DNA from: Pirellulales bacterium
GTDB lineage: Bacteria; Planctomycetota; Planctomycetia; Pirellulales; Lacipirellulaceae
Direction of reading: 5' to 3'
NCBI GenBank assembly: GCA_022448265.1
Contig: JAKVCC010000006.1
Span: forward strand, 1-64,000
DNA length: 64,000 nucleotides
Shown here: positions 1-64,000 of the stretch, one piece after another
Layout of the letters: each line of letters starts with the position of its first letter
Numbering within the stretch: position 1 is the first letter of the stretch
Made by a program: the position numbers and the translations under genes
The notes under the pieces: model-generated
Database searches by the model: none
Told to the model about the DNA's origin: nothing
The model's input: the letters and a program-made list of their open reading frames with translations, nothing else

Positions 1-106
1 GAGCGCCTTATGCAGCTTTTTTCTTCTCACGCACGACTTTACACAAGAGCTGCAAAACATCACAACCCATCATTCAAAGCTAACGCAAGGTACCTGGGTC
101 CACACC

Positions 107-754
107 TCAACTGGCAAGGGTTGTCCACAACTGAAATTGGTCGGCGACTTCCGGGGCGTGGGTCACCAGCAGCATGGCAACCTCTTGTTTCTCGCACGCG
201 GCCCTTAGTAGGTCGATCACTTGTTGTTGATGGGCGGGGTCGATATTGGCGGTCGGTTCGTCGGCGAGCAGTAAGGACGGCTGATTGGCCAGTGCTCGCG
301 CCACGGCGACCCGTTGTTGTTCGCCTACCGAAAGTGCTGTGGGCTTGTGATCAAGTCGATGGCTCAGGCCCACTTCGTCGAGCAAGCGGGCGGCTCGCCT
401 GGGGTCGGGCTTCTGCCCGGTGAATGTCATGCCTAACAGCACATTTTCGAGTGCTGAAAACGCTGGCAGTAGATTGAAGGTTTGGAATACGAAGCCGATA
501 TGCTGCGCGCGGAAGCGGTCGCGTGTCATCTCGTGAAGCTGGGTGATGTCGTGCCCATTGATGACGATGCTTCCGGCATCGACGGTGGTGAGCCCAGAGA
601 TACAGTTGAGCAGGGTTGTCTTGCCGCAGCCACTCTGTCCGCGGAGCACCACCTGCTCGCCCGCGGCGAGTTCGAACTGCGGGATGTCGAGGATAAGCAA
701 AGAGTCGCCGTTGGGTTCGCGATAAGATTTACGAACGTCTTTCAGCGACAGCAT
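107..754 (-). CDS. ABC transporter ATP-binding protein (LolD/MacB-type)
   Basis: This 215-residue nucleotide-binding subunit would power an ABC export or lipoprotein-release system at the inner membrane. Visible motifs are the Walker A GQSGCGKTT (about residues 39-47), the Q-loop region VFQTFNLLPAFSALENV typical of the LolD/MacB/FtsE group, a signature written LSVGEQQRVAVARAL (Val instead of the usual Gly at the third position), Walker B LLLADEPT and the switch histidine in LLVTHAPE. A good ribosome site (AAGGA, 8 bases before the ATG) supports this start. Its permease is not in the window; it may lie beyond the left edge, since transcription runs that way. The length matches single-domain LolD-like ATPases. 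The family is sure; the substrate is unknown. Confidence 0.93.
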   Translation of the reverse strand: MLSLKDVRKSYREPNGDSLLILDIPQFELAAGEQVVLRGQSGCGKTTLLNCISGLTTVDAGSIVINGHDITQLHEMTRDRFRAQHIGFVFQTFNLLPAFSALENVLLGMTFTGQKPDPRRAARLLDEVGLSHRLDHKPTALSVGEQQRVAVARALANQPSLLLADEPTANIDPAHQQQVIDLLRAACEKQEVAMLLVTHAPEVADQFQLWTTLAS

Positions 755-1137
755 ATTGGGATCCTTCCAGGGAAAGTGGGTGGCGGGGGTATCATAGCCC
801 AGTCTCCTTGGCAGCGACAGGTGACTCCGCGGAAGCGAAGCGGCAGGCCAACCAGGGGCAGCAAGGCATTTAGGGGTCCAGTGGCCATGTCATGGGAAGC
901 AGCGCTAATACGCATGCATCCAGCGGTCCGTTCGCCTTGAATTGGTAATTCGTACAACTGCGATGCGAAGGAATTGCAACCTGAAATCGGAAGATGTACT
1001 TGCTGTCCCGGTCGACGCAGTACAGCTCCGATTGGGGGTCGGATGGGACAAGCCGGGCCGATTTTGAGCAACCAGGCCCAGAGTATGCTTCAGGACAGGA
1101 TGCCAGCACGCGCCCAGTCGGTTTTTGGCATCCGGTT
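755..1137. other. intergenic region, no gene seen
   Basis: About 380 bases between the ABC ATPase gene and the candidate small RNA. The short open frames here lack a ribosome site and protein-like composition. An inverted repeat GGATGCCA / TGGCATCC (1099-1106 and 1126-1133) lies at the right end, just before the possible promoter of the small transcript. Confidence 0.5.
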
Positions 1138-1307
1138 TGCTATTGTCTGCGCCGGTACAAGAGAGATTTGACCGACTAGTGGCTCAGGCCCGAGTGGGCA
1201 AGTTGGACCAGAGCCAGCTACGCTTTCCCGATCGTCGAGACACGGCCCTCCTAAGCAGTCTCCCCCGAAGGGTCGATGAGTTATCCCGCAGCTCATCGAC
1301 CTTTTTT
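1138..1307 (+). ncRNA. candidate small RNA ending in an intrinsic terminator
   Basis: A strong intrinsic terminator at 1271-1307 has no protein-coding gene in front of it on the plus strand. About 130 bases upstream is an extended -10-like element TGCTATTGT (1138-1146). Together they could delimit a transcript of about 155 nucleotides from about 1153 to 1307. A small local hairpin (GCCC GAGT GGGC) lies near 1190. The sequence does not show the conserved cores of RNase P RNA or SRP RNA. It could equally be a 5' leader attenuator of folC, which starts about 100 bases downstream on the same strand. The terminator is certain; the RNA is inference. Confidence 0.3.
1271..1307 (+). terminator. intrinsic terminator upstream of folC
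   Basis: The stem is GGTCGATGAG (1271-1280) pairing perfectly with CTCATCGACC (1292-1301) around an 11-base loop, followed directly by six T residues. There is no T-run in the reverse orientation, so it works only for plus-strand transcription. Confidence 0.85.
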
Positions 1308-1408
1308 CATGCACGGATGTCTTATGTAATGCCAACGGGGACGTTATTCTTGGGTCGTGCCATAGCATTACGTAGAAGTGTCGATCCCCCCGTTTGGAAT
1401 TTTCTTCA

Positions 1409-2836
1409 ATGCCGCCTGCCCGTTCAGCCAAGGACATCGCAGACAACCCTTCTCCGCGAGATGAGGCACTTGCGTTCTTACTAGGGCGGATCAATTTTGA
1501 ACGCATGCCGGCGGTACCCTACGGCCGCCGCCAGATGAAGCTCAACCGGATGCGGCGACTGCTAAATCGCTTGGGCAATCCGGATGCCGGGCTGCCGATT
1601 GTCCATGTGGCGGGTACCAAGGGCAAGGGTTCGACTTCGGCACTGGTGGCGAGCATCCTGCAGGCCGCCGGCTACCAGACAGGCCTGTTTAGCTCGCCCC
1701 ATGTCGAGCGCATGGAAGAACGATTCTCGGTGGGAGGTGAGCCGGCGACCGTCGAGGAATTGGTCGCATTGGTTGAGCGCCTGCGTCCGGAGGTGCACGT
1801 TTTCGATCGGGAAGCCGAGCGCACGGGCGATCATTCACTCAGGCCAACCTATTTCGAATTGACGACTGCGCTGGCACTCTTGCAATTTTCCCAGCGTGAG
1901 GTCGATGTGGCTGTGTTGGAGGTTGGCTTGGGTGGTCGCCTAGATGCTACCAATGTGTGCCAGCCGGCTGTCACAGTGATCACCAGCATCAGTATCGACC
2001 ACACCAAACAACTGGGGTCCACGCTCGCGCAGATTGCAGTTGAAAAGGCTGGTATTATCAAGCCAGGTGTGCCCCTGTTTTGTGGTCCTCTGGAAGCGTC
2101 CGCGCGGGAAGTGATTGCCAGAATCGCGGAGCAGCACGGCTGTCGCATGCTGGAAGCCAACCGCGACTTTCAATATGAGTACCGCCCTCCGACCCGTCTC
2201 GATTCGCAGGCTGCACTGGGAGTACTTGACTATGCCAGTAATATTGCCGGTGAACAGGTTGAGCTGCGGGGCTTGCCGCTGCGCCTTGTCGGTGGCCATC
2301 AAGGAGCCAATGCGGCTCTGGCGGTGGCCGTTTGCGAAGAGTTGCGCAGGCAGGGTTGGTCAATTAGCGGCCCGGCAATCCGGGCGGGCCTTGCCGAGTC
2401 GACCCTCCCGGCGCGGATCGAAGTATTGGGCCGCCGGCCCACGGTGGTACTCGACGTGGCGCACAATGTTGCCTCCGCGGAGGCTCTGGTCGATGCACTT
2501 GTTACAAGCTTCGCTTGCACGGACCGCATTCTGGTCCTGGCGTTGTCGCAGGACAAAGATGTGACCGGAATTGTGCGAACGCTATTGCCCCATTTTCAGC
2601 AAGTGGTTCTTACAGCGTATCAGGACAATCCACGTGCCGTGCCGGTTGCCAGGCTGCGAGAAATTGTCCGGGCGGAGTCTCGACAGTATTCAGGCATTAA
2701 GGTGATAGAAGTTCCGCTGCCGCGCGATGCCTGGCAGCAGGCCCGCGCGGCCGCTGGGCCAGATGAGCTCTTGTGCATCACCGGCTCTTTTTTTATTGCC
2801 GCAGAACTGCGTCAGGTGTTAATCGCGGAGGCTTGA
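1409..2836 (+). CDS. folC: Bifunctional folylpolyglutamate synthase / dihydrofolate synthase
   Basis: This 475-residue cytoplasmic ligase adds glutamate to dihydropteroate and to reduced folates using ATP, in folate biosynthesis and retention. It has the Mur-ligase-type P-loop GTKGKGST (about residues 69-76), the FolC motif following it (FSSPHVERMEERFSVGG), the segment EVGLGGRLDATN, the SISIDHTKQLG motif, and the C-terminal domain start LDVAHNVASAEAL. The length is slightly above the usual 420-450 because of a short N-terminal extension. I chose the ATG at 1409; an in-frame TTG at 1394 is the alternative. It stands alone on the plus strand after an intrinsic terminator. The identification is firm. 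Confidence 0.95.
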   Translation: MPPARSAKDIADNPSPRDEALAFLLGRINFERMPAVPYGRRQMKLNRMRRLLNRLGNPDAGLPIVHVAGTKGKGSTSALVASILQAAGYQTGLFSSPHVERMEERFSVGGEPATVEELVALVERLRPEVHVFDREAERTGDHSLRPTYFELTTALALLQFSQREVDVAVLEVGLGGRLDATNVCQPAVTVITSISIDHTKQLGSTLAQIAVEKAGIIKPGVPLFCGPLEASAREVIARIAEQHGCRMLEANRDFQYEYRPPTRLDSQAALGVLDYASNIAGEQVELRGLPLRLVGGHQGANAALAVAVCEELRRQGWSISGPAIRAGLAESTLPARIEVLGRRPTVVLDVAHNVASAEALVDALVTSFACTDRILVLALSQDKDVTGIVRTLLPHFQQVVLTAYQDNPRAVPVARLREIVRAESRQYSGIKVIEVPLPRDAWQQARAAAGPDELLCITGSFFIAAELRQVLIAEA

Positions 2837-2909
2837 ACCGAATCAGCCGGGGCAGATTGTATTTGCGCGCCAGGTAGATTGCCGCACAGCAACCGAGGTA
2901 GGTTAGCAT
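2793..2909 (-). CDS. possible 38-residue small protein overlapping the folC end
   Basis: A short minus-strand frame of 38 codons starts with MLTYLGCCAAIYLARKYN, a mildly hydrophobic N-terminus followed by a basic stretch. The ATG has a good ribosome site (AAAGGA, 6 bases upstream). Roughly 24 codons lie outside folC and the rest overlap its 3' end in antisense. It lies 68 bases downstream of the gene at 2978-3292 on the same strand and could be co-transcribed with it. I do not recognise the family. Chance remains a real possibility for a frame this short. Confidence 0.3.
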   Translation of the reverse strand: MLTYLGCCAAIYLARKYNLPRLIRFKPPRLTPDAVLRQ

Positions 2910-2977
2910 GTCGAATCCTTTCGTACATGTCCTCTGTTCTTAGCTGGCCACTAGGTCAGGCGCAGTAATCGAGGTGC

Positions 2978-3292
2978 TTACACCTCTTCGTTCAACGTCC
3001 AGCGCGGCTGTTCATGCCATTCCCATTTGCTGTCATCAGCGGTGGGGCAGGGGGGCTCCAATTCATAGTGGGGCGCACTGGCCCCGCGTTCAGTGCTGGC
3101 GTAACGGAGGCGTTCGCTCCGCACTTCACGTTGCAATTTGGAAACCAGTTGGGCGATGTACGGGTCGGCCCAAGGTACCAGCTCACTTGGGCGGGTGCTA
3201 AATCGTTGGCGCGTGCTCATTGTTGTGTTGTCGGCTACAGGCACGCGCACAACCGTACAAAAAACCTTTTTCATTCTGCGTGGAGCTACCAT
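2978..3292 (-). CDS. hypothetical protein, 104 residues
   Basis: The family is not recognised. The start is set by a strong ribosome site (AAGGA, 6 bases before the ATG at 3292); the longer frame beginning at 3310 has none. The protein opens with MVAPRRMKKVF, then a polar section ending RFSTRPSELVPWADPYIAQLV, and then a helix rich in Arg and Glu (KLQREVRSERLRYAS). The C-terminus is acidic and Trp-containing (DDSKWEWHEQPRW). No membrane segment or signal peptide is evident. Composition and the ribosome site argue that it is a real gene. Further in-frame ATGs occur (for example MSTRQRF), so the mature start could be later. Confidence 0.6.
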   Translation of the reverse strand: MVAPRRMKKVFCTVVRVPVADNTTMSTRQRFSTRPSELVPWADPYIAQLVSKLQREVRSERLRYASTERGASAPHYELEPPCPTADDSKWEWHEQPRWTLNEEV

Positions 3293-3744
3293 GGGTGTTC
3301 CTTTCCACATTTGGGCAAGATTTGCCCATTTTAAGGATTTGTATGAGAGGGAGTGAAAAGAGGCGCGTGTTGCTCAAGCCGATCACTCCTTGGCCTTGAA
3401 GCCGAACACGATTGCCTAGCCGGAAGTTACCGTTGGTGGGCGACAGCCGGCCGCGACAACCTTCCGGAAGTCGCATGCCCTAGTTGTTGCATTCCGCGTG
3501 CCACTGCCCTTTAACCTTTGGCTGAGCGGCCAGCCCCAAATGCGCAAACCCTTTTTTGCCATGCATTTAAGGCGTTTTTCGGCGTCATCTCACCGGCTAT
3601 CGAATTGGCGCAGGCGAAGTAGATTTTGCAATTTAATTGCAACGGGCCATAAGGTTTTTCGGTTAGACAGTTCGTGACGGGGGGCGCCCAGGAGCCTCGG
3701 AATCGTGTCGCCAGCAGCAGAAGAGGCCCAAGCATGGCGGCCGA
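3293..3744. other. intergenic region with an operator-like palindrome
   Basis: No gene is visible. The palindrome TGGGCAA-GAT-TTGCCCA (3312-3328) lies about 20 bases upstream of the start codon of the 2978-3292 gene, a plausible position for an operator. The rest shows no coding signal on either strand. Confidence 0.5.
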
Positions 3745-5103
3745 TTACCGAATGTCCAGTTTCGTCTGCAAATGCGCTACGGCCCGGTCCAGGGCCCGGT
3801 CGCGAAACGCCTCGGGCAGCGGTCCAAACTGCTGGTCGAGTTGCTTTTCAAGTTCTGTGCCCGCTCGGTCGCCGAGCAAATCACGGCGATTTCGATAGTG
3901 GCGCCACTCGTCGTACTCCTGCGGTCCAAGAGGTACCTCAAATCCCGGGTCCGGTTTGACGCCCCACGCGTCGTCGCTCCGGGCGCCTTCCATGCGATGG
4001 ATGTTTTGTCCACTCGGCCGCCAGTAGGTCGCGGAGGTTATTTTGAGCAGACTGCGTCCCGATTCGACCCGCATGACCCGTTGCACCGTCCCTTTGCCGT
4101 AGGATCGTTGTCCGACGACGACAGCTCTCCGGTGGTCTTGCATACATGCGGCCAGGATTTCGCTTGCGCTGGCGGACTCATTGTTCAGGAGTATGACCAA
4201 CGGTAGCTTGGTGTAGGCGCTGCGCCCGGTGGCAACAAACCGATCTCGCATCGTTTGGTCGCGCCCCCTTGTCGTCACTATGGGCAGACCCGCACGGAGA
4301 AATAAATCACTGATGCCGACAGCCGCGTCGAGAGCGCCGCCGCTGTTATCTCTCACATCCAGTATGAGTCCTTGCATATTTTTTGGCGAATCACTTGCCG
4401 ACGGTTCGGCGCCTTGCAGCTCGCCCAGCACGCGAGTCAATTCGTCGACGGACTTATCTCCAAATTTGTCAATCCGCACGTATCCGATACGTGGGTCCCG
4501 ATCCAACCGGTACTCCCAGTCGCCGCGCTCATTGCGTATGTCGCCAAGAATTGACTCGACAGTGATTATCTTCCGGACCAGTGAAATCTTGACAGGCTCC
4601 TGTTTTCCGAGCCGCGCGATCGTCAGGAAGATGGGTTCGCCGACCGGGCCCCGCATTTTCGACAACACCTCTCTGAAGTTCATGCCAACGGTCGTCTGGT
4701 CGCCAATCTTCAGAATTCGATCACCCGTTTGTACGCCCACGTCGAAAGCAGGTGTGCCCGGGACAGGCGGACTGATGACGGTGGGCAGAGGCGGTGCACC
4801 CAGAAAGCGAATCCGCACTCCGACTCCTCCAAATTCTTGTCGCATATCCTCTCTGAAGTGCTCGCGATGCGCCTCGTCAACAAAAACAGCGTACTCATCC
4901 CCGCGTTCTTTGAGGGCTCGCACCATGCCTTCCATCGCGCCCTCGAAGAGCGTCTGGTCTGGTGTGTCGACCAGCGACCAGCGATCGATGACCTTGTAGC
5001 TGGCGGCGACATAGCGGGCATATGGATTTTGTTCTGCGCGCACATAGCAGGCACAGGTGATAACTGTCGTCCCAAGCAGAAGTAGCAGATTGCGTCGCGA
5101 CAT
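3745..5103 (-). CDS. S41-family C-terminal processing peptidase (CtpA/Prc-like)
   Basis: This 452-residue serine protease belongs to the tail-specific protease family and acts in the periplasm or at the envelope. An N-terminal hydrophobic signal (RNLLLLLGTTVITCACY) is followed by a helical region, a PDZ domain (about residues 90-180; GVGVRIRF, DVGVQTGDRILKIGD) and the S41 catalytic domain. The motif LDVRDNSGGALDAAV, the nucleophile Ser312 in NNESASASE and the general base Lys337 in SYGKGTVQ are all present, spaced 25 residues apart as in CtpA. The sequence ends with an acidic and basic helix. No clear Shine-Dalgarno precedes the ATG. It is followed leftward by a long gap. The substrate is unknown. 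Confidence 0.93.
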   Translation of the reverse strand: MSRRNLLLLLGTTVITCACYVRAEQNPYARYVAASYKVIDRWSLVDTPDQTLFEGAMEGMVRALKERGDEYAVFVDEAHREHFREDMRQEFGGVGVRIRFLGAPPLPTVISPPVPGTPAFDVGVQTGDRILKIGDQTTVGMNFREVLSKMRGPVGEPIFLTIARLGKQEPVKISLVRKIITVESILGDIRNERGDWEYRLDRDPRIGYVRIDKFGDKSVDELTRVLGELQGAEPSASDSPKNMQGLILDVRDNSGGALDAAVGISDLFLRAGLPIVTTRGRDQTMRDRFVATGRSAYTKLPLVILLNNESASASEILAACMQDHRRAVVVGQRSYGKGTVQRVMRVESGRSLLKITSATYWRPSGQNIHRMEGARSDDAWGVKPDPGFEVPLGPQEYDEWRHYRNRRDLLGDRAGTELEKQLDQQFGPLPEAFRDRALDRAVAHLQTKLDIR

Positions 5104-5319
5104 AAATGGTATTGGAAAGAAAAAGATTGGGGAGAAGGTAGTTGGTTGTCAGCTCACGGGGTAAACGGAGCATCAGCGGATAGGCAGAGAAAAAGCAGTA
5201 TCCCAAGTCGAAAGTGGTGTTGCTTGGCTAGAGACTACCATTTTATTGGCGACAGGCTGTCGCTTTAATTGAAGCGGCGGCTTGAATTCCCTGATTTGAA
5301 TCCGCAGACAGCCGATTGC

Positions 5320-8300
5320 CTAGGACGGAACCGAATCCTGCGGGCTTTCGTCGCGTCTCAGGCTGCGCAATTTGGCGTGCAATGCGGCGTGCGGACCTTG
5401 GAGAGGTTCTTCAAGTAGCTCTTCCTGGCACGCAGTGCTCCGCACGCCGGCACCAGCCACCTCAAGCTGCTCCACGGGCGCAGCCGGATCGGGCGGGACC
5501 AAACGCGAGGGTTTGGCGGAAGTAAGTGGTGGGTGTACCAGGGCTTCCAGTGCATCTTGGGGTGTGGTCGCAATCGCCAGGTCCGGTGCCGCGCCGCCGA
5601 AGTATTTTCCCAGGGGGCCGGCCAGAATAGCCGGCAGGAGCAACAAGTCGCCTACCAGGGCCGCCGCCAGCATGGAGATCATCAGATAGCCAAACTGTTG
5701 CGTCGGTGTAAAAGTACTTGTGGCAAAAACGGCCAGCCCCAGTCCGCCGATGATTGTGGTCTGCGTCATTGCCGTCGCGCAACGCTCGTAAGCCAAATGG
5801 ACCGACTGGACCCGATCAAGCCCCTGTTTCACGCCGCGGCGAAACCAAGTGAGGAAGTGAACTGTATCATCAACCGCTACGCCGAGCGCCACGCTGGCGG
5901 TCATCATGATGCCAATATCGACCCTGATTCCCAGCCACCCGATACCGCCAAAGATGATCACGATGGGGAAGACATTGGGAATCATCGAAATGGCTCCCGC
6001 CAGAGGGCTGCGCAGCACAAACATCATCACTACGGAGATCAGCACCGTGGCCCAAATGATGCTTTCCTTTAAGCTATAGAGCAATTGCCGCTGAGTCTTG
6101 TACACAAGCGGAATCATGCCCGTATAGACTGCACGGATGGGACGCGGCGATACACTAGCCGGCAGAGAAATCGCGGCCGAGGCGGTCGCTGTCGATACTT
6201 CGGACACGTTGATCACTGTGAGTCCGCCCGCGGCTAGCTGTCTCGCAGTCGGATCACTACCGGCAGTAACAAGTATCAGAGCATCCTGATCGCCAAGACC
6301 GGCAATGGCTCGGTCGAGATAGGCCGAGTCGTCCTGTTGGTCGTCAAACTTGGCCAAGTTGTAAAAGGATACTCCTTGATGCTTGGCCTTTGGATTCTTT
6401 GGCCGCACGCCGCTGCGCAGCAGCAGGTTCCTCAAGCGGGATTCCTGCGAATTCGAAGTCGGTGCAGGCGAGTCGTCGGCGGTCCGGTAGAGTATGCATA
6501 GCTGCGAGCCATCCAGTTGTGTGCCCATTTGGTGTAGCTGGTTGACGATCAGGTCGCGCTGCTGGTAGGTCAGCAAGATGGGGTCGACCGCGCGCTGGAG
6601 TTCCCGTACGAATTGTCCATAATCGACCCCTTGGCCATCTTTACCCTTGCCGAGGGCGGCGACGCGAGCACTCAACCGCCAAAGTTCTCGGCCTGCCGAG
6701 GCACCGTTCGCTTGATCCTTGCCTTCAACTCGCAAATAACCGCTGGTCAAAAGTGCCTCGCGGCGGTCTTCCAATAATTCATTGAGTGCGAATGCAGTGG
6801 AACTGTCCACGGCGCCAATACCCGTATCGGTACTTTTGGCCGTGTAGGTGGCTGCCGACATGACACGGCTTACTTCCGGCATTTGGGCAAAGCGATCACC
6901 TATTTCGCGCACCATGGTCAAGCATTCGAGCATGGTCATTTGATACTGTTGGCCATCGTGCTCCGCGTGGTCTTTCGCGCTCCGGCGACGCTCCGGCGGA
7001 ACTGTAACGACGACTTCCATGGGCACGAGATTGCCAAGGTTGTTTTCAAGCCACGCATAGTCGCGAATCAGGTCCGTATCGTCGTCCAGCAGTTTCAATA
7101 GTTGAACGGAAGTTGTGATCTTGGTGAAACCAATGGCGAACACACCCATGACCGCCAGCCACATCACAAACACCGCCGTATGCCGCTGGACCACCAGCCC
7201 GAACAGGCGCTTGGCCCAATGGGGCAAATGGAAATTTCCCGGCCCGTCCGATTGGCGACGAATCGACGATTCGGAAACGGGAAATCGGTGCAGGAACACC
7301 GGCAGTACGGTAAATAAAATGCCGACAGTGCCCAGGACTGCAATCGCCGTGAACATACCGAACTTCTTAATGGGCAAGATGTCGCTGGTGTAGAGTGAAC
7401 CCAGGCCGACTGCGGTGGTAAAGGCCGCCAGTGTGCAGGGCCACCAGCCAAGTCGGACAGCCGTTTCGGCCGCGCCGTGCAAGCCGTTGTCCCGGCGAGC
7501 GTCGCGATAGTAATTGACAATATGAATCGCACCGGAGAGTCCCAGTACATAGACGACCGCGGGCATCGACATCAAGATCGCATCGACAGTTCCTAACTTG
7601 GCTGTCGCGAGTCCAGTCATTATCTTTTCGAGGATGCCGAAGTAGAACACGAGTGCTAGGCTCATGCCTGCACTCAAAACCCCGACTGCAAACACGATGC
7701 TGGTCAACTTGAAACTACGAAAACACCAAAAGGAGAGCGCAAATCCGACCAGGCCTGATAGTAAAGCCAGACGCTTCAGCGTACGCTCTCCTTCCACGTC
7801 GATGGTAATATTGTCCACCGGGGGGCCGCCCATGTGGATTGTGTCTTCGGGGATTGCGCATTCGGTCGAGGCGATGGTGGCGATGTTTTCGATCGCCTGC
7901 CGCATGATCTTATTAGTCCTGGTGGCCTCCTCGCTCAAGTAAACAACCAGACAAGTTGTGCGCGAGTCGTTGCCGAGCGAAACGCCATTGGCATCGTGTT
8001 GGACCGGTCCAACCAGCGCGCCCTCAATCCGCTTAATGGCATCGGTGTAGTCGAGCCCGAGCGGGTCCGATGTAAGCTTTGTCAGCAACTGGGGGCCGGT
8101 CAAAACGTGTTGGTACCATGTGGACCGTTGCACCAGGTCTGGGTCGTTGTTCACTTTGGCAAGCATTTCCGTGCTAGGGCTGAGTCGCCGAGCCAGACGA
8201 TTCAGTTTTTCGGTATTGCCCAGCGTGCATCCATCCCAACTCACCAGCGCAAACTGCTCACTGAAAAAATAGTTGCGAAACCATTCAAGGTCGATCGACT

Positions 8301-8466
8301 CGGGATAATTAGGAGGGAGCCAGTCGTCGGCATTGTTGCTGTTGGTCTCCAGGGCTAACCGCACACCTCGCGGCACCAGCGCCATCAGAAAGGCGAATGC
8401 CAGCGCCATCAGGAAATAATGAGGCTGCCCGAGTGTCTTGCGCGACAAGAACGAAGTTTTCTGCAT
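5320..8466 (-). CDS. RND/MMPL superfamily membrane transporter
   Basis: This large inner-membrane protein of about 1048 residues has the two-fold RND layout: one transmembrane helix near the N-terminus (PHYFLMALAFAFLMALVP), a big periplasmic loop, a cluster of helices (LALLSGLVGFALSFWCF onward), then a repeat of the pattern. The second half carries the proton-relay-like motif ALGVAVDDTVHFL. The family exports lipids, hopanoids or hydrophobic molecules; MMPL and HpnN are the closest concepts. The tail after the last helix is about 100 residues, polar and Pro/Glu rich. The start at 8466 is chosen because the 21 residues before it look non-coding. It lies 216 bases upstream of the S41 protease gene on the same strand. 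The cargo cannot be read from sequence. Confidence 0.9.
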   Translation of the reverse strand: MQKTSFLSRKTLGQPHYFLMALAFAFLMALVPRGVRLALETNSNNADDWLPPNYPESIDLEWFRNYFFSEQFALVSWDGCTLGNTEKLNRLARRLSPSTEMLAKVNNDPDLVQRSTWYQHVLTGPQLLTKLTSDPLGLDYTDAIKRIEGALVGPVQHDANGVSLGNDSRTTCLVVYLSEEATRTNKIMRQAIENIATIASTECAIPEDTIHMGGPPVDNITIDVEGERTLKRLALLSGLVGFALSFWCFRSFKLTSIVFAVGVLSAGMSLALVFYFGILEKIMTGLATAKLGTVDAILMSMPAVVYVLGLSGAIHIVNYYRDARRDNGLHGAAETAVRLGWWPCTLAAFTTAVGLGSLYTSDILPIKKFGMFTAIAVLGTVGILFTVLPVFLHRFPVSESSIRRQSDGPGNFHLPHWAKRLFGLVVQRHTAVFVMWLAVMGVFAIGFTKITTSVQLLKLLDDDTDLIRDYAWLENNLGNLVPMEVVVTVPPERRRSAKDHAEHDGQQYQMTMLECLTMVREIGDRFAQMPEVSRVMSAATYTAKSTDTGIGAVDSSTAFALNELLEDRREALLTSGYLRVEGKDQANGASAGRELWRLSARVAALGKGKDGQGVDYGQFVRELQRAVDPILLTYQQRDLIVNQLHQMGTQLDGSQLCILYRTADDSPAPTSNSQESRLRNLLLRSGVRPKNPKAKHQGVSFYNLAKFDDQQDDSAYLDRAIAGLGDQDALILVTAGSDPTARQLAAGGLTVINVSEVSTATASAAISLPASVSPRPIRAVYTGMIPLVYKTQRQLLYSLKESIIWATVLISVVMMFVLRSPLAGAISMIPNVFPIVIIFGGIGWLGIRVDIGIMMTASVALGVAVDDTVHFLTWFRRGVKQGLDRVQSVHLAYERCATAMTQTTIIGGLGLAVFATSTFTPTQQFGYLMISMLAAALVGDLLLLPAILAGPLGKYFGGAAPDLAIATTPQDALEALVHPPLTSAKPSRLVPPDPAAPVEQLEVAGAGVRSTACQEELLEEPLQGPHAALHAKLRSLRRDESPQDSVPS

Positions 8467-8825
8467 CCGATTGTCAGCGCGGGGTGGGGCGGGCGATAGG
8501 GTGGAACGGCACATCGCGGGGAGGCGCACCGCAGGCCCGTTTGGCGAATAATCCAGAGTGTCACAAGCACCCCAGGCTATCTGGAATCACGCTACAAGTC
8601 TACGCCGACACGCATGGGGTGCTTTCAACAGCGGCCCACCGTGGACGGGTACGCAGCTGGCGGCCCACTAGCGGCAAATGTGTTTGTCAGGTCAGAACGT
8701 CTGCTAGCACATGACTTTAGGTCTCTAGCCGGGCAGGGCTACTTGACGGGTGATATTTTTTGCCGTCCCTGTCACTGGCATTTGAGCGGACGGTCCAGAA
8801 TGAGGCAGGTGGGCCGCAGGTGGTG
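8467..8825. other. intergenic region, no gene seen
   Basis: About 360 bases between two minus-strand genes. It must hold the promoter of the RND transporter, but no convincing -35/-10 pair could be identified by eye, and no open frame looks coding. Confidence 0.5.
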
Positions 8826-10160
8826 TTACCAGTACTGCTCAAAGCCGAACGTGCCGCCCATGTAGGTGGAGTCACCTGTCGCTACGCCCTGGCCAGTCGA
8901 TATGGGGATAAAGTTTGCGTGTTCGACCGCGTGGGCGATGGAACTCACGTACAACATCTCCAGGCCGGTTCGTAGGGATAAATTGGGGCGCAAGTGCCAT
9001 TTGCCTAGTAGAGATGCTTCGACGATGAACGAGAGATTGTCGACTTCAACTTGGCTGCCACCGGCGGTGATTCCGCCGCTCACGCCAAATGTGGAATTGA
9101 CGTTGGTATGGTTCCAGTACAGGCCGCCCTTGGTACGAACACCCAGACTCCAGCGGGCTCGCTCATGAGTCCAGGAGAACCCACCCTGGGCTCCAATCAA
9201 GTCGTTGTCCGAGCGGATGCGATAGTTTCCCGTTTCCGTAATTCCATCTGTATCGGCATCTGGAATACCGAAGGCATCCCAGGAAAAGTCCTCGTTGACG
9301 TCAAAGTACCGAATCCCGGCGATTAGTGAGCAAGTGCTGGAAGGCTGGGCTCTGCGCACCCATCGCCCGCTCGGTTCGAGTTCCATACGATCATTTCGCA
9401 TACGAGTTTTTAGGTGGTAGTTGAGTTCGAAGTCGTTGAAGCGGTTGTTGTATTCAAATTGAGAACTGGTTGCGCCAGTGAAGGACGCGTTGCCGCCACT
9501 GCCAGCGGTTGTTAGCGAGGTCTGTGCCGCGTCGAGTCTCGCGATCTGGGTCCACTGACCCCCACCATAGAAGATCATTTCTGCCGTATGATCGCGATTC
9601 ATATGATCCCGAAAAAAGAAGCGGCTCACTTTCAAACGAGGTGAAGCTTCGGCTCCTGATACGCCGCCGTCCACGATGAGTGCATTGGAGGTGCCGTTTT
9701 CGCCGATCAGTACCATCGGGTCCTTCCGCCAGATGCGATCGAAAAAAGTGATGTCGAATTCTGCGGACCAAAAACCGCGCCGGAGCCAAGTGCCCGTACT
9801 CTCAAGCAGGGCAGGATCGCAGGCGAAAACATGGGGGTCATTGTTGGTCCCGGGGCCTGCGAGATTGTCGGTTGGCAGTGGCTCTGGCGAACGGTTCAAT
9901 TGTGTTTCCGCTGAGGCCTCCGGTTCGTCCAGGCGCGTGCCCGATCCCTCGTCTGTAGGAACCGAAAGTTCAAGTTCTGGGGGCAAGTCGTCCAGAAAGG
10001 GGTTGCCGACCCCATCACCTGAGGGCTGGACCATACGCAGTGGGGGAGGCAGATCCTCAGTCTGGATGGGACGGGAAGGTGCCAGGATGCTCTGGACCGC
10101 TATGGCAGGCTCGCAGATTGAGGACGCTCCCACGACAAGCAACAGAATTAGCTTCTTCAT
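8826..10160 (-). CDS. BBP7-family outer-membrane beta-barrel protein
   Basis: This 444-residue exported protein resembles the planctomycete BBP7 family of predicted outer-membrane barrels. The start at 10160 is fixed by a very strong ribosome site (GGGGAGG, 8 bases upstream); the frame opens further upstream without support. MKKLILLLVVGASSICEPAIAV is a signal peptide. A low-complexity Pro/Glu/Asp linker follows (to about residue 110). Then comes a region with alternating polar and aromatic residues typical of strands (WSAEFDITFF, NDFELNYHLKTR, IAGIRYFDVNEDF, SLGVRTKGGLYWNHTNV). It ends in FGFEQYW, with an aromatic terminal residue as in barrel proteins. The role is structural or porin-like by family; the function is unknown. 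Confidence 0.8.
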   Translation of the reverse strand: MKKLILLLVVGASSICEPAIAVQSILAPSRPIQTEDLPPPLRMVQPSGDGVGNPFLDDLPPELELSVPTDEGSGTRLDEPEASAETQLNRSPEPLPTDNLAGPGTNNDPHVFACDPALLESTGTWLRRGFWSAEFDITFFDRIWRKDPMVLIGENGTSNALIVDGGVSGAEASPRLKVSRFFFRDHMNRDHTAEMIFYGGGQWTQIARLDAAQTSLTTAGSGGNASFTGATSSQFEYNNRFNDFELNYHLKTRMRNDRMELEPSGRWVRRAQPSSTCSLIAGIRYFDVNEDFSWDAFGIPDADTDGITETGNYRIRSDNDLIGAQGGFSWTHERARWSLGVRTKGGLYWNHTNVNSTFGVSGGITAGGSQVEVDNLSFIVEASLLGKWHLRPNLSLRTGLEMLYVSSIAHAVEHANFIPISTGQGVATGDSTYMGGTFGFEQYW

Positions 10161-10419
10161 TACATTTGCCTCCCCAGTCATCGCAGTCTCCGCCTGGGCG
10201 CATTTTGCGCCTTGTTTCGCACAACAAAACCATCGTCTTGGCCGTCGGCACAAATGCAGCAATAACCGTCAAAATCCGAAATATCGTTTTAACTGGAGTA
10301 ATCGTAAGAGTTGCTTGCATGTCCCCGTGTCACCTAAACCACCTTTTTTAACGGCTGCCGAGCCCTTGTTTCTGGCGCCATGAGCGGGTTAATCGTTCGC
10401 ATCTCATGTAAGCGAAAAG

Positions 10420-10810
10420 TTGGGGATGCTCCAAGTGGCGGAACTGCCGCCCATCGAGCCTGCGGTCGTGGAGTATCGGCTGATCTGCGATGAGTGTGGC
10501 GAGAAGGTCTGTGGCCAACTTCTTGCCGGCATGCTGCGTGGCGCGTGCGGACCGTGTTTGCGGGCCGTGCTCAGTTTTCTGGCTAGTAGGTATCAGTTCG
10601 GCAAGCGGCCGATCCAATCTTGGCTGTCTACCTGTTTGGGCTGACCATTTTCACCGACATGGTCTGCAAGTTCGAACAGGTCACTAGCGAGAGCCTCGAA
10701 ATGCTGGTCGACGAAATTTCGTGACTACGTCTGCAACCAAGGCACCTGTGCCGATGAGACCTCCTGGTGTGAGAATCGCAGCAAGGGATGGCTTTGGTTC
10801 GCGATGATCG
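10420..10810 (+). pseudogene. IS66-family transposase remnant
   Basis: Fragments of an IS66-type transposase are spread over two reading frames. The first (frame of 10420) reads the zinc-binding region CDECGEKVCGQLLAG and then FGKRPIQ. Near 10620 the reading shifts frame to LFGLTIFTDMVCKFEQVTSE, the conserved segment that follows in IS66 transposases, and stops at 10722. It then returns to the first frame at 10750 with ADETSWCENRSKGWLWFA, matching the catalytic-domain start ADET-W-ENG-KAWLW of the family. At least two frameshifts are therefore present. The N-terminus and most of the catalytic domain are missing, as are recognisable terminal inverted repeats. The element is an old, immobile relic. 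Confidence 0.75.
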
Positions 10811-11274
10811 GTAGGGAGAATTGTGGCAGCGAAATCGCAATACCTTGGAAGTATTAACCTCCTGCTACGCGATACCATGCCCAGACTTTCTAAGGCCAAT
10901 CGCTAGTAAAAAAGGTCACTCTTCAGGAATGATTACCAACAGATTTTAGAATCCTCGGAGGGGGGGGTAAAACAGCTTGCTATCGTGGCAGTCCTTGCTA
11001 GACTCGCGTTTATGTCGTTTCTACTGGTTCATTAGGCGTTGCCCGCAGTGTGAATGGTTGCATGGGCGGAAAGAATCGGCAGTTGAAAATTTGGATTGCG
11101 GATTGAAGAATTGTGCGGTCAACCGGGCTAGTGTGGTGAGTTCCCCAACTCAGGTCGCCGGTGTGGCGATGGCGAGCGTGACAGGCTGTCACCTGTGGGC
11201 ATGCCGCACTTCGCAATCATCCGGTTAAAGATACAAAGGTTTCCCCTCCCCAATTTCTCAGGAGTCCCCTCACG
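10811..11274. other. intergenic region upstream of transaldolase
   Basis: No gene is visible. It includes a poly-G tract (GGGGGGG near 10962) and further weak frames that may be more decayed IS66 sequence. The transaldolase ribosome site AGGAG lies at its right end, about 10 bases before the ATG. Confidence 0.45.
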
Positions 11275-12327
11275 ATGCCTTCTCCTTTGGCCGCCATGAT
11301 CGAAGCGGGCACGAAGCTTTGGCTTGATTCTGTCGATCCCGACCTGATTCGCGTGAATCGAGAGTTGGGCGCCACCGGCGCAACGTCCAATCCGATTATC
11401 ATTAGCGACCTAATTAAGTCCGGGCGTTACGACGAAATCTTGGCGAGATTGCAAAGCGAGGCCCAGCTGTCGGCGGCCGATCTGGCCTGGGCGCTGACCG
11501 ATCGGGTGGTCGCCAGCGCACAAGAGGTGTTCTTGCCCATTTGGGAAGCGACCAGTGGCGACGATGGCTACGTGAGCTTTGAAGTCGACCCGCTTTTGGA
11601 AGATCTACAGAATCCCTTATCGCACCAGGAGCGCGTGGCAAGCTATATCGAATTGGGAATGAAGTGGTCGGCCGGTCACAAGAATCGCATGATCAAGGTT
11701 CCGGCTACGCCGTCAGGTTTGGAGGCGCTGGAGGCATTGGCAGCTCATGGTGTGCCGTTGAACGTGACACTGATATTTACGCAACGGCAGTACCAGGCTG
11801 CCCGCGACGCCATTTGGCGCGGAGCGCAGCGTCTGCCCTCGCTAGAAAAGTTCAAGAGCGTTTACAGCATTTTCATATCCCGGGTCGATGTCTACACCCA
11901 GCAGCATCTTTCCCAGTTGTCGCCTGCTGCCCAAGGACTCGTGGGGCTACTCAACGCCAAATTGCTTTGGCACGACAATCAAGCATTCTGGGCCGAGCGT
12001 CTGACGCCATTGAAGCAAGAAATTGTGTTTGCCAGCACGGGTACTAAAAACGCGGATGACCCACCTTGGAAATACGTTGCCGCCCTGGTTGGCAGCGACA
12101 TTCAGACGAACCCGCCGGCCACCAACGAGGCAGTCGAGGAGAGTGGCAAGGTGTTTTCACGTACGGTTGACCAGATGCCGCCCGAGGTAGTCTGCCGAGA
12201 GATTGCCGCGGAAGTCGATATGCAGACCTTGGAAGATACGCTTATGAGGGAGGGGATCAAGAAATTTGCCGACCCGCAAAAGGCGTTGCTAGCGCTCGTC
12301 GCGGAAAGGCAAAATGCTACGAAGTAG
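11275..12327 (+). CDS. tal: Transaldolase
   Basis: This 350-residue cytoplasmic enzyme of the non-oxidative pentose-phosphate pathway transfers dihydroxyacetone between sugar phosphates through a Schiff base. The N-terminal motif [12 protein letters not shown] matches the DATTNPSL-type strand of the family, the catalytic lysine is Lys141 in NRMIKVPAT, and [14 protein letters not shown] and the SRVD motif (YSIFISRVD) follow. The tail [22 protein letters not shown] is the usual C-terminal helix. The length fits the larger Tal subfamily. The preceding AGGAG supports the ATG. No operon partner is evident. Confidence 0.93.
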
Positions 12328-12567
12328 TCCGTGCGGCCTTTTCTGCAAATAGGGAATCTTAGGTGACGGACCCTTATTTCATTGCCTGCGCATCCTATGG
12401 GCCGCCAGGGGTATTGCATTGGCATCCAAGGAGATCGCCCCCTTGCTCTCTGCAAAATCATGACCACGGCGTGGAGTGCGCACGCGGATTGCAGACTCGC
12501 CCCTAGATAGCGGCTATGATAGGATTGGGCGGTGCCAAGATTTTCTGCGTGGGAAAGCGATTCTACC

Positions 12568-14700
12568 ATGGCTGTCGATTTCTATTCGCCCTGCCCTTGT
12601 GGGAGCGGAAAAAAGCTGAAGTTTTGCTGCAGTGATCTGGCAGTAGATATTGAAAAAATCCACAAGATGGTTGCTGGTGAGCAGCCCCACGCGGCGCTCA
12701 ACCATGTCGAGCAATTACTCCACCAGCAACCCAATCGGGCTTCTCTGCTTGACTTGCGCGCGTCGATCGAGCTGTCGATGCATGAATTTGAGGCGGCCCG
12801 AAAAACGATTGGCGCTTATCTTGCGGCCCATGCGGGCAGTCCAACCGCGCACGCTCACCACGCGATTTACAATGCCGCCACGGGAAACTCGTCGCTGGCA
12901 GTGGCATCGTTGCAGAGCGCGCTCGAGCAGCTTGGCGATGAGATGCCTCGGCGTGTGCTTGAGGCCGTAGGGGCGGTCGGCCAAGTACTACTCATTGAGG
13001 GCCAGTTAGTGGGTGCCCGTGGCCATCTGATGTTATCTGCGACTATTGCGCGGGGCGAAGACAATCAGGCCATGGAACTCTTGCTGCGGATGAATTTGCG
13101 ATCCGAATTGCCTTTGCTGGTGCGGGAGTATCTATTTTTGGCTGAGTGCCCGGGTGATGTTCTGGGCCGCGCTAAGTTTGAAGAGGCTGCCCAACTGGCT
13201 TCCCGCGGGCTGTGGCGACGAGCGGAGACTGTGTTTGCCTCGCTCCGTAGTGAGGTCGGGGCGGTACCAGAGGTCGTCTACAATCTGGCGCTCATGCGCG
13301 GCTGGCTGGGTGATACAGAGAGATTTGCCGCGGGTTTGCACGAATATGCGGCGCTTGATATCCCGAAATCGAGGGCCGCCGAAGCGGAGGCATTGGCCCA
13401 ACTGGTGGATCCCAGTCTGGAAGATCCGCAGCAAGAAACTGTGAAGCTTGTATACGCACTCGGCGACATCGATTTGCTCGGCGACTGCTTCCAGTCGGAC
13501 CAACGTGTGGAAGATTACCCGCTGCCGCCTCCGGAGGGCGACGCGGAGGAAACCATCCGGCCCCGCAGTACCCATGTCCTCCTCGACCGCCCTGCGCCAG
13601 CCACTGGAATTGGTATTGCGCGGGCCGATATCCCTCATGTCATCGCGTTCTTGAGCGTGTACGGTAAGCGGACCGATCGTGATGCTCAGTTAGAGGTCAC
13701 CACCGACCGCGGCTCGCCGCTGGACACCGTGATGGAAATGCTGAGCGAAATCGCGGGGGACGCGATCGCCGGTTCTGCGACGGAAGAGGTTGTCGCCAAA
13801 AAATCGGTCAGCGAAGAATCGTTGAGCTGGCGCTGGCGATTGCCCAACGACACAACAGCCCAGCAGCGGCAAATTTTTCTGGCAGAGGAGCGGCGTGAAG
13901 CCATTTTGCGCCGGTGGACGACCGCACCACGGGCTGCGCTGGGTAATAAGTCGCCGCAAGACGCGGTTGGCGATGTGGAGTTAAGTGTGGCCCTGCTGGC
14001 CAGTGTGCTAATCATCGAACAGGCAGCGGCGGATCCGAGTGAGATGTCCCTGTTTGCCGAATTGCGTCAGCAGCTCAAGCTGCCGCCGGCCGAAAGGATC
14101 GATCCGGAAGGGGTCGATCTGGAGCGATTGCCACTGGTGCGAATCCCCCATCTTGAGTTGGCCAAGGTGCCCGAGGATCGGCTGACCAAGCTGCTCGACC
14201 GGACCCTCATCATGGGCGCCAACTTTGCCACTCTCCTGGTCGCCCGAGAGTTGGCCGAACGAACTGATTTGGCGGAAGGGACCGACCTGGCTCCTGCCTA
14301 TCGGCAACTGGTACGCTTGGAGCCAAATTATCAAGTAGCTCAGGCATGGGTAAGCAAAGCGCGCAGCTGGTCCGAGCGACACAGCCAGTCCGTAGCGGAA
14401 TGGGCCCTGTTGGAATTGGAGCTGGCGATCAAGCGGGGCAATGGCGACGAGGCAAAAAGACTGTTGGGTGAGATTCGCGGAGCGCATCTTAACGAACCCG
14501 GAGTCGCTGAGGCAACGTATCGCATGCTGTATTCGGCAGGGCTCATCGCAGCGGACCAAACAGCGCCTACCGAATTGCCGGAGCATGCTAGGGCCACGGC
14601 CGGGGCAGAACCATCGGCTATCTGGACACCGGATGCCAAGGTTCCATCGCCTAAGAGAGATATCGACGGCACCAGCCATTCCGCCATATGGACGCCTTAG
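12568..14700 (+). CDS. SEC-C zinc-motif protein with TPR-like repeats
   Basis: This protein of about 710 residues starts with a SEC-C zinc-binding motif (FYSPCPCGSGKKLKFCC, about residues 5-21), as found at the C-terminus of SecA and in many stand-alone proteins. It is followed by helical tetratricopeptide-like repeats (AALNHVEQLLHQQPNRASLLDLRASIE, RRAETVFASLRSEVGAVPEVVYNLALMRGWLGDT). The middle is alpha-helical and Ala/Leu rich without a known catalytic motif. The C-terminus repeats SAIWTP twice, the second as the last six residues. No signal peptide is seen, so it is probably cytosolic. It may be a scaffold or adaptor; the function is unknown. The ATG at 12568 fits the start of the SEC-C region. 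Confidence 0.8.
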   Translation: MAVDFYSPCPCGSGKKLKFCCSDLAVDIEKIHKMVAGEQPHAALNHVEQLLHQQPNRASLLDLRASIELSMHEFEAARKTIGAYLAAHAGSPTAHAHHAIYNAATGNSSLAVASLQSALEQLGDEMPRRVLEAVGAVGQVLLIEGQLVGARGHLMLSATIARGEDNQAMELLLRMNLRSELPLLVREYLFLAECPGDVLGRAKFEEAAQLASRGLWRRAETVFASLRSEVGAVPEVVYNLALMRGWLGDTERFAAGLHEYAALDIPKSRAAEAEALAQLVDPSLEDPQQETVKLVYALGDIDLLGDCFQSDQRVEDYPLPPPEGDAEETIRPRSTHVLLDRPAPATGIGIARADIPHVIAFLSVYGKRTDRDAQLEVTTDRGSPLDTVMEMLSEIAGDAIAGSATEEVVAKKSVSEESLSWRWRLPNDTTAQQRQIFLAEERREAILRRWTTAPRAALGNKSPQDAVGDVELSVALLASVLIIEQAAADPSEMSLFAELRQQLKLPPAERIDPEGVDLERLPLVRIPHLELAKVPEDRLTKLLDRTLIMGANFATLLVARELAERTDLAEGTDLAPAYRQLVRLEPNYQVAQAWVSKARSWSERHSQSVAEWALLELELAIKRGNGDEAKRLLGEIRGAHLNEPGVAEATYRMLYSAGLIAADQTAPTELPEHARATAGAEPSAIWTPDAKVPSPKRDIDGTSHSAIWTP

Positions 14701-14829
14701 CGATGTTTCAGGTGGGCTTCTGGTGTCTGGCTTTCGGCCAACGGGCCTGCTGCTGTTAATCCCCTTTTTTCTGTAAGCCGCATTCCTCAGTAATAGCTAT
14801 ACCGGACCTAAGAGTAGTCGCGAACCGCC

Positions 14830-15933
14830 ATGCCCTCGATGCCCCATGACCGCCGCTGGATGTCGCGAGCCTTCGAACTTGCTCGGCAAGGACTTGGGCA
14901 TGTGGAACCCAACCCCATGGTCGGCTGCGTGATTGTGCTGCGGGGCGAAATCGTGGGTGAAGGGTGGCATCGGCGTTTTGGTGGGCCGCATGCCGAAGTT
15001 GCGGCAATCGCGGCCGCCGGAAAAAATGCCAGGCAGGCGACGGCCTTTGTTTCACTGGAGCCTTGCTGCTTTACCGGTCAGACGCCGCCCTGCACCGGCG
15101 CGCTGATCGACGCTGGTGTTGCCAAGGTTGTAATCGGTTGTTGCGACCCCAATCCTAAAGTCGCGGGCGGCGGGGTCGCCCAATTGCGGGCCGCGGGCAT
15201 TGAGGTAATCGTTGGGCTTCTTGAGGAAGAAGCCAGACAGCTCATCGCGCCGTTTTCCAAGCTTGTCACGCGAAAAAGACCCTGGGTTATCGCCAAGTGG
15301 GCTATGACGCTGGACGGAAAGCTAGCAACACGGGCAGGCGCCAGCCAATGGATTAGTGGGGAGGCATCGCGGACGGTCGTTCACCAACTGCGCGGGCGGG
15401 TCGATGCTATTTTAGCCGGTCGCGGCACGGCCATCCTTGACGATCCACTGCTTACGGCCCGTCCCCCGGGGCCGCGTATTGCGACACGGGTGGTGCTTGA
15501 TACCCAAGCTTCGCTTTCCTGCGAAAGTCGCCTCATGCAAACGATCGACCAAGCCCCGGTGGTGGTGGTGGTGGGTGAGCAGGCAGCGATGGAAAGGCGA
15601 GATTCCCTGGTGGAGCGTGGCGCAGAGATTCTCGTGCCTTCGGGCGACAGTCCGCACACACGACTGGAGTCTCTGCTCACGAAATTGGGCCAGCGTCAAA
15701 CCACAAATCTGCTGGTGGAAGGGGGAGCGACTGTTTTAGGTACTTTCTTTGATTTAGGGGCAATCGATGAGGTGCATGCCTTTATTGCGCCTAAGTTGGC
15801 AGGAGGCGCAGCCGCCCCAAGCGCGATTGGAGGTCAGGGGATCGCGGACATGTCGGCCGCGCTAAAGCTGCATCGGGCGACAACCGAAATCCTGGGCGAA
15901 GATGTGCACCTGCACGGCTACACCCGTGGGTAG
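14830..15933 (+). CDS. ribD: Bifunctional riboflavin deaminase/reductase RibD
   Basis: This 367-residue cytoplasmic enzyme catalyses the second and third steps of riboflavin synthesis. Its N-terminal deaminase domain has the zinc site HAEV (His54, Glu56) and PCC...PPC (Cys79/80 region and Cys88), with substrate-binding EPNPMVGCVIV before it. The C-terminal reductase domain begins near KRPWVIAKWAMTLDGKLATRAG, with the family motifs SQWISGEASR and LLVEGGATVLGTFFDLG. The length and domain order are canonical. It is a lone gene here; other rib genes are not in the window. Confidence 0.96.
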   Translation: MPSMPHDRRWMSRAFELARQGLGHVEPNPMVGCVIVLRGEIVGEGWHRRFGGPHAEVAAIAAAGKNARQATAFVSLEPCCFTGQTPPCTGALIDAGVAKVVIGCCDPNPKVAGGGVAQLRAAGIEVIVGLLEEEARQLIAPFSKLVTRKRPWVIAKWAMTLDGKLATRAGASQWISGEASRTVVHQLRGRVDAILAGRGTAILDDPLLTARPPGPRIATRVVLDTQASLSCESRLMQTIDQAPVVVVVGEQAAMERRDSLVERGAEILVPSGDSPHTRLESLLTKLGQRQTTNLLVEGGATVLGTFFDLGAIDEVHAFIAPKLAGGAAAPSAIGGQGIADMSAALKLHRATTEILGEDVHLHGYTRG

Positions 15934-16222
15934 CAAGCTTCGGGCAAGAAGGCCATTTTTTTGAGTGTGCAGCGGGCGAAACTGCGCGCCCGGCGCCTCA
16001 GGGCGTTGACGAAATTGTCAGGCCTCGGGCCTGGTAGGGCAGCTTCGATCCCCTCGTCTTCTCTCAACGAATTGTCCACACCGCGCGTAGACAACTCCCT
16101 TATTTGCCGCCTGCTGGCCGGTGCAATCTTACGCGACCGTTAGACCAGACAACCTAGGCTGCAAGGTTTCGCATGGGCGAGCGGAGGTTATGGAAAATTG
16201 TCAATACCGAACCAGAAAAAAC

Positions 16223-16250
16223 TTGACATGCTGGTAGCTATGGCAATAAT
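16223..16250 (+). promoter_or_regulatory. strong sigma-70-type promoter
   Basis: TTGACA (16223-16228, perfect) and AATAAT (16245-16250, five of six bases) are separated by 16 bases. This is the best vegetative-type promoter in the window. A start near 16257 would give a leader of about 210 bases before the small gene at 16470, unusually long for a 76-residue protein. Confidence 0.6.
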
Positions 16251-16469
16251 CTCTTATCTACAGGCATTGGGAAGATCGCAGCTACGTGCTGGCCGTTTTG
16301 GTTTGTTGTGGCCATTTGTAGTGTTGACCCCCCCATTTAGTGGGTGCGTGCTTTGGTGTGCCTGAGAGCGAAATTTACTTTTTCTGAGTCGGTCCTACCA
16401 ATATCCTGCGACACAGGAGATTGGCCCCGCCGGAGACCGATCGCACGAGTGTATTTGGAGAGACTCAAG

Positions 16470-16700
16470 ATGCCGGATCCTAAATTGAAGAATGTATTTG
16501 AAGCCATCTTGAAGTATGGCCACGACGAGGATTTTGCGCCTCGGGTTGACCGGGGCTTCAGTGCGACGCAGGCCCCTGCGGGCTCCCGCGAGAAGCTCGA
16601 CGTCATGGCCGAGCGGGTTCGTTCGGGCCAGCCCTTGTGGCATGAATCTGACCGGGCCGACTACAGCGGACTGACCGGGGCGGTTAGGCCTCGCGACTAA
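16470..16700 (+). CDS. small hypothetical protein, 76 residues
   Basis: The family is not identified. The start at 16470 is chosen because GGAGA lies 9 bases upstream; the longer frame from 16344 has no ribosome site. The protein begins MPDPKLKNVFEAILKYGHDEDFAPRV and continues with a charged helix (SREKLDVMAERVRSG) and an acidic, aromatic stretch (PLWHESDRADYSG), ending in GAVRPRD. There is no signal or membrane segment. Its regular amphipathic helices, codon use and strong upstream promoter suggest an expressed cytosolic protein. Confidence 0.7.
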   Translation: MPDPKLKNVFEAILKYGHDEDFAPRVDRGFSATQAPAGSREKLDVMAERVRSGQPLWHESDRADYSGLTGAVRPRD

Positions 16701-17183
16701 GTGCCTTGCGATTAGAGTGACCTGGCGGCCGGGGTGCTCACGGCTCCTAGATTTTTTGTGAGTGGCTGGCCCATCTGTTCCGGACGACTGCCCTGCGCGC
16801 AGATGTAGCCATCATGCTGCGCATGATGAATTCAAGCTGCCAGCGGCACAGATCCACGCCGCGTCATGAGCAATAATTAAGAAGAGTGTGCTGCCTCTTA
16901 GCAGGACTTGGGGTAGAGTCCCGCGAGGCAGCGGATGGGGGCGGTATCCCTGGGGCAGCGATTCAGGCTCAGCTGCGCTCGGGGGCTAGCGCGCTATACC
17001 CTATTTCAAGCCCCGGCGCGATCGTTAGGCGGTGGCTCCTGTTCCATCTACGATCACTCCACCCGCGATGATCTCACGTACGCCGTCTGAGCTGCTCAGC
17101 TATATTTCCCTCAGCTAAACGCGTTCTACTCAACTTCCTTTGCTATCACCCCGCTGCAACATGTTTCCTACGCGACACGGCCC
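16701..17183. other. intergenic region with an inverted repeat
   Basis: No gene is visible between the convergent small gene and csrA. CATCATGC-TGC-GCATGATG (16810-16828) is a perfect 8-bp inverted repeat without a T-run, so it is more likely an operator-like site or a folded 3' region than an intrinsic terminator. Confidence 0.45.
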
Positions 17184-17429
17184 CTAGGCGACATGGCTAG
17201 TTTCCATCTTGCAATTCTGGACGCCTGCGGTCTGAGCGTTGCCAGCCTGATCGTGAGCAGCAACCCCGGATGGTGTTTCAAAGGGCTTCAGTTCGTCACG
17301 GAGGACGAGTATCTCTTTGGGTGCTTCAATACCCAGGCGAACTTTGTCACCAGCGAGTCGTACGACCGTAATAACAATCGAATCGCCCAGTCGAATCTTC
17401 TGGGATTCTTTCCGTGACAATACCAGCAT
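17184..17429 (-). CDS. csrA: Carbon storage regulator CsrA
   Basis: This 81-residue RNA-binding regulator represses or stabilises mRNAs by binding GGA motifs in their leaders. The CsrA core is clear: MLVLSRKESQKIRLGDSIVITV followed by GDKVRLGIEAPKEILVLRDEL, including the start of the L4 RNA-contact region (RLSR equivalent LSRKE) and the strand IVITVV. After the core there is a polar tail of about 25 residues (AAHDQAGNAQTAG...), longer than in enteric CsrA (61 residues). A near-perfect ribosome site (AAGGAGG, 6 bases upstream) and a promoter are placed directly before it. No flagellar operon is nearby, as expected for planctomycetes, where csrA occurs alone. Confidence 0.95.
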   Translation of the reverse strand: MLVLSRKESQKIRLGDSIVITVVRLAGDKVRLGIEAPKEILVLRDELKPFETPSGVAAHDQAGNAQTAGVQNCKMETSHVA

Positions 17430-17443
17430 GATGTACCTCCTTG

Positions 17444-17458
17444 TAAAAGCTGCTTTTA
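17444..17458 (-). promoter_or_regulatory. inverted repeat in the csrA leader
   Basis: TAAAAGC-A-GCTTTTA forms a perfect 7-bp inverted repeat immediately upstream of the csrA ribosome site. In the mRNA it would be a small hairpin abutting the Shine-Dalgarno sequence, so it could tune translation of csrA, for instance in autoregulation. Confidence 0.45.
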
Positions 17459-17475
17459 GCAGTGTAATTTTGTAC

Positions 17476-17503
17476 AGTATACTTGGTCGCGGCCAACTCG
17501 CAA
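17476..17503 (-). promoter_or_regulatory. csrA promoter
   Basis: On the minus strand TTGCGA (17498-17503) and TATACT (17476-17481) are 16 bases apart. The predicted start near 17469 gives a leader of about 40 bases containing the inverted repeat and the Shine-Dalgarno sequence. Confidence 0.55.
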
Positions 17504-17702
17504 GGTCGTATTTCCGCACTCAAATATCTTGTACGACCGATAGCTAAATGTTGTTAACCCATACCCAAAACGGGCAATGCAGCAATTAGTTAAACTGGGG
17601 CAACTGGCGACAGATTAAGTTATCGGCAAGAGATACTGCCAGCATCAGCAATGCTGGCAAGGCGTCGCAGGCGCAATTATTATTTAATTGTTAAACTCGC
17701 GC

Positions 17703-18356
17703 TCAATGGGTCGGGAAAATTCCTGCGCCGAAGCCGCCGTTGTCTTTCTGCGGCGGTTCGCCCACCCGCGACTTGGCCTGAGATTCGGGGTCAGGTTTGG
17801 TGGTGGAGATGTGTTGGGCATCACCGCCGGAGCGCGGGGCGTGGGCTCGATGCTTGCCGTGGGCCGAATCGACACGGGCAGAAATTACCGGATCGGGCGT
17901 ATCTTCCCCGAGTGGCCCAGCCCTGGATGACCCTTCGTTGTCGAGATCGAAGTCATCGTAGCGCGACACGTAGTCCGGTTGTTTGGCTCGCTCTACCTCC
18001 TCATGAAATTCTTGAATCACATGTTTTTGGATCATCTCCCGGCAAGCAGGATTGATCGGATGCGCGATGTCGGCGTACAGTTTGGTCCGCCCATCCTGAT
18101 CAATGGGCACTCGATCCATCGCCAGAGTCGCGCTGCACTGATTACAATGCTTTGCACGGAGATGGTTCTTGGTATGGCACTTAGGGCAACGCGAGGTCAA
18201 TTTTCGACTTGGCATAGCGACAAATGGCCCACTTGAGCCCTCAATGATTTTAAGATCCCGGACAACGAAGCAGTTGTCAAAAGTAATCGAGCAAAACGCT
18301 TTAAGGCGTTCGCCAGGTTCTTCCATGAGTTTGATGCGAACTTCGGTGATGTCCAC
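17703..18356 (-). CDS. spoVG: SpoVG-family RNA/DNA-binding protein with zinc-ribbon insert
   Basis: This 217-residue protein is a SpoVG homologue, a small nucleic-acid-binding regulator. The core begins MDITEVRIKLMEEPGERLKAFC and reads FVVRDLKIIEGSSGPFVAMPSRK, then ADIAHPINPACREMIQ, aligning well with Bacillus SpoVG. Between MPSRK and ADIAHP about 40 residues are inserted, containing CPKC (57-60) and CNQC (71-74), a zinc ribbon. After residue 120 there is a disordered, charged tail of about 95 residues, absent from the 97-residue Bacillus protein. The start is GTG with AAGGAGG 6 bases upstream. It lies 46 bases downstream of ispE on the same strand, and the two are also near neighbours in Bacillus. 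Confidence 0.9.
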   Translation of the reverse strand: MDITEVRIKLMEEPGERLKAFCSITFDNCFVVRDLKIIEGSSGPFVAMPSRKLTSRCPKCHTKNHLRAKHCNQCSATLAMDRVPIDQDGRTKLYADIAHPINPACREMIQKHVIQEFHEEVERAKQPDYVSRYDDFDLDNEGSSRAGPLGEDTPDPVISARVDSAHGKHRAHAPRSGGDAQHISTTKPDPESQAKSRVGEPPQKDNGGFGAGIFPTH

Positions 18357-18402
18357 GATCTGCCTCCTTACCGGGTAAAACGCTTTCCGCCAGACGTATT
18401 TG

Positions 18403-19350
18403 CTAACAACTGGCTGTCACCAGCACGGTCCCAAGTCTCCTGGTGGCCAGTAGTTGAGCGGTCCTTCTGGCTTGTCGTGCGGAGCGCATCACGCCGAAGG
18501 TTGCCGAGCCACTTCCGGTCATGCCATGTGCGTAGCATCCACATTCCGCGAATACCTGCCGCAAGCGATTAATCCACGGAGAAAGCTCGGCAGCCGCTGA
18601 CTCGAGCGCGTTTTGCATCCAAATGCCAGATTCGGCGAGCGCCCCATGCCGCAGCGAGGCTATTAGTTTCGAGAGTGGCCGATCGCCAGTCTCTATTCTC
18701 TCAGTCTCACGTCGCAGTGTGGCGGGCTGATCGGAAGACCTGCGCCAGCGCGAAAACACCTCTGCAGTCGAAAGTCCTACAGGCGGTTTGACGACGACAA
18801 AATGCAGCAGTGGCAGGCCGGCGACTGGTTCGACCTGTTCGCCGCGGCCGCGACAAATAGCTGCGGACGATTGAAGAAAAAAGGGTATGTCAGAGCCAAG
18901 TTCCCCTGCGAGACTCGCCAGTCTCTCGTAGGAATAGCCTATTCCCCAGGCAGCGTTGGCCAGCAGCAGCGCGGCCGCCGCGTCGCTACTGCCCCCGCCC
19001 ATCCCTGCCTGTATAGGAATACGTTTGATAAGTTCGAACGTGCCGCAAGGTGCAATGCCCGCGGCGCGAGCTAAGCTTTCCGCCGCCCTCAGCACGAGGT
19101 TGCCAGGCCCAAGATCAGGCTGCGGAGCGTCCGCCCCCGACAGCAGATTCCGGATCCGCAATGCGGGCGCGACACCGTTTTCCTCTGGACTAGCCGCCGT
19201 CCAACGGAGGCTGTCGTAAATCCGCACCGGCAGCATCAGGGTTTCCAGCTCGTGGAATCCGTCGGGTCTCCCGCCCAGCACGTCCAAGTAGAGGTTCAGC
19301 TTGGCGGGGGCGACGACCTCCCAAGCAGAACCGACCTTGCAGGGAAACAT
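18403..19350 (-). CDS. ispE: 4-diphosphocytidyl-2-C-methyl-D-erythritol kinase
   Basis: This 315-residue GHMP-family kinase phosphorylates CDP-methylerythritol in the non-mevalonate isoprenoid pathway. It shows the substrate motif APAKLNLYLDVLG (Lys17), HELETLMLPVRIYD and the ATP-binding glycine loop PIQAGMGGGSSDAAAAL (about residues 112-126), and the third GHMP motif is close to MTGSGSATFGVMRS near the end. Length and motif spacing are normal. It probably forms a transcription unit with spoVG downstream and is divergent from the DUF368 gene. Confidence 0.95.
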   Translation of the reverse strand: MFPCKVGSAWEVVAPAKLNLYLDVLGGRPDGFHELETLMLPVRIYDSLRWTAASPEENGVAPALRIRNLLSGADAPQPDLGPGNLVLRAAESLARAAGIAPCGTFELIKRIPIQAGMGGGSSDAAAALLLANAAWGIGYSYERLASLAGELGSDIPFFLQSSAAICRGRGEQVEPVAGLPLLHFVVVKPPVGLSTAEVFSRWRRSSDQPATLRRETERIETGDRPLSKLIASLRHGALAESGIWMQNALESAAAELSPWINRLRQVFAECGCYAHGMTGSGSATFGVMRSARQARRTAQLLATRRLGTVLVTASC

Positions 19351-19587
19351 GGTGCACGTCCAGAATCTTCGTCAGACCAAACCTCTTGATCGAGCTTTAC
19401 CGCTTTCTAAGAATAATTAGTATGGATCTACGTCTGCCAGAAATTTTTTAGCACAAGAATGATCGCAACTCCATGATACGAGAGAATTTTAGGGATTATC
19501 GAGAATGGGGTCAACGGAAGTCTAAATACCCCGGGAACCTGTTGTTTGGGCGTGCAATCCCTATCCGCCATCACGGAGATTTGACCT

Positions 19588-20526
19588 TTGATACGACCTA
19601 CTCGAAATGACGTAGCCCAAATAATCCGTGGGTTCTTAATGGGGGCCGCCGACATTATTCCAGGCGTGTCAGGCGGCACGGTCTCGCTGGTTTTGGGTAT
19701 CTACCAGCGACTTGTGCGGGCGATCAGTCGTGTCGATGTGCATCTGCTGCGCATGTTGGCAAACCGTGACTTGCGATCAGCGGCCGGGTACTTGGACTTG
19801 CGTTTTCTGGTGGCCTTGGGGCTGGGAATTGTGACCGGTATCGGTTGTCTGGCCGGTCTGATGGGCAAGTTATTGCTTGAGCAGCGGGCCTACACTCTCG
19901 CCATCTTCTCTGGCTTGATCTTGGGATCGAGCGTAGTCGTCGCAAAAATGGTGCAGCCGCGCGGCGCCCGTCAGTGGATCGGCTGCCTTAGCCTAGCCGT
20001 CGTCGCTGCCGGAATCGCGTATTGGTTGGCAGGTCAACAACAAGTTGGCTTCCATGATTCCTATGGTTACTTTTTCTTTTGCGGTGCAATTGCAATTTGC
20101 GCGATGATTTTACCGGGCGTCAGTGGCGCGTACATTCTGTGGCTCTTGGGCGCATACGTGGTCGTGACGAGTATCATCCAAAGCGCGCTCAAGCTGCAAG
20201 CAACCCAGCGAGAATGGATATCCCTTTTTGTATTCGCCGCCGGGTGCGCGGTAGGTTTGATCGGCTTCAGTAAAATACTCAAGTGGCTCCTTGAGAAGGC
20301 ACATAAAATAGTGATGGCAATCTTGGGTGGGTTTATGGTTGGCTCAGTGCGTTTGATGTGGCCTTTTCAGCAGGACCTGACGCCCTACGAAGAGCAACTT
20401 AAGGCTAAGCGGTTTGATCGCTATCTGCCCGAAAGTTGGGATCAGGAGGTGACTGTTTGTTTACTCTTGGCCGTGGGCGCCATACTCTTCGTGTTGCTCT
20501 TGGATCGCGCCAGTCGTCGAGCCTGA
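19588..20526 (+). CDS. DUF368 polyprenyl-phosphate transporter (PopT-type)
   Basis: This 312-residue polytopic membrane protein has the DUF368 signature GFLMGAADIIPGVSGGTVSLVLGIY near its N-terminus and a repeat-like second motif MILPGVSGAYILWLLGAY. About eight hydrophobic helices follow. Members of the family (PopT) flip undecaprenyl-phosphate back across the membrane for cell-wall and polysaccharide synthesis. The start codon is TTG, supported by a GGAGA site. The gene lies divergent from ispE, which belongs to the isoprenoid pathway that supplies the carrier lipid; the link is functional inference. Confidence 0.88.
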   Translation: MIRPTRNDVAQIIRGFLMGAADIIPGVSGGTVSLVLGIYQRLVRAISRVDVHLLRMLANRDLRSAAGYLDLRFLVALGLGIVTGIGCLAGLMGKLLLEQRAYTLAIFSGLILGSSVVVAKMVQPRGARQWIGCLSLAVVAAGIAYWLAGQQQVGFHDSYGYFFFCGAIAICAMILPGVSGAYILWLLGAYVVVTSIIQSALKLQATQREWISLFVFAAGCAVGLIGFSKILKWLLEKAHKIVMAILGGFMVGSVRLMWPFQQDLTPYEEQLKAKRFDRYLPESWDQEVTVCLLLAVGAILFVLLLDRASRRA

Positions 20527-20554
20527 TCTGTTTTTTTCTAAAAAGTGGGCCGCA

Positions 20555-21160
20555 CTACAGCAGTCGGCTTGCAATCTCTCGCAGCTCCGTCTGAATTACG
20601 TCGACTGGGCGGTCTGCGTCGATAACGTGGTAGGCGGGGCCCAATAACTGTACCTCGTCGAGAAACCCGCGGCGCAACTGCTCGCGGTACTTGTCGCCGC
20701 GGCTCTCGACTCGATCAAGTTTGTCACCCATGCGCATGCGCGCTGCTGCGGGCGACATGTCCAAAACGAACGTACAATCTGGTGCCAATCCCGCGGTTGC
20801 CACTTTGCCGACTGCCCGGACCGCCGCCAAATCAAGTCCGCCCGCGTAACCCTGGTACACGACATTTGCCAGCAAGAAGCGATCGGAAACCACCGTCTTG
20901 CCTGCACGAAGGGCCGGTTGGAGTACCTCCTCGACCAATTGGGCGCGGGCTGCCATGTAGAGGAGCATCTCGCTCCGGGCAGAGATAGGCACCGCTGAAT
21001 TGCTGGTGAGGAGGATTTCTCGAACTTGTTCACCCAGGGCGGTGCTGCCCGGATCTCGGCAAGTTACGACATCGGATCCTGCGTCCACCAGCCATTGACA
21101 GAAGAGTTGCAATTGGGTGGTTTTACCGACACCGTCAATACCATCGAAGGAAAAGAACAT
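20555..21160 (-). CDS. tmk: Thymidylate kinase
   Basis: This 201-residue cytoplasmic kinase makes dTDP from dTMP. The P-loop is GIDGVGKTT (residues 7-15). CRDPGSTALGEQVREILL corresponds to the family's REPGGT-LGE-IR motif, with Asp replacing Glu and Ser replacing Gly. Then come SDRFLLANVVYQGYAGGLD and the lid region SRGDKYREQLRRGF. Length is typical. It lies 43 bases after the TolC-type gene on the same strand. The substitutions in the DPG motif are conservative and do not suggest loss of function. Confidence 0.93.
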   Translation of the reverse strand: MFFSFDGIDGVGKTTQLQLFCQWLVDAGSDVVTCRDPGSTALGEQVREILLTSNSAVPISARSEMLLYMAARAQLVEEVLQPALRAGKTVVSDRFLLANVVYQGYAGGLDLAAVRAVGKVATAGLAPDCTFVLDMSPAAARMRMGDKLDRVESRGDKYREQLRRGFLDEVQLLGPAYHVIDADRPVDVIQTELREIASRLL

Positions 21161-21203
21161 GTCCCCGTTCTAACCTTTTGGCTGGCAATATCCTAGATGC
21201 GGC

Positions 21204-23558
21204 CTATTTTAGCGCAGTGGGCGCCGCACTCTCCTGGCGATACCGATTGGCCGGGAGCGGTATGGGCACAAGGCCGGTTGTCGCCGGCCAGTCATACGCA
21301 GCCGATGGCAATGAGCCCAATGGCTTGGACGGTAACACAAGGTTCGTCTCATAGGATGCTTGCACGATTTCATCGGTTGGCAGACGGATCAGGTCAGCAC
21401 GATTTTGGGCTGACGCCTCGCTGGTGTCGTCCGATTCCTCCCCGGCTGGCGTCGGGATCAGTTCCATCATTGGCTCCGGTTGTTGGCCTTCTTCAAGCAT
21501 AGGCCCGTCGTAGAAGGGTGTCGGCTCGGGAGCGGATCCTTCGCCATCCATGATCTGTGCGTGTGGCCCCATGCTGATCACGCTCGGGCGTGTGGAGCCG
21601 CGCTTGACATACGTACCCGCATCACGTTCACGAGCCCGCCGCAGTGCGTCGAAGTGCGCTTTTCCGGGCCATGGTCCCTCCGCCAGATAAACGCCGTTCC
21701 ACTCCAAGAGGGATCCCTTGCGGTAATGGACCCGCATGATGGCCCGATTGTAATCAACCAGCGAGCGGTAATAGGCCGACTCAGCCTCCGCCCGGCGACG
21801 CTGCGCGTCCAGCAGCAGGTCGAGTGTGACGCTGCCAACTTCGAAGACGGCCTCAACGGCCTCGACTTCGTCTGCAGCCGCTTTGCGGCGGCTGAAGTTG
21901 CTTGTTGCGAGGGCGTAGTTGAGATCAATATCTCGGACCGTGTTTGCTAACTGGTTCGAAGTTTCGAGTTCCAGGTCTTGCAGCACGGCCCGTTCTCGGG
22001 CTAGCAGCAGTTGATGATGGCGTACGCCCGACATGGCTCGCCGGAAACCAATCGGCATGGAAAACTGCAAGCCCAGCTCCCACTCCTGATAATCGCCGGT
22101 AACCAGTGTTTCGAAGGCATTCGACCCAAACCCGAAAGGTCGCACGCCGGTATCCTCGGATCGCAGCAGATCGTCGCCCGCACCCACAAAACGGTACCGA
22201 GCCACAGCATCCAGGCGGGGCAATAGATTGTTTTTTGTGGCGATCAATTCCAACTCGCGTTTTTTGACTTGCCACTTTTGTTTGCGAATTTCCGTTCGCC
22301 GCACGAGCATTTCGGAGTGGATCGCGCTCCAATCAAAGTGAACTCTAGCGGTGGTCGGTTCGTTGGCGGGACGGATCAATCGCCCGTCAGAGTGACGCAA
22401 CCCCATCATGTAGCGCAAGTTATTTTCTATTTTGAACAGGCTGTTCAGCGCAGATTTTACTTGGGATTCGAATAAGAAGAATTGCGAGCGGGCCTGCGCT
22501 TCGCGGTCGGCCTCGCCTCCCTTGAGGCCTCCACGCTTCAGGGTTTTTATCTTTTGCCAAGTGGCTAGTGCACTGTCCCGACCGGTTTTTCGCGCCGCCA
22601 GGTCTTGGTAGGCGAAGTAGAGTTCCCAATAGGCTTCCTCCACATCGCGCATCAGATTTCGCACGCCGGCCTCAAAGTCGGTTAGCGAGAGGTCGTGCCG
22701 CAGGCGAGCAATGATCACACCATCGATTTGATTTACCACGCCTGCAGCCGCTTGCTGGGCCGTCTGTGGCCCGGCAATACGATTAAGCTGCGTTCCACGG
22801 CCCTGCAGGAGCGGATAGGTAACGCCGAGCTCGAGGTTGGTCAGCCAGTCGCTGGGCGTCGCGCGACTGCCATTATTGTTGGAGTCGAAGATTGTATTGT
22901 TACGGAAATCCAACTGCGTCCCATCGGCACTGATTTTGGTGATCCCTGCGCTGAAGTTGCTCGTGTCTTGCTGGAATTCGGTAGCAAAGATCCCTCCGGC
23001 AATGACTCCGCCAAAGTTTTGTGGCCGGTCGTTGTGTTGGAAGGTAAGACTCGAGTTCAGCTGGGCATCGAATTCAGCCAGCGCTGATTCGACACCCGTG
23101 CCACCAAGCTGGGTACCGGTAGCTGTACCGGGGCCGGTTTCCACAATTGCCGGATCAAAAGTCGTGACGACCAAGGCAGGATTCCGCTGCAGGGTTTCAG
23201 GAACTGCTTCGGCCAGATTGTTGCCGCCGTCGGAGACCCGCCCGCCCAGTTCACGAATTACCTGACTGTTGGAGAGCGTGATCCGCGTCACCTCTTCCAG
23301 CGAAAGATCCCACCACTGGAAGTTCTCGGAGTTGGAAACTGTCAGCGGTGCCGCGGCGTCCTGCACTTCATCCAGACTCGCCTCGTGTACGGCCGGGTAT
23401 TCAATATCGGTCGCTACGTCCATGTAGTGGGAAAGATCGCCAGGTCCCAGGACGTTGCCATCGGAGTTGAAGAAGAAGGGTTGAATGGGTTTGCAGCCCG
23501 GCGCTAACGCCAGCACTGAGAGCACAATGGCAGTCAGGGATCGAATCTGCAAATTCAT
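21204..23558 (-). CDS. TolC-family outer-membrane efflux lipoprotein
   Basis: This protein of about 784 residues belongs to the TolC/OEP family, which forms trimeric outer-membrane channels for efflux or secretion. MNLQIRSLTAIVLSVLALAPGC is a lipoprotein-type signal with a candidate acylation cysteine at residue 22. Long helical segments with the OEP repeat pattern follow: VEEAYWELYFAYQDLAARKTG, VGSVTLDLLLDAQRRRAEAESAYYRSLVDYNRAI. The N-terminal 100 residues and the Pro/Glu-rich C-terminal 130 residues are extra to the classical 430-residue family and give it unusual length. The start at 23558 is preferred over the longer frame because it begins the signal. No inner-membrane pump is adjacent. 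Confidence 0.88.
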   Translation of the reverse strand: MNLQIRSLTAIVLSVLALAPGCKPIQPFFFNSDGNVLGPGDLSHYMDVATDIEYPAVHEASLDEVQDAAAPLTVSNSENFQWWDLSLEEVTRITLSNSQVIRELGGRVSDGGNNLAEAVPETLQRNPALVVTTFDPAIVETGPGTATGTQLGGTGVESALAEFDAQLNSSLTFQHNDRPQNFGGVIAGGIFATEFQQDTSNFSAGITKISADGTQLDFRNNTIFDSNNNGSRATPSDWLTNLELGVTYPLLQGRGTQLNRIAGPQTAQQAAAGVVNQIDGVIIARLRHDLSLTDFEAGVRNLMRDVEEAYWELYFAYQDLAARKTGRDSALATWQKIKTLKRGGLKGGEADREAQARSQFFLFESQVKSALNSLFKIENNLRYMMGLRHSDGRLIRPANEPTTARVHFDWSAIHSEMLVRRTEIRKQKWQVKKRELELIATKNNLLPRLDAVARYRFVGAGDDLLRSEDTGVRPFGFGSNAFETLVTGDYQEWELGLQFSMPIGFRRAMSGVRHHQLLLARERAVLQDLELETSNQLANTVRDIDLNYALATSNFSRRKAAADEVEAVEAVFEVGSVTLDLLLDAQRRRAEAESAYYRSLVDYNRAIMRVHYRKGSLLEWNGVYLAEGPWPGKAHFDALRRARERDAGTYVKRGSTRPSVISMGPHAQIMDGEGSAPEPTPFYDGPMLEEGQQPEPMMELIPTPAGEESDDTSEASAQNRADLIRLPTDEIVQASYETNLVLPSKPLGSLPSAAYDWPATTGLVPIPLPANRYRQESAAPTALK

Positions 23559-24499
23559 GGTGCTGCTTTCTTGATTCCGATTCGTCTGCAGCTTCGTCTG
23601 CAGCGATTTTCTCAGCCGCTGCAAGCGGACAAGGGCGAAGCTGCCCGCCTTGCGGCCTTGGGCCGCAACTTGGTTGGCACTTCCTGGGTCCCCCCGGACA
23701 ACCTTCTGCTAGTACTGGCCTACCCGAACTGGGGGCGCAGCAACTACCGGAAAAGTCGGCATTATGGGTATCGGCTTGCTAATCGTTAAACTTTGACATT
23801 AATTGCGTTGGGCGGTGGGCCATCCGCCGAGATGGTGCCTGGCATCTTGTGGGGGCAACGGCCTTCTCTGGCTGGACTGGCCAGCAAGTGGGTGGTCCGG
23901 GATCGGTCACTGATTCCTCTGTGACAGCAATCGGGCCTACACCTGTCTGGCTGGCACTACTTGCGATTTCCCGAAGATTTGGTAGATTGGCTGCTTAATT
24001 ATATAGGTGTGAGACCCTCCGGTTCCGGCCACTGCTACCAACAGGTGCGGGCCCGGTGAGGTTCATTCGGATTCGACGTAAGCGGCCAAATGGCTATGCG
24101 TTCTGCGTAGCCCGTTTTCTTGCTCTCGACCGCGATTGATTTTCTTGCCCCTTCCGGTCTCTGCCCTGAGTGCCAGTTTCTGGCGTTCGGCGTTGATTCT
24201 CCCAAGTTGCGTGAGGTTGGGAGCGCAGACCGGCCAACAGGCATTCCAAGATCAAAGGGCATCCCCAGGATCTGGGCTAATCCCAAGACAGTGGGGCTAG
24301 CGCTGCGCACGGTCTGGTTGCAGAACGAAATTGGCAAACCGCTATCTGAGGGAAGCGGCAGTCGCAGCACGTTACAGGAAAGAAATAACATACCGCCCCG
24401 TGCGCAGCCGATGAGCCGCCACTCCAATCGATTTTCGCATGGGGTGTTCGCGAGTTCCGGCCGTAGCGCCGGGTCATTAACAACATGGGAGTCAACAAG
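23559..24499. other. long intergenic region upstream of the helicase gene
   Basis: About 940 bases contain no supported gene. The small frames are without ribosome sites. A long leader for the helicase mRNA is possible, as several cold-responsive RNA-helicase genes have one, but no specific structure is demonstrated. No tRNA or repeat is recognised. Confidence 0.4.
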
Positions 24500-25972
24500 A
24501 TGAAATTCTCTGAACTCGGCCTTGCCGAGCCCTTCCTTCGCGCCACCGAGGCGCTCGGCTACGAACAGGCGACGCCTATTCAGACCGAGGCCATCCCCGT
24601 TGTTCGATCTGGACGCGATTTGATCGGTTGCGCTCAGACCGGCACGGGAAAGACGGCCGCATTCACGCTACCAACACTGGAGCGGCTGATGAATTCCCTG
24701 CCTCGACATGGCACAAATCGGGCTGACGGGGGCGGTGGGAAAGCTAATCGCAAAAACGGCAGACTGCGGCCAGTACGAGCGCTGGTGCTTTCGCCGACCC
24801 GCGAGCTGGCTGTGCAGATCGCTGATAGCCTCGATCGTTACGGAAAATTTACTCCACTCAAACAGGCGGTCGTCTACGGGGGCGTGTCGCAGCACCATCA
24901 AGTACAGGCCTTGCGCCGTGGTGTCGATGCGCTGGTCGCCACACCGGGCCGACTCCTCGATCTGATCAACCAGGGTCACATCGACTTGTCGAAAATCGAG
25001 ATCCTTGTCTTTGACGAGGCTGACCAGATGCTTGACATGGGGTTCCTCCCCGATTTAAGGCGAATCGTTGCCCGGGTACCCACGGTGCGGCAGACGCTCA
25101 TGTTTTCGGCAACCATGCCCAACCAGATCCGCCAGCTCGCGCAACAGTGGCTCAGCGATCCCGCATCGATCCAGGTTGCCCCCGCCGCGGCGCCGGCGGA
25201 GCGGATCACACAGTCGGTCCATTTGGTGGATAAAAAACGCAAGCCCGATCTACTGTCAAGATGTGTGCAAGAGCGGAATTGGGTCAGGACGCTCGTTTTC
25301 AGCCGTACCAAACATGGCGCGGATAAGATCGTCAAACGCTTGAAGCGGGATGGAGTTCGCGCGGCGGCGATCCACGGCAATAAGAGCCAAGGGAATCGGA
25401 GTCGCGTGCTTCAGCAGTTCAAGAGCAAGAATCCGCCCGTGTTGGTTGCGACGGATATTGCGGCCCGAGGACTGGATATCAACAACGTTTCTCACGTCGT
25501 GAATTTTGATTTGCCGGAAAGCCCAGAGACCTATGTCCACCGGATTGGTCGAACCGCGCGCGCGGGGGCCGAAGGCATTGCTGTGTCGTTTTGTGCTGGT
25601 GACGAGCGGGGATTCCTGCGGCAAATTGAACGCCTGACCAAAAAATCAATTCCCGTCGAACCCACGATCGAGGGTTTCGAGCCGACCGAACCCGTTGGTG
25701 GCCAAGCGGTTCGCGGCCGCCGCCCGCGTGGCGGTTCGCGAGTGGGTGGTCGTTCCGGCGGACGTCGGAGAGATGTGGGGCAGGGCCGGTCGGGCAGCAA
25801 ATCAAAGGGCCATGGGGGGAAGTCTGCAGACTCGCGTTCTACCGGCGAAAGGCCCCGTCGTAGCAAAGGTAGCACCGCTCCCATCGCGGGCCGCGGGCCA
25901 GTGAAACCTGCGGGAGACCCTGGAGCGGCTACGACGCGGCGCAAACGCCGACGCCCAACCACGAAGTTATAA
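24500..25972 (+). CDS. DEAD-box ATP-dependent RNA helicase (RhlE-like)
   Basis: This 490-residue RNA helicase has the complete motif set: Q-motif (FSELGLAEPFLRATEALGYEQATPIQ), motif I AQTGTGKT, Ia PTRELA, Ib TPGR, II DEAD, III SAT, IV-like LVFSRTKHGAD, V ATDIAARGLD, VI HRIGRTARAG. The linker after VI and a C-terminal tail of about 110 residues rich in Arg, Gly and Lys probably bind RNA, as in RhlE-type proteins. The ATG at 24500 has GGGAG 8 bases upstream; a second ATG five codons earlier is less well placed. The role is probably ribosome assembly or RNA turnover, and cold adaptation is common in the family. Confidence 0.94.
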   Translation: MKFSELGLAEPFLRATEALGYEQATPIQTEAIPVVRSGRDLIGCAQTGTGKTAAFTLPTLERLMNSLPRHGTNRADGGGGKANRKNGRLRPVRALVLSPTRELAVQIADSLDRYGKFTPLKQAVVYGGVSQHHQVQALRRGVDALVATPGRLLDLINQGHIDLSKIEILVFDEADQMLDMGFLPDLRRIVARVPTVRQTLMFSATMPNQIRQLAQQWLSDPASIQVAPAAAPAERITQSVHLVDKKRKPDLLSRCVQERNWVRTLVFSRTKHGADKIVKRLKRDGVRAAAIHGNKSQGNRSRVLQQFKSKNPPVLVATDIAARGLDINNVSHVVNFDLPESPETYVHRIGRTARAGAEGIAVSFCAGDERGFLRQIERLTKKSIPVEPTIEGFEPTEPVGGQAVRGRRPRGGSRVGGRSGGRRRDVGQGRSGSKSKGHGGKSADSRSTGERPRRSKGSTAPIAGRGPVKPAGDPGAATTRRKRRRPTTKL

Positions 25973-26209
25973 TAGAACTTGTGCGGACTTCAGCTGCGTA
26001 AGGGGCACTTTCGTTGCCGCTTTGCGGTTGGCCAGGCTTCAACTGCTATCCAGCTGACACAGGCCTTGTCTCGCGACCGGGAGACTGGGCCGGAGCCGGA
26101 AAATGGCGTAGAATTCCGTTGAGTTCGTCCCGACGGTTACGGGGTAATATTAGCGGTTTGCGATCCAAGCACGAGTCGTCCAACGGCAGCCCAGTGGTAT
26201 TGTCTGCTG

Positions 26210-26644
26210 ATGGGAACCGAGATGGGGCCGTTCACCTCGTCCGAGTTGATCAAAATGGCTCGTAGCCATCAGCTCACTCCGCAGGACCTGGTAAAAAAAA
26301 GCGCTGACGGAAGATGGGTGGATGCGAATCGGGTGAAAGGCCTTTTCGAAGAGGGTGCAACGTCGTCGATTATCATGGCGAAGCTTCCGCCTAAAATGAA
26401 AAAGGCGGCGCCGGACGATCCCGGCCAGCCCAAGAGCGATCCGGCCACTCCGGCTCGTCCGGTTGGCTGGTACTACATATCGGCCCAAGACAAAATCGGC
26501 CCTTTGAGTTTTGAGGAACTCCAGACGCACGGCGAACGGGGACTTCTCAAGCCTACCGACCGAGTTTGGTCCACCAGCTCACCGAAATGGAGTGAGGCCA
26601 AGGACGTCAAGGGACTGGTGTTTGTACGTCCTGCCGGTGAATGA
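26210..26644 (+). CDS. GYF_2 domain protein (two GYF-like modules)
   Basis: This 144-residue protein carries two copies of the GYF_2 module (about 50 residues each). The first reads GTEMGPFTSSELIKMARSHQLTPQDLVKKSADGRW, the second PVGWYYISAQDKIGPLSFEELQ...RVWSTSSPKW. A Lys/Pro linker joins them. Just upstream of the first ATG, in frame, are the codons for WYCLL, the missing first strand of module one. No ATG, GTG or TTG precedes them before a stop at 26120. The coding start could therefore be a non-standard codon or the N-terminus may have been damaged. It follows the helicase gene on the same strand. Function is unknown; such modules bind peptides. Confidence 0.75.
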   Translation: MGTEMGPFTSSELIKMARSHQLTPQDLVKKSADGRWVDANRVKGLFEEGATSSIIMAKLPPKMKKAAPDDPGQPKSDPATPARPVGWYYISAQDKIGPLSFEELQTHGERGLLKPTDRVWSTSSPKWSEAKDVKGLVFVRPAGE

Positions 26645-26690
26645 CATGACAGAGGTCCGAGCCGGTCATGAGATCTAGAACAGGTATCTC

Positions 26691-27282
26691 ATGCACTACA
26701 GGTTTATTTGTCGAACCATGGTGGTGCTTCTTTGCATGCTGGTATCGCCCGGCTTTGCCGGTGATGGAGCTGGCGCGATTGCCGATGAAGACGGCAGCCC
26801 GCCAAAGTCACGGGAATTTCAGTTCGACTATGGTGCCTAGCTAGACGAACTGCCTGAGGGAGCCCGTATTCGTGTGTGGCTACCGGTGCCGCAATCGAGT
26901 ACGTACCAGACGATCGAGGTGCTCAAGTCGGATTTGCCGGCCGCCTGCACGATTGCCGTGGAGGCAACCTACCAGAACAAGATCCTTTATTTTGAGACGC
27001 GGGTCCCCGCGGCGGCAGCTTTGAATTCCGCACCTCCTACATCGTCCGACGCGCCGAGCCCGTCGACATTTCCGAGGCGGACAAGCATCCTGACATGAAA
27101 GACTATTGCTTTGGCAATCTTACCAAAGACCGTGTCACGTTCACGATCGGTCGTGACATCAATCTGGTGCCCCGGCAGGACGGCGCCTCGCTTAATTTTT
27201 TGTCTATCCCTACGTTGAGGTCGACGGCAAGACGTGGTCTGCCGATAAGCAGAAAAACGCTTTCCGTTATAAGGACATTTAG
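26691..27282 (+). pseudogene. transglutaminase-like protein gene, internally deleted and broken
   Basis: The frame opens with MHYRFICRTMVVLLCMLVS (signal) and reads REFQFDYGA, then a TAG stop at 26838, then continues in the same frame through ARIRVWLPVPQSSTYQTIEVL and NKILYFETRVPA, the N-terminal strands of the family. A frameshift near 27010 restores FRTSYIVRR. A junction AEPVDISEADKHPDMKDY then jumps to the region that follows the active site in intact homologues, so the catalytic Cys-His-Asp core is missing. The end reads FGNLTKDRV...GRDINLVPRQDG and, after a second frameshift, VYPYVEVDGKTW. There are therefore one nonsense codon, at least two frameshifts and one large deletion. Confidence 0.85.
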
Positions 27283-27301
27283 CCCGGATGAAATATTCGG
27301 G

Positions 27302-30076
27302 TTAACGTATTTCGAACGAATAGACTCCGCTTCCCACGCTGACGATAATTGCATCTCCGTTGTCGGCCACCCCCGTGATGCCGGCGACACCGGACTGAAA
27401 GGCGCCATCCTTCCACACGGGCTTGCCACCCTCGGCAACGGTTGCATTATTGGGCCCATTCTTCGGGAGGTAGATTCTGGCAGTGCTATTGCCGGGGATC
27501 GCTACCTCCATCGCGAAGCGGTTTTCGCTTTTTTTCCACGCGCTCTGTACCACGCCGCGGATCGTTCGCACCGAACCCTTGGCCCACGTCAAATCGCCCG
27601 CCGGCTGAGGCTTGATGACTATTTTCTCAAAGCCGGTGCTGCCAGCGTCCCGGTCGATACCGGCAATCGCCCGGAAAAACCACTCGCTTACCGAGCCGAG
27701 GAAGGGGTGGTTGTGTGAAATCTGCTTCGCGCCATTCCAAAATTCCCAGACGGTCGTAGCATCCTTTTCTACCATATATCCCCACGATGGCATGGTTGTT
27801 TGCGTCGCCAGCCGGTAGGCCACCTCGCTCTGCCCATGCATTCTCAAGGCCTGCATGACGTAGCGTGTGCCCTGCGGACCGGTTGTGAGATGAAAATCAT
27901 TTTCCTTGATGTCGTTAACCAGGGATTCAACCACCCGTTCCGCATGCCCATGCGGCACGATTCCAAGGTGGAGGGCAAATGCGTTGGCGGCCTGTCCGCC
28001 GCTGGCATAGCTTGCTGTATTTGCGTTAAAAAATTTGTTGTTCAGCGCGCCGGCGATATGACTGGACAGGTGCGTGTAGTATTCCGCGTCGTCGCGCTTG
28101 CCCAGCGCAACTGCCATTTTTGACATAAAGTGGGCAGCCCTATAGAAGTTGCATGTCGCGAGCATATCCTTGTGCTGGTCATCGACAACCGGCGAGCCCC
28201 AGTCGGCATACCCACCTTCATTGGGCCAAATGTAGCCTTGGCTACGGTCCAATATAAACTGCACTGATTTTTTTAGTCCTTCATACTGCTCTTCGATTAC
28301 CCGCGTATCGCCGTAGTACTCGTACACTGCCATGGCAATTTTAGTGTACACATCGTGCCAGCCCGCATGGCCATGTCCGCCCCAGCCTGTGTAGGGAATG
28401 TTGTCGGGAATGGCGCCGTCTTCTCTTTGGTTGTCTTGCATGTCGTTGAGCCACTTGGCATAAAAACGGCTCATGCCAAAATTGTAGATGCACGAATCGG
28501 CCATCACCTGCGCATCGCCGCCCCACCCACTCCGCTCGGCACGCTGGCAGCAGTCGGTGGGGATGCTCTGAATATTACTTCTGATTCCCCACGTGATGTT
28601 TTTCTGAATGCGGTTGAGCAATTTGTTGGAGCAATTGAATTCGCCGGCTCGCGGGACGGCCGACTGTACAACACGTCCTTCGATCGCATCGAGAGTCGGC
28701 TCGCCTGGGTAATTGGTGACCTCGACATAGCGAAATCCATGCGAGATAAACTGCGGTTCCCAAATCTCAACTCCCTCGCCCCGCAACACGTAGATGTCGG
28801 TCTGGATGTTGCCGTAGCCAATGGTGTTGGAAAAGTCGACGTTTCCTTTTTCATCCAGAAACTCAGCAAACCGGAGCCTAACAACGGTGCCGGCTGGCCC
28901 CTGAACTTTAAGCCGCGCCCATCCAGCAAAATTTTGCCCCAGATCAAATACGTAGACACCGTTTTTGGGCTCGGTTCGCTCAACCGCCTTGATGGTTTCG
29001 GTAACCTTGATGGGCTCGCACTGATGAGAAACGATTTTCCCCTGGTAGGGATCTTTCTTGATTTCGACCGGGTTCCAGGCACCGTCATCGAATTCAGGTT
29101 TGTTCCAGCCTGGAAGCTCTCTGCGGGCATCGTAGATTTCGCCCCACATATAGTTGTCGATCAGCCGCGGGCCGGCGATGCATTTCCACGAAGTATCAGT
29201 GACCACCCATTCGCTGGTGCCATCGGCATAGGTGATATTCAACTGCAAGAGCATTTGGCGCGCGCCGGACTCGGGATAATGGCTTCGCAAGGCAACCCCG
29301 TGTCCAATCGTGTAGCCCAGGGCGTTTTTCCCCTGCTGAAGTTCCTGAGTGACGTCAAATGCCTGGTACTGGATGCGTTTCTTGTAGATAGTGAAGTCGG
29401 GCGCCAGGACGGAATCGCCGATGGTCTTGCCATTGATATGAAACAAATAGCTACCCGCGCCGGTGACAAAGGCGCGGGCACGCTTGATTTCTTTTTCTAT
29501 CTCAAACTCTTTTCGGAACAGATTTGGCGCGACCGCTTCCGGATCCGGCAGCAGGGTTGTGCCTGTGAATTCTTCTGAAAAAGTTCGGGTGGTCCCTGGA
29601 ACTCCATCATAGCCTTTTGGTTGGATCCATTGGCCGGTCCAATCTTCGGGCCGGAGAAGGCCCATCTCCCACCAGGCAGAATCGCTGTAGGACGATGCCA
29701 CATTGCTTTGATCCCAGATGCGCAATTTCCAGTGGTATTGCGCAGCCGACGCTAGTGGCTTGCCTGCGTACGGGACCAGGGTGGATTGATTCGACGCGAC
29801 CTGGCCGCTGTCCCACATGTCAGCGTTGCCCTCATCCAGATTAGCCCGGCTGCTGGCAACCAAGATTTGATAGGCGCGCTGCGCGGCCCCGCGGCTGCCC
29901 CCCGCCAGTACCCAGGAAAACCGTGGCTCGAGGGTGTCGATACCGAGTGGGTTTTTTTGGTACTCGCAACGCAGCTGTTCGAGCATCGGTGGTTCGTGTG
30001 GGGCGGCACTGCCGGCAGGGCTTCGCAAGAAGATAACGGTGATAACAAGAGCACCAAAGGTTGCAGTTCTTGCCAT
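27302..30076 (-). CDS. GH78 alpha-L-rhamnosidase, secreted
   Basis: This 924-residue enzyme would remove terminal rhamnose from plant or algal polysaccharides or glycosides. MARTATFGALVITVIFLRSPAGSAA is a signal peptide. The layout is an Ig/fibronectin-like N-domain (LRCEYQKNPLGIDTLEPRFSW), an N-terminal beta-domain (GQWIQPKGYDGVPG...), the concanavalin-like domain (VFDLGQNFAGWARLKV) and the six-hairpin catalytic barrel. The catalytic motif is DCCQRAERSGWGGDAQ (about residues 507-522; DCPQRDER-GW-GDAQ in the family), with one unusual Cys for Pro. The barrel ends with TTVWEFWNGAKQISHNHPFLGSV. It is isolated on the minus strand, opposite the broken transglutaminase gene. Confidence 0.93.
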   Translation of the reverse strand: MARTATFGALVITVIFLRSPAGSAAPHEPPMLEQLRCEYQKNPLGIDTLEPRFSWVLAGGSRGAAQRAYQILVASSRANLDEGNADMWDSGQVASNQSTLVPYAGKPLASAAQYHWKLRIWDQSNVASSYSDSAWWEMGLLRPEDWTGQWIQPKGYDGVPGTTRTFSEEFTGTTLLPDPEAVAPNLFRKEFEIEKEIKRARAFVTGAGSYLFHINGKTIGDSVLAPDFTIYKKRIQYQAFDVTQELQQGKNALGYTIGHGVALRSHYPESGARQMLLQLNITYADGTSEWVVTDTSWKCIAGPRLIDNYMWGEIYDARRELPGWNKPEFDDGAWNPVEIKKDPYQGKIVSHQCEPIKVTETIKAVERTEPKNGVYVFDLGQNFAGWARLKVQGPAGTVVRLRFAEFLDEKGNVDFSNTIGYGNIQTDIYVLRGEGVEIWEPQFISHGFRYVEVTNYPGEPTLDAIEGRVVQSAVPRAGEFNCSNKLLNRIQKNITWGIRSNIQSIPTDCCQRAERSGWGGDAQVMADSCIYNFGMSRFYAKWLNDMQDNQREDGAIPDNIPYTGWGGHGHAGWHDVYTKIAMAVYEYYGDTRVIEEQYEGLKKSVQFILDRSQGYIWPNEGGYADWGSPVVDDQHKDMLATCNFYRAAHFMSKMAVALGKRDDAEYYTHLSSHIAGALNNKFFNANTASYASGGQAANAFALHLGIVPHGHAERVVESLVNDIKENDFHLTTGPQGTRYVMQALRMHGQSEVAYRLATQTTMPSWGYMVEKDATTVWEFWNGAKQISHNHPFLGSVSEWFFRAIAGIDRDAGSTGFEKIVIKPQPAGDLTWAKGSVRTIRGVVQSAWKKSENRFAMEVAIPGNSTARIYLPKNGPNNATVAEGGKPVWKDGAFQSGVAGITGVADNGDAIIVSVGSGVYSFEIR

Positions 30077-30339
30077 TTTAAAAACCCCTGTCGTTTTATG
30101 GTTCAGATAGGTATGCGGTATGCAAACAACTTCCCCACGGACTCAATTATTGCACAACGGCGACTTCAACGAAGACCGACCGACGATCAGAGCCAAATGG
30201 TTAGCTGCCGAGGTCCTGCGATGCTAACACATGGCCGATGGGAGTACCATTGAATCCGCCGCGCAAGAAACGGTCGTTTCGAGTGTTCCGAAATGACTAT
30301 CGACGCAAGGCTCCTGGTAACGTGGCGGCTGCACTCTAT

Positions 30340-30459
30340 CTATGCTTTGGCCTTCTTAGGTTTGCAAAGTTGTTTTTTCTTGCTTGAAATGGCACCGCAG
30401 GACTTGCACCGATAGAATCCAACTTGCAACTGGATTCGAGGTTTCTTTTTCTGACACAT
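30340..30459 (-). CDS. 39-residue Cys-rich mini-protein
   Basis: A very short frame reads MCQKKKPRIQLQVGFYRC and continues KSCGAISSKKKQLCKPKKAKA. It has four Cys, three of them in an RCKSC...LC pattern resembling half of a zinc ribbon, and is strongly basic. The ATG has GGAGG 10 bases upstream. It lies 32 bases downstream of the hemP gene on the same strand, suggesting a shared transcript. I know of no function. The pattern FYRCKSCGA is regular enough to argue for a real gene. Confidence 0.6.
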   Translation of the reverse strand: MCQKKKPRIQLQVGFYRCKSCGAISSKKKQLCKPKKAKA

Positions 30460-30491
30460 TGAGTTGAAGCCTCCAAAGCTGTCCGCAGTAT

Positions 30492-30797
30492 CTATTTCTG
30501 TAAAATCAGCTTGTTGTTTTTAGTGATCGAGAGGCGGTACTGCTCGCCAGCGTGATTTATCACTAGGAGTTTCGTTCCGTCGAACAGTTTCTCTGAACAG
30601 ATGATTTTTGGTGGACTGACACCCTTGGGGGCACACGAATGCTTGGATTCGGAGTTCCCTAGGCCCTGACCGGGCGAGACGGGTATTTCTGGAAGGTCTT
30701 CCACAGAAGTCGATTTTTTGGTTTTTTGGCAGTCGGGCCTTGTGGCACAAACTAATTGCAGTATCATATTGCTACTGAGACTTAGTTTCAAGTACAT
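30492..30797 (-). CDS. hemP: HemP-family hemin uptake-like protein
   Basis: The C-terminal 35 residues (SEKLFDGTKLLVINHAGEQ followed by YRLSITKNNKLILQK) match the small HemP family: a Ser-rich entry strand, IxHxGxxYxL and a final KLIL-K. In other bacteria hemP is a Fur-controlled gene linked to heme uptake. The N-terminal about 65 residues are extra and polar, with a weak hydrophobic start (LSLSSNMILQLVC). The start is uncertain: ATGs at 30797 and 30767 lack a clear ribosome site. No heme receptor or TonB gene is adjacent, so the uptake role here is inferred only from the family. Confidence 0.65.
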   Translation of the reverse strand: MYLKLSLSSNMILQLVCATRPDCQKTKKSTSVEDLPEIPVSPGQGLGNSESKHSCAPKGVSPPKIICSEKLFDGTKLLVINHAGEQYRLSITKNNKLILQK

Positions 30798-31071
30798 TCT
30801 AGCCAGCCGTGGCCACTTTTGGTCGATTGCCAGCCAACGATATGTGCACTAGCCCATTTGGGTTGGATTAACGTTGTCCTGGAATCGAACTGAAAGGAGG
30901 CCGGTTTACGGTGATTTTCTTTATCGCCACCCGTGTAATTCTGAAGGCTTAATAGTTCGTCGTAGCACCTTTTGGCTGCAGTAGCTGAAACAAGCTTGCC
31001 TTCACTTTTTGTTTACCTTTGTTCCACCCCTCGAATCGGTGCGTGGAATTCAATCTGGAGAATCGGATCTA

Positions 31072-31776
31072 ATGAACGTTGTAGGTTATATTTCAAAAAT
31101 TTCATTCTGCTTCTCGTTGCTTGGGGTCTTTACGACCGTCCATGCAGCTACAACACCTTTTACCGAGGATTTCAGTGCTGATGTAGCAGACTGGGGAGAT
31201 GCAGGTTCGCTTCCACTGACTTTTGTTGGAGCAGGTGGGCCTGACGGTAGCAGCTATGCAAGTACCGATTTTGCGTTTTCCTCAGGTGGCGGTTCCGGTG
31301 GTAGTTCTGCAGTGTTGTTTCGAGGACATGATGAGTTCGGAAGTAGTGGCTCCAGTGGCGGGGCTTTTGAAGGAAATTGGATCTCGGATGGTGTTGAAAA
31401 AGTGAAAGCTTTTGTGCGTCACAACGCTCCATCGCCGTTGTCTTATTTTGCCCGTGGAAGCGGTCCGTTTAACTTTCCTGGTGCTGTAGCCGTTGCATTT
31501 GCTCCGGTCATGCCGAACGTATGGACAGAACTTACATTTGATGTTACCGCATCTAGCTTCCAACTTGTGTCCTATGAAGGAAGCGATCATGGCACAGTGT
31601 TTTCGAATGTTGGTCATGTGCAGTTAGGGGTGAGTATTCCCGAGGGATTCGATGCCAATCCATCATCTTTTACATTTGATCTCGATAAAGTGTCGATCGT
31701 TCCAGAACCAACGACCGCCCTATTAGCAGGCTTGGCGTTATCCATGTGCTGTGTTCGAGGTCGAAGGAGAGTGTGA
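31072..31776 (+). CDS. PEP-CTERM sorted exported protein
   Basis: This 234-residue protein has a signal sequence (SKISFCFSLLGVFTTVHAA), a Gly/Ser-rich body with beta-type sequence (FTEDFSADVADWGDAGSLP, a DFSSGGG loop) and the PEP-CTERM tail VPEPTTALLAGLALSMCCV followed by a basic stop-transfer (RGRRRV). Such tails are cleaved and re-anchored by exosortase. The body resembles the frequent PEP-CTERM proteins of unknown function. The ATG at 31072 follows a GGAGA site about 11 bases upstream and removes a non-signal N-terminal extension. It is the first gene of a plus-strand run to 37104. Confidence 0.78.
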   Translation: MNVVGYISKISFCFSLLGVFTTVHAATTPFTEDFSADVADWGDAGSLPLTFVGAGGPDGSSYASTDFAFSSGGGSGGSSAVLFRGHDEFGSSGSSGGAFEGNWISDGVEKVKAFVRHNAPSPLSYFARGSGPFNFPGAVAVAFAPVMPNVWTELTFDVTASSFQLVSYEGSDHGTVFSNVGHVQLGVSIPEGFDANPSSFTFDLDKVSIVPEPTTALLAGLALSMCCVRGRRRV

Positions 31777-31800
31777 GAGAAGTTGAGCTATTGATTTAAG

Positions 31801-31829
31801 CCGTTGAGCCACGATGCGTGGCTCAACGG
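31801..31829 (+). terminator. stem-loop after the first PEP-CTERM gene
   Basis: A perfect 13-bp stem CCGTTGAGCCACG / CGTGGCTCAACGG with a 3-base loop (ATG), 25 bases after the stop codon and followed by TTATT. The T-tract is short, so it may be a partial or bidirectional terminator, or an mRNA-stabilising hairpin. Confidence 0.6.
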
Positions 31830-31892
31830 TTATTCACATCTGCCTCATTCAATATAGAGATTAGGTAGCAGAATAATTCGCTCCGAAATAGT

Positions 31893-33134
31893 ATGGGGTT
31901 TGCCGTGTTTTATTCTCTCAACGTCGGTCGCCGACCGCATTGGCTAGCAGTTGTCGTGTGCCTGCTGTTTAATACACAGTTGCATGCAACGCAGTTTAGC
32001 TGGTTGCAACCCGATCTCGATTGGCTGTCCTATGTAAACGCTATTGGGGCTGGTAATCGCGCCTTTGGACCAAGCTGGATCGGTGGATTGGAACTAGATG
32101 GGCAAACAAATGAATTTGTCCCAAAAGGCAAGGAATCGCCATCAAGGCTTGGAATGCCGTTGGTTGCCTTCGATACATCAAGTGATGTGGTTGCTGGATT
32201 GCCCCCCAGTCAATATCAAATAAATTCAGTTACGCTCACTATGACAATGGCCAGTGCAACATTTCCGAGCGAGTTTATTTTTTATGATGATACGCCGGAT
32301 ACGCAGGCAGAGGTCCTCGCTGACATTCAAAGTGGTAGTTTTGATTCGCAGCGTCCTATGGAGCTTTACGGAGTTGGCTTTCGAGAGGGGTACATAGGCT
32401 TCGAATTTGCAGTGCCAGCAAGTGACTCCGCTTTACTGGACGAAAGCACGCAAATTTATGGGGCGAGTGACGGCGGTTATCTTGCCTATCCAATTTCTAG
32501 CGACGCAACAGGTCAACCACTCGATGTGTCCAATAGCATCACGGGTGGATTCAGTGAAACCGCTCCTGCGAATACGACGGCACCATTTGATCCCGTGCCT
32601 TGGTCTATAGGGACCACGAGCCTTTCCGTTGCCGCTGCAATCCCAGACGATACGACATTCACGTTCGACGTGAATCTCGCTGAACCGGGCGTATTGGATT
32701 ACGTGCAACAAGGACTTGCCAATGGCGAAATGGGCTTCTTTGTCTCCTCGTTAACTTTAGCCGCTCAGCCTGGCTTAGGAATCTTTCCCTATCCCCAGTG
32801 GTACTTGAAGGAGTCCGGTGGGGGAGCTGTCAACGGAATTCCGCCTACGCTTGAAATTGACGTCACCATACCCGGAGACTTCGACGAAGACGGTGATGTT
32901 GACAGTTTCGACCTCGCAGAGTGGCAGCTGCGCTACGGGGTCGATAGTGGTGCCGATGCAGATAGCGACAACGATTCGGATGGAGAAGATTTCTTGATCT
33001 GGCAAAAAAACTATACGGGGTCCGGGGCATTAGCGGTAACAGTGGTTGTTCCCGAACCAGCATCGATGGTTTTATTGTTAGCATTCTCCATTATTTCTGT
33101 CCGACCAAGCTTTCTGCGAGAGTATCGCCAGTAG
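31893..33134 (+). CDS. dockerin-like, PEP-CTERM exported protein
   Basis: This 413-residue protein begins with a signal (HWLAVVVCLLFNTQLHA), has a body of unknown fold (beta-rich; repeated TFPSEFIFYDDTPDT, VTLTMTMASATF) and ends with a two-motif calcium-binding dockerin (GDFDEDGDVDSFDLAEWQ and DSDNDSDGEDFLIWQKNY) and a PEP-CTERM-like tail (VVPEPASMVLLLAF). The dockerin would mediate docking to a surface scaffold or act as a calcium module. It is followed by the pseudopilin gene with an intergenic space of only 12 bases, so the two are probably co-transcribed. Confidence 0.75.
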   Translation: MGFAVFYSLNVGRRPHWLAVVVCLLFNTQLHATQFSWLQPDLDWLSYVNAIGAGNRAFGPSWIGGLELDGQTNEFVPKGKESPSRLGMPLVAFDTSSDVVAGLPPSQYQINSVTLTMTMASATFPSEFIFYDDTPDTQAEVLADIQSGSFDSQRPMELYGVGFREGYIGFEFAVPASDSALLDESTQIYGASDGGYLAYPISSDATGQPLDVSNSITGGFSETAPANTTAPFDPVPWSIGTTSLSVAAAIPDDTTFTFDVNLAEPGVLDYVQQGLANGEMGFFVSSLTLAAQPGLGIFPYPQWYLKESGGGAVNGIPPTLEIDVTIPGDFDEDGDVDSFDLAEWQLRYGVDSGADADSDNDSDGEDFLIWQKNYTGSGALAVTVVVPEPASMVLLLAFSIISVRPSFLREYRQ

Positions 33135-33146
33135 AGGGCATAAGAA

Positions 33147-34058
33147 ATAAATTCTTCTTGCATTCGTTCGTCTCGTGCTCATCAACCGGGGTTTACCCTG
33201 GTAGAACTGTTGGTCGTCATAGCGATTGTCGGCGTGCTAATCGCTCTGCTCTTGCCCGCGGTTCAGGCGGCCAGAGAAGCAGCCAGACGCGTCAGTTGCC
33301 AAAACAACCTCAAGCAGATCGGGTTGGGCGTCCTGAACTACGAACAGACCCACGGACATCTGCCGCCACCTAAGCTGGGGGACACCACGTTCAGCAACCA
33401 AGGAGGATTCTTCGTCCTGTTGTTGCCGTATATGGAGCAAGCGTTGGCGTTCGATCAAATCGATCCTTCAAAACCAGTTGATGATTCGCAGAACATTCCC
33501 GTTGTTACTACAGCTATTGACATCTATTTGTGTCCCTCTATGGGCTTGCCGCAAGAGGCACGCGATCCTGATTGCGGTCCACCGCTGGCTCCTGGCAGCT
33601 ATATTACTTCGACACGCACAACCTACTTTGGCTTCGGAAAGCTTGACGGGGCCTTTGCCAATCCGCCGGCAGATGGTAATTACAACCTTGGGATTCGTCA
33701 AATCACAGACGGAATGACGCAGACTTTGCTTGTCGGAGAGATTAGCTACATTCATGAGGGAAAGGTTGCTCCTAATTGTACTGGGAGTATTTCATCGCCA
33801 GGCTCGGGTGACTATGCTTGGGCAGATGGTTACTGGGCCCTTTCATGGGGGCACATGGCTGCTCAGTTTCCCGGCCTTTACAACAATCCTCTCGACTACC
33901 AAACACCTCACAGTTCCAGAGTATTTCGTAGCGATCATCCTCAAGGTGTGCAGTTTGTGATGCTCGACGGGTCAGCTCATTTCTTGCATGACAGCTTAGA
34001 CAAAGAGATTCGCCGTGCCTTAGTTACCCGAGCAGGTGCCGAAATTCAGAAGTTCTAG
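33147..34058 (+). CDS. DUF1559 type-II-pseudopilin-like protein
   Basis: The family is the abundant planctomycete DUF1559 group. The prepilin signal GFTLVELLVVIAIVGVLIALLLP is followed by AVQAAREAARRVSCQNNLKQIGLGVLNYE, then beta-rich sequence ending HFLHDSLDKEIRRALVTRAG. The gene lacks an ATG, GTG or TTG in frame between the stop at 33141 and the prepilin helix, apart from a TTG inside it at 33210. The best start is ATA at 33147 with a GAGGG ribosome site 8 bases upstream, or ATT at 33162. Starting there gives a normal basic leader (NSSCIRSSRAHQP). It is about 303 residues long. Role: probably pilus-like or scaffold; unproven. Confidence 0.85.
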   Translation: MNSSCIRSSRAHQPGFTLVELLVVIAIVGVLIALLLPAVQAAREAARRVSCQNNLKQIGLGVLNYEQTHGHLPPPKLGDTTFSNQGGFFVLLLPYMEQALAFDQIDPSKPVDDSQNIPVVTTAIDIYLCPSMGLPQEARDPDCGPPLAPGSYITSTRTTYFGFGKLDGAFANPPADGNYNLGIRQITDGMTQTLLVGEISYIHEGKVAPNCTGSISSPGSGDYAWADGYWALSWGHMAAQFPGLYNNPLDYQTPHSSRVFRSDHPQGVQFVMLDGSAHFLHDSLDKEIRRALVTRAGAEIQKF

Positions 34059-34131
34059 TGCATTTCATGTGTGAAATGACTGGATGGTGATCGGCCGCGA
34101 TTTACTAGTACAAAGTAAAAGGACTATAGAA

Positions 34132-37104
34132 ATGAATTTTAGAAGTATCGCTCATGTTCTAGCAATTGCTTGCGTGTGCCTTGGTGCATCCCATCGCAGC
34201 CTGGCTCATTTTGTCTGGATCGATTCTATAGATGAGGATGGCAAGACAAAAGCGGTGTTGTACTTTTCTGAGTCAGCACACCTGCAGGATTATCGGCTGC
34301 CCAAAAAGATTTCTAAGGCATCTGTTTGGCAAAAGAGCAAGGATAAGAAAAACCAGAAAATTGAAATGAGTGGTGTTGAAACCGATAGTCGGATTGGCCT
34401 GGAAGCAACGCTTAGTATGAGTGGCGATACTGTTTTAGCCGCTACTTGCGACTATGGAATCTACGGAGGTTCCTTGCTGTCTTACTACACTAAGCACATT
34501 CGTTGTTCCAATGTAGATCAGCTGGGATCTGCAGGCCAAATTAAGGAGTTGCAACTAGAAATTGTGCCACGTGTCTTGGAAGGAAAGATCGAATTAACCG
34601 TTCTTTGGAAAGGTAAACCAAAAGCAGATGTCGAAGTCGAGGTAGGTGAGCCCGATGATGAGTCCCATAGCCTGACGACGGACGCTCAAGGACGTGCTCG
34701 CTATCGGCCTACTGCGACTGGACTTGTTGGTGTGCGAGCAGGATTTACGGACAAGGATACTAAAGGTGAACTTGATGGCGAGGAGTATACCGGAGCTACT
34801 CACTACGCAACTTTGACGTTTCGCATAGACACACTTCAATCATTCCCTGAACGGGATGACAAGTTGCCTGATGGTCAAACCGTCTCCGCCATGCCAGCAA
34901 GCGACTATCCCGAATTGACTGAAGGTTTGGCAAGTTTTGGGGGGGCAGTGCGTGACAGCTGGCTGTACGTTTACAGCGGTCATGTTGGCGGGGCGCACGA
35001 TCACTCGCGAGAAAACCTGTCTCAACGCTTTCAGAGATTAAGGCTTGATGGCGGCATGCAGTGGGAAGATCTCCCGATGCAAACTCCACTGCAAGGTTTG
35101 GCTTTGGTTTCTCACAATACGGGCCTCTATCGCATTGGTGGAATGAATGCGCGAAATGCGCCCGAGGAGGACGAAGACTTGCATTCCACAAAAGACTTTG
35201 CCCGTTTCGATCCAACATCACGTAAATGGACCAAGCTGCCAGATTTGCCTGTTGCTCGCTCTTCCCATGATGCTGTAGTTATTGGTGACAAGCTTTATGT
35301 GGCAGGTGGTTGGACGCTCGATGGCGATGGCGAAGGTGCCTGGATCGACAAGGCAATAGTTTTCGATCTCTTAGACCCAACTGGGCATTGGAAGCAACTA
35401 CCAAGAGCCCCATTCGCGCGGCGAGCGTTGGCTGTATCTCATTGGCAAGGACACTTTGTCGTGCTTGGTGGCATCGATTCTGAGGGCGATATTTCTTTTG
35501 AAGTAGATTTGTACAGCCCTGAAACCCAGGAGTGGACGAAAGGGCCCAAGCTGCCTTGGCAGGGCATGGAGGCGTTTGGTATTTCTGCCTGGAACTTGGG
35601 TGGCCAGCTTTATGTGAGTGGGTTGGCCGAGCGTGTCTTTCAGCTGCAGGAAGACGGGCAGAATTGGACCGAGGCAACCGAATTGAAAATCCCAAGGTTC
35701 TTTCATCAGTTATTGCCACTCGATGATGATTCGCTGCTTGCTGTGGCAGGTGCTTCAAGGCGGGGGCACCTCGCACACATTGAGAAGTTGCAGATGACTG
35801 ATGCAACTACTGCTACAAATAAGACAACAACTAGTTCGATAAAGAAAAACACTCATGCTGTACCTGTCAGCAATTCTTCTCCTGCGAAGGCTTCATCTCA
35901 TGTAGAGCCAGCAGTTTTCAATTCCGATGACAGTTCAGCAAGCAACTGGCCGGGCTTTCGTGGCTTGGGCGATAGTGTGTCTACTGCAATCGACTTGCCC
36001 ACACTTTGGAATGATAAAGAAGGTATCGCCTGGGAAGCAGATCTTCCTGGCTATGGACAGTCAAGCCCAATCGTTTGGCAGGACAGGATATTTGTCACAA
36101 CTATGCAGGGTGAAAAGAAGGAGACTCCAACGGTACTCTGCTTTGGCTTGTCGAATGGTGAGGAGAAGTGGAGACGCGAATTCCAAAGTTCTCAGGAGAT
36201 TGAAGCAAGCAACTACGTAACACGAGGTTCGCCTACACCTGTCTGTGATTCCAAAGCAATCTATGCTTTCTTTGAAAGTGGCGAACTTATTGCACTTGAT
36301 CACACAGGAAATAAAATTTGGCAACGCTCTCTCGTCAACGACTATGGTGACTTCCAGGGGAATCACGGGATCGGCAGTTCACTGGCCGCTACTGAAGATG
36401 CCGTGATTGTCCTGGTTAACCATGACGGCCCATCCTACCTCATGGCAGCCAATAAGAGTGATGGCGCGAATTTGTGGAAGGTGGACTATGAGGAACGTGT
36501 CGCATGGTCTTCACCCATCGTCACTCAATATAACGGACGAAGTATCGTTATTGTGTCCGCAGGTGGATTGGTGGAAGCCTATGACGCCAGCTCAGGCAAT
36601 CGCCTTTGGCAAATCGAGGGCTTGCCAGGAAATAATGTCCCCTCTGCTACGGCATCAGGCGACTTGATTTTCATAGGCGCCAAAGATGTTGACTCAAATG
36701 TCGTACTACGTCTAGGTGATCTCTCCACAAACAGAGTTCCTGAAATTCTTTGGCGGTCTGAAAAGCAAAGCTGTAACTTTTGCTCGCCCCTGGTCCATCG
36801 AGGTTTAGTTTATAGCGTCAATCGCTCAGGTGTCGCATTTTGCGTTCATGTGCAGAGTGGCGAGATTGCCTGGAAGCAACGTTTGGGGGACTCCTGCTGG
36901 GCTTCACCATTGGCTGCTGGCGATAGTATCTACTTCTTCACGAAATCTGGAACAACCAGGATTATAAGTCATGGCAATAGCTATAAAGAGCTTGCTGAGA
37001 ACACCCTTACCATCGATCCAGAGACCCGCATCTACGGTATAGCTGCTGTAAACGGCAAGCTGATTCTGCGAACTGGGGGCAGGTTGTTATGCGTTGGAAG
37101 TTGA
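34132..37104 (+). CDS. DUF4198-like / Kelch / PQQ-propeller fusion protein
   Basis: This 990-residue exported protein has three parts. Residues 1-230: signal (SIAHVLAIACVCLGASHRSLA), then HFVWIDSIDEDGKTKAVLYF, the start of DUF4198/NikM-type domains linked to metal uptake in some bacteria. Residues about 260-560: Kelch repeats (YRIGGMNARNA, LYVAGGWTLDGDGEGAWI, FVVLGGIDSEGDIS). A Thr/Ser linker follows. Residues about 615-990: a PQQ-like propeller with the NWPGFRG entry and repeats of the SPIV...RIFVTTMQG, LWKVDYEERVAWSS type. The ATG at 34132 has AAAGGA 8 bases upstream. It is the last gene of the plus-strand run. Function is unknown; a metal-related role is inferred from the first domain. Confidence 0.8.
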   Translation: MNFRSIAHVLAIACVCLGASHRSLAHFVWIDSIDEDGKTKAVLYFSESAHLQDYRLPKKISKASVWQKSKDKKNQKIEMSGVETDSRIGLEATLSMSGDTVLAATCDYGIYGGSLLSYYTKHIRCSNVDQLGSAGQIKELQLEIVPRVLEGKIELTVLWKGKPKADVEVEVGEPDDESHSLTTDAQGRARYRPTATGLVGVRAGFTDKDTKGELDGEEYTGATHYATLTFRIDTLQSFPERDDKLPDGQTVSAMPASDYPELTEGLASFGGAVRDSWLYVYSGHVGGAHDHSRENLSQRFQRLRLDGGMQWEDLPMQTPLQGLALVSHNTGLYRIGGMNARNAPEEDEDLHSTKDFARFDPTSRKWTKLPDLPVARSSHDAVVIGDKLYVAGGWTLDGDGEGAWIDKAIVFDLLDPTGHWKQLPRAPFARRALAVSHWQGHFVVLGGIDSEGDISFEVDLYSPETQEWTKGPKLPWQGMEAFGISAWNLGGQLYVSGLAERVFQLQEDGQNWTEATELKIPRFFHQLLPLDDDSLLAVAGASRRGHLAHIEKLQMTDATTATNKTTTSSIKKNTHAVPVSNSSPAKASSHVEPAVFNSDDSSASNWPGFRGLGDSVSTAIDLPTLWNDKEGIAWEADLPGYGQSSPIVWQDRIFVTTMQGEKKETPTVLCFGLSNGEEKWRREFQSSQEIEASNYVTRGSPTPVCDSKAIYAFFESGELIALDHTGNKIWQRSLVNDYGDFQGNHGIGSSLAATEDAVIVLVNHDGPSYLMAANKSDGANLWKVDYEERVAWSSPIVTQYNGRSIVIVSAGGLVEAYDASSGNRLWQIEGLPGNNVPSATASGDLIFIGAKDVDSNVVLRLGDLSTNRVPEILWRSEKQSCNFCSPLVHRGLVYSVNRSGVAFCVHVQSGEIAWKQRLGDSCWASPLAAGDSIYFFTKSGTTRIISHGNSYKELAENTLTIDPETRIYGIAAVNGKLILRTGGRLLCVGS

Positions 37105-37290
37105 CCTTTCAAAGGAAAGCATGCTTTTTCGATCGCTTTACCGAACATAGAATTGTGTGTCCGAATAGAGTGGGAGCAACGTTAGCCTCGAAAGTGTGGC
37201 GGTGATGTCCACCGCAGGCATTTTGCTGTTTTCGCGGGATGCGATGACCTAGGTGCTGATGTTAAGTCATCTTCTGACACTGATTGGCAT

Positions 37291-37318
37291 AAAAAAACAC
37301 CGCCTGACTCAGGCGGTG
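37291..37318 (-). terminator. ssrA intrinsic terminator
   Basis: On the minus strand CACCGCCTGAGTCAGGCGGTG (37298-37318) is a near-perfect hairpin with a tight loop, followed by seven T residues (37291-37297). It sits 5 bases after the tmRNA 3' end. Confidence 0.9.
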
Positions 37319-37323
37319 CGAAG

Positions 37324-37681
37324 TGGAGGCGGCGGGAATCGAACCCGCGTCCCGTGATATCTCCACGCAAGCATCTACGTGTGTAGTCGGCTGGTTTGGT
37401 TTCGCAGTTGCGGTCACCCAGTCGACCAGGTTACTGCGCTGCTAGCTGGGAACTTGTTTAACGACTAGCGTGCTCAGCAGTGACTAGTCGCGATCCGAAT
37501 TTGGTGACGGACGTCCGGGTCAGTTCGGCTCCAACCCTTAGTCCGGGATGCCTATCTCTAGGCAGCCAAAGCATAATTGCCGTTGGCAACTAAAAGTGTG
37601 ATCAGCTTTTTACGTGGCCCACTGATCAACCACGACACGCCGCTTACGCTTTGCCTATCCGGTCGAACCCTGTTCGCCCCC
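37324..37681 (-). ncRNA. ssrA: tmRNA (transfer-messenger RNA)
   Basis: The 5' end GGGGGCGAACAGGGTTCGAC and the 3' end with a T-arm and acceptor strand (GGACGCGGGTTCGATTCCCG...CGCCTCCA) form the tRNA-like domain with a 7-bp acceptor stem (GGGGGCG:CGCCTCC with one G-U). The CCA is not encoded. The tag open frame at 37558-37587 reads A-N-G-N-Y-A-L-A-A then TAG, so the tag with the non-templated Ala is AANGNYALAA, ending in the usual ALAA degron. It rescues stalled ribosomes. An intrinsic terminator follows. Length is 358 nucleotides. Confidence 0.97.
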
Positions 37682-37991
37682 TGATTTGCAAAAGCGCAGT
37701 GTGAAACCCTATTCTATTCGGCAATTTCACCCAAGGAAAGGAATGAAAGGTGGTGGAATCAGTAGAATGACCGCTGGCCGTTATTGTCAGAGGGCATTGA
37801 TTTTAGCGTTCATTTTGTGTTTCGTGCTGCCAGTATTGGGTTTGGAGCGGCTTGCTGGCTGCTGTCAGCGGGGCGCTCAACCAGAATTGCGACCTGCTGG
37901 ATGGCACGCATGCACGGGCCATCGACCAGTGCCGCAATGGAGGCGAACTGCTCGACCACTTTGGCGACCTGCTGCCATTTAGCTTTAGCTA

Positions 37992-38921
37992 TTAGGTGCC
38001 GGGCAAGTTGGCCTCGATTAATTCTGCCAGTTGCGATTCGAGCGTTGCTACACGCTTGGGGGTCCACCATTTCAGAAAATCTTGCCGAACTGTTTGGGCG
38101 GCATCATGCTCTTCGGCAATGCGCCGGGCCAGATAAGCGGCCCGCTCGTCGGTGGGTAGATTGGTCAGCCACCGCTGAAACATAGCTTGCGCAGTGGCAT
38201 GGTCGTTTAAGCATCCCAAGCGAGTCTGAAGTTTTTTGACCACCGGATAGACGTTGCGGCGCAGCTTCGGTGGAAATGCCGCGCTAAACAGTTCAATCGA
38301 GTAGCGCAGCCTTTTGCCTGCGATGCGCAACGCGTGCAGTTGGGCTATCGTAGGCTGGCTTAAAACCGCTAGGTCAAACATGCCCCGACTAGCGCGGCGC
38401 AACGCCCGACGCGCATAAAGGTTGACCGTCTTGTAGTCTTGCGGGACTTTATCTTCCTCGAGCAACGCCAGGCATTTTTCCAAGCTACGCTGCAGTTTGC
38501 CGCCGTGGGCCTTGGTTTCTACATCCAAGAGTGCCTGTTGTGCCGTGCGACGCGATCGTTTAAGCCGCGCCAGGAGATAATCGATCTGTAGGCTGCCAGG
38601 CGTCTGTTTGGCATCGTCTTTGAGCCGCTCGAGCATTACGTCGGCGTCGCGCGCCGGCCCTGCCGCTTGGCGCAATCGCTTTAGCCACTTGGCTAGTGGG
38701 GTGGGCTTGCCTTGCATTAACGGCTGAAACGCCTTGAGCGCAGCGCTCGCCCGCCGGCAGCTAACCCGAAGTGCGTGTACGTGTTCGATGTCTTGACGAT
38801 ATGCGTGGACGGCGGGCGGCAAGGTTTCTTCGACAGATTGGAGGCGAAGTCGTAGCACGCTGGACGCAAATTGGGCCGCGGGCACCTCAGGCAACTCGAG
38901 AAGAATCCATTTACTGGCCAT
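37992..38921 (-). CDS. CHAD domain protein
   Basis: This 309-residue protein is a CHAD (conserved histidine alpha-helical domain) protein, associated with polyphosphate binding. Conserved histidines lie in HVHALRVSCRRASAALKAF, LHALRIAGKRLRYSIELF and CLNDHATAQ. Basic residues are frequent throughout. There is no accompanying CYTH/triphosphatase domain, which often occurs fused. The ATG at 38921 has no strong ribosome site. It is a lone minus-strand gene beside ssrA. Binding of polyphosphate is known for the family; the role here is inferred. Confidence 0.9.
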   Translation of the reverse strand: MASKWILLELPEVPAAQFASSVLRLRLQSVEETLPPAVHAYRQDIEHVHALRVSCRRASAALKAFQPLMQGKPTPLAKWLKRLRQAAGPARDADVMLERLKDDAKQTPGSLQIDYLLARLKRSRRTAQQALLDVETKAHGGKLQRSLEKCLALLEEDKVPQDYKTVNLYARRALRRASRGMFDLAVLSQPTIAQLHALRIAGKRLRYSIELFSAAFPPKLRRNVYPVVKKLQTRLGCLNDHATAQAMFQRWLTNLPTDERAAYLARRIAEEHDAAQTVRQDFLKWWTPKRVATLESQLAELIEANLPGT

Positions 38922-39048
38922 GCCAGCCTAGCCTAGTTAGTCACCTTGAGTCAGGCAAGTTAGTTTCATCTCCGGGCCGCGTTCCTGGCTGATCGACTTC
39001 TCATTCGTAAAATAGTTCAGGGTGCCAATGGAGATTTCGGAACTAGTT

Positions 39049-39705
39049 TTAAAAAGACTGAAAAATAATCCAAAAAAATGTTATGCCGATGGCGTTGAAG
39101 ATCATGGCCACCGGGAAGCGCCAGTTGGTGCCGGCCTCTCCCTGCTGCCGCTCCCACAGGCGGTGCCGAATAACGAGCTCGATCGAATACACATTGAGTA
39201 CCAGCAGCGGTAAAAAAATGGCTCCAATTACCGCCGCGCGAAAGGCCCGCGTCATGGGCGGAGTTGGGGGCGAAAGTTCGCTATAAGGTTCGTCGTCTTC
39301 GTCGTACTCGTCATCCTCCAAATCGTCGTAGCCCGTGTCCCACGTCTCGCCCGACCAGTCGCTGGCGTAGTAGTCGTTGGCGTCGTCCTCGGCGTCTTCG
39401 TAGGTCGCTGGCGTTTCGCCATAGGTTGCTTCACCCATTTTTGCACCCGTCTCTGCATCGGGGGCGTAATTGCGAAGCACCTTGTCCAGCACTTCGCGTG
39501 CTCGTCGCAGGTCGCCCTGGCGTACAGAGAGTCTGGGTCCGCGCAGGCTGGCTCCGATATGACTGAGCGTGGTCGCGGTATTGGTCTCGTCGAGAAAAGT
39601 CTCGATCCCCTGGGCATTCAGATACTGTTGGGCAATCGTCGCCTCGGAGGGAGTGCCAAACCGCAATAGCGGCACCAGATTGTCGCGAAAGTCGTATTCA
39701 CCCAT
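39049..39705 (-). CDS. DUF2007-like signal-transducer protein with two C-terminal membrane helices
   Basis: The N-terminal 80 residues (LVPLLRFGTPSEATIAQQYL followed by NAQGIETFLDE, and HIGASLRGPRLSVRQGD followed by LRRAREVLDK) match the DUF2007 fold, a small domain of unknown function suggested to be a signal transducer. An Asp/Glu/Tyr-rich acidic stretch follows (EDAEDDANDYYASDW, LEDDEYDEDDEPY). It ends with two membrane helices (AAVIGAIFLPLLVLNVYSI and FPVAMIFNAIGITFFWII). ATG choice: 39705 (MGEYDF) rather than the upstream ATG at 39723; the far longer open frame to 40080 looks non-coding. It is about 218 residues long. Confidence 0.75.
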   Translation of the reverse strand: MGEYDFRDNLVPLLRFGTPSEATIAQQYLNAQGIETFLDETNTATTLSHIGASLRGPRLSVRQGDLRRAREVLDKVLRNYAPDAETGAKMGEATYGETPATYEDAEDDANDYYASDWSGETWDTGYDDLEDDEYDEDDEPYSELSPPTPPMTRAFRAAVIGAIFLPLLVLNVYSIELVIRHRLWERQQGEAGTNWRFPVAMIFNAIGITFFWIIFQSF

Positions 39706-40225
39706 GGCGAATTCCAAACTCATCGTCGGCCGCTGGTAGCACGGAGGTTGGCCCAGGACTGCGGACAAACGTCGCCTGCCTGGGACGGCGCAGACGGCTT
39801 GCGGATGTACCCGGTTACGACGCCTGGACCGAATACAAAAGTAGCCCCAGCAAGGGCCGCCAGTCTGGCTGCCAACGGGGCTGATGGTTGGTCTTCCGGG
39901 TAGTCGGCCGATCGGGCGTATTGTCCGGCAGCTGCTGCGACTTCGCAGCGGAAGCGCTAGCAACCCACCACTAAGAACATCAAGCTGATTCTCATAGCCA
40001 GCGCCCCGCAGTTGTTGCACTGAGGAGAGCGTCTGCCATCGGCCGCGGCTTATTCTATCAATGTCTGTCCAAGGCGGCAACTTTGCAAAAAAACAGCGGG
40101 GCGCTGAACTTGGCGATTACCAGAAAGGTTACGTCTTCGTTGGTGATGCCTGCACCTGGCGGCAGTAGGGCCGATTGAGAACTTGGAACTGTTAGCTCTG
40201 GCCGCGCGGTAGTACAATAGAGCCT
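39706..40225. other. divergent intergenic region, no gene seen
   Basis: About 520 bases between divergent genes. Although the minus-strand frame stays open, the sequence is Arg/Pro/Gly rich and non-protein-like. The two promoters must lie here, but no clear elements stand out. Confidence 0.4.
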
Positions 40226-41389
40226 ATGGTCATCGGAAGCCGATTCTCTTGGATACAAGGTGGCGCTCTAATAGGAGCGATGTGGGCTTTGAGTTTGCAG
40301 GTGTGTGCACTTGAGCATGTCCTGGTCAATAACGACGGCCGGCCGCAAAAGCTTTCGGGTGAGGTCGTGGCTGAAGACTCCGTGGGCAGCCTGCTGCTCG
40401 CTACCGACGAGGGCGGGCTTTGGCAAGTGCAAGCCAATATGATACGCAGTCGCACTAGCGACGATGCAGCCATGGTGCCACTCGACAAAGGGCAGCTCTC
40501 CCAGCGCTTGCTTGCGGAAATGGGGCCGGGATTTCAAGTCCACGAGTCCAAGCACTACGTGGTTGTCTTCAACACGACGCGCACCTACGCCAAATGGTGC
40601 AGCTCGCTATTAGAGCGATTGCAGAACGCCTTCATTGCCTTTTGGAAAAAGAAAGGAAGCCCCGTACGCCAACCGGAGCATCCGCTGGCCGTACTCGTAT
40701 TTGGCGACAAAGCATCTTACATGCGCCATGCGAAGGCAGAACTCGGCGAGGCGGCAGGCAACGCCATCGGCTACTACAGTTTGCAAACCAATCGCATCGT
40801 CATGTACGACCTCACGGGCATGCAAGCTTTGCGCCGGCAGAACAGCCGGCGGGGATCGCTGCATGACATTACGGCCCTTCTCTCTCATCCCGAGGCGGAG
40901 CCTCTGGTGGCGACGATTGTTCATGAGGCTACGCATCAGATAGCCTTCAACTGCGGTCTGCAGAAGCGATTTGTCGACAATCCGGTTTGGCTGGGCGAAG
41001 GACTGGCGATGTTTTTCGAAACGCCTGACCTGGCGAGCCGCCGCAGTTGGAGCGGAATTGGAAACATCAACCATATGCGATGGGGCCGGTTTCAGGACAA
41101 CTTTTCCGCGGGCAAAGTTGGCACACTCAAGAGCCTGATCGTCGACGACAGCCGTATTCGAAATCCACGGACGGCAGTGGATTTATACGCGGAGTCTTGG
41201 GCGTGGACCTATTTTCTCGTCAAGTGGTATCCCAAAGAGTACACCGCATACCTGAAAACGTTGGCCGCCAAGCCACTCTTAACGCCGGATGACAAACACA
41301 CGCGTCTCGCCGACTTCCAGGCCCATTTCGGCGAGAATCTGGAGGCTCTTCAAGATGAGTTTTACCGCCGCATGTCCCGGTTGAGATAG
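40226..41389 (+). CDS. DUF1570-type HEXXH metallopeptidase, exported
   Basis: This 387-residue protein has a signal sequence (GALIGAMWALSLQVCALEH), an SH3-like entry (DGRPQKLSGEVVAEDSVGSL) and a gluzincin-like zinc peptidase core. The motif HEATH (233-237) with the downstream WLGEGLAMFFE (Glu258, likely third ligand) is the DUF1570 signature, preceded by NRIVMYDL. The rest is helical. It stands alone. It is probably a periplasmic peptidase; the substrate is unknown. Confidence 0.85.
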   Translation: MVIGSRFSWIQGGALIGAMWALSLQVCALEHVLVNNDGRPQKLSGEVVAEDSVGSLLLATDEGGLWQVQANMIRSRTSDDAAMVPLDKGQLSQRLLAEMGPGFQVHESKHYVVVFNTTRTYAKWCSSLLERLQNAFIAFWKKKGSPVRQPEHPLAVLVFGDKASYMRHAKAELGEAAGNAIGYYSLQTNRIVMYDLTGMQALRRQNSRRGSLHDITALLSHPEAEPLVATIVHEATHQIAFNCGLQKRFVDNPVWLGEGLAMFFETPDLASRRSWSGIGNINHMRWGRFQDNFSAGKVGTLKSLIVDDSRIRNPRTAVDLYAESWAWTYFLVKWYPKEYTAYLKTLAAKPLLTPDDKHTRLADFQAHFGENLEALQDEFYRRMSRLR

Positions 41390-41706
41390 ATTGGCCCGTG
41401 GGTTCCCAGACGCTTTTCGCTGAGCGGCGAGAATCGGTTGATTATAATGGGACAGTGGGACAAGCGGAGTCATAACGGACATCGTGCCTCCCTGGCCACT
41501 TCGGGGAACATTTGCGTTGCCTGTAGGGCCGCACAGGGCAGTCGCCAACGTCTTGGAGCTTCCCTTGTTAAGGAGTCGCAGCATCTCAATTAGACCCCCA
41601 GAAGGGGGAGACACATCGACAAAAAAATTGCGTAATGGGCACACAACGCTATACTCAGTTTTAAACAGGGGCCGTCTGTTTCCACCCCTTCTATGAGTGA
41701 GAACTA
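41390..41706. other. intergenic region upstream of the subtilase-like gene
   Basis: About 320 bases without a gene. A TATAAT hexamer near 41442 is a possible -10 box, but no matching -35 is evident. No repeat is seen. Confidence 0.4.
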
Positions 41707-43488
41707 ATGCCGTTTTACTCGGTTATGCAGAGGTCTCGTTGCGCGCTTGAAGCGAGATTGCTGCGCGCTGCCCTATCCTTTTGGTTGTTTTGGGCATATT
41801 TGCTCTTCGCCCCTGGACTCCAGGAAGCGAATGCCGATCCGCTGTACGGCAGCTTCATCGGCTATGATCACCTAAAAACTATTTTGGGCGGGTCAACACC
41901 GGACGGAAGCGGGATCAATGTCCAGCATGTCGAAGTGCTTAAGAACAACCTGTATTACGTGCCGAATCCGGTTCTTTACAACGGTACGCATACGAACGTC
42001 ACTCTCAACGCGGGCGTCACTCAGGGCAATTCGGGGATTTCGACCCATGCCAACGGTACAGGGAAAGACTTTTACGGCAACAACAGTATCGCCTCGGGTG
42101 TCTCGGCCATCGACGGCTATGAAGTATTTCACTGGCTCGGTTATGACGTGGTCCACCAGGGCGATGGACAATTTTCTCAGACGCCCGATGCCTCGGGTTT
42201 CTTGAATGTGTTGCAAGGGGCGGGCGCTTTGCCGGACACCAGCAGCGCCCGTGTTGCGAATCATAGCTGGGTGGCCAATTTCTCGAGCACCACCATCCAC
42301 GCTGAATTATTGCGTCGGCTTGATTATGTTGTCGAGAGCGATGACTTCCTGCAAATTGTGGGCATTCCTAACTCGCCCACCACCGCTCGCGCGATATTGG
42401 CAAGTGGGTATAACGACATCGCCGTCGGTCGCACAATCGCGAATCACGCAGAGCTGACTGCTGGTGTCGATTCAGTTTATACGGCTGGACGCGAGTCCCC
42501 GTCCCTTGTCGCTCCCGGCGCCACGACCAGCAGGGCAACGGCAATGGTGTCGTCTGCGGCCACAGTGTTGATGGAAACTGCACAAGAGGGTTCCCTGTCG
42601 AACTTCAATCAAATTACCAACCGTACGCGTACGATCTACCATGCCGAAACCTCGGAGGTCATGCGAGCCGCGCTGATGGCAGGTGCCGACCGGGCCGTTA
42701 ACTTTACCGATCCGAATGCGCAGCTAACGGGTTACGCGATCGATACCTCGAATAACCTGGACTCGAATTACGGTGCTGGTCAGGTCAGCGTGCTGCACAG
42801 CTACAACATCCTGGCGGGCGGTGAGCACGACAGTACCGAAGACGGGGGCAGCGGCGACATCGGTTTTTACGGGTTTGATTACGACCCCAGTTTTGGCGGT
42901 TCGGGCGGCAGCAATTCCACGGGAACCTACGGTTTTACCGCCGGTGTGGATCAGATCTTGAAAGCATCGCTGGTATGGAATCTGGATATTGTCGACGTTA
43001 CCTTTACCGGTGCCACGACCTTGCACAATCTCGATCTCGAACTTTGGGATGCGACGTCGAATCAAAAAATCGTCGGCCTCGGCGCAACTTCCGACAGCAC
43101 GACGGAAAGCACTGAAAACATCTTTTACGATGGGCTAGTTGCCGGTACCGACTACGAAATGCGTGTGGTAGGCGCTGGCGAATTTCAATGGGACTATGGA
43201 ATCGCCTGGCATGTGGTACCCACGATGGCCCCGGACCTGACCTTGGATGGTCGCGTGGATAGCGTGGACCTGGGTGTTATGCTGGAAAACTGGCAGCTTT
43301 ATTCACTGCCTTCTGATGGCGAACTGGATGGCGCGCCTGCGGTGGACGCTATCGACCTGGGCATCTTGCTCGCCGCCTGGTCGCCTCCGCTCGAGGAGGG
43401 TCTGGCCGCCGTGCCCGAGCCATCATCGGATGGAATTGTACTCATTGCGACTCTCTTCTTGGCAATGAACAGGCGTCTTTACGCTTAA
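41707..43488 (+). CDS. subtilase-like PEP-CTERM protein with dockerin remnant
   Basis: This 593-residue exported protein has a long signal (FWLFWAYLLFAPGLQEANA) and a body resembling a subtilisin-type S8 fold: an initial strand GINVQHVEV where the catalytic Asp would sit (Glu here), GISTHANGTGKDFYG as the His motif, and SPSLVAPGATTSRATAMVSSAATVL as the nucleophile region with a Ser. The catalytic Asp is thus replaced, and activity is doubtful. Then comes a Gly/Asn-rich beta domain (GASYGF-type), a dockerin-like stretch (DLTLDGRVDSVDLGVMLENW) and the PEP-CTERM tail VPEPSSDGIVLIATLF. It is adjacent to the DUF1570 gene but 317 bases away. Confidence 0.7.
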   Translation: MPFYSVMQRSRCALEARLLRAALSFWLFWAYLLFAPGLQEANADPLYGSFIGYDHLKTILGGSTPDGSGINVQHVEVLKNNLYYVPNPVLYNGTHTNVTLNAGVTQGNSGISTHANGTGKDFYGNNSIASGVSAIDGYEVFHWLGYDVVHQGDGQFSQTPDASGFLNVLQGAGALPDTSSARVANHSWVANFSSTTIHAELLRRLDYVVESDDFLQIVGIPNSPTTARAILASGYNDIAVGRTIANHAELTAGVDSVYTAGRESPSLVAPGATTSRATAMVSSAATVLMETAQEGSLSNFNQITNRTRTIYHAETSEVMRAALMAGADRAVNFTDPNAQLTGYAIDTSNNLDSNYGAGQVSVLHSYNILAGGEHDSTEDGGSGDIGFYGFDYDPSFGGSGGSNSTGTYGFTAGVDQILKASLVWNLDIVDVTFTGATTLHNLDLELWDATSNQKIVGLGATSDSTTESTENIFYDGLVAGTDYEMRVVGAGEFQWDYGIAWHVVPTMAPDLTLDGRVDSVDLGVMLENWQLYSLPSDGELDGAPAVDAIDLGILLAAWSPPLEEGLAAVPEPSSDGIVLIATLFLAMNRRLYA

Positions 43489-43613
43489 GCCTTTTTCAGC
43501 AATTGGAAGTTGCGTGGGCTTGTGCAGCGGTCCATCCTTCGGGCCAGAATTTCACGGAGCATGTTTTTAAGGACGTCGGTCAGGCGAGCGTCGAGGGTGC
43601 TAGTATCAGGAAC

Positions 43614-46600
43614 TCATTTCGGACTTGCTGCTGATTCGGCTTGAATGAAGCACGCATCGGCCCAGGCGGCGTGATCGCCGTCGTTTTGATTGTCGACGCC
43701 TGTCGTGACGATCAATTGCAGTTGTTTGGCACCTGCAATATCCACGTCGACCGTCTTGGCTTCGTCGCCTCGGGTCATGTGACCGGATTCAAAGGCTAGC
43801 TTGCCATCGACATGGACTTCGTACCCGAGCGTCCCGGACGATTCATCATCGACACCGACTCTGGCATAGAAACGCTGGAAGCCGTAGCCCGAGAGGTTAT
43901 AGATGATTTCGCCTGGTGAGTGTGTGCCGATGCCTCGTTTGTACGTCGTGTCGGCAATGCGGATTGGGTTGCTTTGGACAGATTTGTCTTGCTTCGGAGT
44001 ATTCCATCCTTGTTTAGCACTGACGGCATCTTTTAGTTGCAGATAGACGCGGCGCCTCCTCGGATATTTGTTGTCGTCGATTTCCTTCAGTACGAATTTT
44101 TGCGGCTCGATCAACGCGAAGGATTTGTCGTCAAACGTGCTCCAGAAGACCAGGCTATCTCGCACAGCAGGAAGTATCGTGGCGTGACCTTCTTCGTACA
44201 GTTGACGTATTTCGTCGCCGTCAAGAGCGCGCAGATAAACTTTTAGGTCGCCGATTTCCCCAGTGAATCGACCACCGCTCACTGACCCCGCGATTGTGGA
44301 GAACGATCCGCGGTAAAATGTGTTGTCATTCATCTTCTTTGCTTGGTCACGTTTGCCATTTACGTAGATGCGCATGGCCATTTCCCACGTGGCTTCCTGG
44401 ACAGGCAGACTGCCGTCGTCAGCGCCACCAGTCTGCTGGGGCAGATGCGTTGCTTGAAGTTGATAGCAGTGAAACGTCCATTCGTTGCGTTTTGGTTTCG
44501 GATGACGCCAGTGCGAATTTGTGCCGAAGGCGAAGAACGGATCTTTCTGCCTGTTGATGCCGGCTCGCAGACCGCCTTTGCGCCCGCTGATCAGGATGGC
44601 ATCTCTGTCCCAAAGGTGTTTGTCGGGATGCTGATGGCGGAACCAGAGGCAGATTGTGAACGCTTTGTCTTTCAGGTCGATGGGATTCTTCAGTTCGGCA
44701 AAATCGTTCGTGCCGTTGAACCAGATGGCTTTTTCTGAATCGCCGGTTTGCCGGGGCGATCCGTAGAATTCAAACGCGTCAGCACTGGCCGGCGGCTGGA
44801 TGACGGCGAGGTCGGATTCGAATTGTGCAACCGTCAGGTGATGCTTTACTCCGTTGCCTGGGATAGCGACCTTGAATTCCAGTTCGCGAGTTTCACCCGG
44901 TTGCAGATCGGGTGCGGTTGTCGGCTGCAATTTTCCATTTAGGCTCATTGGGATTTCAAGTTTTCGCGATGGCTTGCTGCCGGTATTGCGGACGGCGGCG
45001 CGAATCGTCAGTCGTTCGTTCGGAAAGACCGACTTAAGGATCGACGAACTGTCTACAAAAAATGCCGCGGGCGTTTCCGCAATGTTGATCGTTCGTGATA
45101 CCTTGTGGAAGTTGTTTCCGTTTCGACTGAAGATAACCGAAATATCATGTTGTCCCGTTTGGTACAGACGCGGACCGGCAACAACGATGTCGCGTGTTTC
45201 CCCGAGCGGGATGCTGAATCGCTCGGCCGATAGATCTCGTCCGGACAACTGCATCGTGATTTTTAGAGGATAGAAGCTGGAAAGATTTCTAACTTGGATT
45301 CGAGCGGAAACACTGACATCGGCTTTGACGTGTTCATCGGGAAGCTGGACGGACTGAATGTCGAAAGCCTGCCGTGGAAGAATTGCGGCAAACTGATCGG
45401 CAGCCGGCTTCAAATTGGCAGGGATTACGTCGAAAGGATCGATATCTGGCCGCGCCTTGACAGTGACTTCGGCGCTACGCAGGCCGTTGGCTGTGGCGGA
45501 AACGGTGACGGTTCCTGGTTTGCCAGTTGACCGAACGATTGCCTGGCAGACACCGCGGTATGTCGATGGATTGCCTTTGGCTAGAGACGAACGAACGCCG
45601 GGGGCATTGATGTTGCGGGCGGCGTTGCCGGTCGCAAGCAGGTTCCCCGGGCCTTTGACCCTTAGACGAACCTGCTTGGCGGGCAAGTCCTTCAACAGAT
45701 TTCCGTTTGCGTCGACGACCGAGACTTTGACAATTGACACGTCGCGCCCGTCGCAGCGCAGAGCGGGTGCACTCGGTTCGAGTACAAGGCGCCTGGCGGA
45801 ACCAATGGGCTTCAGAAGCTGCTCAGCGACTTTCTTCCCCTGGCGGATGCCGACGAGCTGTAGGTCAGCTCCGGGTTGAAATGGAACTTCGATCGACAGC
45901 CGACAGTCTTCTTCTGGCAGATACGATTTGCGATTTGGACGTCCTGGCTGCACAACACTTTCGACGCGCTTTCCGCCAACAAAAACGTCGATACGATCGC
46001 AACTTGTATATCCCTCTAACAAAACTTTTTCCCCTGACTGGCCGGTCCACCGATTGTCGACCCATAGGACATCGTGTTTGCCCCACTGGCAACGAGCAAG
46101 ATGGAATCTTTCCGTTGGATAGTGCAGACAATCTCCGAGATGCCCAGGCCAGTGAGTGTTCGGAAAGCTGCCCTCGCCTCGATAATCAAAACCTGTCCAG
46201 GTGCTGGAGCCGGCGATCCACGGATGCTGCGCGAAGCTGTCCCACGTCTGGCCGTAGTAGTTGTATTCGGAAATATAGACGGCTCGCTGCGGAAATTTCC
46301 GATGGTCATCAGCTGCATCTTCAGCGTTGCGCCAGTTCAGGCCGAGTACATCGAACATGTCACTAAAGCCACAGGGATCGTTGAACTTCCCGTTCTGAGC
46401 GATCGAAATCGGGCGCTGTGAATCCAGGTGGCGAACATCCTTTATCAGAGTTCGCGCAATTTGCATACCGGCCGGCGTTCCTTGGACTTTGACTTCTTCG
46501 TTACCAAGGCTCCAGAGAATGACACTGGGGTGATTCCGATCGCGCCGGACCAGCGTTTGCACCGATTGGCGACCGAATTTACTTTTGTCGAAGTACCGCG

Positions 46601-47756
46601 TTTCATTGGCAACCAGAATTCCCAAGCGGTCGCATGCATCAAGCTCTTCAGAGGAACGCGGATTGTGGGCAGTTCGCATGAAAACACCGCCCGCGTCTTT
46701 CAGAAAGCGGATGGCTTCATACCGCACGCGTGTTGGTAATGCTGTGCCGAGCGGCCCGAGTGAATCGTGATTGCAGACGCCGCTGAGCCGGTAGTGCTTA
46801 CCGTTTAGATGAAAGCCGATTTCCGGATCGAAGTGAAAAGTCCGCAGGCCGATGTTCACGGTCGCTGCGTCGATATGGACTCGATCCTGCTTTCGAATCA
46901 AATGGGACTCGACGGAATACAATGCTGGGTTTTCCGGGCACCACAACGTCGGATTTTCGATTATCAGGTCTTCCGACCACTCGATTTCCTGATCGCGATG
47001 GATCAGCTGTGGTTTGCTTTGAACCGATGCGACAATGTTGCCAGTCAGGTCGCGTATGATTGTCGCAACGATCAGCGAGTCCGCGTCTCCGCGATTGGCT
47101 ATCGTGGTTTGAACACGAACACTGGCGGCGGCGGGAGTGATGTCAGTGGCTTCGGCAAACAGACCGTCGGAAATGATGAAGGCGTTGTCAGTGATATGAA
47201 GTCGCACTGCTCTATAAATGCCGCAGCCTTCGTACCACCAGCCTTCCCGCAGACTTGCGTTGCAACGCACGGCCAGAGTGTTCTTGCCACCCGGCCGTAG
47301 AACATCAGTAACATCAAATCTGGCGGGGATGTAGCCGCTCGTCCAGTGGCCGATGTGTTGTCCGTTCAGCCAGAAGTCGCTGTCGCGATAAACACCATCA
47401 AACTCCAGGACGAATCGTTTCCCCTTTTCGGATTCCGGGACACTGATGTTGCGTCGGTACCAGCCGATGCCGATTGGCAGGTAACCGTTGGCTCCGTCTT
47501 TCCTCCATACAACCCAGTCAGTGAACTGCTTGCTCTCCAGCCTGTTTTCTTCTGAAAATGGGCCGTCAATTGACCAGTCGTGAGGAGTCTGAACGCGCTG
47601 CCAACTCGAATCATCAAACTCAGGCGACTTGGCTGCAGGGTGATCACCACGCTGGAATCGCCAGTCAAAGTCGAGCGACTGGACATCGCGAGCCGCTGCA
47701 AGAGATGAAATGGCGCAGATTATGATGCAGGCAAGTAAGCGGCCGGTTGTAGACAT
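43614..47756 (-). CDS. Large GH2 beta-galactosidase-like glycosidase with LamG and NPCBM modules
   Basis: This protein of 1380 residues is secreted (signal LLACIIICAISSLAAARD) and starts with the GH2 sugar-binding domain (LDFDWRFQRGDHPA), an Ig-like domain, then the TIM barrel with acid/base Glu in SLGNEEV (about residue 416) and a nucleophile Glu in ISEYNYYGQ (about residue 495). Further Ig-like domains follow, then a LamG domain (KAFTICLWFRHQHPDKH...ALDGDEIRQLYEEG) and a C-terminal NPCBM (KRGIGTHSPGEI, then ESSGTLGYEVHVDGKLAF) with AWADACF at its end. The start at 47756 is chosen to keep the signal; 32 upstream residues look non-coding. Substrate: a galactoside-like or related sugar; unproven. 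Confidence 0.88.
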   Translation of the reverse strand: MSTTGRLLACIIICAISSLAAARDVQSLDFDWRFQRGDHPAAKSPEFDDSSWQRVQTPHDWSIDGPFSEENRLESKQFTDWVVWRKDGANGYLPIGIGWYRRNISVPESEKGKRFVLEFDGVYRDSDFWLNGQHIGHWTSGYIPARFDVTDVLRPGGKNTLAVRCNASLREGWWYEGCGIYRAVRLHITDNAFIISDGLFAEATDITPAAASVRVQTTIANRGDADSLIVATIIRDLTGNIVASVQSKPQLIHRDQEIEWSEDLIIENPTLWCPENPALYSVESHLIRKQDRVHIDAATVNIGLRTFHFDPEIGFHLNGKHYRLSGVCNHDSLGPLGTALPTRVRYEAIRFLKDAGGVFMRTAHNPRSSEELDACDRLGILVANETRYFDKSKFGRQSVQTLVRRDRNHPSVILWSLGNEEVKVQGTPAGMQIARTLIKDVRHLDSQRPISIAQNGKFNDPCGFSDMFDVLGLNWRNAEDAADDHRKFPQRAVYISEYNYYGQTWDSFAQHPWIAGSSTWTGFDYRGEGSFPNTHWPGHLGDCLHYPTERFHLARCQWGKHDVLWVDNRWTGQSGEKVLLEGYTSCDRIDVFVGGKRVESVVQPGRPNRKSYLPEEDCRLSIEVPFQPGADLQLVGIRQGKKVAEQLLKPIGSARRLVLEPSAPALRCDGRDVSIVKVSVVDANGNLLKDLPAKQVRLRVKGPGNLLATGNAARNINAPGVRSSLAKGNPSTYRGVCQAIVRSTGKPGTVTVSATANGLRSAEVTVKARPDIDPFDVIPANLKPAADQFAAILPRQAFDIQSVQLPDEHVKADVSVSARIQVRNLSSFYPLKITMQLSGRDLSAERFSIPLGETRDIVVAGPRLYQTGQHDISVIFSRNGNNFHKVSRTINIAETPAAFFVDSSSILKSVFPNERLTIRAAVRNTGSKPSRKLEIPMSLNGKLQPTTAPDLQPGETRELEFKVAIPGNGVKHHLTVAQFESDLAVIQPPASADAFEFYGSPRQTGDSEKAIWFNGTNDFAELKNPIDLKDKAFTICLWFRHQHPDKHLWDRDAILISGRKGGLRAGINRQKDPFFAFGTNSHWRHPKPKRNEWTFHCYQLQATHLPQQTGGADDGSLPVQEATWEMAMRIYVNGKRDQAKKMNDNTFYRGSFSTIAGSVSGGRFTGEIGDLKVYLRALDGDEIRQLYEEGHATILPAVRDSLVFWSTFDDKSFALIEPQKFVLKEIDDNKYPRRRRVYLQLKDAVSAKQGWNTPKQDKSVQSNPIRIADTTYKRGIGTHSPGEIIYNLSGYGFQRFYARVGVDDESSGTLGYEVHVDGKLAFESGHMTRGDEAKTVDVDIAGAKQLQLIVTTGVDNQNDGDHAAWADACFIQAESAASPK

Positions 47757-48227
47757 TTGGTAGTCGATCAACGGAATTCTGAATTGACGGAGATACTGGC
47801 GCGGCGGTGTCCCAGAAGGAATGGGACATTCTTGCGCAGTAGAAAATTTCAACGGGTCATCCGATTGCGATGTTAGCTATTGCCAAGGTGAGACCGCCAA
47901 GCAGTTTGGAGAATATTGACCGCTTCAATCGACAGGCAAGTCTCGTTGTCGTACTCGCGGACCAAGCTGCTTTTAGCAGGTGGTTTTGGTTCGTGAGGTT
48001 CAAAATCCGTGTTAGTGATCTTATATAGTACGTTCCGAACTAGAGTCAATCGTATGCATAAGCCAGTATTTTCTATTTGGGTGATTTTTGAACTACTCTA
48101 GGCCCAAAGTGCATCTATCTAAGTGGGAAATCTCGGTTAAAATGTTGGCGATCACGAGCGCGGCTTGTGGATTGTAAATTGGTGGTGCAGTTGAGCCACG
48201 TCCAGGCCTACAAGGAATTTCTTGCTG
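47757..48227. other. divergent intergenic region, A+T-rich
   Basis: About 470 bases between divergent glycosidase and dehydrogenase genes. No coding frame is convincing. The right part (around 48010-48100) is A+T-rich and probably holds promoters, but none is assignable with confidence. Confidence 0.4.
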
Positions 48228-49289
48228 ATGAAGACCGTCGTTGTCATTGCTCCGAATCAAGTCGAGATTGTCGACACTCCAATTCCAACGCCAGGCCCTT
48301 ATCAGGCGTTGGTAAAGACAAAATATTCCTGCATCTGCAACAACACGGACAGCAAACTCGTGGGCGGAAAATTCCCGGGAATGGAAAATGCTTTCCCGTT
48401 TGCACTTGGGCACGAGAGCGTTGGCGTTGTGAAGGAAGTGGGGAAAAACGTCCGCAACTTTGAGCCGGGCAAGATCGCTGTCAGTGGCCTAGTGTTCGAT
48501 CTGGGCGTTGAAGGGCTCAATTCTGGCTGGGGTGGTTTTTGTGAGTATGTGCTGGCGAATGATCATCAAGCCATGGTTGAGGATGGCGTGGCGGATGAGG
48601 CGCACGGGTGGGTAGAAGTATTTGAGATTCAAACCCCCGTCGACCCTGACATCGATGCTGCCGATGCAGTGCTGCTTTGTACTTGGCGAGAGGTCCTTGG
48701 TGCATTTCGTGATTTCCGCCTTCAAGCTGGCGATGATGTCCTAATTTACGGTGGTGGCCCCGTGGGGCTCAGCTTTGTGAAGCTCGGACGACTTTTCGGG
48801 CTGGGATGGATTGGGTTGGTAGACCGACACGCTGAAAAGCGCGAAACCGCCGTTGCTTTCGGCGCTGACGCCGTCTTTGATCGCGACGACCCGGCGATTC
48901 CGAAATTGCCAAAAGCCCGTGACAAAAAACTCGATGCTGTAATCGATGCTGTCGGCAAGTCTGAATTGATCAACGCCAGTCTACCACTTCTGAAACGGGG
49001 TGGTTCAATGTGTGTCTACGGGTTTTATGCAGGCTTGACTGATTTCTCGGTTTCCAACGTGCTTGCAGACTACAACTTTAATCTGTTGATTCATCAGTGG
49101 CCAACCCGACTTTACGAAAAAGAAGCCCAAGTACCGTTGTGCGATTGGATCCGTGCAGGAAGGCTTTCAGGAAAAGAATTCATCAATCAGCAATTCCCAA
49201 TTAGTGACATCAGTGATGCTTTCGAGGCCGTACACAATCGCAAAGTGATTAAGGCCCTGCTTTTGTATGATGGCGTCCCAACCGTCTAG
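48228..49289 (+). CDS. zinc-type medium-chain dehydrogenase
   Basis: This 353-residue cytoplasmic oxidoreductase belongs to the MDR alcohol/polyol dehydrogenase family. The catalytic-zinc region is KYSCICNNTDSKL with GHESVGVV (His and Glu). The structural-zinc four-cysteine loop is absent, the corresponding region being SGLVFDLGVEGLNSGWGG. The NAD-binding Rossmann motif is GGGPVGLSFVKLGRLFGLG with Asp in LVDRHAEK, suggesting NAD. An in-frame TTG at 48222 is an alternative start. A sugar- or polyol-related role next to a glycosidase is plausible but not proven. Confidence 0.85.
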   Translation: MKTVVVIAPNQVEIVDTPIPTPGPYQALVKTKYSCICNNTDSKLVGGKFPGMENAFPFALGHESVGVVKEVGKNVRNFEPGKIAVSGLVFDLGVEGLNSGWGGFCEYVLANDHQAMVEDGVADEAHGWVEVFEIQTPVDPDIDAADAVLLCTWREVLGAFRDFRLQAGDDVLIYGGGPVGLSFVKLGRLFGLGWIGLVDRHAEKRETAVAFGADAVFDRDDPAIPKLPKARDKKLDAVIDAVGKSELINASLPLLKRGGSMCVYGFYAGLTDFSVSNVLADYNFNLLIHQWPTRLYEKEAQVPLCDWIRAGRLSGKEFINQQFPISDISDAFEAVHNRKVIKALLLYDGVPTV

Positions 49290-49774
49290 CAACTGACGCG
49301 TCCGATGGAAAACACAAACTAGTCGGATGAATCCATGAAATCACAACCCAACACCCTCGATGAGGACTAGGTTAAAGATCACTCACAAGAAGAACGATCG
49401 ATTGTGACCCAAGCAAAATGCCCGCGCAAGAAGGCAGAGTTTTTCAGACCACGGCTCTGCCTGCGTTCATGCTGATTTGCTGCCTAATCATCTTCTTGCA
49501 GTTCAGAAGTCGTGGCAGCTACGAGCCCGTACAAATTGTTCGGGACCCCAGTCGCAAACTGCCCGAGGTGATGCAAGCTGCGGGAGCCGTCTATCTTGGC
49601 ACCCACGCTTCTAGCGGTGAGCATCGCCTTGCACAGTGCCGACAGGAGCACTGCAGTGCAAGCCCGTGCGACGTTTACGACGAGGTTGTGGCACTGAAGA
49701 TCAACAAAACCACCGGGAAAACAGGGGCTAGAGGCGACTCGGTTCGACCTGTTACAATGCCCTGCCTTACAGCC
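49290..49774. other. intergenic region upstream of tRNA-Lys
   Basis: About 485 bases contain no supported gene. The open frame at 49418 runs through the tRNA gene and lacks a ribosome site, so it is treated as spurious. No repeats or attachment-site duplicates of the tRNA end are visible. Confidence 0.4.
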
Positions 49775-49847
49775 GCTCCCTTAGCTCAATTGGCAGAGCA
49801 ATTGACTCTTAATCAATAGGTTCTAGGTTCGAGTCCTAGAGGGAGCA
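49775..49847 (+). tRNA. tRNA-Lys (anticodon CTT)
   Basis: The sequence folds into a complete cloverleaf: acceptor stem GCTCCCT with AGGGAGC, D-stem GCTC/GAGC, anticodon stem ATTGA/TCAAT with loop CTCTTAA giving anticodon CTT, and T-stem CTAGG/CCTAG with loop TTCGAGT. The discriminator is A and the genomic CCA is absent. It is 73 bases long. Confidence 0.95.
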
Positions 49848-50431
49848 CTTTGTATCACTGCTTTTTTGCAACGACTTGGGCCGCCCTGGCCATCTGATTG
49901 TTGTTGCATCGCCTACCCAGTTGGCCCCTGATTCGAGTATCACCAAGCGTTTCTCATCCCCGCTGAGAAATTTGGCGACCGTAGCTGGCCAGCGCGGCAC
50001 CCCAAATCCTGCACCAGTCATTTCGCATACCGACTGTTTCTGGCGCCACAAAAAATTGGGTTTCATGCGACACGATGTCGCAAAGTGTGTTGGCCATGAT
50101 TAATCTGATTGGATGCGCTCATCTTATCAGAAAATTATTGGACGTTGGCGCCCTGTAGGCAAGAGAAAAGGGCGAACCTCGGTTGTTCCTGCAGTTAGTT
50201 TCATGCAACTCTGATCGCAAATACACCCTTTTCATCTATAGCAAGCTGGTGGAAGTGATAGAGTCCGAAAATTTGAGGTTCGGGTTAGTCCAAGATATAC
50301 TGTGCAAGCAGCAAGCTGGGTTTGTAAATCGCAGTCCGCAACGTTTGCCCAATCAAATTCGCGCTGCATTCCCGATATGCCCTGGGCAGACAACGTTGTC
50401 TGAATAACATCGGTGCCGTACAATCACACTC
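49848..50431. other. intergenic region with a perfect 16-bp palindrome
   Basis: No gene is visible. CAGACAACGTTGTCTG (50387-50402) is a perfect palindrome ending about 30 bases before the ATG of the TIGR03790 gene, a position typical of an operator. Nothing else is recognised. Confidence 0.5.
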
Positions 50432-52231
50432 ATGGTCAACCCATTTTGCAACCGACTGCGGAAGATTAAACATTTGCAGAAGACTGTGCATTTTCTGCAG
50501 AGTAATTATTTTCTGGTGTTTGTTCAGGGGCATAGTTTCTTTTGGGCCCGCCGATTTCTGGCTGGTTCGCTAATATATTGCTTGGGGGCAGTTAGCTGTT
50601 TTGCCGGAGGTGGTCCGGAGAATGTCTTTTTGTTGGTCAAGGCGAAGAGTCGCGATTCACTGACGGTGGCCAATCATTACATCGATTTGCGCAAGATACC
50701 TCTGAGTAACGTGTATTGTATGGACTTCAGCGGAAAGGCGTTCTTTGCAACGGGCGAGGTGTTTCGCCAGGAGATTTTGTTGCCGGCCCTCGCTGAGATC
50801 AAGCGCAGAGGCTTGGCGGATCAGATTGATTACCTAGTTTATTCTTGCGGTTTCCCCTGGCGGATAGACTTTACCAAAGATTTTCCGGAGGCGAAGTTTC
50901 CTCCGGAGTTGCGGCCTATGGCTTCCTTGACAGGAGCCACTTATTTGGCCGCTTTTGTTGCCCAAAAGCGCAAGGAATTTGTGGGCATGACGAATTTTTA
51001 CGCGCCTGCGGAGAATGCGCCGGCGACCGTCTCGCAAGGATTTCGCGCGCAATACAAATGGAGCCCCGGAGGGAAGCGGACGGATGGCCACGGGTTGCGC
51101 TACTATCTTTCGGCAATGCTGGGCGTGACCAATGGTCGAGGGAATAGCGTTGATGAAATTCTTAGATATCTGCGACGCTCGGCCACTGCGGACGGCAAGA
51201 AACCCAGGGGAACCATCCATTTCGTCAAAAACAAGGGGCCCCGTTCGAGGGCGCGAGATAGCGGATTTGATAAAGCAGCTCTCGAAATTCGTCGTGCGGG
51301 AGTCAATGCGGACGTGCGTGACGGGAAGTTTCTCAAGGGAGCGGCCGCTGTGATGGGCATGACTACCGGCTGGGCGCAATTGGAGGTCCAGAAGTCGGGA
51401 TGCAACTACCTTCCCGGTGCTTTTTGTGACAATTTTACCAGCGCCGGAGGAAACTTCATTAAACCCAAGGTGGCGCCCGGACAAACTTGTGTCAGCGAAT
51501 TTTTGCGAGAAGGTGCCGCCGGTGCAAATGGCACTGTTGTCGAGCCGTTTAGTATCGCCCAGAAATTTCCGTCGGCCGGATTGCATGTCCACTATGTGCA
51601 CGGATGTTCAATGGCAGAGGCGTTTTACCAATCCGTTTATTGCCCGTACCAGCAAATCTTGGTAGGGGACCCTCTTTGTCAGCCATGGGCAAACTTTCCC
51701 CGTGTTGCCGTCGAGGGCATGGCGGGGAGCCGCATCATCCGTGACACAATAGAGATCGTTCCCGTTGCGAAAACCACGGTGCCGGGCGGCATCAGATCGT
51801 TGGAACTTTATGTGGACGGAAAACGTGTGCAGCGCGCTAACCCGGGAAAAAAGTTCATGCTAGATACGAAATTTCTCGACGATGGGCCACATGAGCTGCG
51901 CGTGGTCGCCGTAGATGGTTCATCTATCGAAACCCAGGGGCGCTGGACTGGACGCGTCATTGTAAAGAATGGAGCGGATGCAATAGAGCTTTCCGTCGAC
52001 CGGCGTGATATTGTCGAAGGAATGCGCCGTCTTGCCGTCAAAGTAGTGTCTACGCAAGCGGACCCAGTCGCTCTGTATCATCAAGGTCGTGAGGTAGGGC
52101 GAGTTGCTAAGGGTTCAGGGGTGGTCCATATCAGTGTCGCTAAGCTCGGAAGCGGTCCTGTAGCTCTGTTTGCGAAAACCGATGGTGAGAGCCCGGTTCG
52201 CTCTCGTACTATGCGGATTGACCTGCCCTAG
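50432..52231 (+). CDS. TIGR03790-family protein
   Basis: This 599-residue protein matches the TIGR03790 family of unknown function. After an unusually long, basic N-terminus there is a signal-like helix (FLAGSLIYCLGAVSCFAGG), then ENVFLLVKAKSRDSLTVANHYI, then RKIPLSNVYCMD, the family entry, and GATYLAAFVAQ, HYVHGCSMAEAFYQSV and ILVGDPLCQPWANFPRV toward the end of the core. The C-terminal 150 residues form beta-type modules (ELYVDGKRVQR, DGPHELRVVAVDGS). ATG at 50432; a later start near the helix is possible. Co-transcription with the oxidase gene 26 bases downstream is likely. The function is unknown. Confidence 0.8.
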   Translation: MVNPFCNRLRKIKHLQKTVHFLQSNYFLVFVQGHSFFWARRFLAGSLIYCLGAVSCFAGGGPENVFLLVKAKSRDSLTVANHYIDLRKIPLSNVYCMDFSGKAFFATGEVFRQEILLPALAEIKRRGLADQIDYLVYSCGFPWRIDFTKDFPEAKFPPELRPMASLTGATYLAAFVAQKRKEFVGMTNFYAPAENAPATVSQGFRAQYKWSPGGKRTDGHGLRYYLSAMLGVTNGRGNSVDEILRYLRRSATADGKKPRGTIHFVKNKGPRSRARDSGFDKAALEIRRAGVNADVRDGKFLKGAAAVMGMTTGWAQLEVQKSGCNYLPGAFCDNFTSAGGNFIKPKVAPGQTCVSEFLREGAAGANGTVVEPFSIAQKFPSAGLHVHYVHGCSMAEAFYQSVYCPYQQILVGDPLCQPWANFPRVAVEGMAGSRIIRDTIEIVPVAKTTVPGGIRSLELYVDGKRVQRANPGKKFMLDTKFLDDGPHELRVVAVDGSSIETQGRWTGRVIVKNGADAIELSVDRRDIVEGMRRLAVKVVSTQADPVALYHQGREVGRVAKGSGVVHISVAKLGSGPVALFAKTDGESPVRSRTMRIDLP

Positions 52232-52257
52232 TTCGAACCCAATGGTTGTGACTTCGC

Positions 52258-53457
52258 ATGCAACATTACGACCTTTCTATTATTGGCGGCGGAATTGTCG
52301 GATTGGCCGTCGCGTACCGTTTTCAAGAGCGTTTTCCCAACCGTAGTGTTGTCGTCTTGGAAAAGGAGGCGGCGCTTGCCCAGCATCAAACTGGCCACAA
52401 CTCGGGCGTACTCCATTCAGGTATCTATTACCAGCCCGCTTCACTTAAGGCGATCAATTGTCGTGAAGGGAAGCGAGCGATGGAGGCCTTTTGCGAGCAG
52501 GAAGGAATCGACTACGAGATTTGTGGCAAAGTCATCGTCGCCGTCGACGAGCAACAACTACCAGCTCTTGATCGCATTTTCCAGCGGGGTCAGGCCAACC
52601 AGGTCCGCTGCGAAATGATCGATCGTGCTCGTCTCCTGGAGTTAGAGCCTTACGCTGCTGGCATCCGGGCTATTCACGTACCCGAGGCGGGTATTGTTGA
52701 TTATAGCCAAGTTTGTACTCGGCTCGCTGAAAAGGTTCGCTTGCAGGGTGGGAAGTTTGAACTTGGCGTACGTGTTGTTGATTTTGTGCGTGACGATTCG
52801 GCAATCATTTGCCGCACAACACGCGGAGAGTATCGCGCCGCACACGTGGTCAATTGTGCTGGCCTCTACAGTGATCGTGTGGCAAAGCTGAGCGGGTTGC
52901 CATCACCGGCTAAGATTGTGCCTTTTCGCGGTGAGTACTACCAGCTGCGTCCGGAGATGCAAGGCCTGGTAAAGAACCTAATTTATCCCGTTCCCGACCC
53001 GTCATTTCCGTTCTTGGGAGTTCATTTTACGCGCAGGATTGGCGGTGGTATTGAATGCGGTCCCAACGCAGTGTTGGCCCTTGCGCGCGAGGGCTATACC
53101 AAAACAAAGATCAATCCCTTGGACCTGGCAGAGGTGCTTGCCTATCCTGGATTTCTAAAACTGGCTGCGAAATATTGGCGAGTCGGTTTAGGCGAAATAT
53201 GGCGTAGTGTGAACAAACGAGCTTTTGTGCGAGCATTGCAAACGCTATTGCCCGATATTCGCGCCGCCCATCTGGAGTGGGCGCCTGCAGGCGTCCGGGC
53301 GCAAGCCGTCAGCAGTGACGGCAATATGGTTGACGACTTTCTGATCGAGGAGGTTGAGCGGGTAGTGAACGTTGTCAATGCTCCGTCTCCAGCGGCGACT
53401 TCCTCACTAAATATTGGCCATCTGGTTGTTCAGTGCCTGCAGGACCGGTTTTCGTAG
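52258..53457 (+). CDS. lhgO: L-2-hydroxyglutarate oxidase
   Basis: This 399-residue FAD enzyme oxidises L-2-hydroxyglutarate to 2-oxoglutarate. The FAD motif IIGGGIVGLAVAYRF (residues 8-22), HQTGHNSGVLHSGIYY and the C-terminal motif AGVRAQAVSSDGNMVDDF with VNAPSPAATSSLNIG are as in the LhgO family. Length is typical. It follows the TIGR03790 gene with a 26-base gap. Confidence 0.93.
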   Translation: MQHYDLSIIGGGIVGLAVAYRFQERFPNRSVVVLEKEAALAQHQTGHNSGVLHSGIYYQPASLKAINCREGKRAMEAFCEQEGIDYEICGKVIVAVDEQQLPALDRIFQRGQANQVRCEMIDRARLLELEPYAAGIRAIHVPEAGIVDYSQVCTRLAEKVRLQGGKFELGVRVVDFVRDDSAIICRTTRGEYRAAHVVNCAGLYSDRVAKLSGLPSPAKIVPFRGEYYQLRPEMQGLVKNLIYPVPDPSFPFLGVHFTRRIGGGIECGPNAVLALAREGYTKTKINPLDLAEVLAYPGFLKLAAKYWRVGLGEIWRSVNKRAFVRALQTLLPDIRAAHLEWAPAGVRAQAVSSDGNMVDDFLIEEVERVVNVVNAPSPAATSSLNIGHLVVQCLQDRFS

Positions 53458-53666
53458 TTCAAAATTGTTGCGATGGCCGAGGGGGTCTAGTAGAATAGAT
53501 CAGTAGTGGATACAGAGAGCGAATTCCCAAAAATTTTGAGCTAGCGCCGCCGCCACAGATCAGCGCACTAAGTTGCCTTTGGGCTACCAGCAGTGCAGAA
53601 TTCCTGGCGGCATTCTTTTTGGGCAGGGGCCCCGGCTATGTGGCAGCGCCGAGCGAGGAACAGAAG

Positions 53667-55460
53667 ATGAAGACGAACACCGCTTCGTTGTGCTTGTGGC
53701 GGGCAGTCCTTGTGGTTGGCCTGTTGGCGGCGCCGGCCTCGGCAGAATCTCTGGACACAGAAATCATCTTTACCGCTTCTGACGCGTCTATTGACGATCG
53801 GCTGGGCCAGGCGGTGGCTATCAGCGGCAACGTTGCCATTGCCGGGGCGGACCGTAACAGCCATGCGGGCATTCATTCTGGGGCGGCCTACCTGTTTGAC
53901 GTGACAACAGGGAACGAACTGTTCAAGCTGACCGCCTCGGATGCCGACGAGAGGGACGTTTTTGGGCATTCGGTCGCGATTAGCGGTAATACTGCCATTG
54001 TCGGTGCACAGAACAACGACGACGTGGTCAATCTCTCAGGCTCGGCCTACTTGTTCGATGTGACCACGGGAACAGAGCTCTTCAAGCTAACCGCGTCCGA
54101 TGCCGCAGAAGGCGACCAGTTTGGCCACGGCCTGGGAGTTAGCGGCAACCGCGCCATTGTAGGATCATTCCGCGATGACGACATGGGCAAGGATTCTGGC
54201 TCGGCGTATCTATTCGACGTTGCGACCGGCGAGGAACTCTTCAAGATTACCGCCTCCGATGGTGCGGCAGGCGATTGGTTTGGCTACTGGGCGGCGATCA
54301 GCGGCAACCTAGCCATTGTCGGGGCGCGCCGCGACGACGGCGTGGGTATCAATTCCGGATCGGCCTATGTGTACGATGTGACTACCGGCGAGGAATTGAT
54401 GAAACTCACTGCCTCAGACGAAACAGCGGGTGCCGAATTCGGCTATGCCGTGGCCATCGACGGTACTACGGCCATCATCGGAACCTGGGGAGACAATTTC
54501 ACACAGGCTCAACCGGGCGCAGCCTACCTGTTTGATCTGACCACCGGCAATGAACTGGCAAAATTGACTGCCTCTGACGGTGTGTTCGGTGACGAATATG
54601 GCTACTCAGTGGACATCGACGGCGACACGGCTATTGTCGGGGCCTACGGCGATGCGGGCGCCGCCTATGTGTACGACGTGACCCGGGGCTACGAGCTTTT
54701 TAAGGTGACCGCCTCCGATACCGCAGCGGGCAATGAGTTTGGAACGGCCGTGGGAATCAGCGGCAACATAGGCGTCGTGGGGGCATGGCTCGACGATACT
54801 AGCGTACCGAATACGGGGCAGGCTTATTTGTATGACTTTTCGGCGGAGTTACCTCAGGGTGCCGACTTCAACGACGATGGTGTGGTTGATAACGCGGATT
54901 TGTTGCTGTGGGAGAAGGCCTACGCGGGACCACAATTTGACGCCAATGACGATGGTCAGGTCATGGGTGTTGACTTTCTCTTTTGGCAGCGGAGCTTCGG
55001 TGCGGATGGAACGGTGCTGGACGATAGCCCAGCCAACTTGGATCAGCAAGGTCCGGTAGATGGCAGCGACGCTGTCATTTGGGAGCAAGCGTACGGCGTT
55101 GACGATTTTGGGGACGTGGACAACGACGGCGATACGGACGGCTTGGACTATCTCGAATGGTTGCGAGCGTTCACTCCCTATGACGCCGCAGACGAGAATT
55201 ACGATCGGCTGGTGGACGGCGGTGACCTGCTGCTATGGTGCGCCTCGTATGGCTATACAGGAGTCCTCCAAGCAGACGGGGACGGAGACGGCGACAGCGA
55301 CAGCGACGGACTCGACCTCCTGGTGTGGCAGCAACAGTTTACCGGATCACCGCCGCTAGCCAGTGCTGTACAGGTACCCGAGCAAGGGTCGTGGCTGTTA
55401 GTTTTAGAGTTTCTGGTCACCTGGATCGGTGGATGCCGGTATCGCTTTGGGCGAAATTAA
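53667..55460 (+). CDS. seven-repeat FG-GAP-like propeller protein with dockerin modules
   Basis: This 597-residue exported protein has a signal (LCLWRAVLVVGLLAAPASAE) followed by seven tandem repeats of about 55 residues. Each has the pattern ASDxxxGDxFGxxVAISGNxAIVGA and ends xYLFDVTTGxELFKLT. Seven repeats fit a seven-bladed beta-propeller. The following 200 residues contain at least four calcium-type dockerin half-modules (NDDGVVDNADLLLWEKAY, DNDGDTDGLDYLEWLRAF, GDSDSDGLDLLVWQQQF) and a degenerate PEP-CTERM tail (VPEQGSWLLVLEF). The ATG at 53667 has GAGGA 7 bases upstream. Probably a surface or secreted protein; the function is unknown. Confidence 0.82.
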   Translation: MKTNTASLCLWRAVLVVGLLAAPASAESLDTEIIFTASDASIDDRLGQAVAISGNVAIAGADRNSHAGIHSGAAYLFDVTTGNELFKLTASDADERDVFGHSVAISGNTAIVGAQNNDDVVNLSGSAYLFDVTTGTELFKLTASDAAEGDQFGHGLGVSGNRAIVGSFRDDDMGKDSGSAYLFDVATGEELFKITASDGAAGDWFGYWAAISGNLAIVGARRDDGVGINSGSAYVYDVTTGEELMKLTASDETAGAEFGYAVAIDGTTAIIGTWGDNFTQAQPGAAYLFDLTTGNELAKLTASDGVFGDEYGYSVDIDGDTAIVGAYGDAGAAYVYDVTRGYELFKVTASDTAAGNEFGTAVGISGNIGVVGAWLDDTSVPNTGQAYLYDFSAELPQGADFNDDGVVDNADLLLWEKAYAGPQFDANDDGQVMGVDFLFWQRSFGADGTVLDDSPANLDQQGPVDGSDAVIWEQAYGVDDFGDVDNDGDTDGLDYLEWLRAFTPYDAADENYDRLVDGGDLLLWCASYGYTGVLQADGDGDGDSDSDGLDLLVWQQQFTGSPPLASAVQVPEQGSWLLVLEFLVTWIGGCRYRFGRN

Positions 55461-55555
55461 CCCGCTCTGTTCCCAGGTCAGCAGGTCCCGAATCCAGCGG
55501 GTTTCGAAGATTGTACCGAGCACGTGCACCTGGCCAGCACTCTTAGCATGCGCAC

Positions 55556-57250
55556 CTAGTACGCGCCCTTTGTAAACAGTACGGTTCCAACCGTGCGAAA
55601 GAGTAGATAGAGATCCAGCCAAGGTGACCAATGATGGACATAATACACGTCGAGCTGAACCCGCTCGTCATAAGTGGTGTCGTTGCGGCCACAAACCTGC
55701 CAGAGGCCGGTGATTCCGGGCGGGACGTTGCTAAATGTTTCGAAGTGGTCGCCATACTTGACGATCTCTGCGTCGACAATGGGACGTGGGCCGACGATGC
55801 TCATCTCACCTGACAGGACGTTCCATATTTGGGGTAACTCGTCAATGCTCCATTTGCGCATAAATTTCCCCAGCACGGTAACCCGAGGATCGTTTCTCAG
55901 CTTATGGTCGCGCTCCCATTCTTCGCGCCATTCCGGATGCTTTGTCAAATAATCTTCGATCATCGCGTCGGCATCTTGCACCATTGTGCGGAACTTCCAG
56001 GCACGAAAACGGCTATTGCCCTTTCCGACGCGGGTGTGCCCAAAAAAGATAGGCCCTGCCGAGGTTAATTTGATGGCCACGCCGAGGCTTAAGAATAGGG
56101 GAATCAAAAGTAGACTGGCGGCCAGAGCAATCGACAAATCCATAGAACGCTTAACGATCTGTTGAACGGGAAGCAACAAATGCTGCTCAATCATAAAACC
56201 GGAAAGGCCTTCATCCATTTGATGCCGGTTCCAATGATCAGGGATGCCAGTGAGTTCTGACACAACGTACACGTGCGGCACATTTGCCAGGTGATCTCCG
56301 ACGACGGACGTGACGTCTTGGTGTGATTCCGAGTGTTCAACAAAAACAGCCCAGAAGGCATGTTTGTCTTCGGCAAGCTGGTGCGCCTGCGACCAGGAGC
56401 CGGTGTGCATAGACGGATTGTCTTCAGTTTCGAGTGTCGTGGGATTTGTGATTACGCCGCAGGGAATCAATCCCAGGCGACGATTTGCAGACAGCCACTC
56501 GTCGACTCCAAAGACCGACGCATCGTCCCCGCAAACCAGTGCTGGGAACCCCCACCAGCTCGTCTTACCAAGACTGATGCGGGTTCGACTCCGTATAATT
56601 GGCGCGAGAATGATACACAAACCGTAGACAACCGCCAGGAAGCAGACGCGATCTATAAACAAGGGAGAACTTATTCTTAGTGCACTGACAGCTACTAACG
56701 CGACAATGGTGATTGACAACGAGAGACGACGTATTTCGTCTACCAGCCCGAGGCATATGCCCGGGTACAAGCCAACCGCAAAATTCAGCAATAGCATTGC
56801 AAAGGCTACTGGTGGCATCCATGCCCAGGCGGTCGAGGTGACATCGGCCGGGTTGAGCCAACTAAGGCCGCATAGTGTGGCTAGAAGCGTCGAAAACAGG
56901 AGTGTCAAAAGATCGGCAGCCATCAGCGGTGCGCTGGTGAGAGCTAATTGCCTGAGGTAGACCACGCTGCCGTCACTACGGGGCGTGGCTTGCCGGATGT
57001 TGCCTCGTATGTGATTAGTATGCTTGGGTGTTCTCATCTGACTCCGATGGGTTCCTCGCAGTTCAACGTTACTAGCGACTAAGATGTCCTCGGGCGTCGT
57101 TGCCGAGGGTGGACAGTCGTCTCCGATGGTGCCCTCAATTCGCAATTGAGCCGAATGAGAATCGGTCGCAGATGAGGCTGGTAATTCACCGGGCACTAAG
57201 TCACCTGTCCTTGATAAATCGAACTTTTTCCCCGTATGCTTGCGAAGCAT
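55556..57250 (-). CDS. WbaP-type polyprenyl-phosphate glycosylphosphotransferase
   Basis: This 564-residue membrane enzyme would start exopolysaccharide synthesis by transferring a sugar-1-phosphate to undecaprenyl phosphate. The N-terminal part is polar (about 90 residues), followed by four to five helices (LMAADLLTLLFSTLLATLCG...) and a soluble domain. The C-terminal catalytic domain has VGKGNSRFRAWKFRTMV, DELPQIWNVLSGEMSIVGPRP and PGITGLWQVCGRN. The ATG at 57250 is chosen over a GTG at 57292. It is transcribed away from the flippase and polymerase genes, so these are separate transcription units. Confidence 0.92.
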   Translation of the reverse strand: MLRKHTGKKFDLSRTGDLVPGELPASSATDSHSAQLRIEGTIGDDCPPSATTPEDILVASNVELRGTHRSQMRTPKHTNHIRGNIRQATPRSDGSVVYLRQLALTSAPLMAADLLTLLFSTLLATLCGLSWLNPADVTSTAWAWMPPVAFAMLLLNFAVGLYPGICLGLVDEIRRLSLSITIVALVAVSALRISSPLFIDRVCFLAVVYGLCIILAPIIRSRTRISLGKTSWWGFPALVCGDDASVFGVDEWLSANRRLGLIPCGVITNPTTLETEDNPSMHTGSWSQAHQLAEDKHAFWAVFVEHSESHQDVTSVVGDHLANVPHVYVVSELTGIPDHWNRHQMDEGLSGFMIEQHLLLPVQQIVKRSMDLSIALAASLLLIPLFLSLGVAIKLTSAGPIFFGHTRVGKGNSRFRAWKFRTMVQDADAMIEDYLTKHPEWREEWERDHKLRNDPRVTVLGKFMRKWSIDELPQIWNVLSGEMSIVGPRPIVDAEIVKYGDHFETFSNVPPGITGLWQVCGRNDTTYDERVQLDVYYVHHWSPWLDLYLLFRTVGTVLFTKGAY

Positions 57251-58030
57251 TATTTTAATCGATTGCAGTGCCCCAATGTCTTCACGTCGCACATTTTGGG
57301 GGCCCGTTCACACGAGTGATCATTCAAAGGAAAAAAGTTTTCGAACGGTCCAACGGCGAAAGAACCGTTTACCGGCAAGCCAATATATTGTCAAATGATA
57401 TGGCGGTTGGCAGGATGGTTGGATTGCCAAACCAGCTGTGTACCAAACTAGCCAGTTGCCAACACAGCCTTTTATCGATCAAGTCAGAGTGCAACTTGCG
57501 TGCCAGCGGTGCCACCGCCCCGTTCCCAGCAATAGTTCCGTTTAATCGTATTGTTCAGTATTTCCTCGCCGTCCGCCGCAGCTTTCGTCGAGTTTAATCA
57601 TATCTGCGGGCTGATTTTGTGTCAAACAAACAGCACTCTATCAAGACGCTAGTTCGAAAAACCACTGCATGTGTGCGACATCTACTAATATTGAGGATGG
57701 TGCCGTGTCGATCGGCCTACGACTTGTTGTTTGCGTTGCCTCGTTGCTGGGTAAACCTGTTGCGCGCCCCCATCGACTGGAAGTACTTCGCGCGCTTATT
57801 GAAGCATTTCGAGAGGATGTGTGGCATAAAAAACACGCGACGTAGCGAATTTACAACAAGCGAGTGTGTCCACCTAAGCGTGACCGCTCGAGTTGCTTCT
57901 GCTAGTTGGCGGGACGAATTGGTCGACGTGGCATGGGCATCAACGCGCATTACCCCAAGGCACGGATAAATTAGAATAGCACGCTAGCCGAAAAAAGGTT
58001 GTTGCTAGCCGCCCGCGGATTGGATTGACA
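57251..58030. other. divergent intergenic region of the polysaccharide cluster
   Basis: About 780 bases. No gene is convincing; the frame at 57619 (116 codons) lacks a ribosome site and has unusual composition. Promoters for both directions must be here. Confidence 0.4.
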
Positions 58031-58858
58031 ATGGCCAAACTGATGCGAGCCTTCGGGCTCTATGCCAATTATTTTGTGCGACGACGCACGCCAACGATCG
58101 TCTACTCAGTAGAGCGTTCCGGGTCAATCGCCCTTTTTCAGTCGCTGCATGCGCACGGGGATTTTGCGCTTTCAACCCACCGCTTAGATCCTGCCAAGAT
58201 CAAAGTGAAACGCTACTCAGGGAGCACAAATTTCGCTACCAGGCACATAGTTCTGAAGGGAAGAAAGGCCAAGATTATCAGCCTTATTCGAAATCCCATC
58301 GATAGTATCATGTCGTTTTTTGCGAGATCCGACTTTAGGGACCGCGCCAAAAAACAAGGAAAGGCTGCGGCAGTCTCGCAAAGAAGTTCAATCGAAGAAG
58401 TCTGTCAGCAATTTCGCGACGAGGCCTTGGAGTCAGGTCGATATGCCTATCATCTGGAATGGTTTGACACCGAGTTCAAGGCCGCCTTGGGTGTCGACGT
58501 GTACGAGCACCCGTTCAACAAGGAAGCCGGCTTTGTCGAGATTCATCATGAGCCTTACGACATTCTTCTCATCAGGACTGAGTTGAAAGATGATCAAAAG
58601 TCGAAACTGGTTTCGGAATTCCTCGGGCTGAAGGATTTTGAGATGCGTGGCGGGTCCTTTACCCGCAGTATGGCTGCGGGCGCACCAGGTGAGGAAGCAC
58701 CCTACGCGGAAAAATACAAGATGCTTAAGAGTCACGCGAAAATTCCGGAGATGTATTTGGATGCAATTGCAGGATCGCGATTTGCGAGCCATTTTTTTAC
58801 GGAAGAATCTCTTGGTGCGATGAGGCAAAAGTACGGCAGGGCGAACGCACCTCGATGA
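58031..58858 (+). CDS. sulfotransferase-like protein of polysaccharide cluster
   Basis: This 275-residue protein shows the two PAPS-binding signatures of sulfotransferases: YSVERSGSIALFQSLH (5'-phosphosulfate loop, about residues 21-36) and IISLIRNPIDSIMSF (3'-phosphate loop, Arg and Ser), followed by helices with conserved acidic residues (EVCQQFRDEALESGRYAYHLEW). It may sulfate the capsular polysaccharide, or belong to the related putative capsular polysaccharide synthesis family. Its stop overlaps the flippase start by ATGA, so they form an operon. Confidence 0.75.
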   Translation: MAKLMRAFGLYANYFVRRRTPTIVYSVERSGSIALFQSLHAHGDFALSTHRLDPAKIKVKRYSGSTNFATRHIVLKGRKAKIISLIRNPIDSIMSFFARSDFRDRAKKQGKAAAVSQRSSIEEVCQQFRDEALESGRYAYHLEWFDTEFKAALGVDVYEHPFNKEAGFVEIHHEPYDILLIRTELKDDQKSKLVSEFLGLKDFEMRGGSFTRSMAAGAPGEEAPYAEKYKMLKSHAKIPEMYLDAIAGSRFASHFFTEESLGAMRQKYGRANAPR

Positions 58859-60297
58859 CTGACGACGCCTTGAATTCAGCATCTGGATCACTGCCCGAAG
58901 AGCCGGGGCAGAGGAGTCGGCATCGACCGGAGCAGACCATGCACAGGCGTCTGAGTTCGGCTGCTGGTTGGTCCATGCTTGGTCGAGTGTTTTCAGTCGG
59001 ATCACTCTTGCTTTCGACTGCCCTGTTAGGTCGCTCGCTATCAAAGCAGGAATTCACTGCTTATATTCTCGTGGCGGTCGTCGTCAATTTTTCAACGATT
59101 TTTGTCACGTTTGGCACGACACAGCATCTTATTCGCGCGATCAAGCGGAAGGCAAATGTTCGAGATGCGCTGAAAAGTTGCCTCAAAATTGTCGCCGTGT
59201 TTAGCCTCCTGGCCGCCATCGCAGTTCTGGTGGGCGCTCGTTATCTTGGCCCAGAGCCCAAATGGACTGGTCTGTGCGAGCACGGAATGTGGATGCCCGT
59301 CTGGTTTGCGCTTTCGGCGATCTGTCTTGTGGCTGCAAGTGCCTTGCAGGGAATGGATGATTTTCGGTCAGCGGCCCTGGTAGGGGCTAGAAACGGAGGA
59401 TTGATTCCCAACGTGCTGTTTCTGGCGTGTCTTTATGTGGGCTTTCATTGGGAATCTCTTGACTTAGGAAGCACCATTGCGATGAGGGCGTTGGTGCAGG
59501 TAGTCACACTGATTTTCGCAATCCGTTTCACAGCCAAAAACGTGCGTCGTCATCAGATAGCAGTTCAGCAAGACGTCGCTGACCAGGAGGGATCATTACA
59601 ACCTACGACGAATTGGTTTCTGCGAGAGGGCTGGTATTCGATGATTACACAGTTCGTGGTGCTGTCGCTTGCCGAGCTGGACATCTTGCTGGTAGGTATT
59701 CTCGTGGCCCAAGACGCAGAAATTGCGGATTACGGCGCCGCTAAGAGCCTGATAAGCGTTGTCAGGGCACCGCTGTTGATGGCAGGTGTTATTGTAGGTC
59801 CCTTTATTGCTGAGCTGTACTATTCCAAACAGCTAGAGCGTTTGTCTAAACTCCTACGCGGGGTCGCAACTCTCATTGGGATACCTGCCCTGTTGGTGCT
59901 GACGCTGTTTCTTTTTTTCCCTACTCAGATCATGTCGATGGCATTTGGTGACGCTTTTGCAGAAGCGGGCCGGCTGCTGAGGGTACTCGCGCTGGGGCAG
60001 ATTGTGTTTATACTGACCGGCTGCAAAGGGCAGACCCTGACGATGACGGGGCATCAGCGAGAGCTGATGGGGTGCAGCCTACTGGTGCTGGTTGTGTATG
60101 GGATCTTGGCTCCCTGGGCTATTGGCCATTGGGGAGTTGTGGGCGGTGCGTGGGTCAACGCGGTGCTCATTGCTTCGCTTAACCTGTTCGCAATGATTAT
60201 GGTCCAGATTAAGGTGCACATTTGGACGACCCCCAGCTTTTCGTATGCAGCGCTGAGGGAGGCGGTGTTGAGTATCGTGCGACGGCCGAGTGGATGA
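58855..60297 (+). CDS. Wzx-type oligosaccharide flippase
   Basis: This 480-residue polytopic inner-membrane protein has about 12-14 hydrophobic helices (SMLGRVFSVGSLLLSTALLG, VAVVVNFSTIFVTFGTTQHLI, ...). It is preceded by a polar N-terminal stretch. It matches the polysaccharide-biosynthesis flippase family (MATE/Wzx superfamily). It is translationally coupled to the sulfotransferase-like gene by a 4-base overlap. Confidence 0.85.
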   Translation: MTDDALNSASGSLPEEPGQRSRHRPEQTMHRRLSSAAGWSMLGRVFSVGSLLLSTALLGRSLSKQEFTAYILVAVVVNFSTIFVTFGTTQHLIRAIKRKANVRDALKSCLKIVAVFSLLAAIAVLVGARYLGPEPKWTGLCEHGMWMPVWFALSAICLVAASALQGMDDFRSAALVGARNGGLIPNVLFLACLYVGFHWESLDLGSTIAMRALVQVVTLIFAIRFTAKNVRRHQIAVQQDVADQEGSLQPTTNWFLREGWYSMITQFVVLSLAELDILLVGILVAQDAEIADYGAAKSLISVVRAPLLMAGVIVGPFIAELYYSKQLERLSKLLRGVATLIGIPALLVLTLFLFFPTQIMSMAFGDAFAEAGRLLRVLALGQIVFILTGCKGQTLTMTGHQRELMGCSLLVLVVYGILAPWAIGHWGVVGGAWVNAVLIASLNLFAMIMVQIKVHIWTTPSFSYAALREAVLSIVRRPSG

Positions 60298-60489
60298 CGC
60301 ACGAGAGAATAATTCCGATTAGGCCGATTGTACGGCGCGATTTGGCGACCCATTAGGTCTTGGAAGTACAGTCTGAGAGCGGGCATGATTTACAGGTAGG
60401 CATGCGCCAAAAAAAGCAATAGTTGTTAGGCCGTCGCCGCCACCTATATATATTGCCTAGTCATCACCTGGTGGGCCTAAGCTGGCCGC

Positions 60490-61956
60490 TTGGTGGAATC
60501 TGAATTTGAAACCTTGATAGTACAATTGTCCATGATGCCGCCCCTTGCCAGCATGTCTCCTTCCACCGAGTCGTTGTTAACGTGTCTCGGATGGGGAACC
60601 ATTGTTTCCTGCTTCGCTCTGGTCATCGTGCCGTATTTGCGAGGCAAAAAAGACCTCGTCACGGCGTGGAACTGCATCCTGTGTGGCGTTGCGACCAACT
60701 TTGGGGTGGGTTTTCTGGAAGCCGTGGATCGTACGGCGTTGGTCTACGACAATTATATGTCGTTCGACTTCCCTGATGCGGACTATCGGGAGTCCATATT
60801 TCGCAGCCTCGTCTTTCTAGTAACCATGTTTTCGATGTACTACGGACTGAAGCTGTTTCAAGCGTTTTCTAAAAATCGGTTCGTCGTTAGCCCAAAGTGG
60901 TCACCCTTGTTGTTGGCGAGTGTCTTGGTGGTATGCACGGTTGTCGTTCTGAGTTCAGCGTTTGTCAACATTCCTTTTTTTAAGGAAGTCATTTTCAATC
61001 TGTCCCAAAAGGGTGCCGTGTTTGGCGGTACATTCGCGTTTTTTGCCTGGTACCGGAATCGAACGTCCTTAATCAGCCTGATGTTGTTCATCGTCATTTT
61101 TGCATTGGCCGCGCTCTTTTGCATGAAGATCTCGCCGGGCCGGCGATTGTTGCTTACTCTGATTGCGGGGCCGCCCTTTGTTTCCTATTGGTTGAAATGG
61201 AGATATCTCCGTCCTAAGAAAGTGCTGGTGCTGTGTTGCTTTGGGGTCTCTTTCATTGTATTGGGCGGAATGGCGTACCAGCTTGTTCGCCACTTTGATA
61301 GTCGCGCGGGGGCTTTCAAGCAGCAAGAACGCACCTATGCAAATATTTGGAAAAACCTTTCAGTTGTTTCATGGGAGGGAATTAAAGAGCAATTCGGCGG
61401 TTGGAAGCATACTCTAGCGCAGTCGAATTTTGAGTACGGCCTATTGACCAAACGGGTTGTCGACGAGGGAGTTGCAGATGTGCATACGCTCAATACGGCA
61501 AAGTTTGTTGTTTCTTATGCGATTCCACGGTCGATGTGGCCAGGCAAACCCAGGCCGATTGCTCAGATATTGCCGCGTGAACATTTGAAAGTTCCGCAGC
61601 ATGCCACCTGGGGCGTCAGTGTTGCGGGCCACTCCTATTACGAAGGAGATTATTTAGCATTGGTGGTCTACGCGGCAATATTAGTCCTGATCGTCAGGCT
61701 GATCGACGAACCACTCCGCCGCGAGCCTAGCAATCCCTTCTTTATTGGGACATTTACTGCCTCTTTTGCCTACCTGATCAACACGCTGCGGGGCGACATG
61801 GGGACCCATTTTGTTGAATCGTTGGAGTGTATTTTGTTCGCGCTAATTTTGAACTGGGTTGCCAGGTTATGGTGCGGGACCGGGCGCATGGCATACGAGC
61901 CGCCCGGCTCACTGGCATTCATGGCCGGCCGCCCGCTGACGGTCCGTTACCGGTGA
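60490..61956 (+). CDS. Wzy-like O-antigen/exopolysaccharide polymerase
   Basis: This 488-residue membrane protein has about ten helices separated by short loops and a large periplasmic loop (about residues 265-370: FKQQERTYANIWKNLSVV...GHSYYEGDYLALV). It has no strict motif; identification rests on topology and on its place after the flippase. The start is uncertain: TTG at 60490, GTG at 60493 or ATGs at 60532/60535; none has a clear ribosome site. The 192-base gap from the flippase suggests the same transcription unit or a short spacer. Confidence 0.65.
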   Translation: MVESEFETLIVQLSMMPPLASMSPSTESLLTCLGWGTIVSCFALVIVPYLRGKKDLVTAWNCILCGVATNFGVGFLEAVDRTALVYDNYMSFDFPDADYRESIFRSLVFLVTMFSMYYGLKLFQAFSKNRFVVSPKWSPLLLASVLVVCTVVVLSSAFVNIPFFKEVIFNLSQKGAVFGGTFAFFAWYRNRTSLISLMLFIVIFALAALFCMKISPGRRLLLTLIAGPPFVSYWLKWRYLRPKKVLVLCCFGVSFIVLGGMAYQLVRHFDSRAGAFKQQERTYANIWKNLSVVSWEGIKEQFGGWKHTLAQSNFEYGLLTKRVVDEGVADVHTLNTAKFVVSYAIPRSMWPGKPRPIAQILPREHLKVPQHATWGVSVAGHSYYEGDYLALVVYAAILVLIVRLIDEPLRREPSNPFFIGTFTASFAYLINTLRGDMGTHFVESLECILFALILNWVARLWCGTGRMAYEPPGSLAFMAGRPLTVRYR

Positions 61957-62086
61957 GCATTAGCGTAATGGTCCCTCGCCGTTTGTCCTCAGGCGCAGCG
62001 AATTGTGCCGGCAGGTGGCCCCCGGCGCGAGTTGTCGCCTATCGACATTGTGTGACTCACGGCAGGACGTCGGTTTATGGTGCCGC

Positions 62087-63427
62087 CTAGCGAGCCGTCA
62101 CTCGACCGTAATGGCGAGTACACAGGCAGCAATGCATGCCGATGGCTAGTAGCGCCAGGAGTGTACTGGAGGGTTCAGGTACAACGGACCCGAGGAGAGG
62201 ATTGAGCAGCGAAGGGTCTCCCGCGATTCGGAAGCCCACGGTTTTTTGGGGCAGGTTATGAACATGCCCAGCCAGATCAGCATCTGCCCCGTCATCAATC
62301 CCGTATGAGGTGTTCCATATCGAAAGATCGTCGCCATCGACATCAAAGTCACCGTCAAAATCGGCATAGAGGGGACTGGCCCCGTCAAACTGTCTTTGCC
62401 AGGATAGGAAATCAGCGCCGTCCGAGTCGTCGTCACCAATTTTCGGTCCGTTGTTGCGTTCCTCAGAACCCATGTGCGTGCCGCCGTTGGGAAAGGCGCC
62501 GCCACGCACGACGTAGAGACCCGCTGCCCACGGATCGGGCTTTGTTGGGTCGGCCTCGACCCACTCAAAGACATTTCCAGACATGTCTTTGGCGCCGTAA
62601 TGGCTCTGGTTGCCTGCCGTGCCTACCGTGGTCAGGTTGCCTCCGGTCGAACCGTTCCAGTTAGCCCCCTTATTCCAATTAGCTGTGAAAGGGCCGGGGT
62701 TGCTGATGTTTCCATCTGAATCGGCCTGGGCACTGATCGGCAAAACGTCCTGTTGGTTGGCATAGCCCCACCATCCGTTACCGTCTTCGGTGTCTGCGCC
62801 CGGTTCGTAGAAAGCTGCCTTGTGCCACTCATGTTCGTTGGGAAGAAAGTACAGTGCTCCTGGGTTGCGGGAGCTGACGTCTTCTACGTTTAAAGCGGTG
62901 AGGACTCCATAGCTGTAGTCGTGGATCGATTCATCGACGTGCACGCCAAACGTGTAGGCACCGTCTTCGGTCGTAGTAGCCGATTGCAGCCCAGTAGGTT
63001 GTCCGTTATGGAGCCAATTTACGTAGCGGGCCGCATCAAACCACGTGACATAATTGACAGGCTTGTTGCCGTAACCGGTTCTTACTGAGTACGTATAGCT
63101 CCCACTACCACCTGATCGATTTATCCCGACAAACGGAAACGCAAAATTACCCATATTGGTGTGATAGAGTTTGTGTGTGTCGGTGGCGGCCACGGCATTG
63201 AGAAATTCCGCATACTGATCGTTGGTAACTTCGTACTCGCCAATCAAGTAATTGTAGCTAACCGAACCGTATCCGGTTGTTCCGTCCTTCATAATCGCCG
63301 TATGCTCGGGATTTCCGGGGTCGCCCACTTCGACCCAATCCGTCACCACGACAGCCTTCACGTTATCTGCTCCTCCCCAACCAATTGAGAAGGCGACTAG
63401 TCCTGTGAACAAACGTTGGCGTATCAT
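62087..63427 (-). CDS. formylglycine-enzyme-like (SUMF1) PEP-CTERM protein with inserted dockerin
   Basis: This 446-residue exported protein has a short signal (LFTGLVAFSIGWGGA) and an FGE-sulfatase fold: IGEYEVTNDQYAEFLNAVA, PVNYVTWFDAARYVNWL, LPNEHEWHKAAFY, DMSGNVFEWVEA and RGGAF. Where the final strand should follow SEERNNGPKI, a dockerin-like segment is inserted (residues about 331-388: DSDGADFLSWQRQF and DFDGDFDVDGDDLSIW), after which the fold resumes with TVGFRIA. A PEP-CTERM tail (VVPEPSSTLLALLAIG) ends it. No catalytic Cys pair is seen, so it is probably non-enzymatic. The ATG at 63427 has GGAG 8 bases upstream. Confidence 0.85.
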   Translation of the reverse strand: MIRQRLFTGLVAFSIGWGGADNVKAVVVTDWVEVGDPGNPEHTAIMKDGTTGYGSVSYNYLIGEYEVTNDQYAEFLNAVAATDTHKLYHTNMGNFAFPFVGINRSGGSGSYTYSVRTGYGNKPVNYVTWFDAARYVNWLHNGQPTGLQSATTTEDGAYTFGVHVDESIHDYSYGVLTALNVEDVSSRNPGALYFLPNEHEWHKAAFYEPGADTEDGNGWWGYANQQDVLPISAQADSDGNISNPGPFTANWNKGANWNGSTGGNLTTVGTAGNQSHYGAKDMSGNVFEWVEADPTKPDPWAAGLYVVRGGAFPNGGTHMGSEERNNGPKIGDDDSDGADFLSWQRQFDGASPLYADFDGDFDVDGDDLSIWNTSYGIDDGADADLAGHVHNLPQKTVGFRIAGDPSLLNPLLGSVVPEPSSTLLALLAIGMHCCLCTRHYGRVTAR

Positions 63428-63506
63428 CGAAACAACTCCGTTGATCGTAAGCACGTCTGTGCCGGAACTTGGCCGGTAAATGGGGATTGAGCGAATCCCA
63501 TAGAAT

Positions 63507-64000
63507 TCATTTACCCTTGTGGACCCGTCTGAAACACAAGCAAACGCACCCAGTAACAAATAAACCAAGTGTGCCGGGTTCCGGGACGATTGTCGGCAGG
63601 CCCAGGTTCCCACGAATTTCCCCCATGCCAAACGTAGTCGTATGCACATTAACATAGGACTCCCCGTTTTGCATGATCCCGATAATCGTGGCTGGAGTGA
63701 GCGGGTCGAATCCGGGCTGCGTAAGTGTCGACAAGAGGTGGCTGTCTGTCCAGGTATCGGAGTCGAGATCAACCGAAGCAGGAATAGCCGGTGGTCCAAA
63801 GATCTCGATGAGGTGTTGGGGGTTATTGGCGGCGGCGGTGGCCGGTCCGTGCACATGGAGCTTGGTGAGATCGCCAAATAGACTGTTCCAAGTTACGGTG
63901 TAGGAAATAATATTTGAACTGGTGTCATATTCAAAATGTCCTGTGCCGGTCGCCGGACTGTTGGTCGATCCGTCAGCCTCTGGTCCGTTCTTGACCTGTG
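63507..64000 (-). CDS. CHRD domain PEP-CTERM protein (partial, 5' end outside window)
   Basis: The frame runs off the right edge: the visible part begins QVKNGPEADGSTNSPATGTG and continues HFEYDTSSNIISYTVTWN, the CHRD (chordin-like) domain, then LTKLHVHGPATAAANN, YVNVHTTTFGMGEIRGNLG. The C-terminus is a PEP-CTERM tail (IVPEPGTLGLFVTGCVCL followed by basic residues). At least 163 residues are visible; the signal is not. It lies 79 bases upstream of the SUMF1-like gene on the same strand. Confidence 0.82.
   Translation of the reverse strand, partial: QVKNGPEADGSTNSPATGTGHFEYDTSSNIISYTVTWNSLFGDLTKLHVHGPATAAANNPQHLIEIFGPPAIPASVDLDSDTWTDSHLLSTLTQPGFDPLTPATIIGIMQNGESYVNVHTTTFGMGEIRGNLGLPTIVPEPGTLGLFVTGCVCLCFRRVHKGK

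Follow-up and report, generated by a model that had tools for sequence, protein, structure and literature searches.

The gene analysed here, which lies in a 64,000 nt stretch of Pirellulales DNA (the window), is a fusion of neighbours that ties a PQQ-type propeller to a DUF4198-Kelch protein. The open reading frame, Pfam matches and structure models agree on a 990 aa product in which a signal peptide, recognized by eye, is followed by a DUF4198-like domain, a Kelch propeller, a Ser/Thr-rich linker and a PQQ_2 propeller (Table 1), confirming the original prediction that the three domains are united in one exported chain. We call it a neighbour fusion because elsewhere the PQQ propeller is encoded by a separate gene on the same strand and because fusions of PQQ and Kelch propellers in the reverse order exist. 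What is new is a single domain added to a two-domain protein that is common in planctomycetes; the evidence from neighbouring genes for a link between the two is strong.

The frame is open from an in-frame ATG at 34084 to the stop at 37104, corresponding to 1006 aa. The ATG at 34132 is the better start, since the signal peptide MNFRSIAHVLAIACVCLGASHRSLA, with His directly behind it, begins there and AAAGGA is found just 5′ of it. The helix in the AlphaFold2 model falls within this signal peptide, and the fusion protein is probably exported, with a cleavage site placed by eye. Both halves align over their full length with relatives at about 30-52% identity, which excludes a chance reading frame. 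In genome contigs, an alignment-based scan recovered relatives, and a plain protein scan returned none. AlphaFold2 was run on two separate parts rather than on the joint chain, giving a mean pLDDT of 91.2 and a pTM of 0.64 for DUF4198 plus Kelch and a mean pLDDT of 86.8 for the PQQ part. Residues 243-256, in the gap between DUF4198 and Kelch, and 564-571, after Kelch (model numbering, Met-based +1), were modelled with low confidence, as linkers are.

Table 1 Features of the fusion gene and its upstream neighbours (positions in the window).
Feature	Position	Strand	Basis and remarks
Whole fusion gene	34132..37104	+	990 aa; ORF, Pfam, structure models
Sec-type signal peptide, 25 aa, S-L-A end	34132..34206	+	Sequence; model helix 2-20; cleavage site by eye
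DUF4198/NikK-like beta domain	34207..34833	+	Pfam PF10670, conservation, model; starts at invariant His26
Kelch beta-propeller	34912..35802	+	Pfam, VIA-align Z <=34.3, conservation
Ser/Thr/Lys-rich linker, without second signal peptide	35803..35937	+	Sequence; GC3 0.27
PQQ_2 (BamB-like) beta-propeller	35938..37101	+	Pfam, model, Foldseek, tree
DUF1559 pilin-like gene, directly upstream	33144..34058	+	PF07596 172 bits, TIGR04294; GFTLVEL leader, H-X9-DG end
Exported protein, PEP-CTERM-like end by eye	31893..33134	+	No Pfam match; C-terminus PEPASMVLLLAFSIISVRPS
PEP-CTERM protein further upstream	31009..31776	+	PF07589 20.3 bits vs 20.7

The DUF4198-Kelch part is widespread. Among the matches listed, a query with these two domains hit 204 of 297 sampled genomes of the class (E<=1e-8), many of these matches being full-length, and the whole-protein query hit 28 of 43 genomes sampled in the family (E<=1e-60); the genome draws behind these searches and those of 396 and 397 genomes overlap. 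When the Kelch genes of 121 loci, including the window, were classified, 92 encoded DUF4198~Kelch, 5 DUF4198~double Kelch, 22 Kelch alone and 2 double Kelch alone, and D3386~Kelch (double), PQQ~Kelch and the DUF4198~Kelch~PQQ of the window were single cases. The proteins from Bythopirellula polymerisocia (L189), Gimesia (L193) and Rhodopirellula baltica (L261) share the first two domains with the window protein at 32-48% identity and likewise have a DUF1559 gene upstream, whereas the relatives stop after Kelch and mostly comprise about 540-610 aa. Most of the layout, which had been put forward as undescribed, is therefore not new. That claim stands for the exact three-part order: the matches listed in the overlapping draws of 43, 396 and 397 genomes include no other protein that spans the three parts, and a literature search covering mostly open-access papers yielded no account of a Kelch plus PQQ fusion architecture or of planctomycete Kelch plus PQQ proteins, nor did the listed titles and abstract beginnings on planctomycete Kelch proteins point to a Kelch-PQQ fusion. 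Apparent open frames longer than 1000 aa in four relatives that we checked (L055, L104, L045 and L263) contained 2-11 stops between two genes.

Other partners occur as well. In locus L215 a 765 aa protein (2870-5167) joins three domains differently, as DUF4198~Kelch~DUF3386, and a PQQ gene of its own comes next. The Kelch proteins of L263 (7149-8816), L277 (6313-7938) and L067 (4916-7798) begin with DUF3386 instead of DUF4198 and have a PQQ gene nearby; DUF3386 was matched in 21 of 219 scanned loci, the locus sets being redundant. This variety is best read as a modular family in which the Kelch propeller is always present as the hub and DUF4198, DUF3386, a second Kelch propeller and PQQ are its partners.

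The third part has its counterpart in neighbouring genes. Of 120 loci, 20 (from 20 of 117 genomes and 15 of 74 genera) have a PQQ gene no more than 2 kb away from the Kelch gene and in the same orientation, and 2 have one in the opposite orientation; at an assumed density of 20-50 PQQ genes per 6.5 Mb, about 0.7-1.8 same-strand loci would be expected. The 120 loci are a hand-picked set of the stronger listed matches, 20 of them chosen mainly for long open frames. DUF4198 and Kelch are also encoded by separate adjoining genes in several loci, so that the parts do occur as separate neighbours, as the original prediction had proposed to check. In the remaining 100 loci no same-strand PQQ gene was present within 2 kb, suggesting that these proteins can do without the PQQ partner or that its gene lies elsewhere. 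Fusions of PQQ~Kelch were found in L070 (genome G228) and L267 (G359), which belong to two families and have Ser/Thr-containing linkers; they join a Kelch and a kindred PQQ propeller in one chain, in contrast to the window protein in the reverse order and without DUF4198.

The PQQ part itself is well defined, scoring 92 bits against a cut-off of 27.6 for PF13360 (PQQ_2) and matching BamB structurally with a Foldseek TM of about 0.7. It shares the propeller fold of BamB (YfgL), from which the window protein differs by its fusion to other domains and by the absence of a lipobox Cys at the apparent cleavage site; a BamB orthologue was rejected by TIGR03300 (64.6 vs 285.2). A maximum-likelihood tree of 50 PQQ domains placed the window PQQ inside a set of 40 rows supported at 100/100. 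This set includes 26 of the 28 Kelch-neighbour PQQs but not one of the 6 paralogues from the source genome; the rows labelled OTHER and D1559ADJ had been picked for similarity to the window PQQ. Its finer position, beside L070 and L163, is supported at 84/83 only. Outside the main clade were the PQQ of L072, one of the 20 PQQ-neighbour loci, and the second PQQ of L137. Within the family search (43 genomes, <=19 candidates scored per genome) no PQQ relative at E<=1e-60 was found outside the window, and the Kelch half is closest, among the matches listed, to that of the congener G304 (48% identity), suggesting that the Kelch half was inherited vertically and that the PQQ half was gained, or retained after loss elsewhere.

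Taking these observations together, the best joint explanation, which we hold tentatively and at somewhat less than an even chance, is a real exported fusion with a neighbour-derived PQQ propeller that acts as a metal-binding envelope protein with docking propellers; the metal binding, the docking and the location are inferred. A vertically inherited DUF4198~Kelch gene, kept in the class beside a DUF1559 gene, would have gained a PQQ-type propeller at its 3′ end. Upon removal of the signal peptide the mature chain would begin with His26, which together with Glu47 would likely coordinate a transition metal, either in the periplasm or on the cell surface. The two propellers would most likely dock other envelope proteins, and one chain could thus hold the metal site and its partners together, replacing a complex of separate proteins.

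The evidence for such a site comes from the N-terminal domain. Its membership in DUF4198 is borderline by Pfam, with 33.2 bits against a cut-off of 34 for PF10670 in the protein scan, where only the C-terminal part of the Pfam model aligns, and 34.8 bits in the six-frame search of the source genome; the modelled domain is mostly beta with high pLDDT, the DUF4198/NikK fold being a 13-strand beta-sandwich with a cleft. All 98 aligned DUF4198~Kelch proteins have His directly behind the apparent signal cleavage site; at position 47, where the first beta-hairpin ends, 94 have Glu, 3 Asp and 1 His. No second invariant His is evident in the alignment of this domain, and Glu47 is a putative second ligand by its position. 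The solved DUF4198 structure, PDB entry 9GCB, was not among the listed matches of the DUF4198 plus Kelch model, a comparison which spanned mainly residues 261-560. In the passage of PMC12537917 on the DUF4198 protein of Ideonella (IsDUF4198), nickel is bound via the N-terminal His and His18 with a Kd of 18 nM. The window protein resembles DUF4198/NikK (9GCB) in being an exported beta domain with a His directly after the apparent cleavage site and in its C-terminal part, which aligns with chain residues 119-187 (E 0.0085), and differs in its fusion to Kelch and PQQ propellers, in a Glu instead of an evident second His and in a genome lacking CbiM or NicO.

The source genome (3.64 Mb, 97% complete) contains no match to CbiM/NikM (PF01891), NicO (PF03824) or DUF2271, and two ApbE genes are present elsewhere in it; hence neither the nickel uptake nor the DUF2271 setting of DUF4198 is present. 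Since the second ligand looks like Glu and CbiM/NikM and NicO are missing from the genome, nickel is doubtful and not favoured as the metal, and the same absence of CbiM or NicO disfavours a NikM-like role as a nickel uptake accessory. The N-terminus had been described as DUF4198/NikM-like, of which DUF4198 holds, whereas NikM is imprecise, as 9GCB bears the title NikK and the genome has no CbiM/NikM match. For the suggested ligand- or metal-dependent interaction surface, the invariant N-terminal His lends indirect support to the metal, and the surface itself stays putative.

The same domain could be read differently. In a structural or adhesive envelope protein, DUF4198 would be a plain beta-sandwich spacer, the propellers would bind glycans or surface proteins and the His would be kept for export or folding. 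The pilin-like DUF1559 and PEP-CTERM neighbours would suit such a protein, as would the missing nickel transporter families CbiM and NicO and a profile whose matches to CNA-B/transthyretin-like domains are about as good as those to NikK. However, a His after the apparent cleavage site without exception and a position 47 restricted to Glu, Asp or His are typical of metal ligands, not of a spacer, and the nearest characterized family binds nickel through its N-terminal His (in the part of PMC12537917 cited above), which makes this reading somewhat unlikely.

The neighbours themselves are conserved to different degrees. In 93 of 121 loci a DUF1559 gene lies close to the Kelch gene in the same orientation, and 10 of 121 have a PEP-CTERM-type gene at position -2 or -3, in a cluster typed by eye from a representative. 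A small gene, mostly located directly upstream, is present in 26 of 121 loci, and two scanned members had no Pfam match. In L171-L175 and L178 DUF1559 stands directly 5′ of a PQQ gene with no Kelch gene in the stretch, indicating that DUF1559 pairs with several exported proteins. In the window, the DUF1559 gene has no ATG, GTG or TTG between the stop at 33141 and the prepilin-like leader, where only codons such as ATT (33162) and ATA (33147) are present; an unusual start codon, a mutation or a sequence error would each explain this.

The Kelch domain scored 68.7 bits for Kelch_1 (cut-off 20.1) and superimposed on the known Kelch propellers NS1-BP, KEAP1 and YjhT/NanM with Z scores of 32-34 (best 34.3); thus it shows both repeats above the cut-off and a propeller fold. 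Its conserved set comprises H289, R334, N342, R376, R430, R431, R522 and H525, all invariant or near-invariant, of which His289, Asn342, Arg431 and Arg522 are invariant and His525 and Arg430 near-invariant. This His/Arg/Asn set, the Z of 32.6 to YjhT/NanM and weak NanM matches (PF24996 28.9 bits vs 45; TIGR03548 37.6 vs 243) might suggest that Kelch, PQQ or both are enzymes of the mutarotase/epimerase or quinoprotein type, with DUF4198 as a targeting or metal-loading domain. We consider this quite improbable, as all enzyme family scores lie far under their cut-offs, the non-enzymatic Kelch domains of NS1-BP and KEAP1 score equally or higher and the PQQ part is BamB-like; a NanM epimerase/mutarotase is rejected by the scores given above, and a PQQ dehydrogenase by its family score (TIGR03075, 32 bits vs 480).

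An artefact of assembly, or a read-through of two adjoining genes that is recent and without function, for which one could cite the single occurrence of the three-part fusion in a fragmented genome of 87 contigs and the two-gene frames with intervening stops seen elsewhere, is highly improbable, because the frame is uninterrupted, the G+C of the halves is similar (0.525 for Kelch and 0.494 for PQQ), the PQQ part differs at about half its positions from every relative in the tree (highest identity 52%, to L070) and is therefore not a chimera of known genes, and such joining is evidently tolerated in the two fusions of reverse order. Moreover, most free PQQ relatives start with their own hydrophobic leader, and the window protein has its Ser/Thr/Lys-rich linker at this place, ruling out two genes joined with a leftover signal peptide.

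We suggest, as an unlikely proposal when taken as a whole, that in planctomycetes of this class a lineage-typical envelope system consisting of DUF1559, the DUF4198 His/Glu site, the Kelch hub, PQQ and in places DUF3386 and ApbE~DUF2271 captures or handles an extracytoplasmic transition metal, three of its components being one chain here. According to the passage concerned in PMC8238504, DUF4198 accompanies ApbE/DUF2271 in PepSY flavinylation clusters. Similarly, a fused ApbE~DUF2271 gene lies beside the DUF4198 or Kelch partner in five loci (L065, L066, L067, L264 and L266; confirmed by Pfam for L067), whereas the source genome lacks DUF2271, and Kelch and PQQ go unmentioned in that passage. 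A flavinylation partner as a general rule was rejected, ApbE/DUF2271 being near few loci only and DUF2271 missing here.

An extra domain in a single genome would by itself be a modest curiosity. In the manner of a Rosetta stone, however, the fusion points to one PQQ propeller, among the many in planctomycete genomes, as working with a DUF4198-Kelch protein that has no assigned function. The invariant apparent N-terminal His marks out a group of secreted metalloproteins that was described recently, and proof of metal binding would provide the first function for a family that was matched in about two thirds of the sampled genomes of the class.

The surroundings of the gene show some further features. 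The G+C content between 30000 and 38000 of the window is 0.48-0.51, compared with about 0.55-0.60 before. Polysaccharide-breakdown genes lie on both sides, encoding an alpha-L-rhamnosidase and a GH2 enzyme with an NPCBM domain (27302-30076 and 43614-47852), and the gene at 53619-55460 encodes a further propeller-type protein, in which FG-GAP_2 repeats form seven stretches (330 bits).

Follow-up and report, generated by a model that had tools for sequence, protein, structure and literature searches.

A circularly permuted dockerin-like module within the FGE-type domain of a planctomycete surface protein

The gene and its genomic setting

The window analysed here, the first 64,000 nucleotides of contig JAKVCC010000006.1 (C56) from a Pirellulales genome, encodes near its end an exported surface protein of 446 aa from this uncultured planctomycete. 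The protein opens with a signal-peptide-like start, continues with an FGE-type domain and closes with a PEP-CTERM-like tail, where no dockerin is present. The features of the locus are as follows.

62087..63427, minus strand: gene for the FGE-like protein of 446 aa, with ATG at 63427
62440..63355, minus strand: portion of the FGE/C-type-lectin-type domain ahead of the insert, the larger of the two, residues ~25-330 (PF03781; pLDDT mostly >90)
62267..62437, minus strand: insert, a permuted dockerin-like module of one repeat period, residues 331-387, missing from a paralogue and from 55 related domains
62368..62434, minus strand: C-terminal half-motif, placed first, DDDSDGADFLSWQRQFDGASPLY, residues 332-354
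62276..62367, minus strand: N-terminal half-motif, placed second, ADFDGDFDVDGDDLSIWNTSYGIDDGADAD, residues 355-384
62216..62266, minus strand: remainder of the FGE-type domain, including the final strand TVGFRIA, residues 388-404
62090..62185, minus strand: PEP-CTERM-like sorting tail with VVPEPSS, a hydrophobic stretch and a basic end

The start codon of the 446-aa protein is predicted, and an earlier in-frame TTG at 63877 would extend the open frame to 596 aa. The sorting tail scored 17.4 bits against PF07589, below the cut-off of 20.7, and an exosortase is encoded in the genome, consistent with surface sorting of the protein.

Positions 62087-63998 of the window and the adjoining L052:4169-11754 (contig C56, ~62-72 kb) form a one-strand run of surface-protein genes, comprising FGE-like, CHRD, LVIVD-repeat, double FGE and FG-GAP proteins, which adjoins polysaccharide synthesis genes and in which most members carry dockerin-like modules or PEP-CTERM tails. 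The double FGE gene (C56:65717-68062, equivalent to L052:5717-8062) consists of two FGE-type proteins fused into one 781-aa frame, with a whole PEP-CTERM signal in mid-protein followed by a second FGE domain, a dockerin and PEP-CTERM. At 53619-55460, an FG-GAP-repeat protein ends in an array of unevenly spaced dockerin-like modules.

An interruption before the last strand of the FGE-type domain

Residues 47-313 matched the Pfam family FGE-sulfatase (PF03781) at E 8e-18, above the cut-off, with the match ending at model position 223/255, and in the paralogue without the insert the match reaches model position 254/255. A full-length AlphaFold model, built on a 52-row alignment, gave pLDDT values mostly >90 to approximately residue 320 and of ~90-92 for residues 391-410, with TVGFRIA forming a strand (397-399) at a pLDDT of ~92; for the insert (residues 328-385) the values were <50. 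The top structural matches of the model were TvpA (Z 21.6), CarF and EgtB, with human FGE at Z 19, and structural alignments at Z 19-22 covered both flanks of the insert, to approximately residue 405. The confident TVGFRIA strand and the two-sided alignments rule out an FGE fold ending before residue 328; the structure prediction that had been proposed as a check of the original prediction thus has the fold continuing past the insert.

The original prediction had named an FGE-sulfatase fold, of which the fold stands, by the Pfam match and the TvpA and FGE structures, but the enzyme does not. The only cysteines of the 446-aa protein are 433, 434 and 436, all in the sorting tail, leaving none in the FGE-type domain; the catalytic cysteine pair of the formylglycine-generating enzyme is absent, and a domain without cysteine cannot be that enzyme. 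'FGE-sulfatase' is therefore a label for the fold only.

The paralogue, encoded at C56:65717-68062 (minus strand) on the same contig just beyond the window end, is 60% identical over residues 7-331, and similarity picks up again at residue 386, leaving an empty site that reads NLGPKPGGGGHQHSFPSRNNGFRVA. Thus RNLGPKPGGGGHQHSFPSRNNGFRVA in the paralogue stands against RNNGPKIG-[insert]-GHVHNLPQKTVGFRIA in the 446-aa protein, and the loop itself, GPKPGGGGHQHSFPSRNNGFRVA, against GPKIG-[insert]-GHVHNLPQKTVGFRIA. Among 55 related FGE domains of the source genome's taxonomic family, RGGx and GFR are separated by 24-33 aa (mean 25.9, sd 1.7), compared with 86 in the 446-aa protein. These comparisons confirm that ~55-57 foreign residues interrupt the FGE-type domain, as had been proposed from an interruption of ~58 residues whose interval, residues 330-388 (62440-62264), proved exact. 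The proposal of an internal loop, not a tail, was likewise borne out by the empty site, the loop lengths, the profile positions given below and the structure model. A further relative of ~60% identity (L067/L089; G021 C145, JAJDEE010000229), present as two overlapping frames, is uninformative on the insert because its contig ends before the insertion site.

In DGR variable proteins of FGE-type fold, the variable region directly precedes the corresponding last strand (PMC5006420), and, by homology to that position, the likely location of the insert is the ligand-facing rim of the domain. The 446-aa protein therefore resembles FGE-type C-type-lectin-fold proteins (PF03781; TvpA 2y3c, human FGE 1y1e), to which its fold aligns on both sides of the insert, but differs from them in a domain without cysteine and a foreign module in the loop before the last strand.

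Dockerin likeness and arrangement of the insert

The insert matched none of the Pfam and NCBIfam dockerin models, PF00404 included, and when rejoined end to start it matched no Pfam family at all. The rejoined insert matched further dockerin-like modules in the source genome at E-values as low as 6e-14; a 15-module profile in turn matched the solved dockerins 2vn5 (E 4e-5), 2vn6, 2y3n and 2mte, and PF00404 was matched by 9/15 modules of the test set. Both halves of the insert matched the dockerin profile, at 29.7 and 45.4 bits, and the two calcium-type half-motifs first noticed in the sequence are thus real, with homologues in the genome's modules and, through the module profile, in 2vn5.

Modelled alone from dockerin rows, and with moderate quality, the insert formed two loop-helix units whose helices span 337-347 and 365-375. 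The top eight Foldseek matches of this model were dockerins, at E-values that were not significant (best 0.52, none <0.5). Inclusion of dockerin slices in the full-length alignment brought no gain, as MAFFT put them elsewhere and the pLDDT of the insert was still <50. Given that low value in the full-length model, the description of the insert as a structural module draws on homology and the moderate insert-alone model. Two tandem calcium-loop-plus-helix half-motifs, a trait of type I dockerins, are present in the insert, and profile searches link the sister modules of the source genome to PF00404 and to solved dockerins. The insert differs from type I dockerins in being internal and circularly permuted, with calcium loop 2 divided between its ends and the canonical half order and contiguity of both calcium loops therefore lacking, in matching no curated dockerin model and in coming from a genome in which no cohesin was found.

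Along the profile of [DL]-[DFL] modules, positions 31-51 come before positions 1-32 in the insert, and once joined end to start the insert aligned to positions 1-51 as a single match of 75.7 bits, which rose to 82.9 bits when two junction residues were deleted. These profile positions agree with the half order having been described as permuted relative to the dockerin of the protein at 31893-33134. Both half orders, [DL]-[DFL] and [DFL]-[DL], are common in dockerins of the taxonomic family, however, so order alone is weak evidence of permutation and was dropped as proof of it. The permutation is instead shown by the cut point, which lies inside calcium loop 2, together with the intradomain linker YGIDDGADAD at the C-terminal end of the insert. 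The half-motif placed first comprises calcium loop 2 from position 5 on, its helix and the tail linker, and the half-motif placed second comprises the whole of calcium loop 1 and its helix, followed by the intradomain linker and the first three positions of calcium loop 2. The loop 2 ligands at positions 5, 7, 9 and 12 (D332, D334, D336, D339) consequently lie at the N-terminal end of the insert and those at positions 1 and 3 (D382, D384) at its C-terminal end, with calcium loop 1 complete. This arrangement shows, at the sequence level, that the insert is a circularly permuted form of the [DL]-[DFL] dockerins of the genome.

Tandem dockerin arrays occur in the source genome (C17, with a 56-aa period) and in relatives, the closest arrangement match within the source genome being L053 (contig C17:39171-39590), an alkaline-phosphatase-like protein with two near-identical tandem dockerins. 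A one-period slice starting in loop 2 would yield the arrangement of the insert, including QFDGASPLY in mid-insert, a linker that resembles post-dockerin tails (C17 QFTGSLSPPL). Judged by its order of elements, the insert equals such a slice from a tandem dockerin array like that of C17, and a natural tandem-slice profile spans all of it at 68 bits. An insertion of a plain-order [DFL]-[DL] dockerin, the first half of whose first calcium loop then decayed, is improbable; such modules are common in the family, but their 50.6-bit alignment to the insert spans only positions 6-54 and leaves both ends uncovered, whereas the tandem-slice profile extends over the entire insert and rejoining gives 76-83 bits. 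Nor would a plain-order insertion explain the C-terminal YGIDDGADAD, which is an intradomain linker of the other class, or the tail-like mid linker.

Origin, distribution and possible role

No close DNA donor was found in the fetched dockerin loci of the source genome, the best array (C17) being only 62% identical. At identical residues, third-base agreement was 18/34 with the C17 array, close to the paralogue background of 85/183; synonymous sites therefore look saturated, and the insertion is not recent. The frame and the six-ligand pattern nonetheless persist in the insert despite this apparent saturation. The draft state of the genome (87 contigs), together with repeat-rich modules being frequent misassembly sites, raises the prospect that the assembly wrongly merged repeats from a different dockerin gene into this one. 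Such an artefact is very improbable, as both joins are in frame and at equivalent codons, no near-identical copy occurs in the dockerin loci examined, and the GC content of the insert (0.550) agrees with that of the gene (0.547).

The most likely course of events is that a non-enzymatic surface FGE-type domain gained in-frame DNA for one dockerin-like repeat unit, at the Gly-rich loop immediately before the last strand. The inserted stretch begins and ends within calcium loop 2 of the donor, giving a circularly permuted module, and its simplest source would be a single period cut from an array of tandem dockerins, or from an equivalent circle. In the paralogue, the host loop consists of successive Gly codons, and GGN-GAN codons stand at the same point of the donor loop; short GGN-GAN matches between the two could have served at both joins. 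The new ends are neighbours within one loop in the canonical order and would thus be expected to be near each other and compatible with a host loop, and calcium loop 2 would be completed only by the meeting of the two ends of the insert.

Searches at the level of the order (296 genomes), class (397) and phylum (392), with the best 11-13 candidates per genome scored, revealed no second case of the insert. Of the 56 FGE domains whose end could be read, 34 run directly into PEP-CTERM, and a dockerin-like tail follows the domain in 15 by automatic count, in addition to four shortened forms. In these sister proteins, the dockerin-like tail lies between the FGE domain and PEP-CTERM. Such FGE-dockerin-PEP-CTERM proteins (e.g. 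L060 and G019; L060 is 56% identical over residues 8-385) share all three ingredients with the 446-aa protein, but theirs is a canonical dockerin tail after GFR, whereas here the module lies inside the FGE domain.

The terminal dockerins of the sister proteins suggest a docking role, and the insert, displayed from its probable place on the ligand-facing rim, is likely to serve in attaching the protein to a further surface partner in a calcium-dependent way. Cohesins were not detected in the source genome, in searches of which one was without a positive control, and are present in 8/43 genomes of the taxonomic family; dockerin-like modules reach up to 78 matches in one family genome (E 1e-4), with cohesins absent or rare. 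Non-cellulosomal use of dockerins in Planctomycetes has been put forward in the planctosome proposal, which was based on genomes with cohesins (PMC6461901); the present case is alike in the non-cellulosomal use of dockerins and differs in that its source genome has no detected cohesin.

The main rival to attachment is that the insert is a tolerated passenger, a flexible acidic loop left by inter-repeat recombination, not dockerin-folded and with no role. This less likely explanation accords with the low model confidence of the insert, the split of one calcium loop, the single known case and the lack of a cohesin found in the source genome. It sits poorly with the age of the insertion indicated by the third-base counts, since an acidic loop of no use would probably have decayed in that time, and with the retention of the frame, the helix tryptophans and all calcium-ligand aspartates. 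This combination of age, open frame and kept ligands favours a folded module, and we infer a nested-domain protein in which a permuted dockerin slice occupies an FGE-type loop and probably has a calcium-dependent attachment role, a reading to which we assign a probability of roughly 0.55. A more speculative and rather unlikely variant is that the split calcium loop 2 is completed when the arms of the host lectin-fold loop meet, forming a calcium clip that shapes the ligand-binding rim.

The literature searched, which included few subscription papers, yielded no description of a dockerin that is permuted or nested. Inserted domains that are themselves permuted have been mentioned for the insertional domains of RNA polymerase (PMC13114784), which combine insertion and permutation as here, the domains being different ones. 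As it concerns a single gene whose function is putative, the finding carries modest weight. It provides a clean natural example of domain insertion and circular permutation seemingly achieved in one step, with the empty site kept in a neighbouring paralogue, and it suggests a general route by which slices of tandem repeats may give rise to permuted modules with close ends, ready for nesting in loops. If the insert folds, it would offer a natural template for calcium-dependent loops in lectin-fold proteins.
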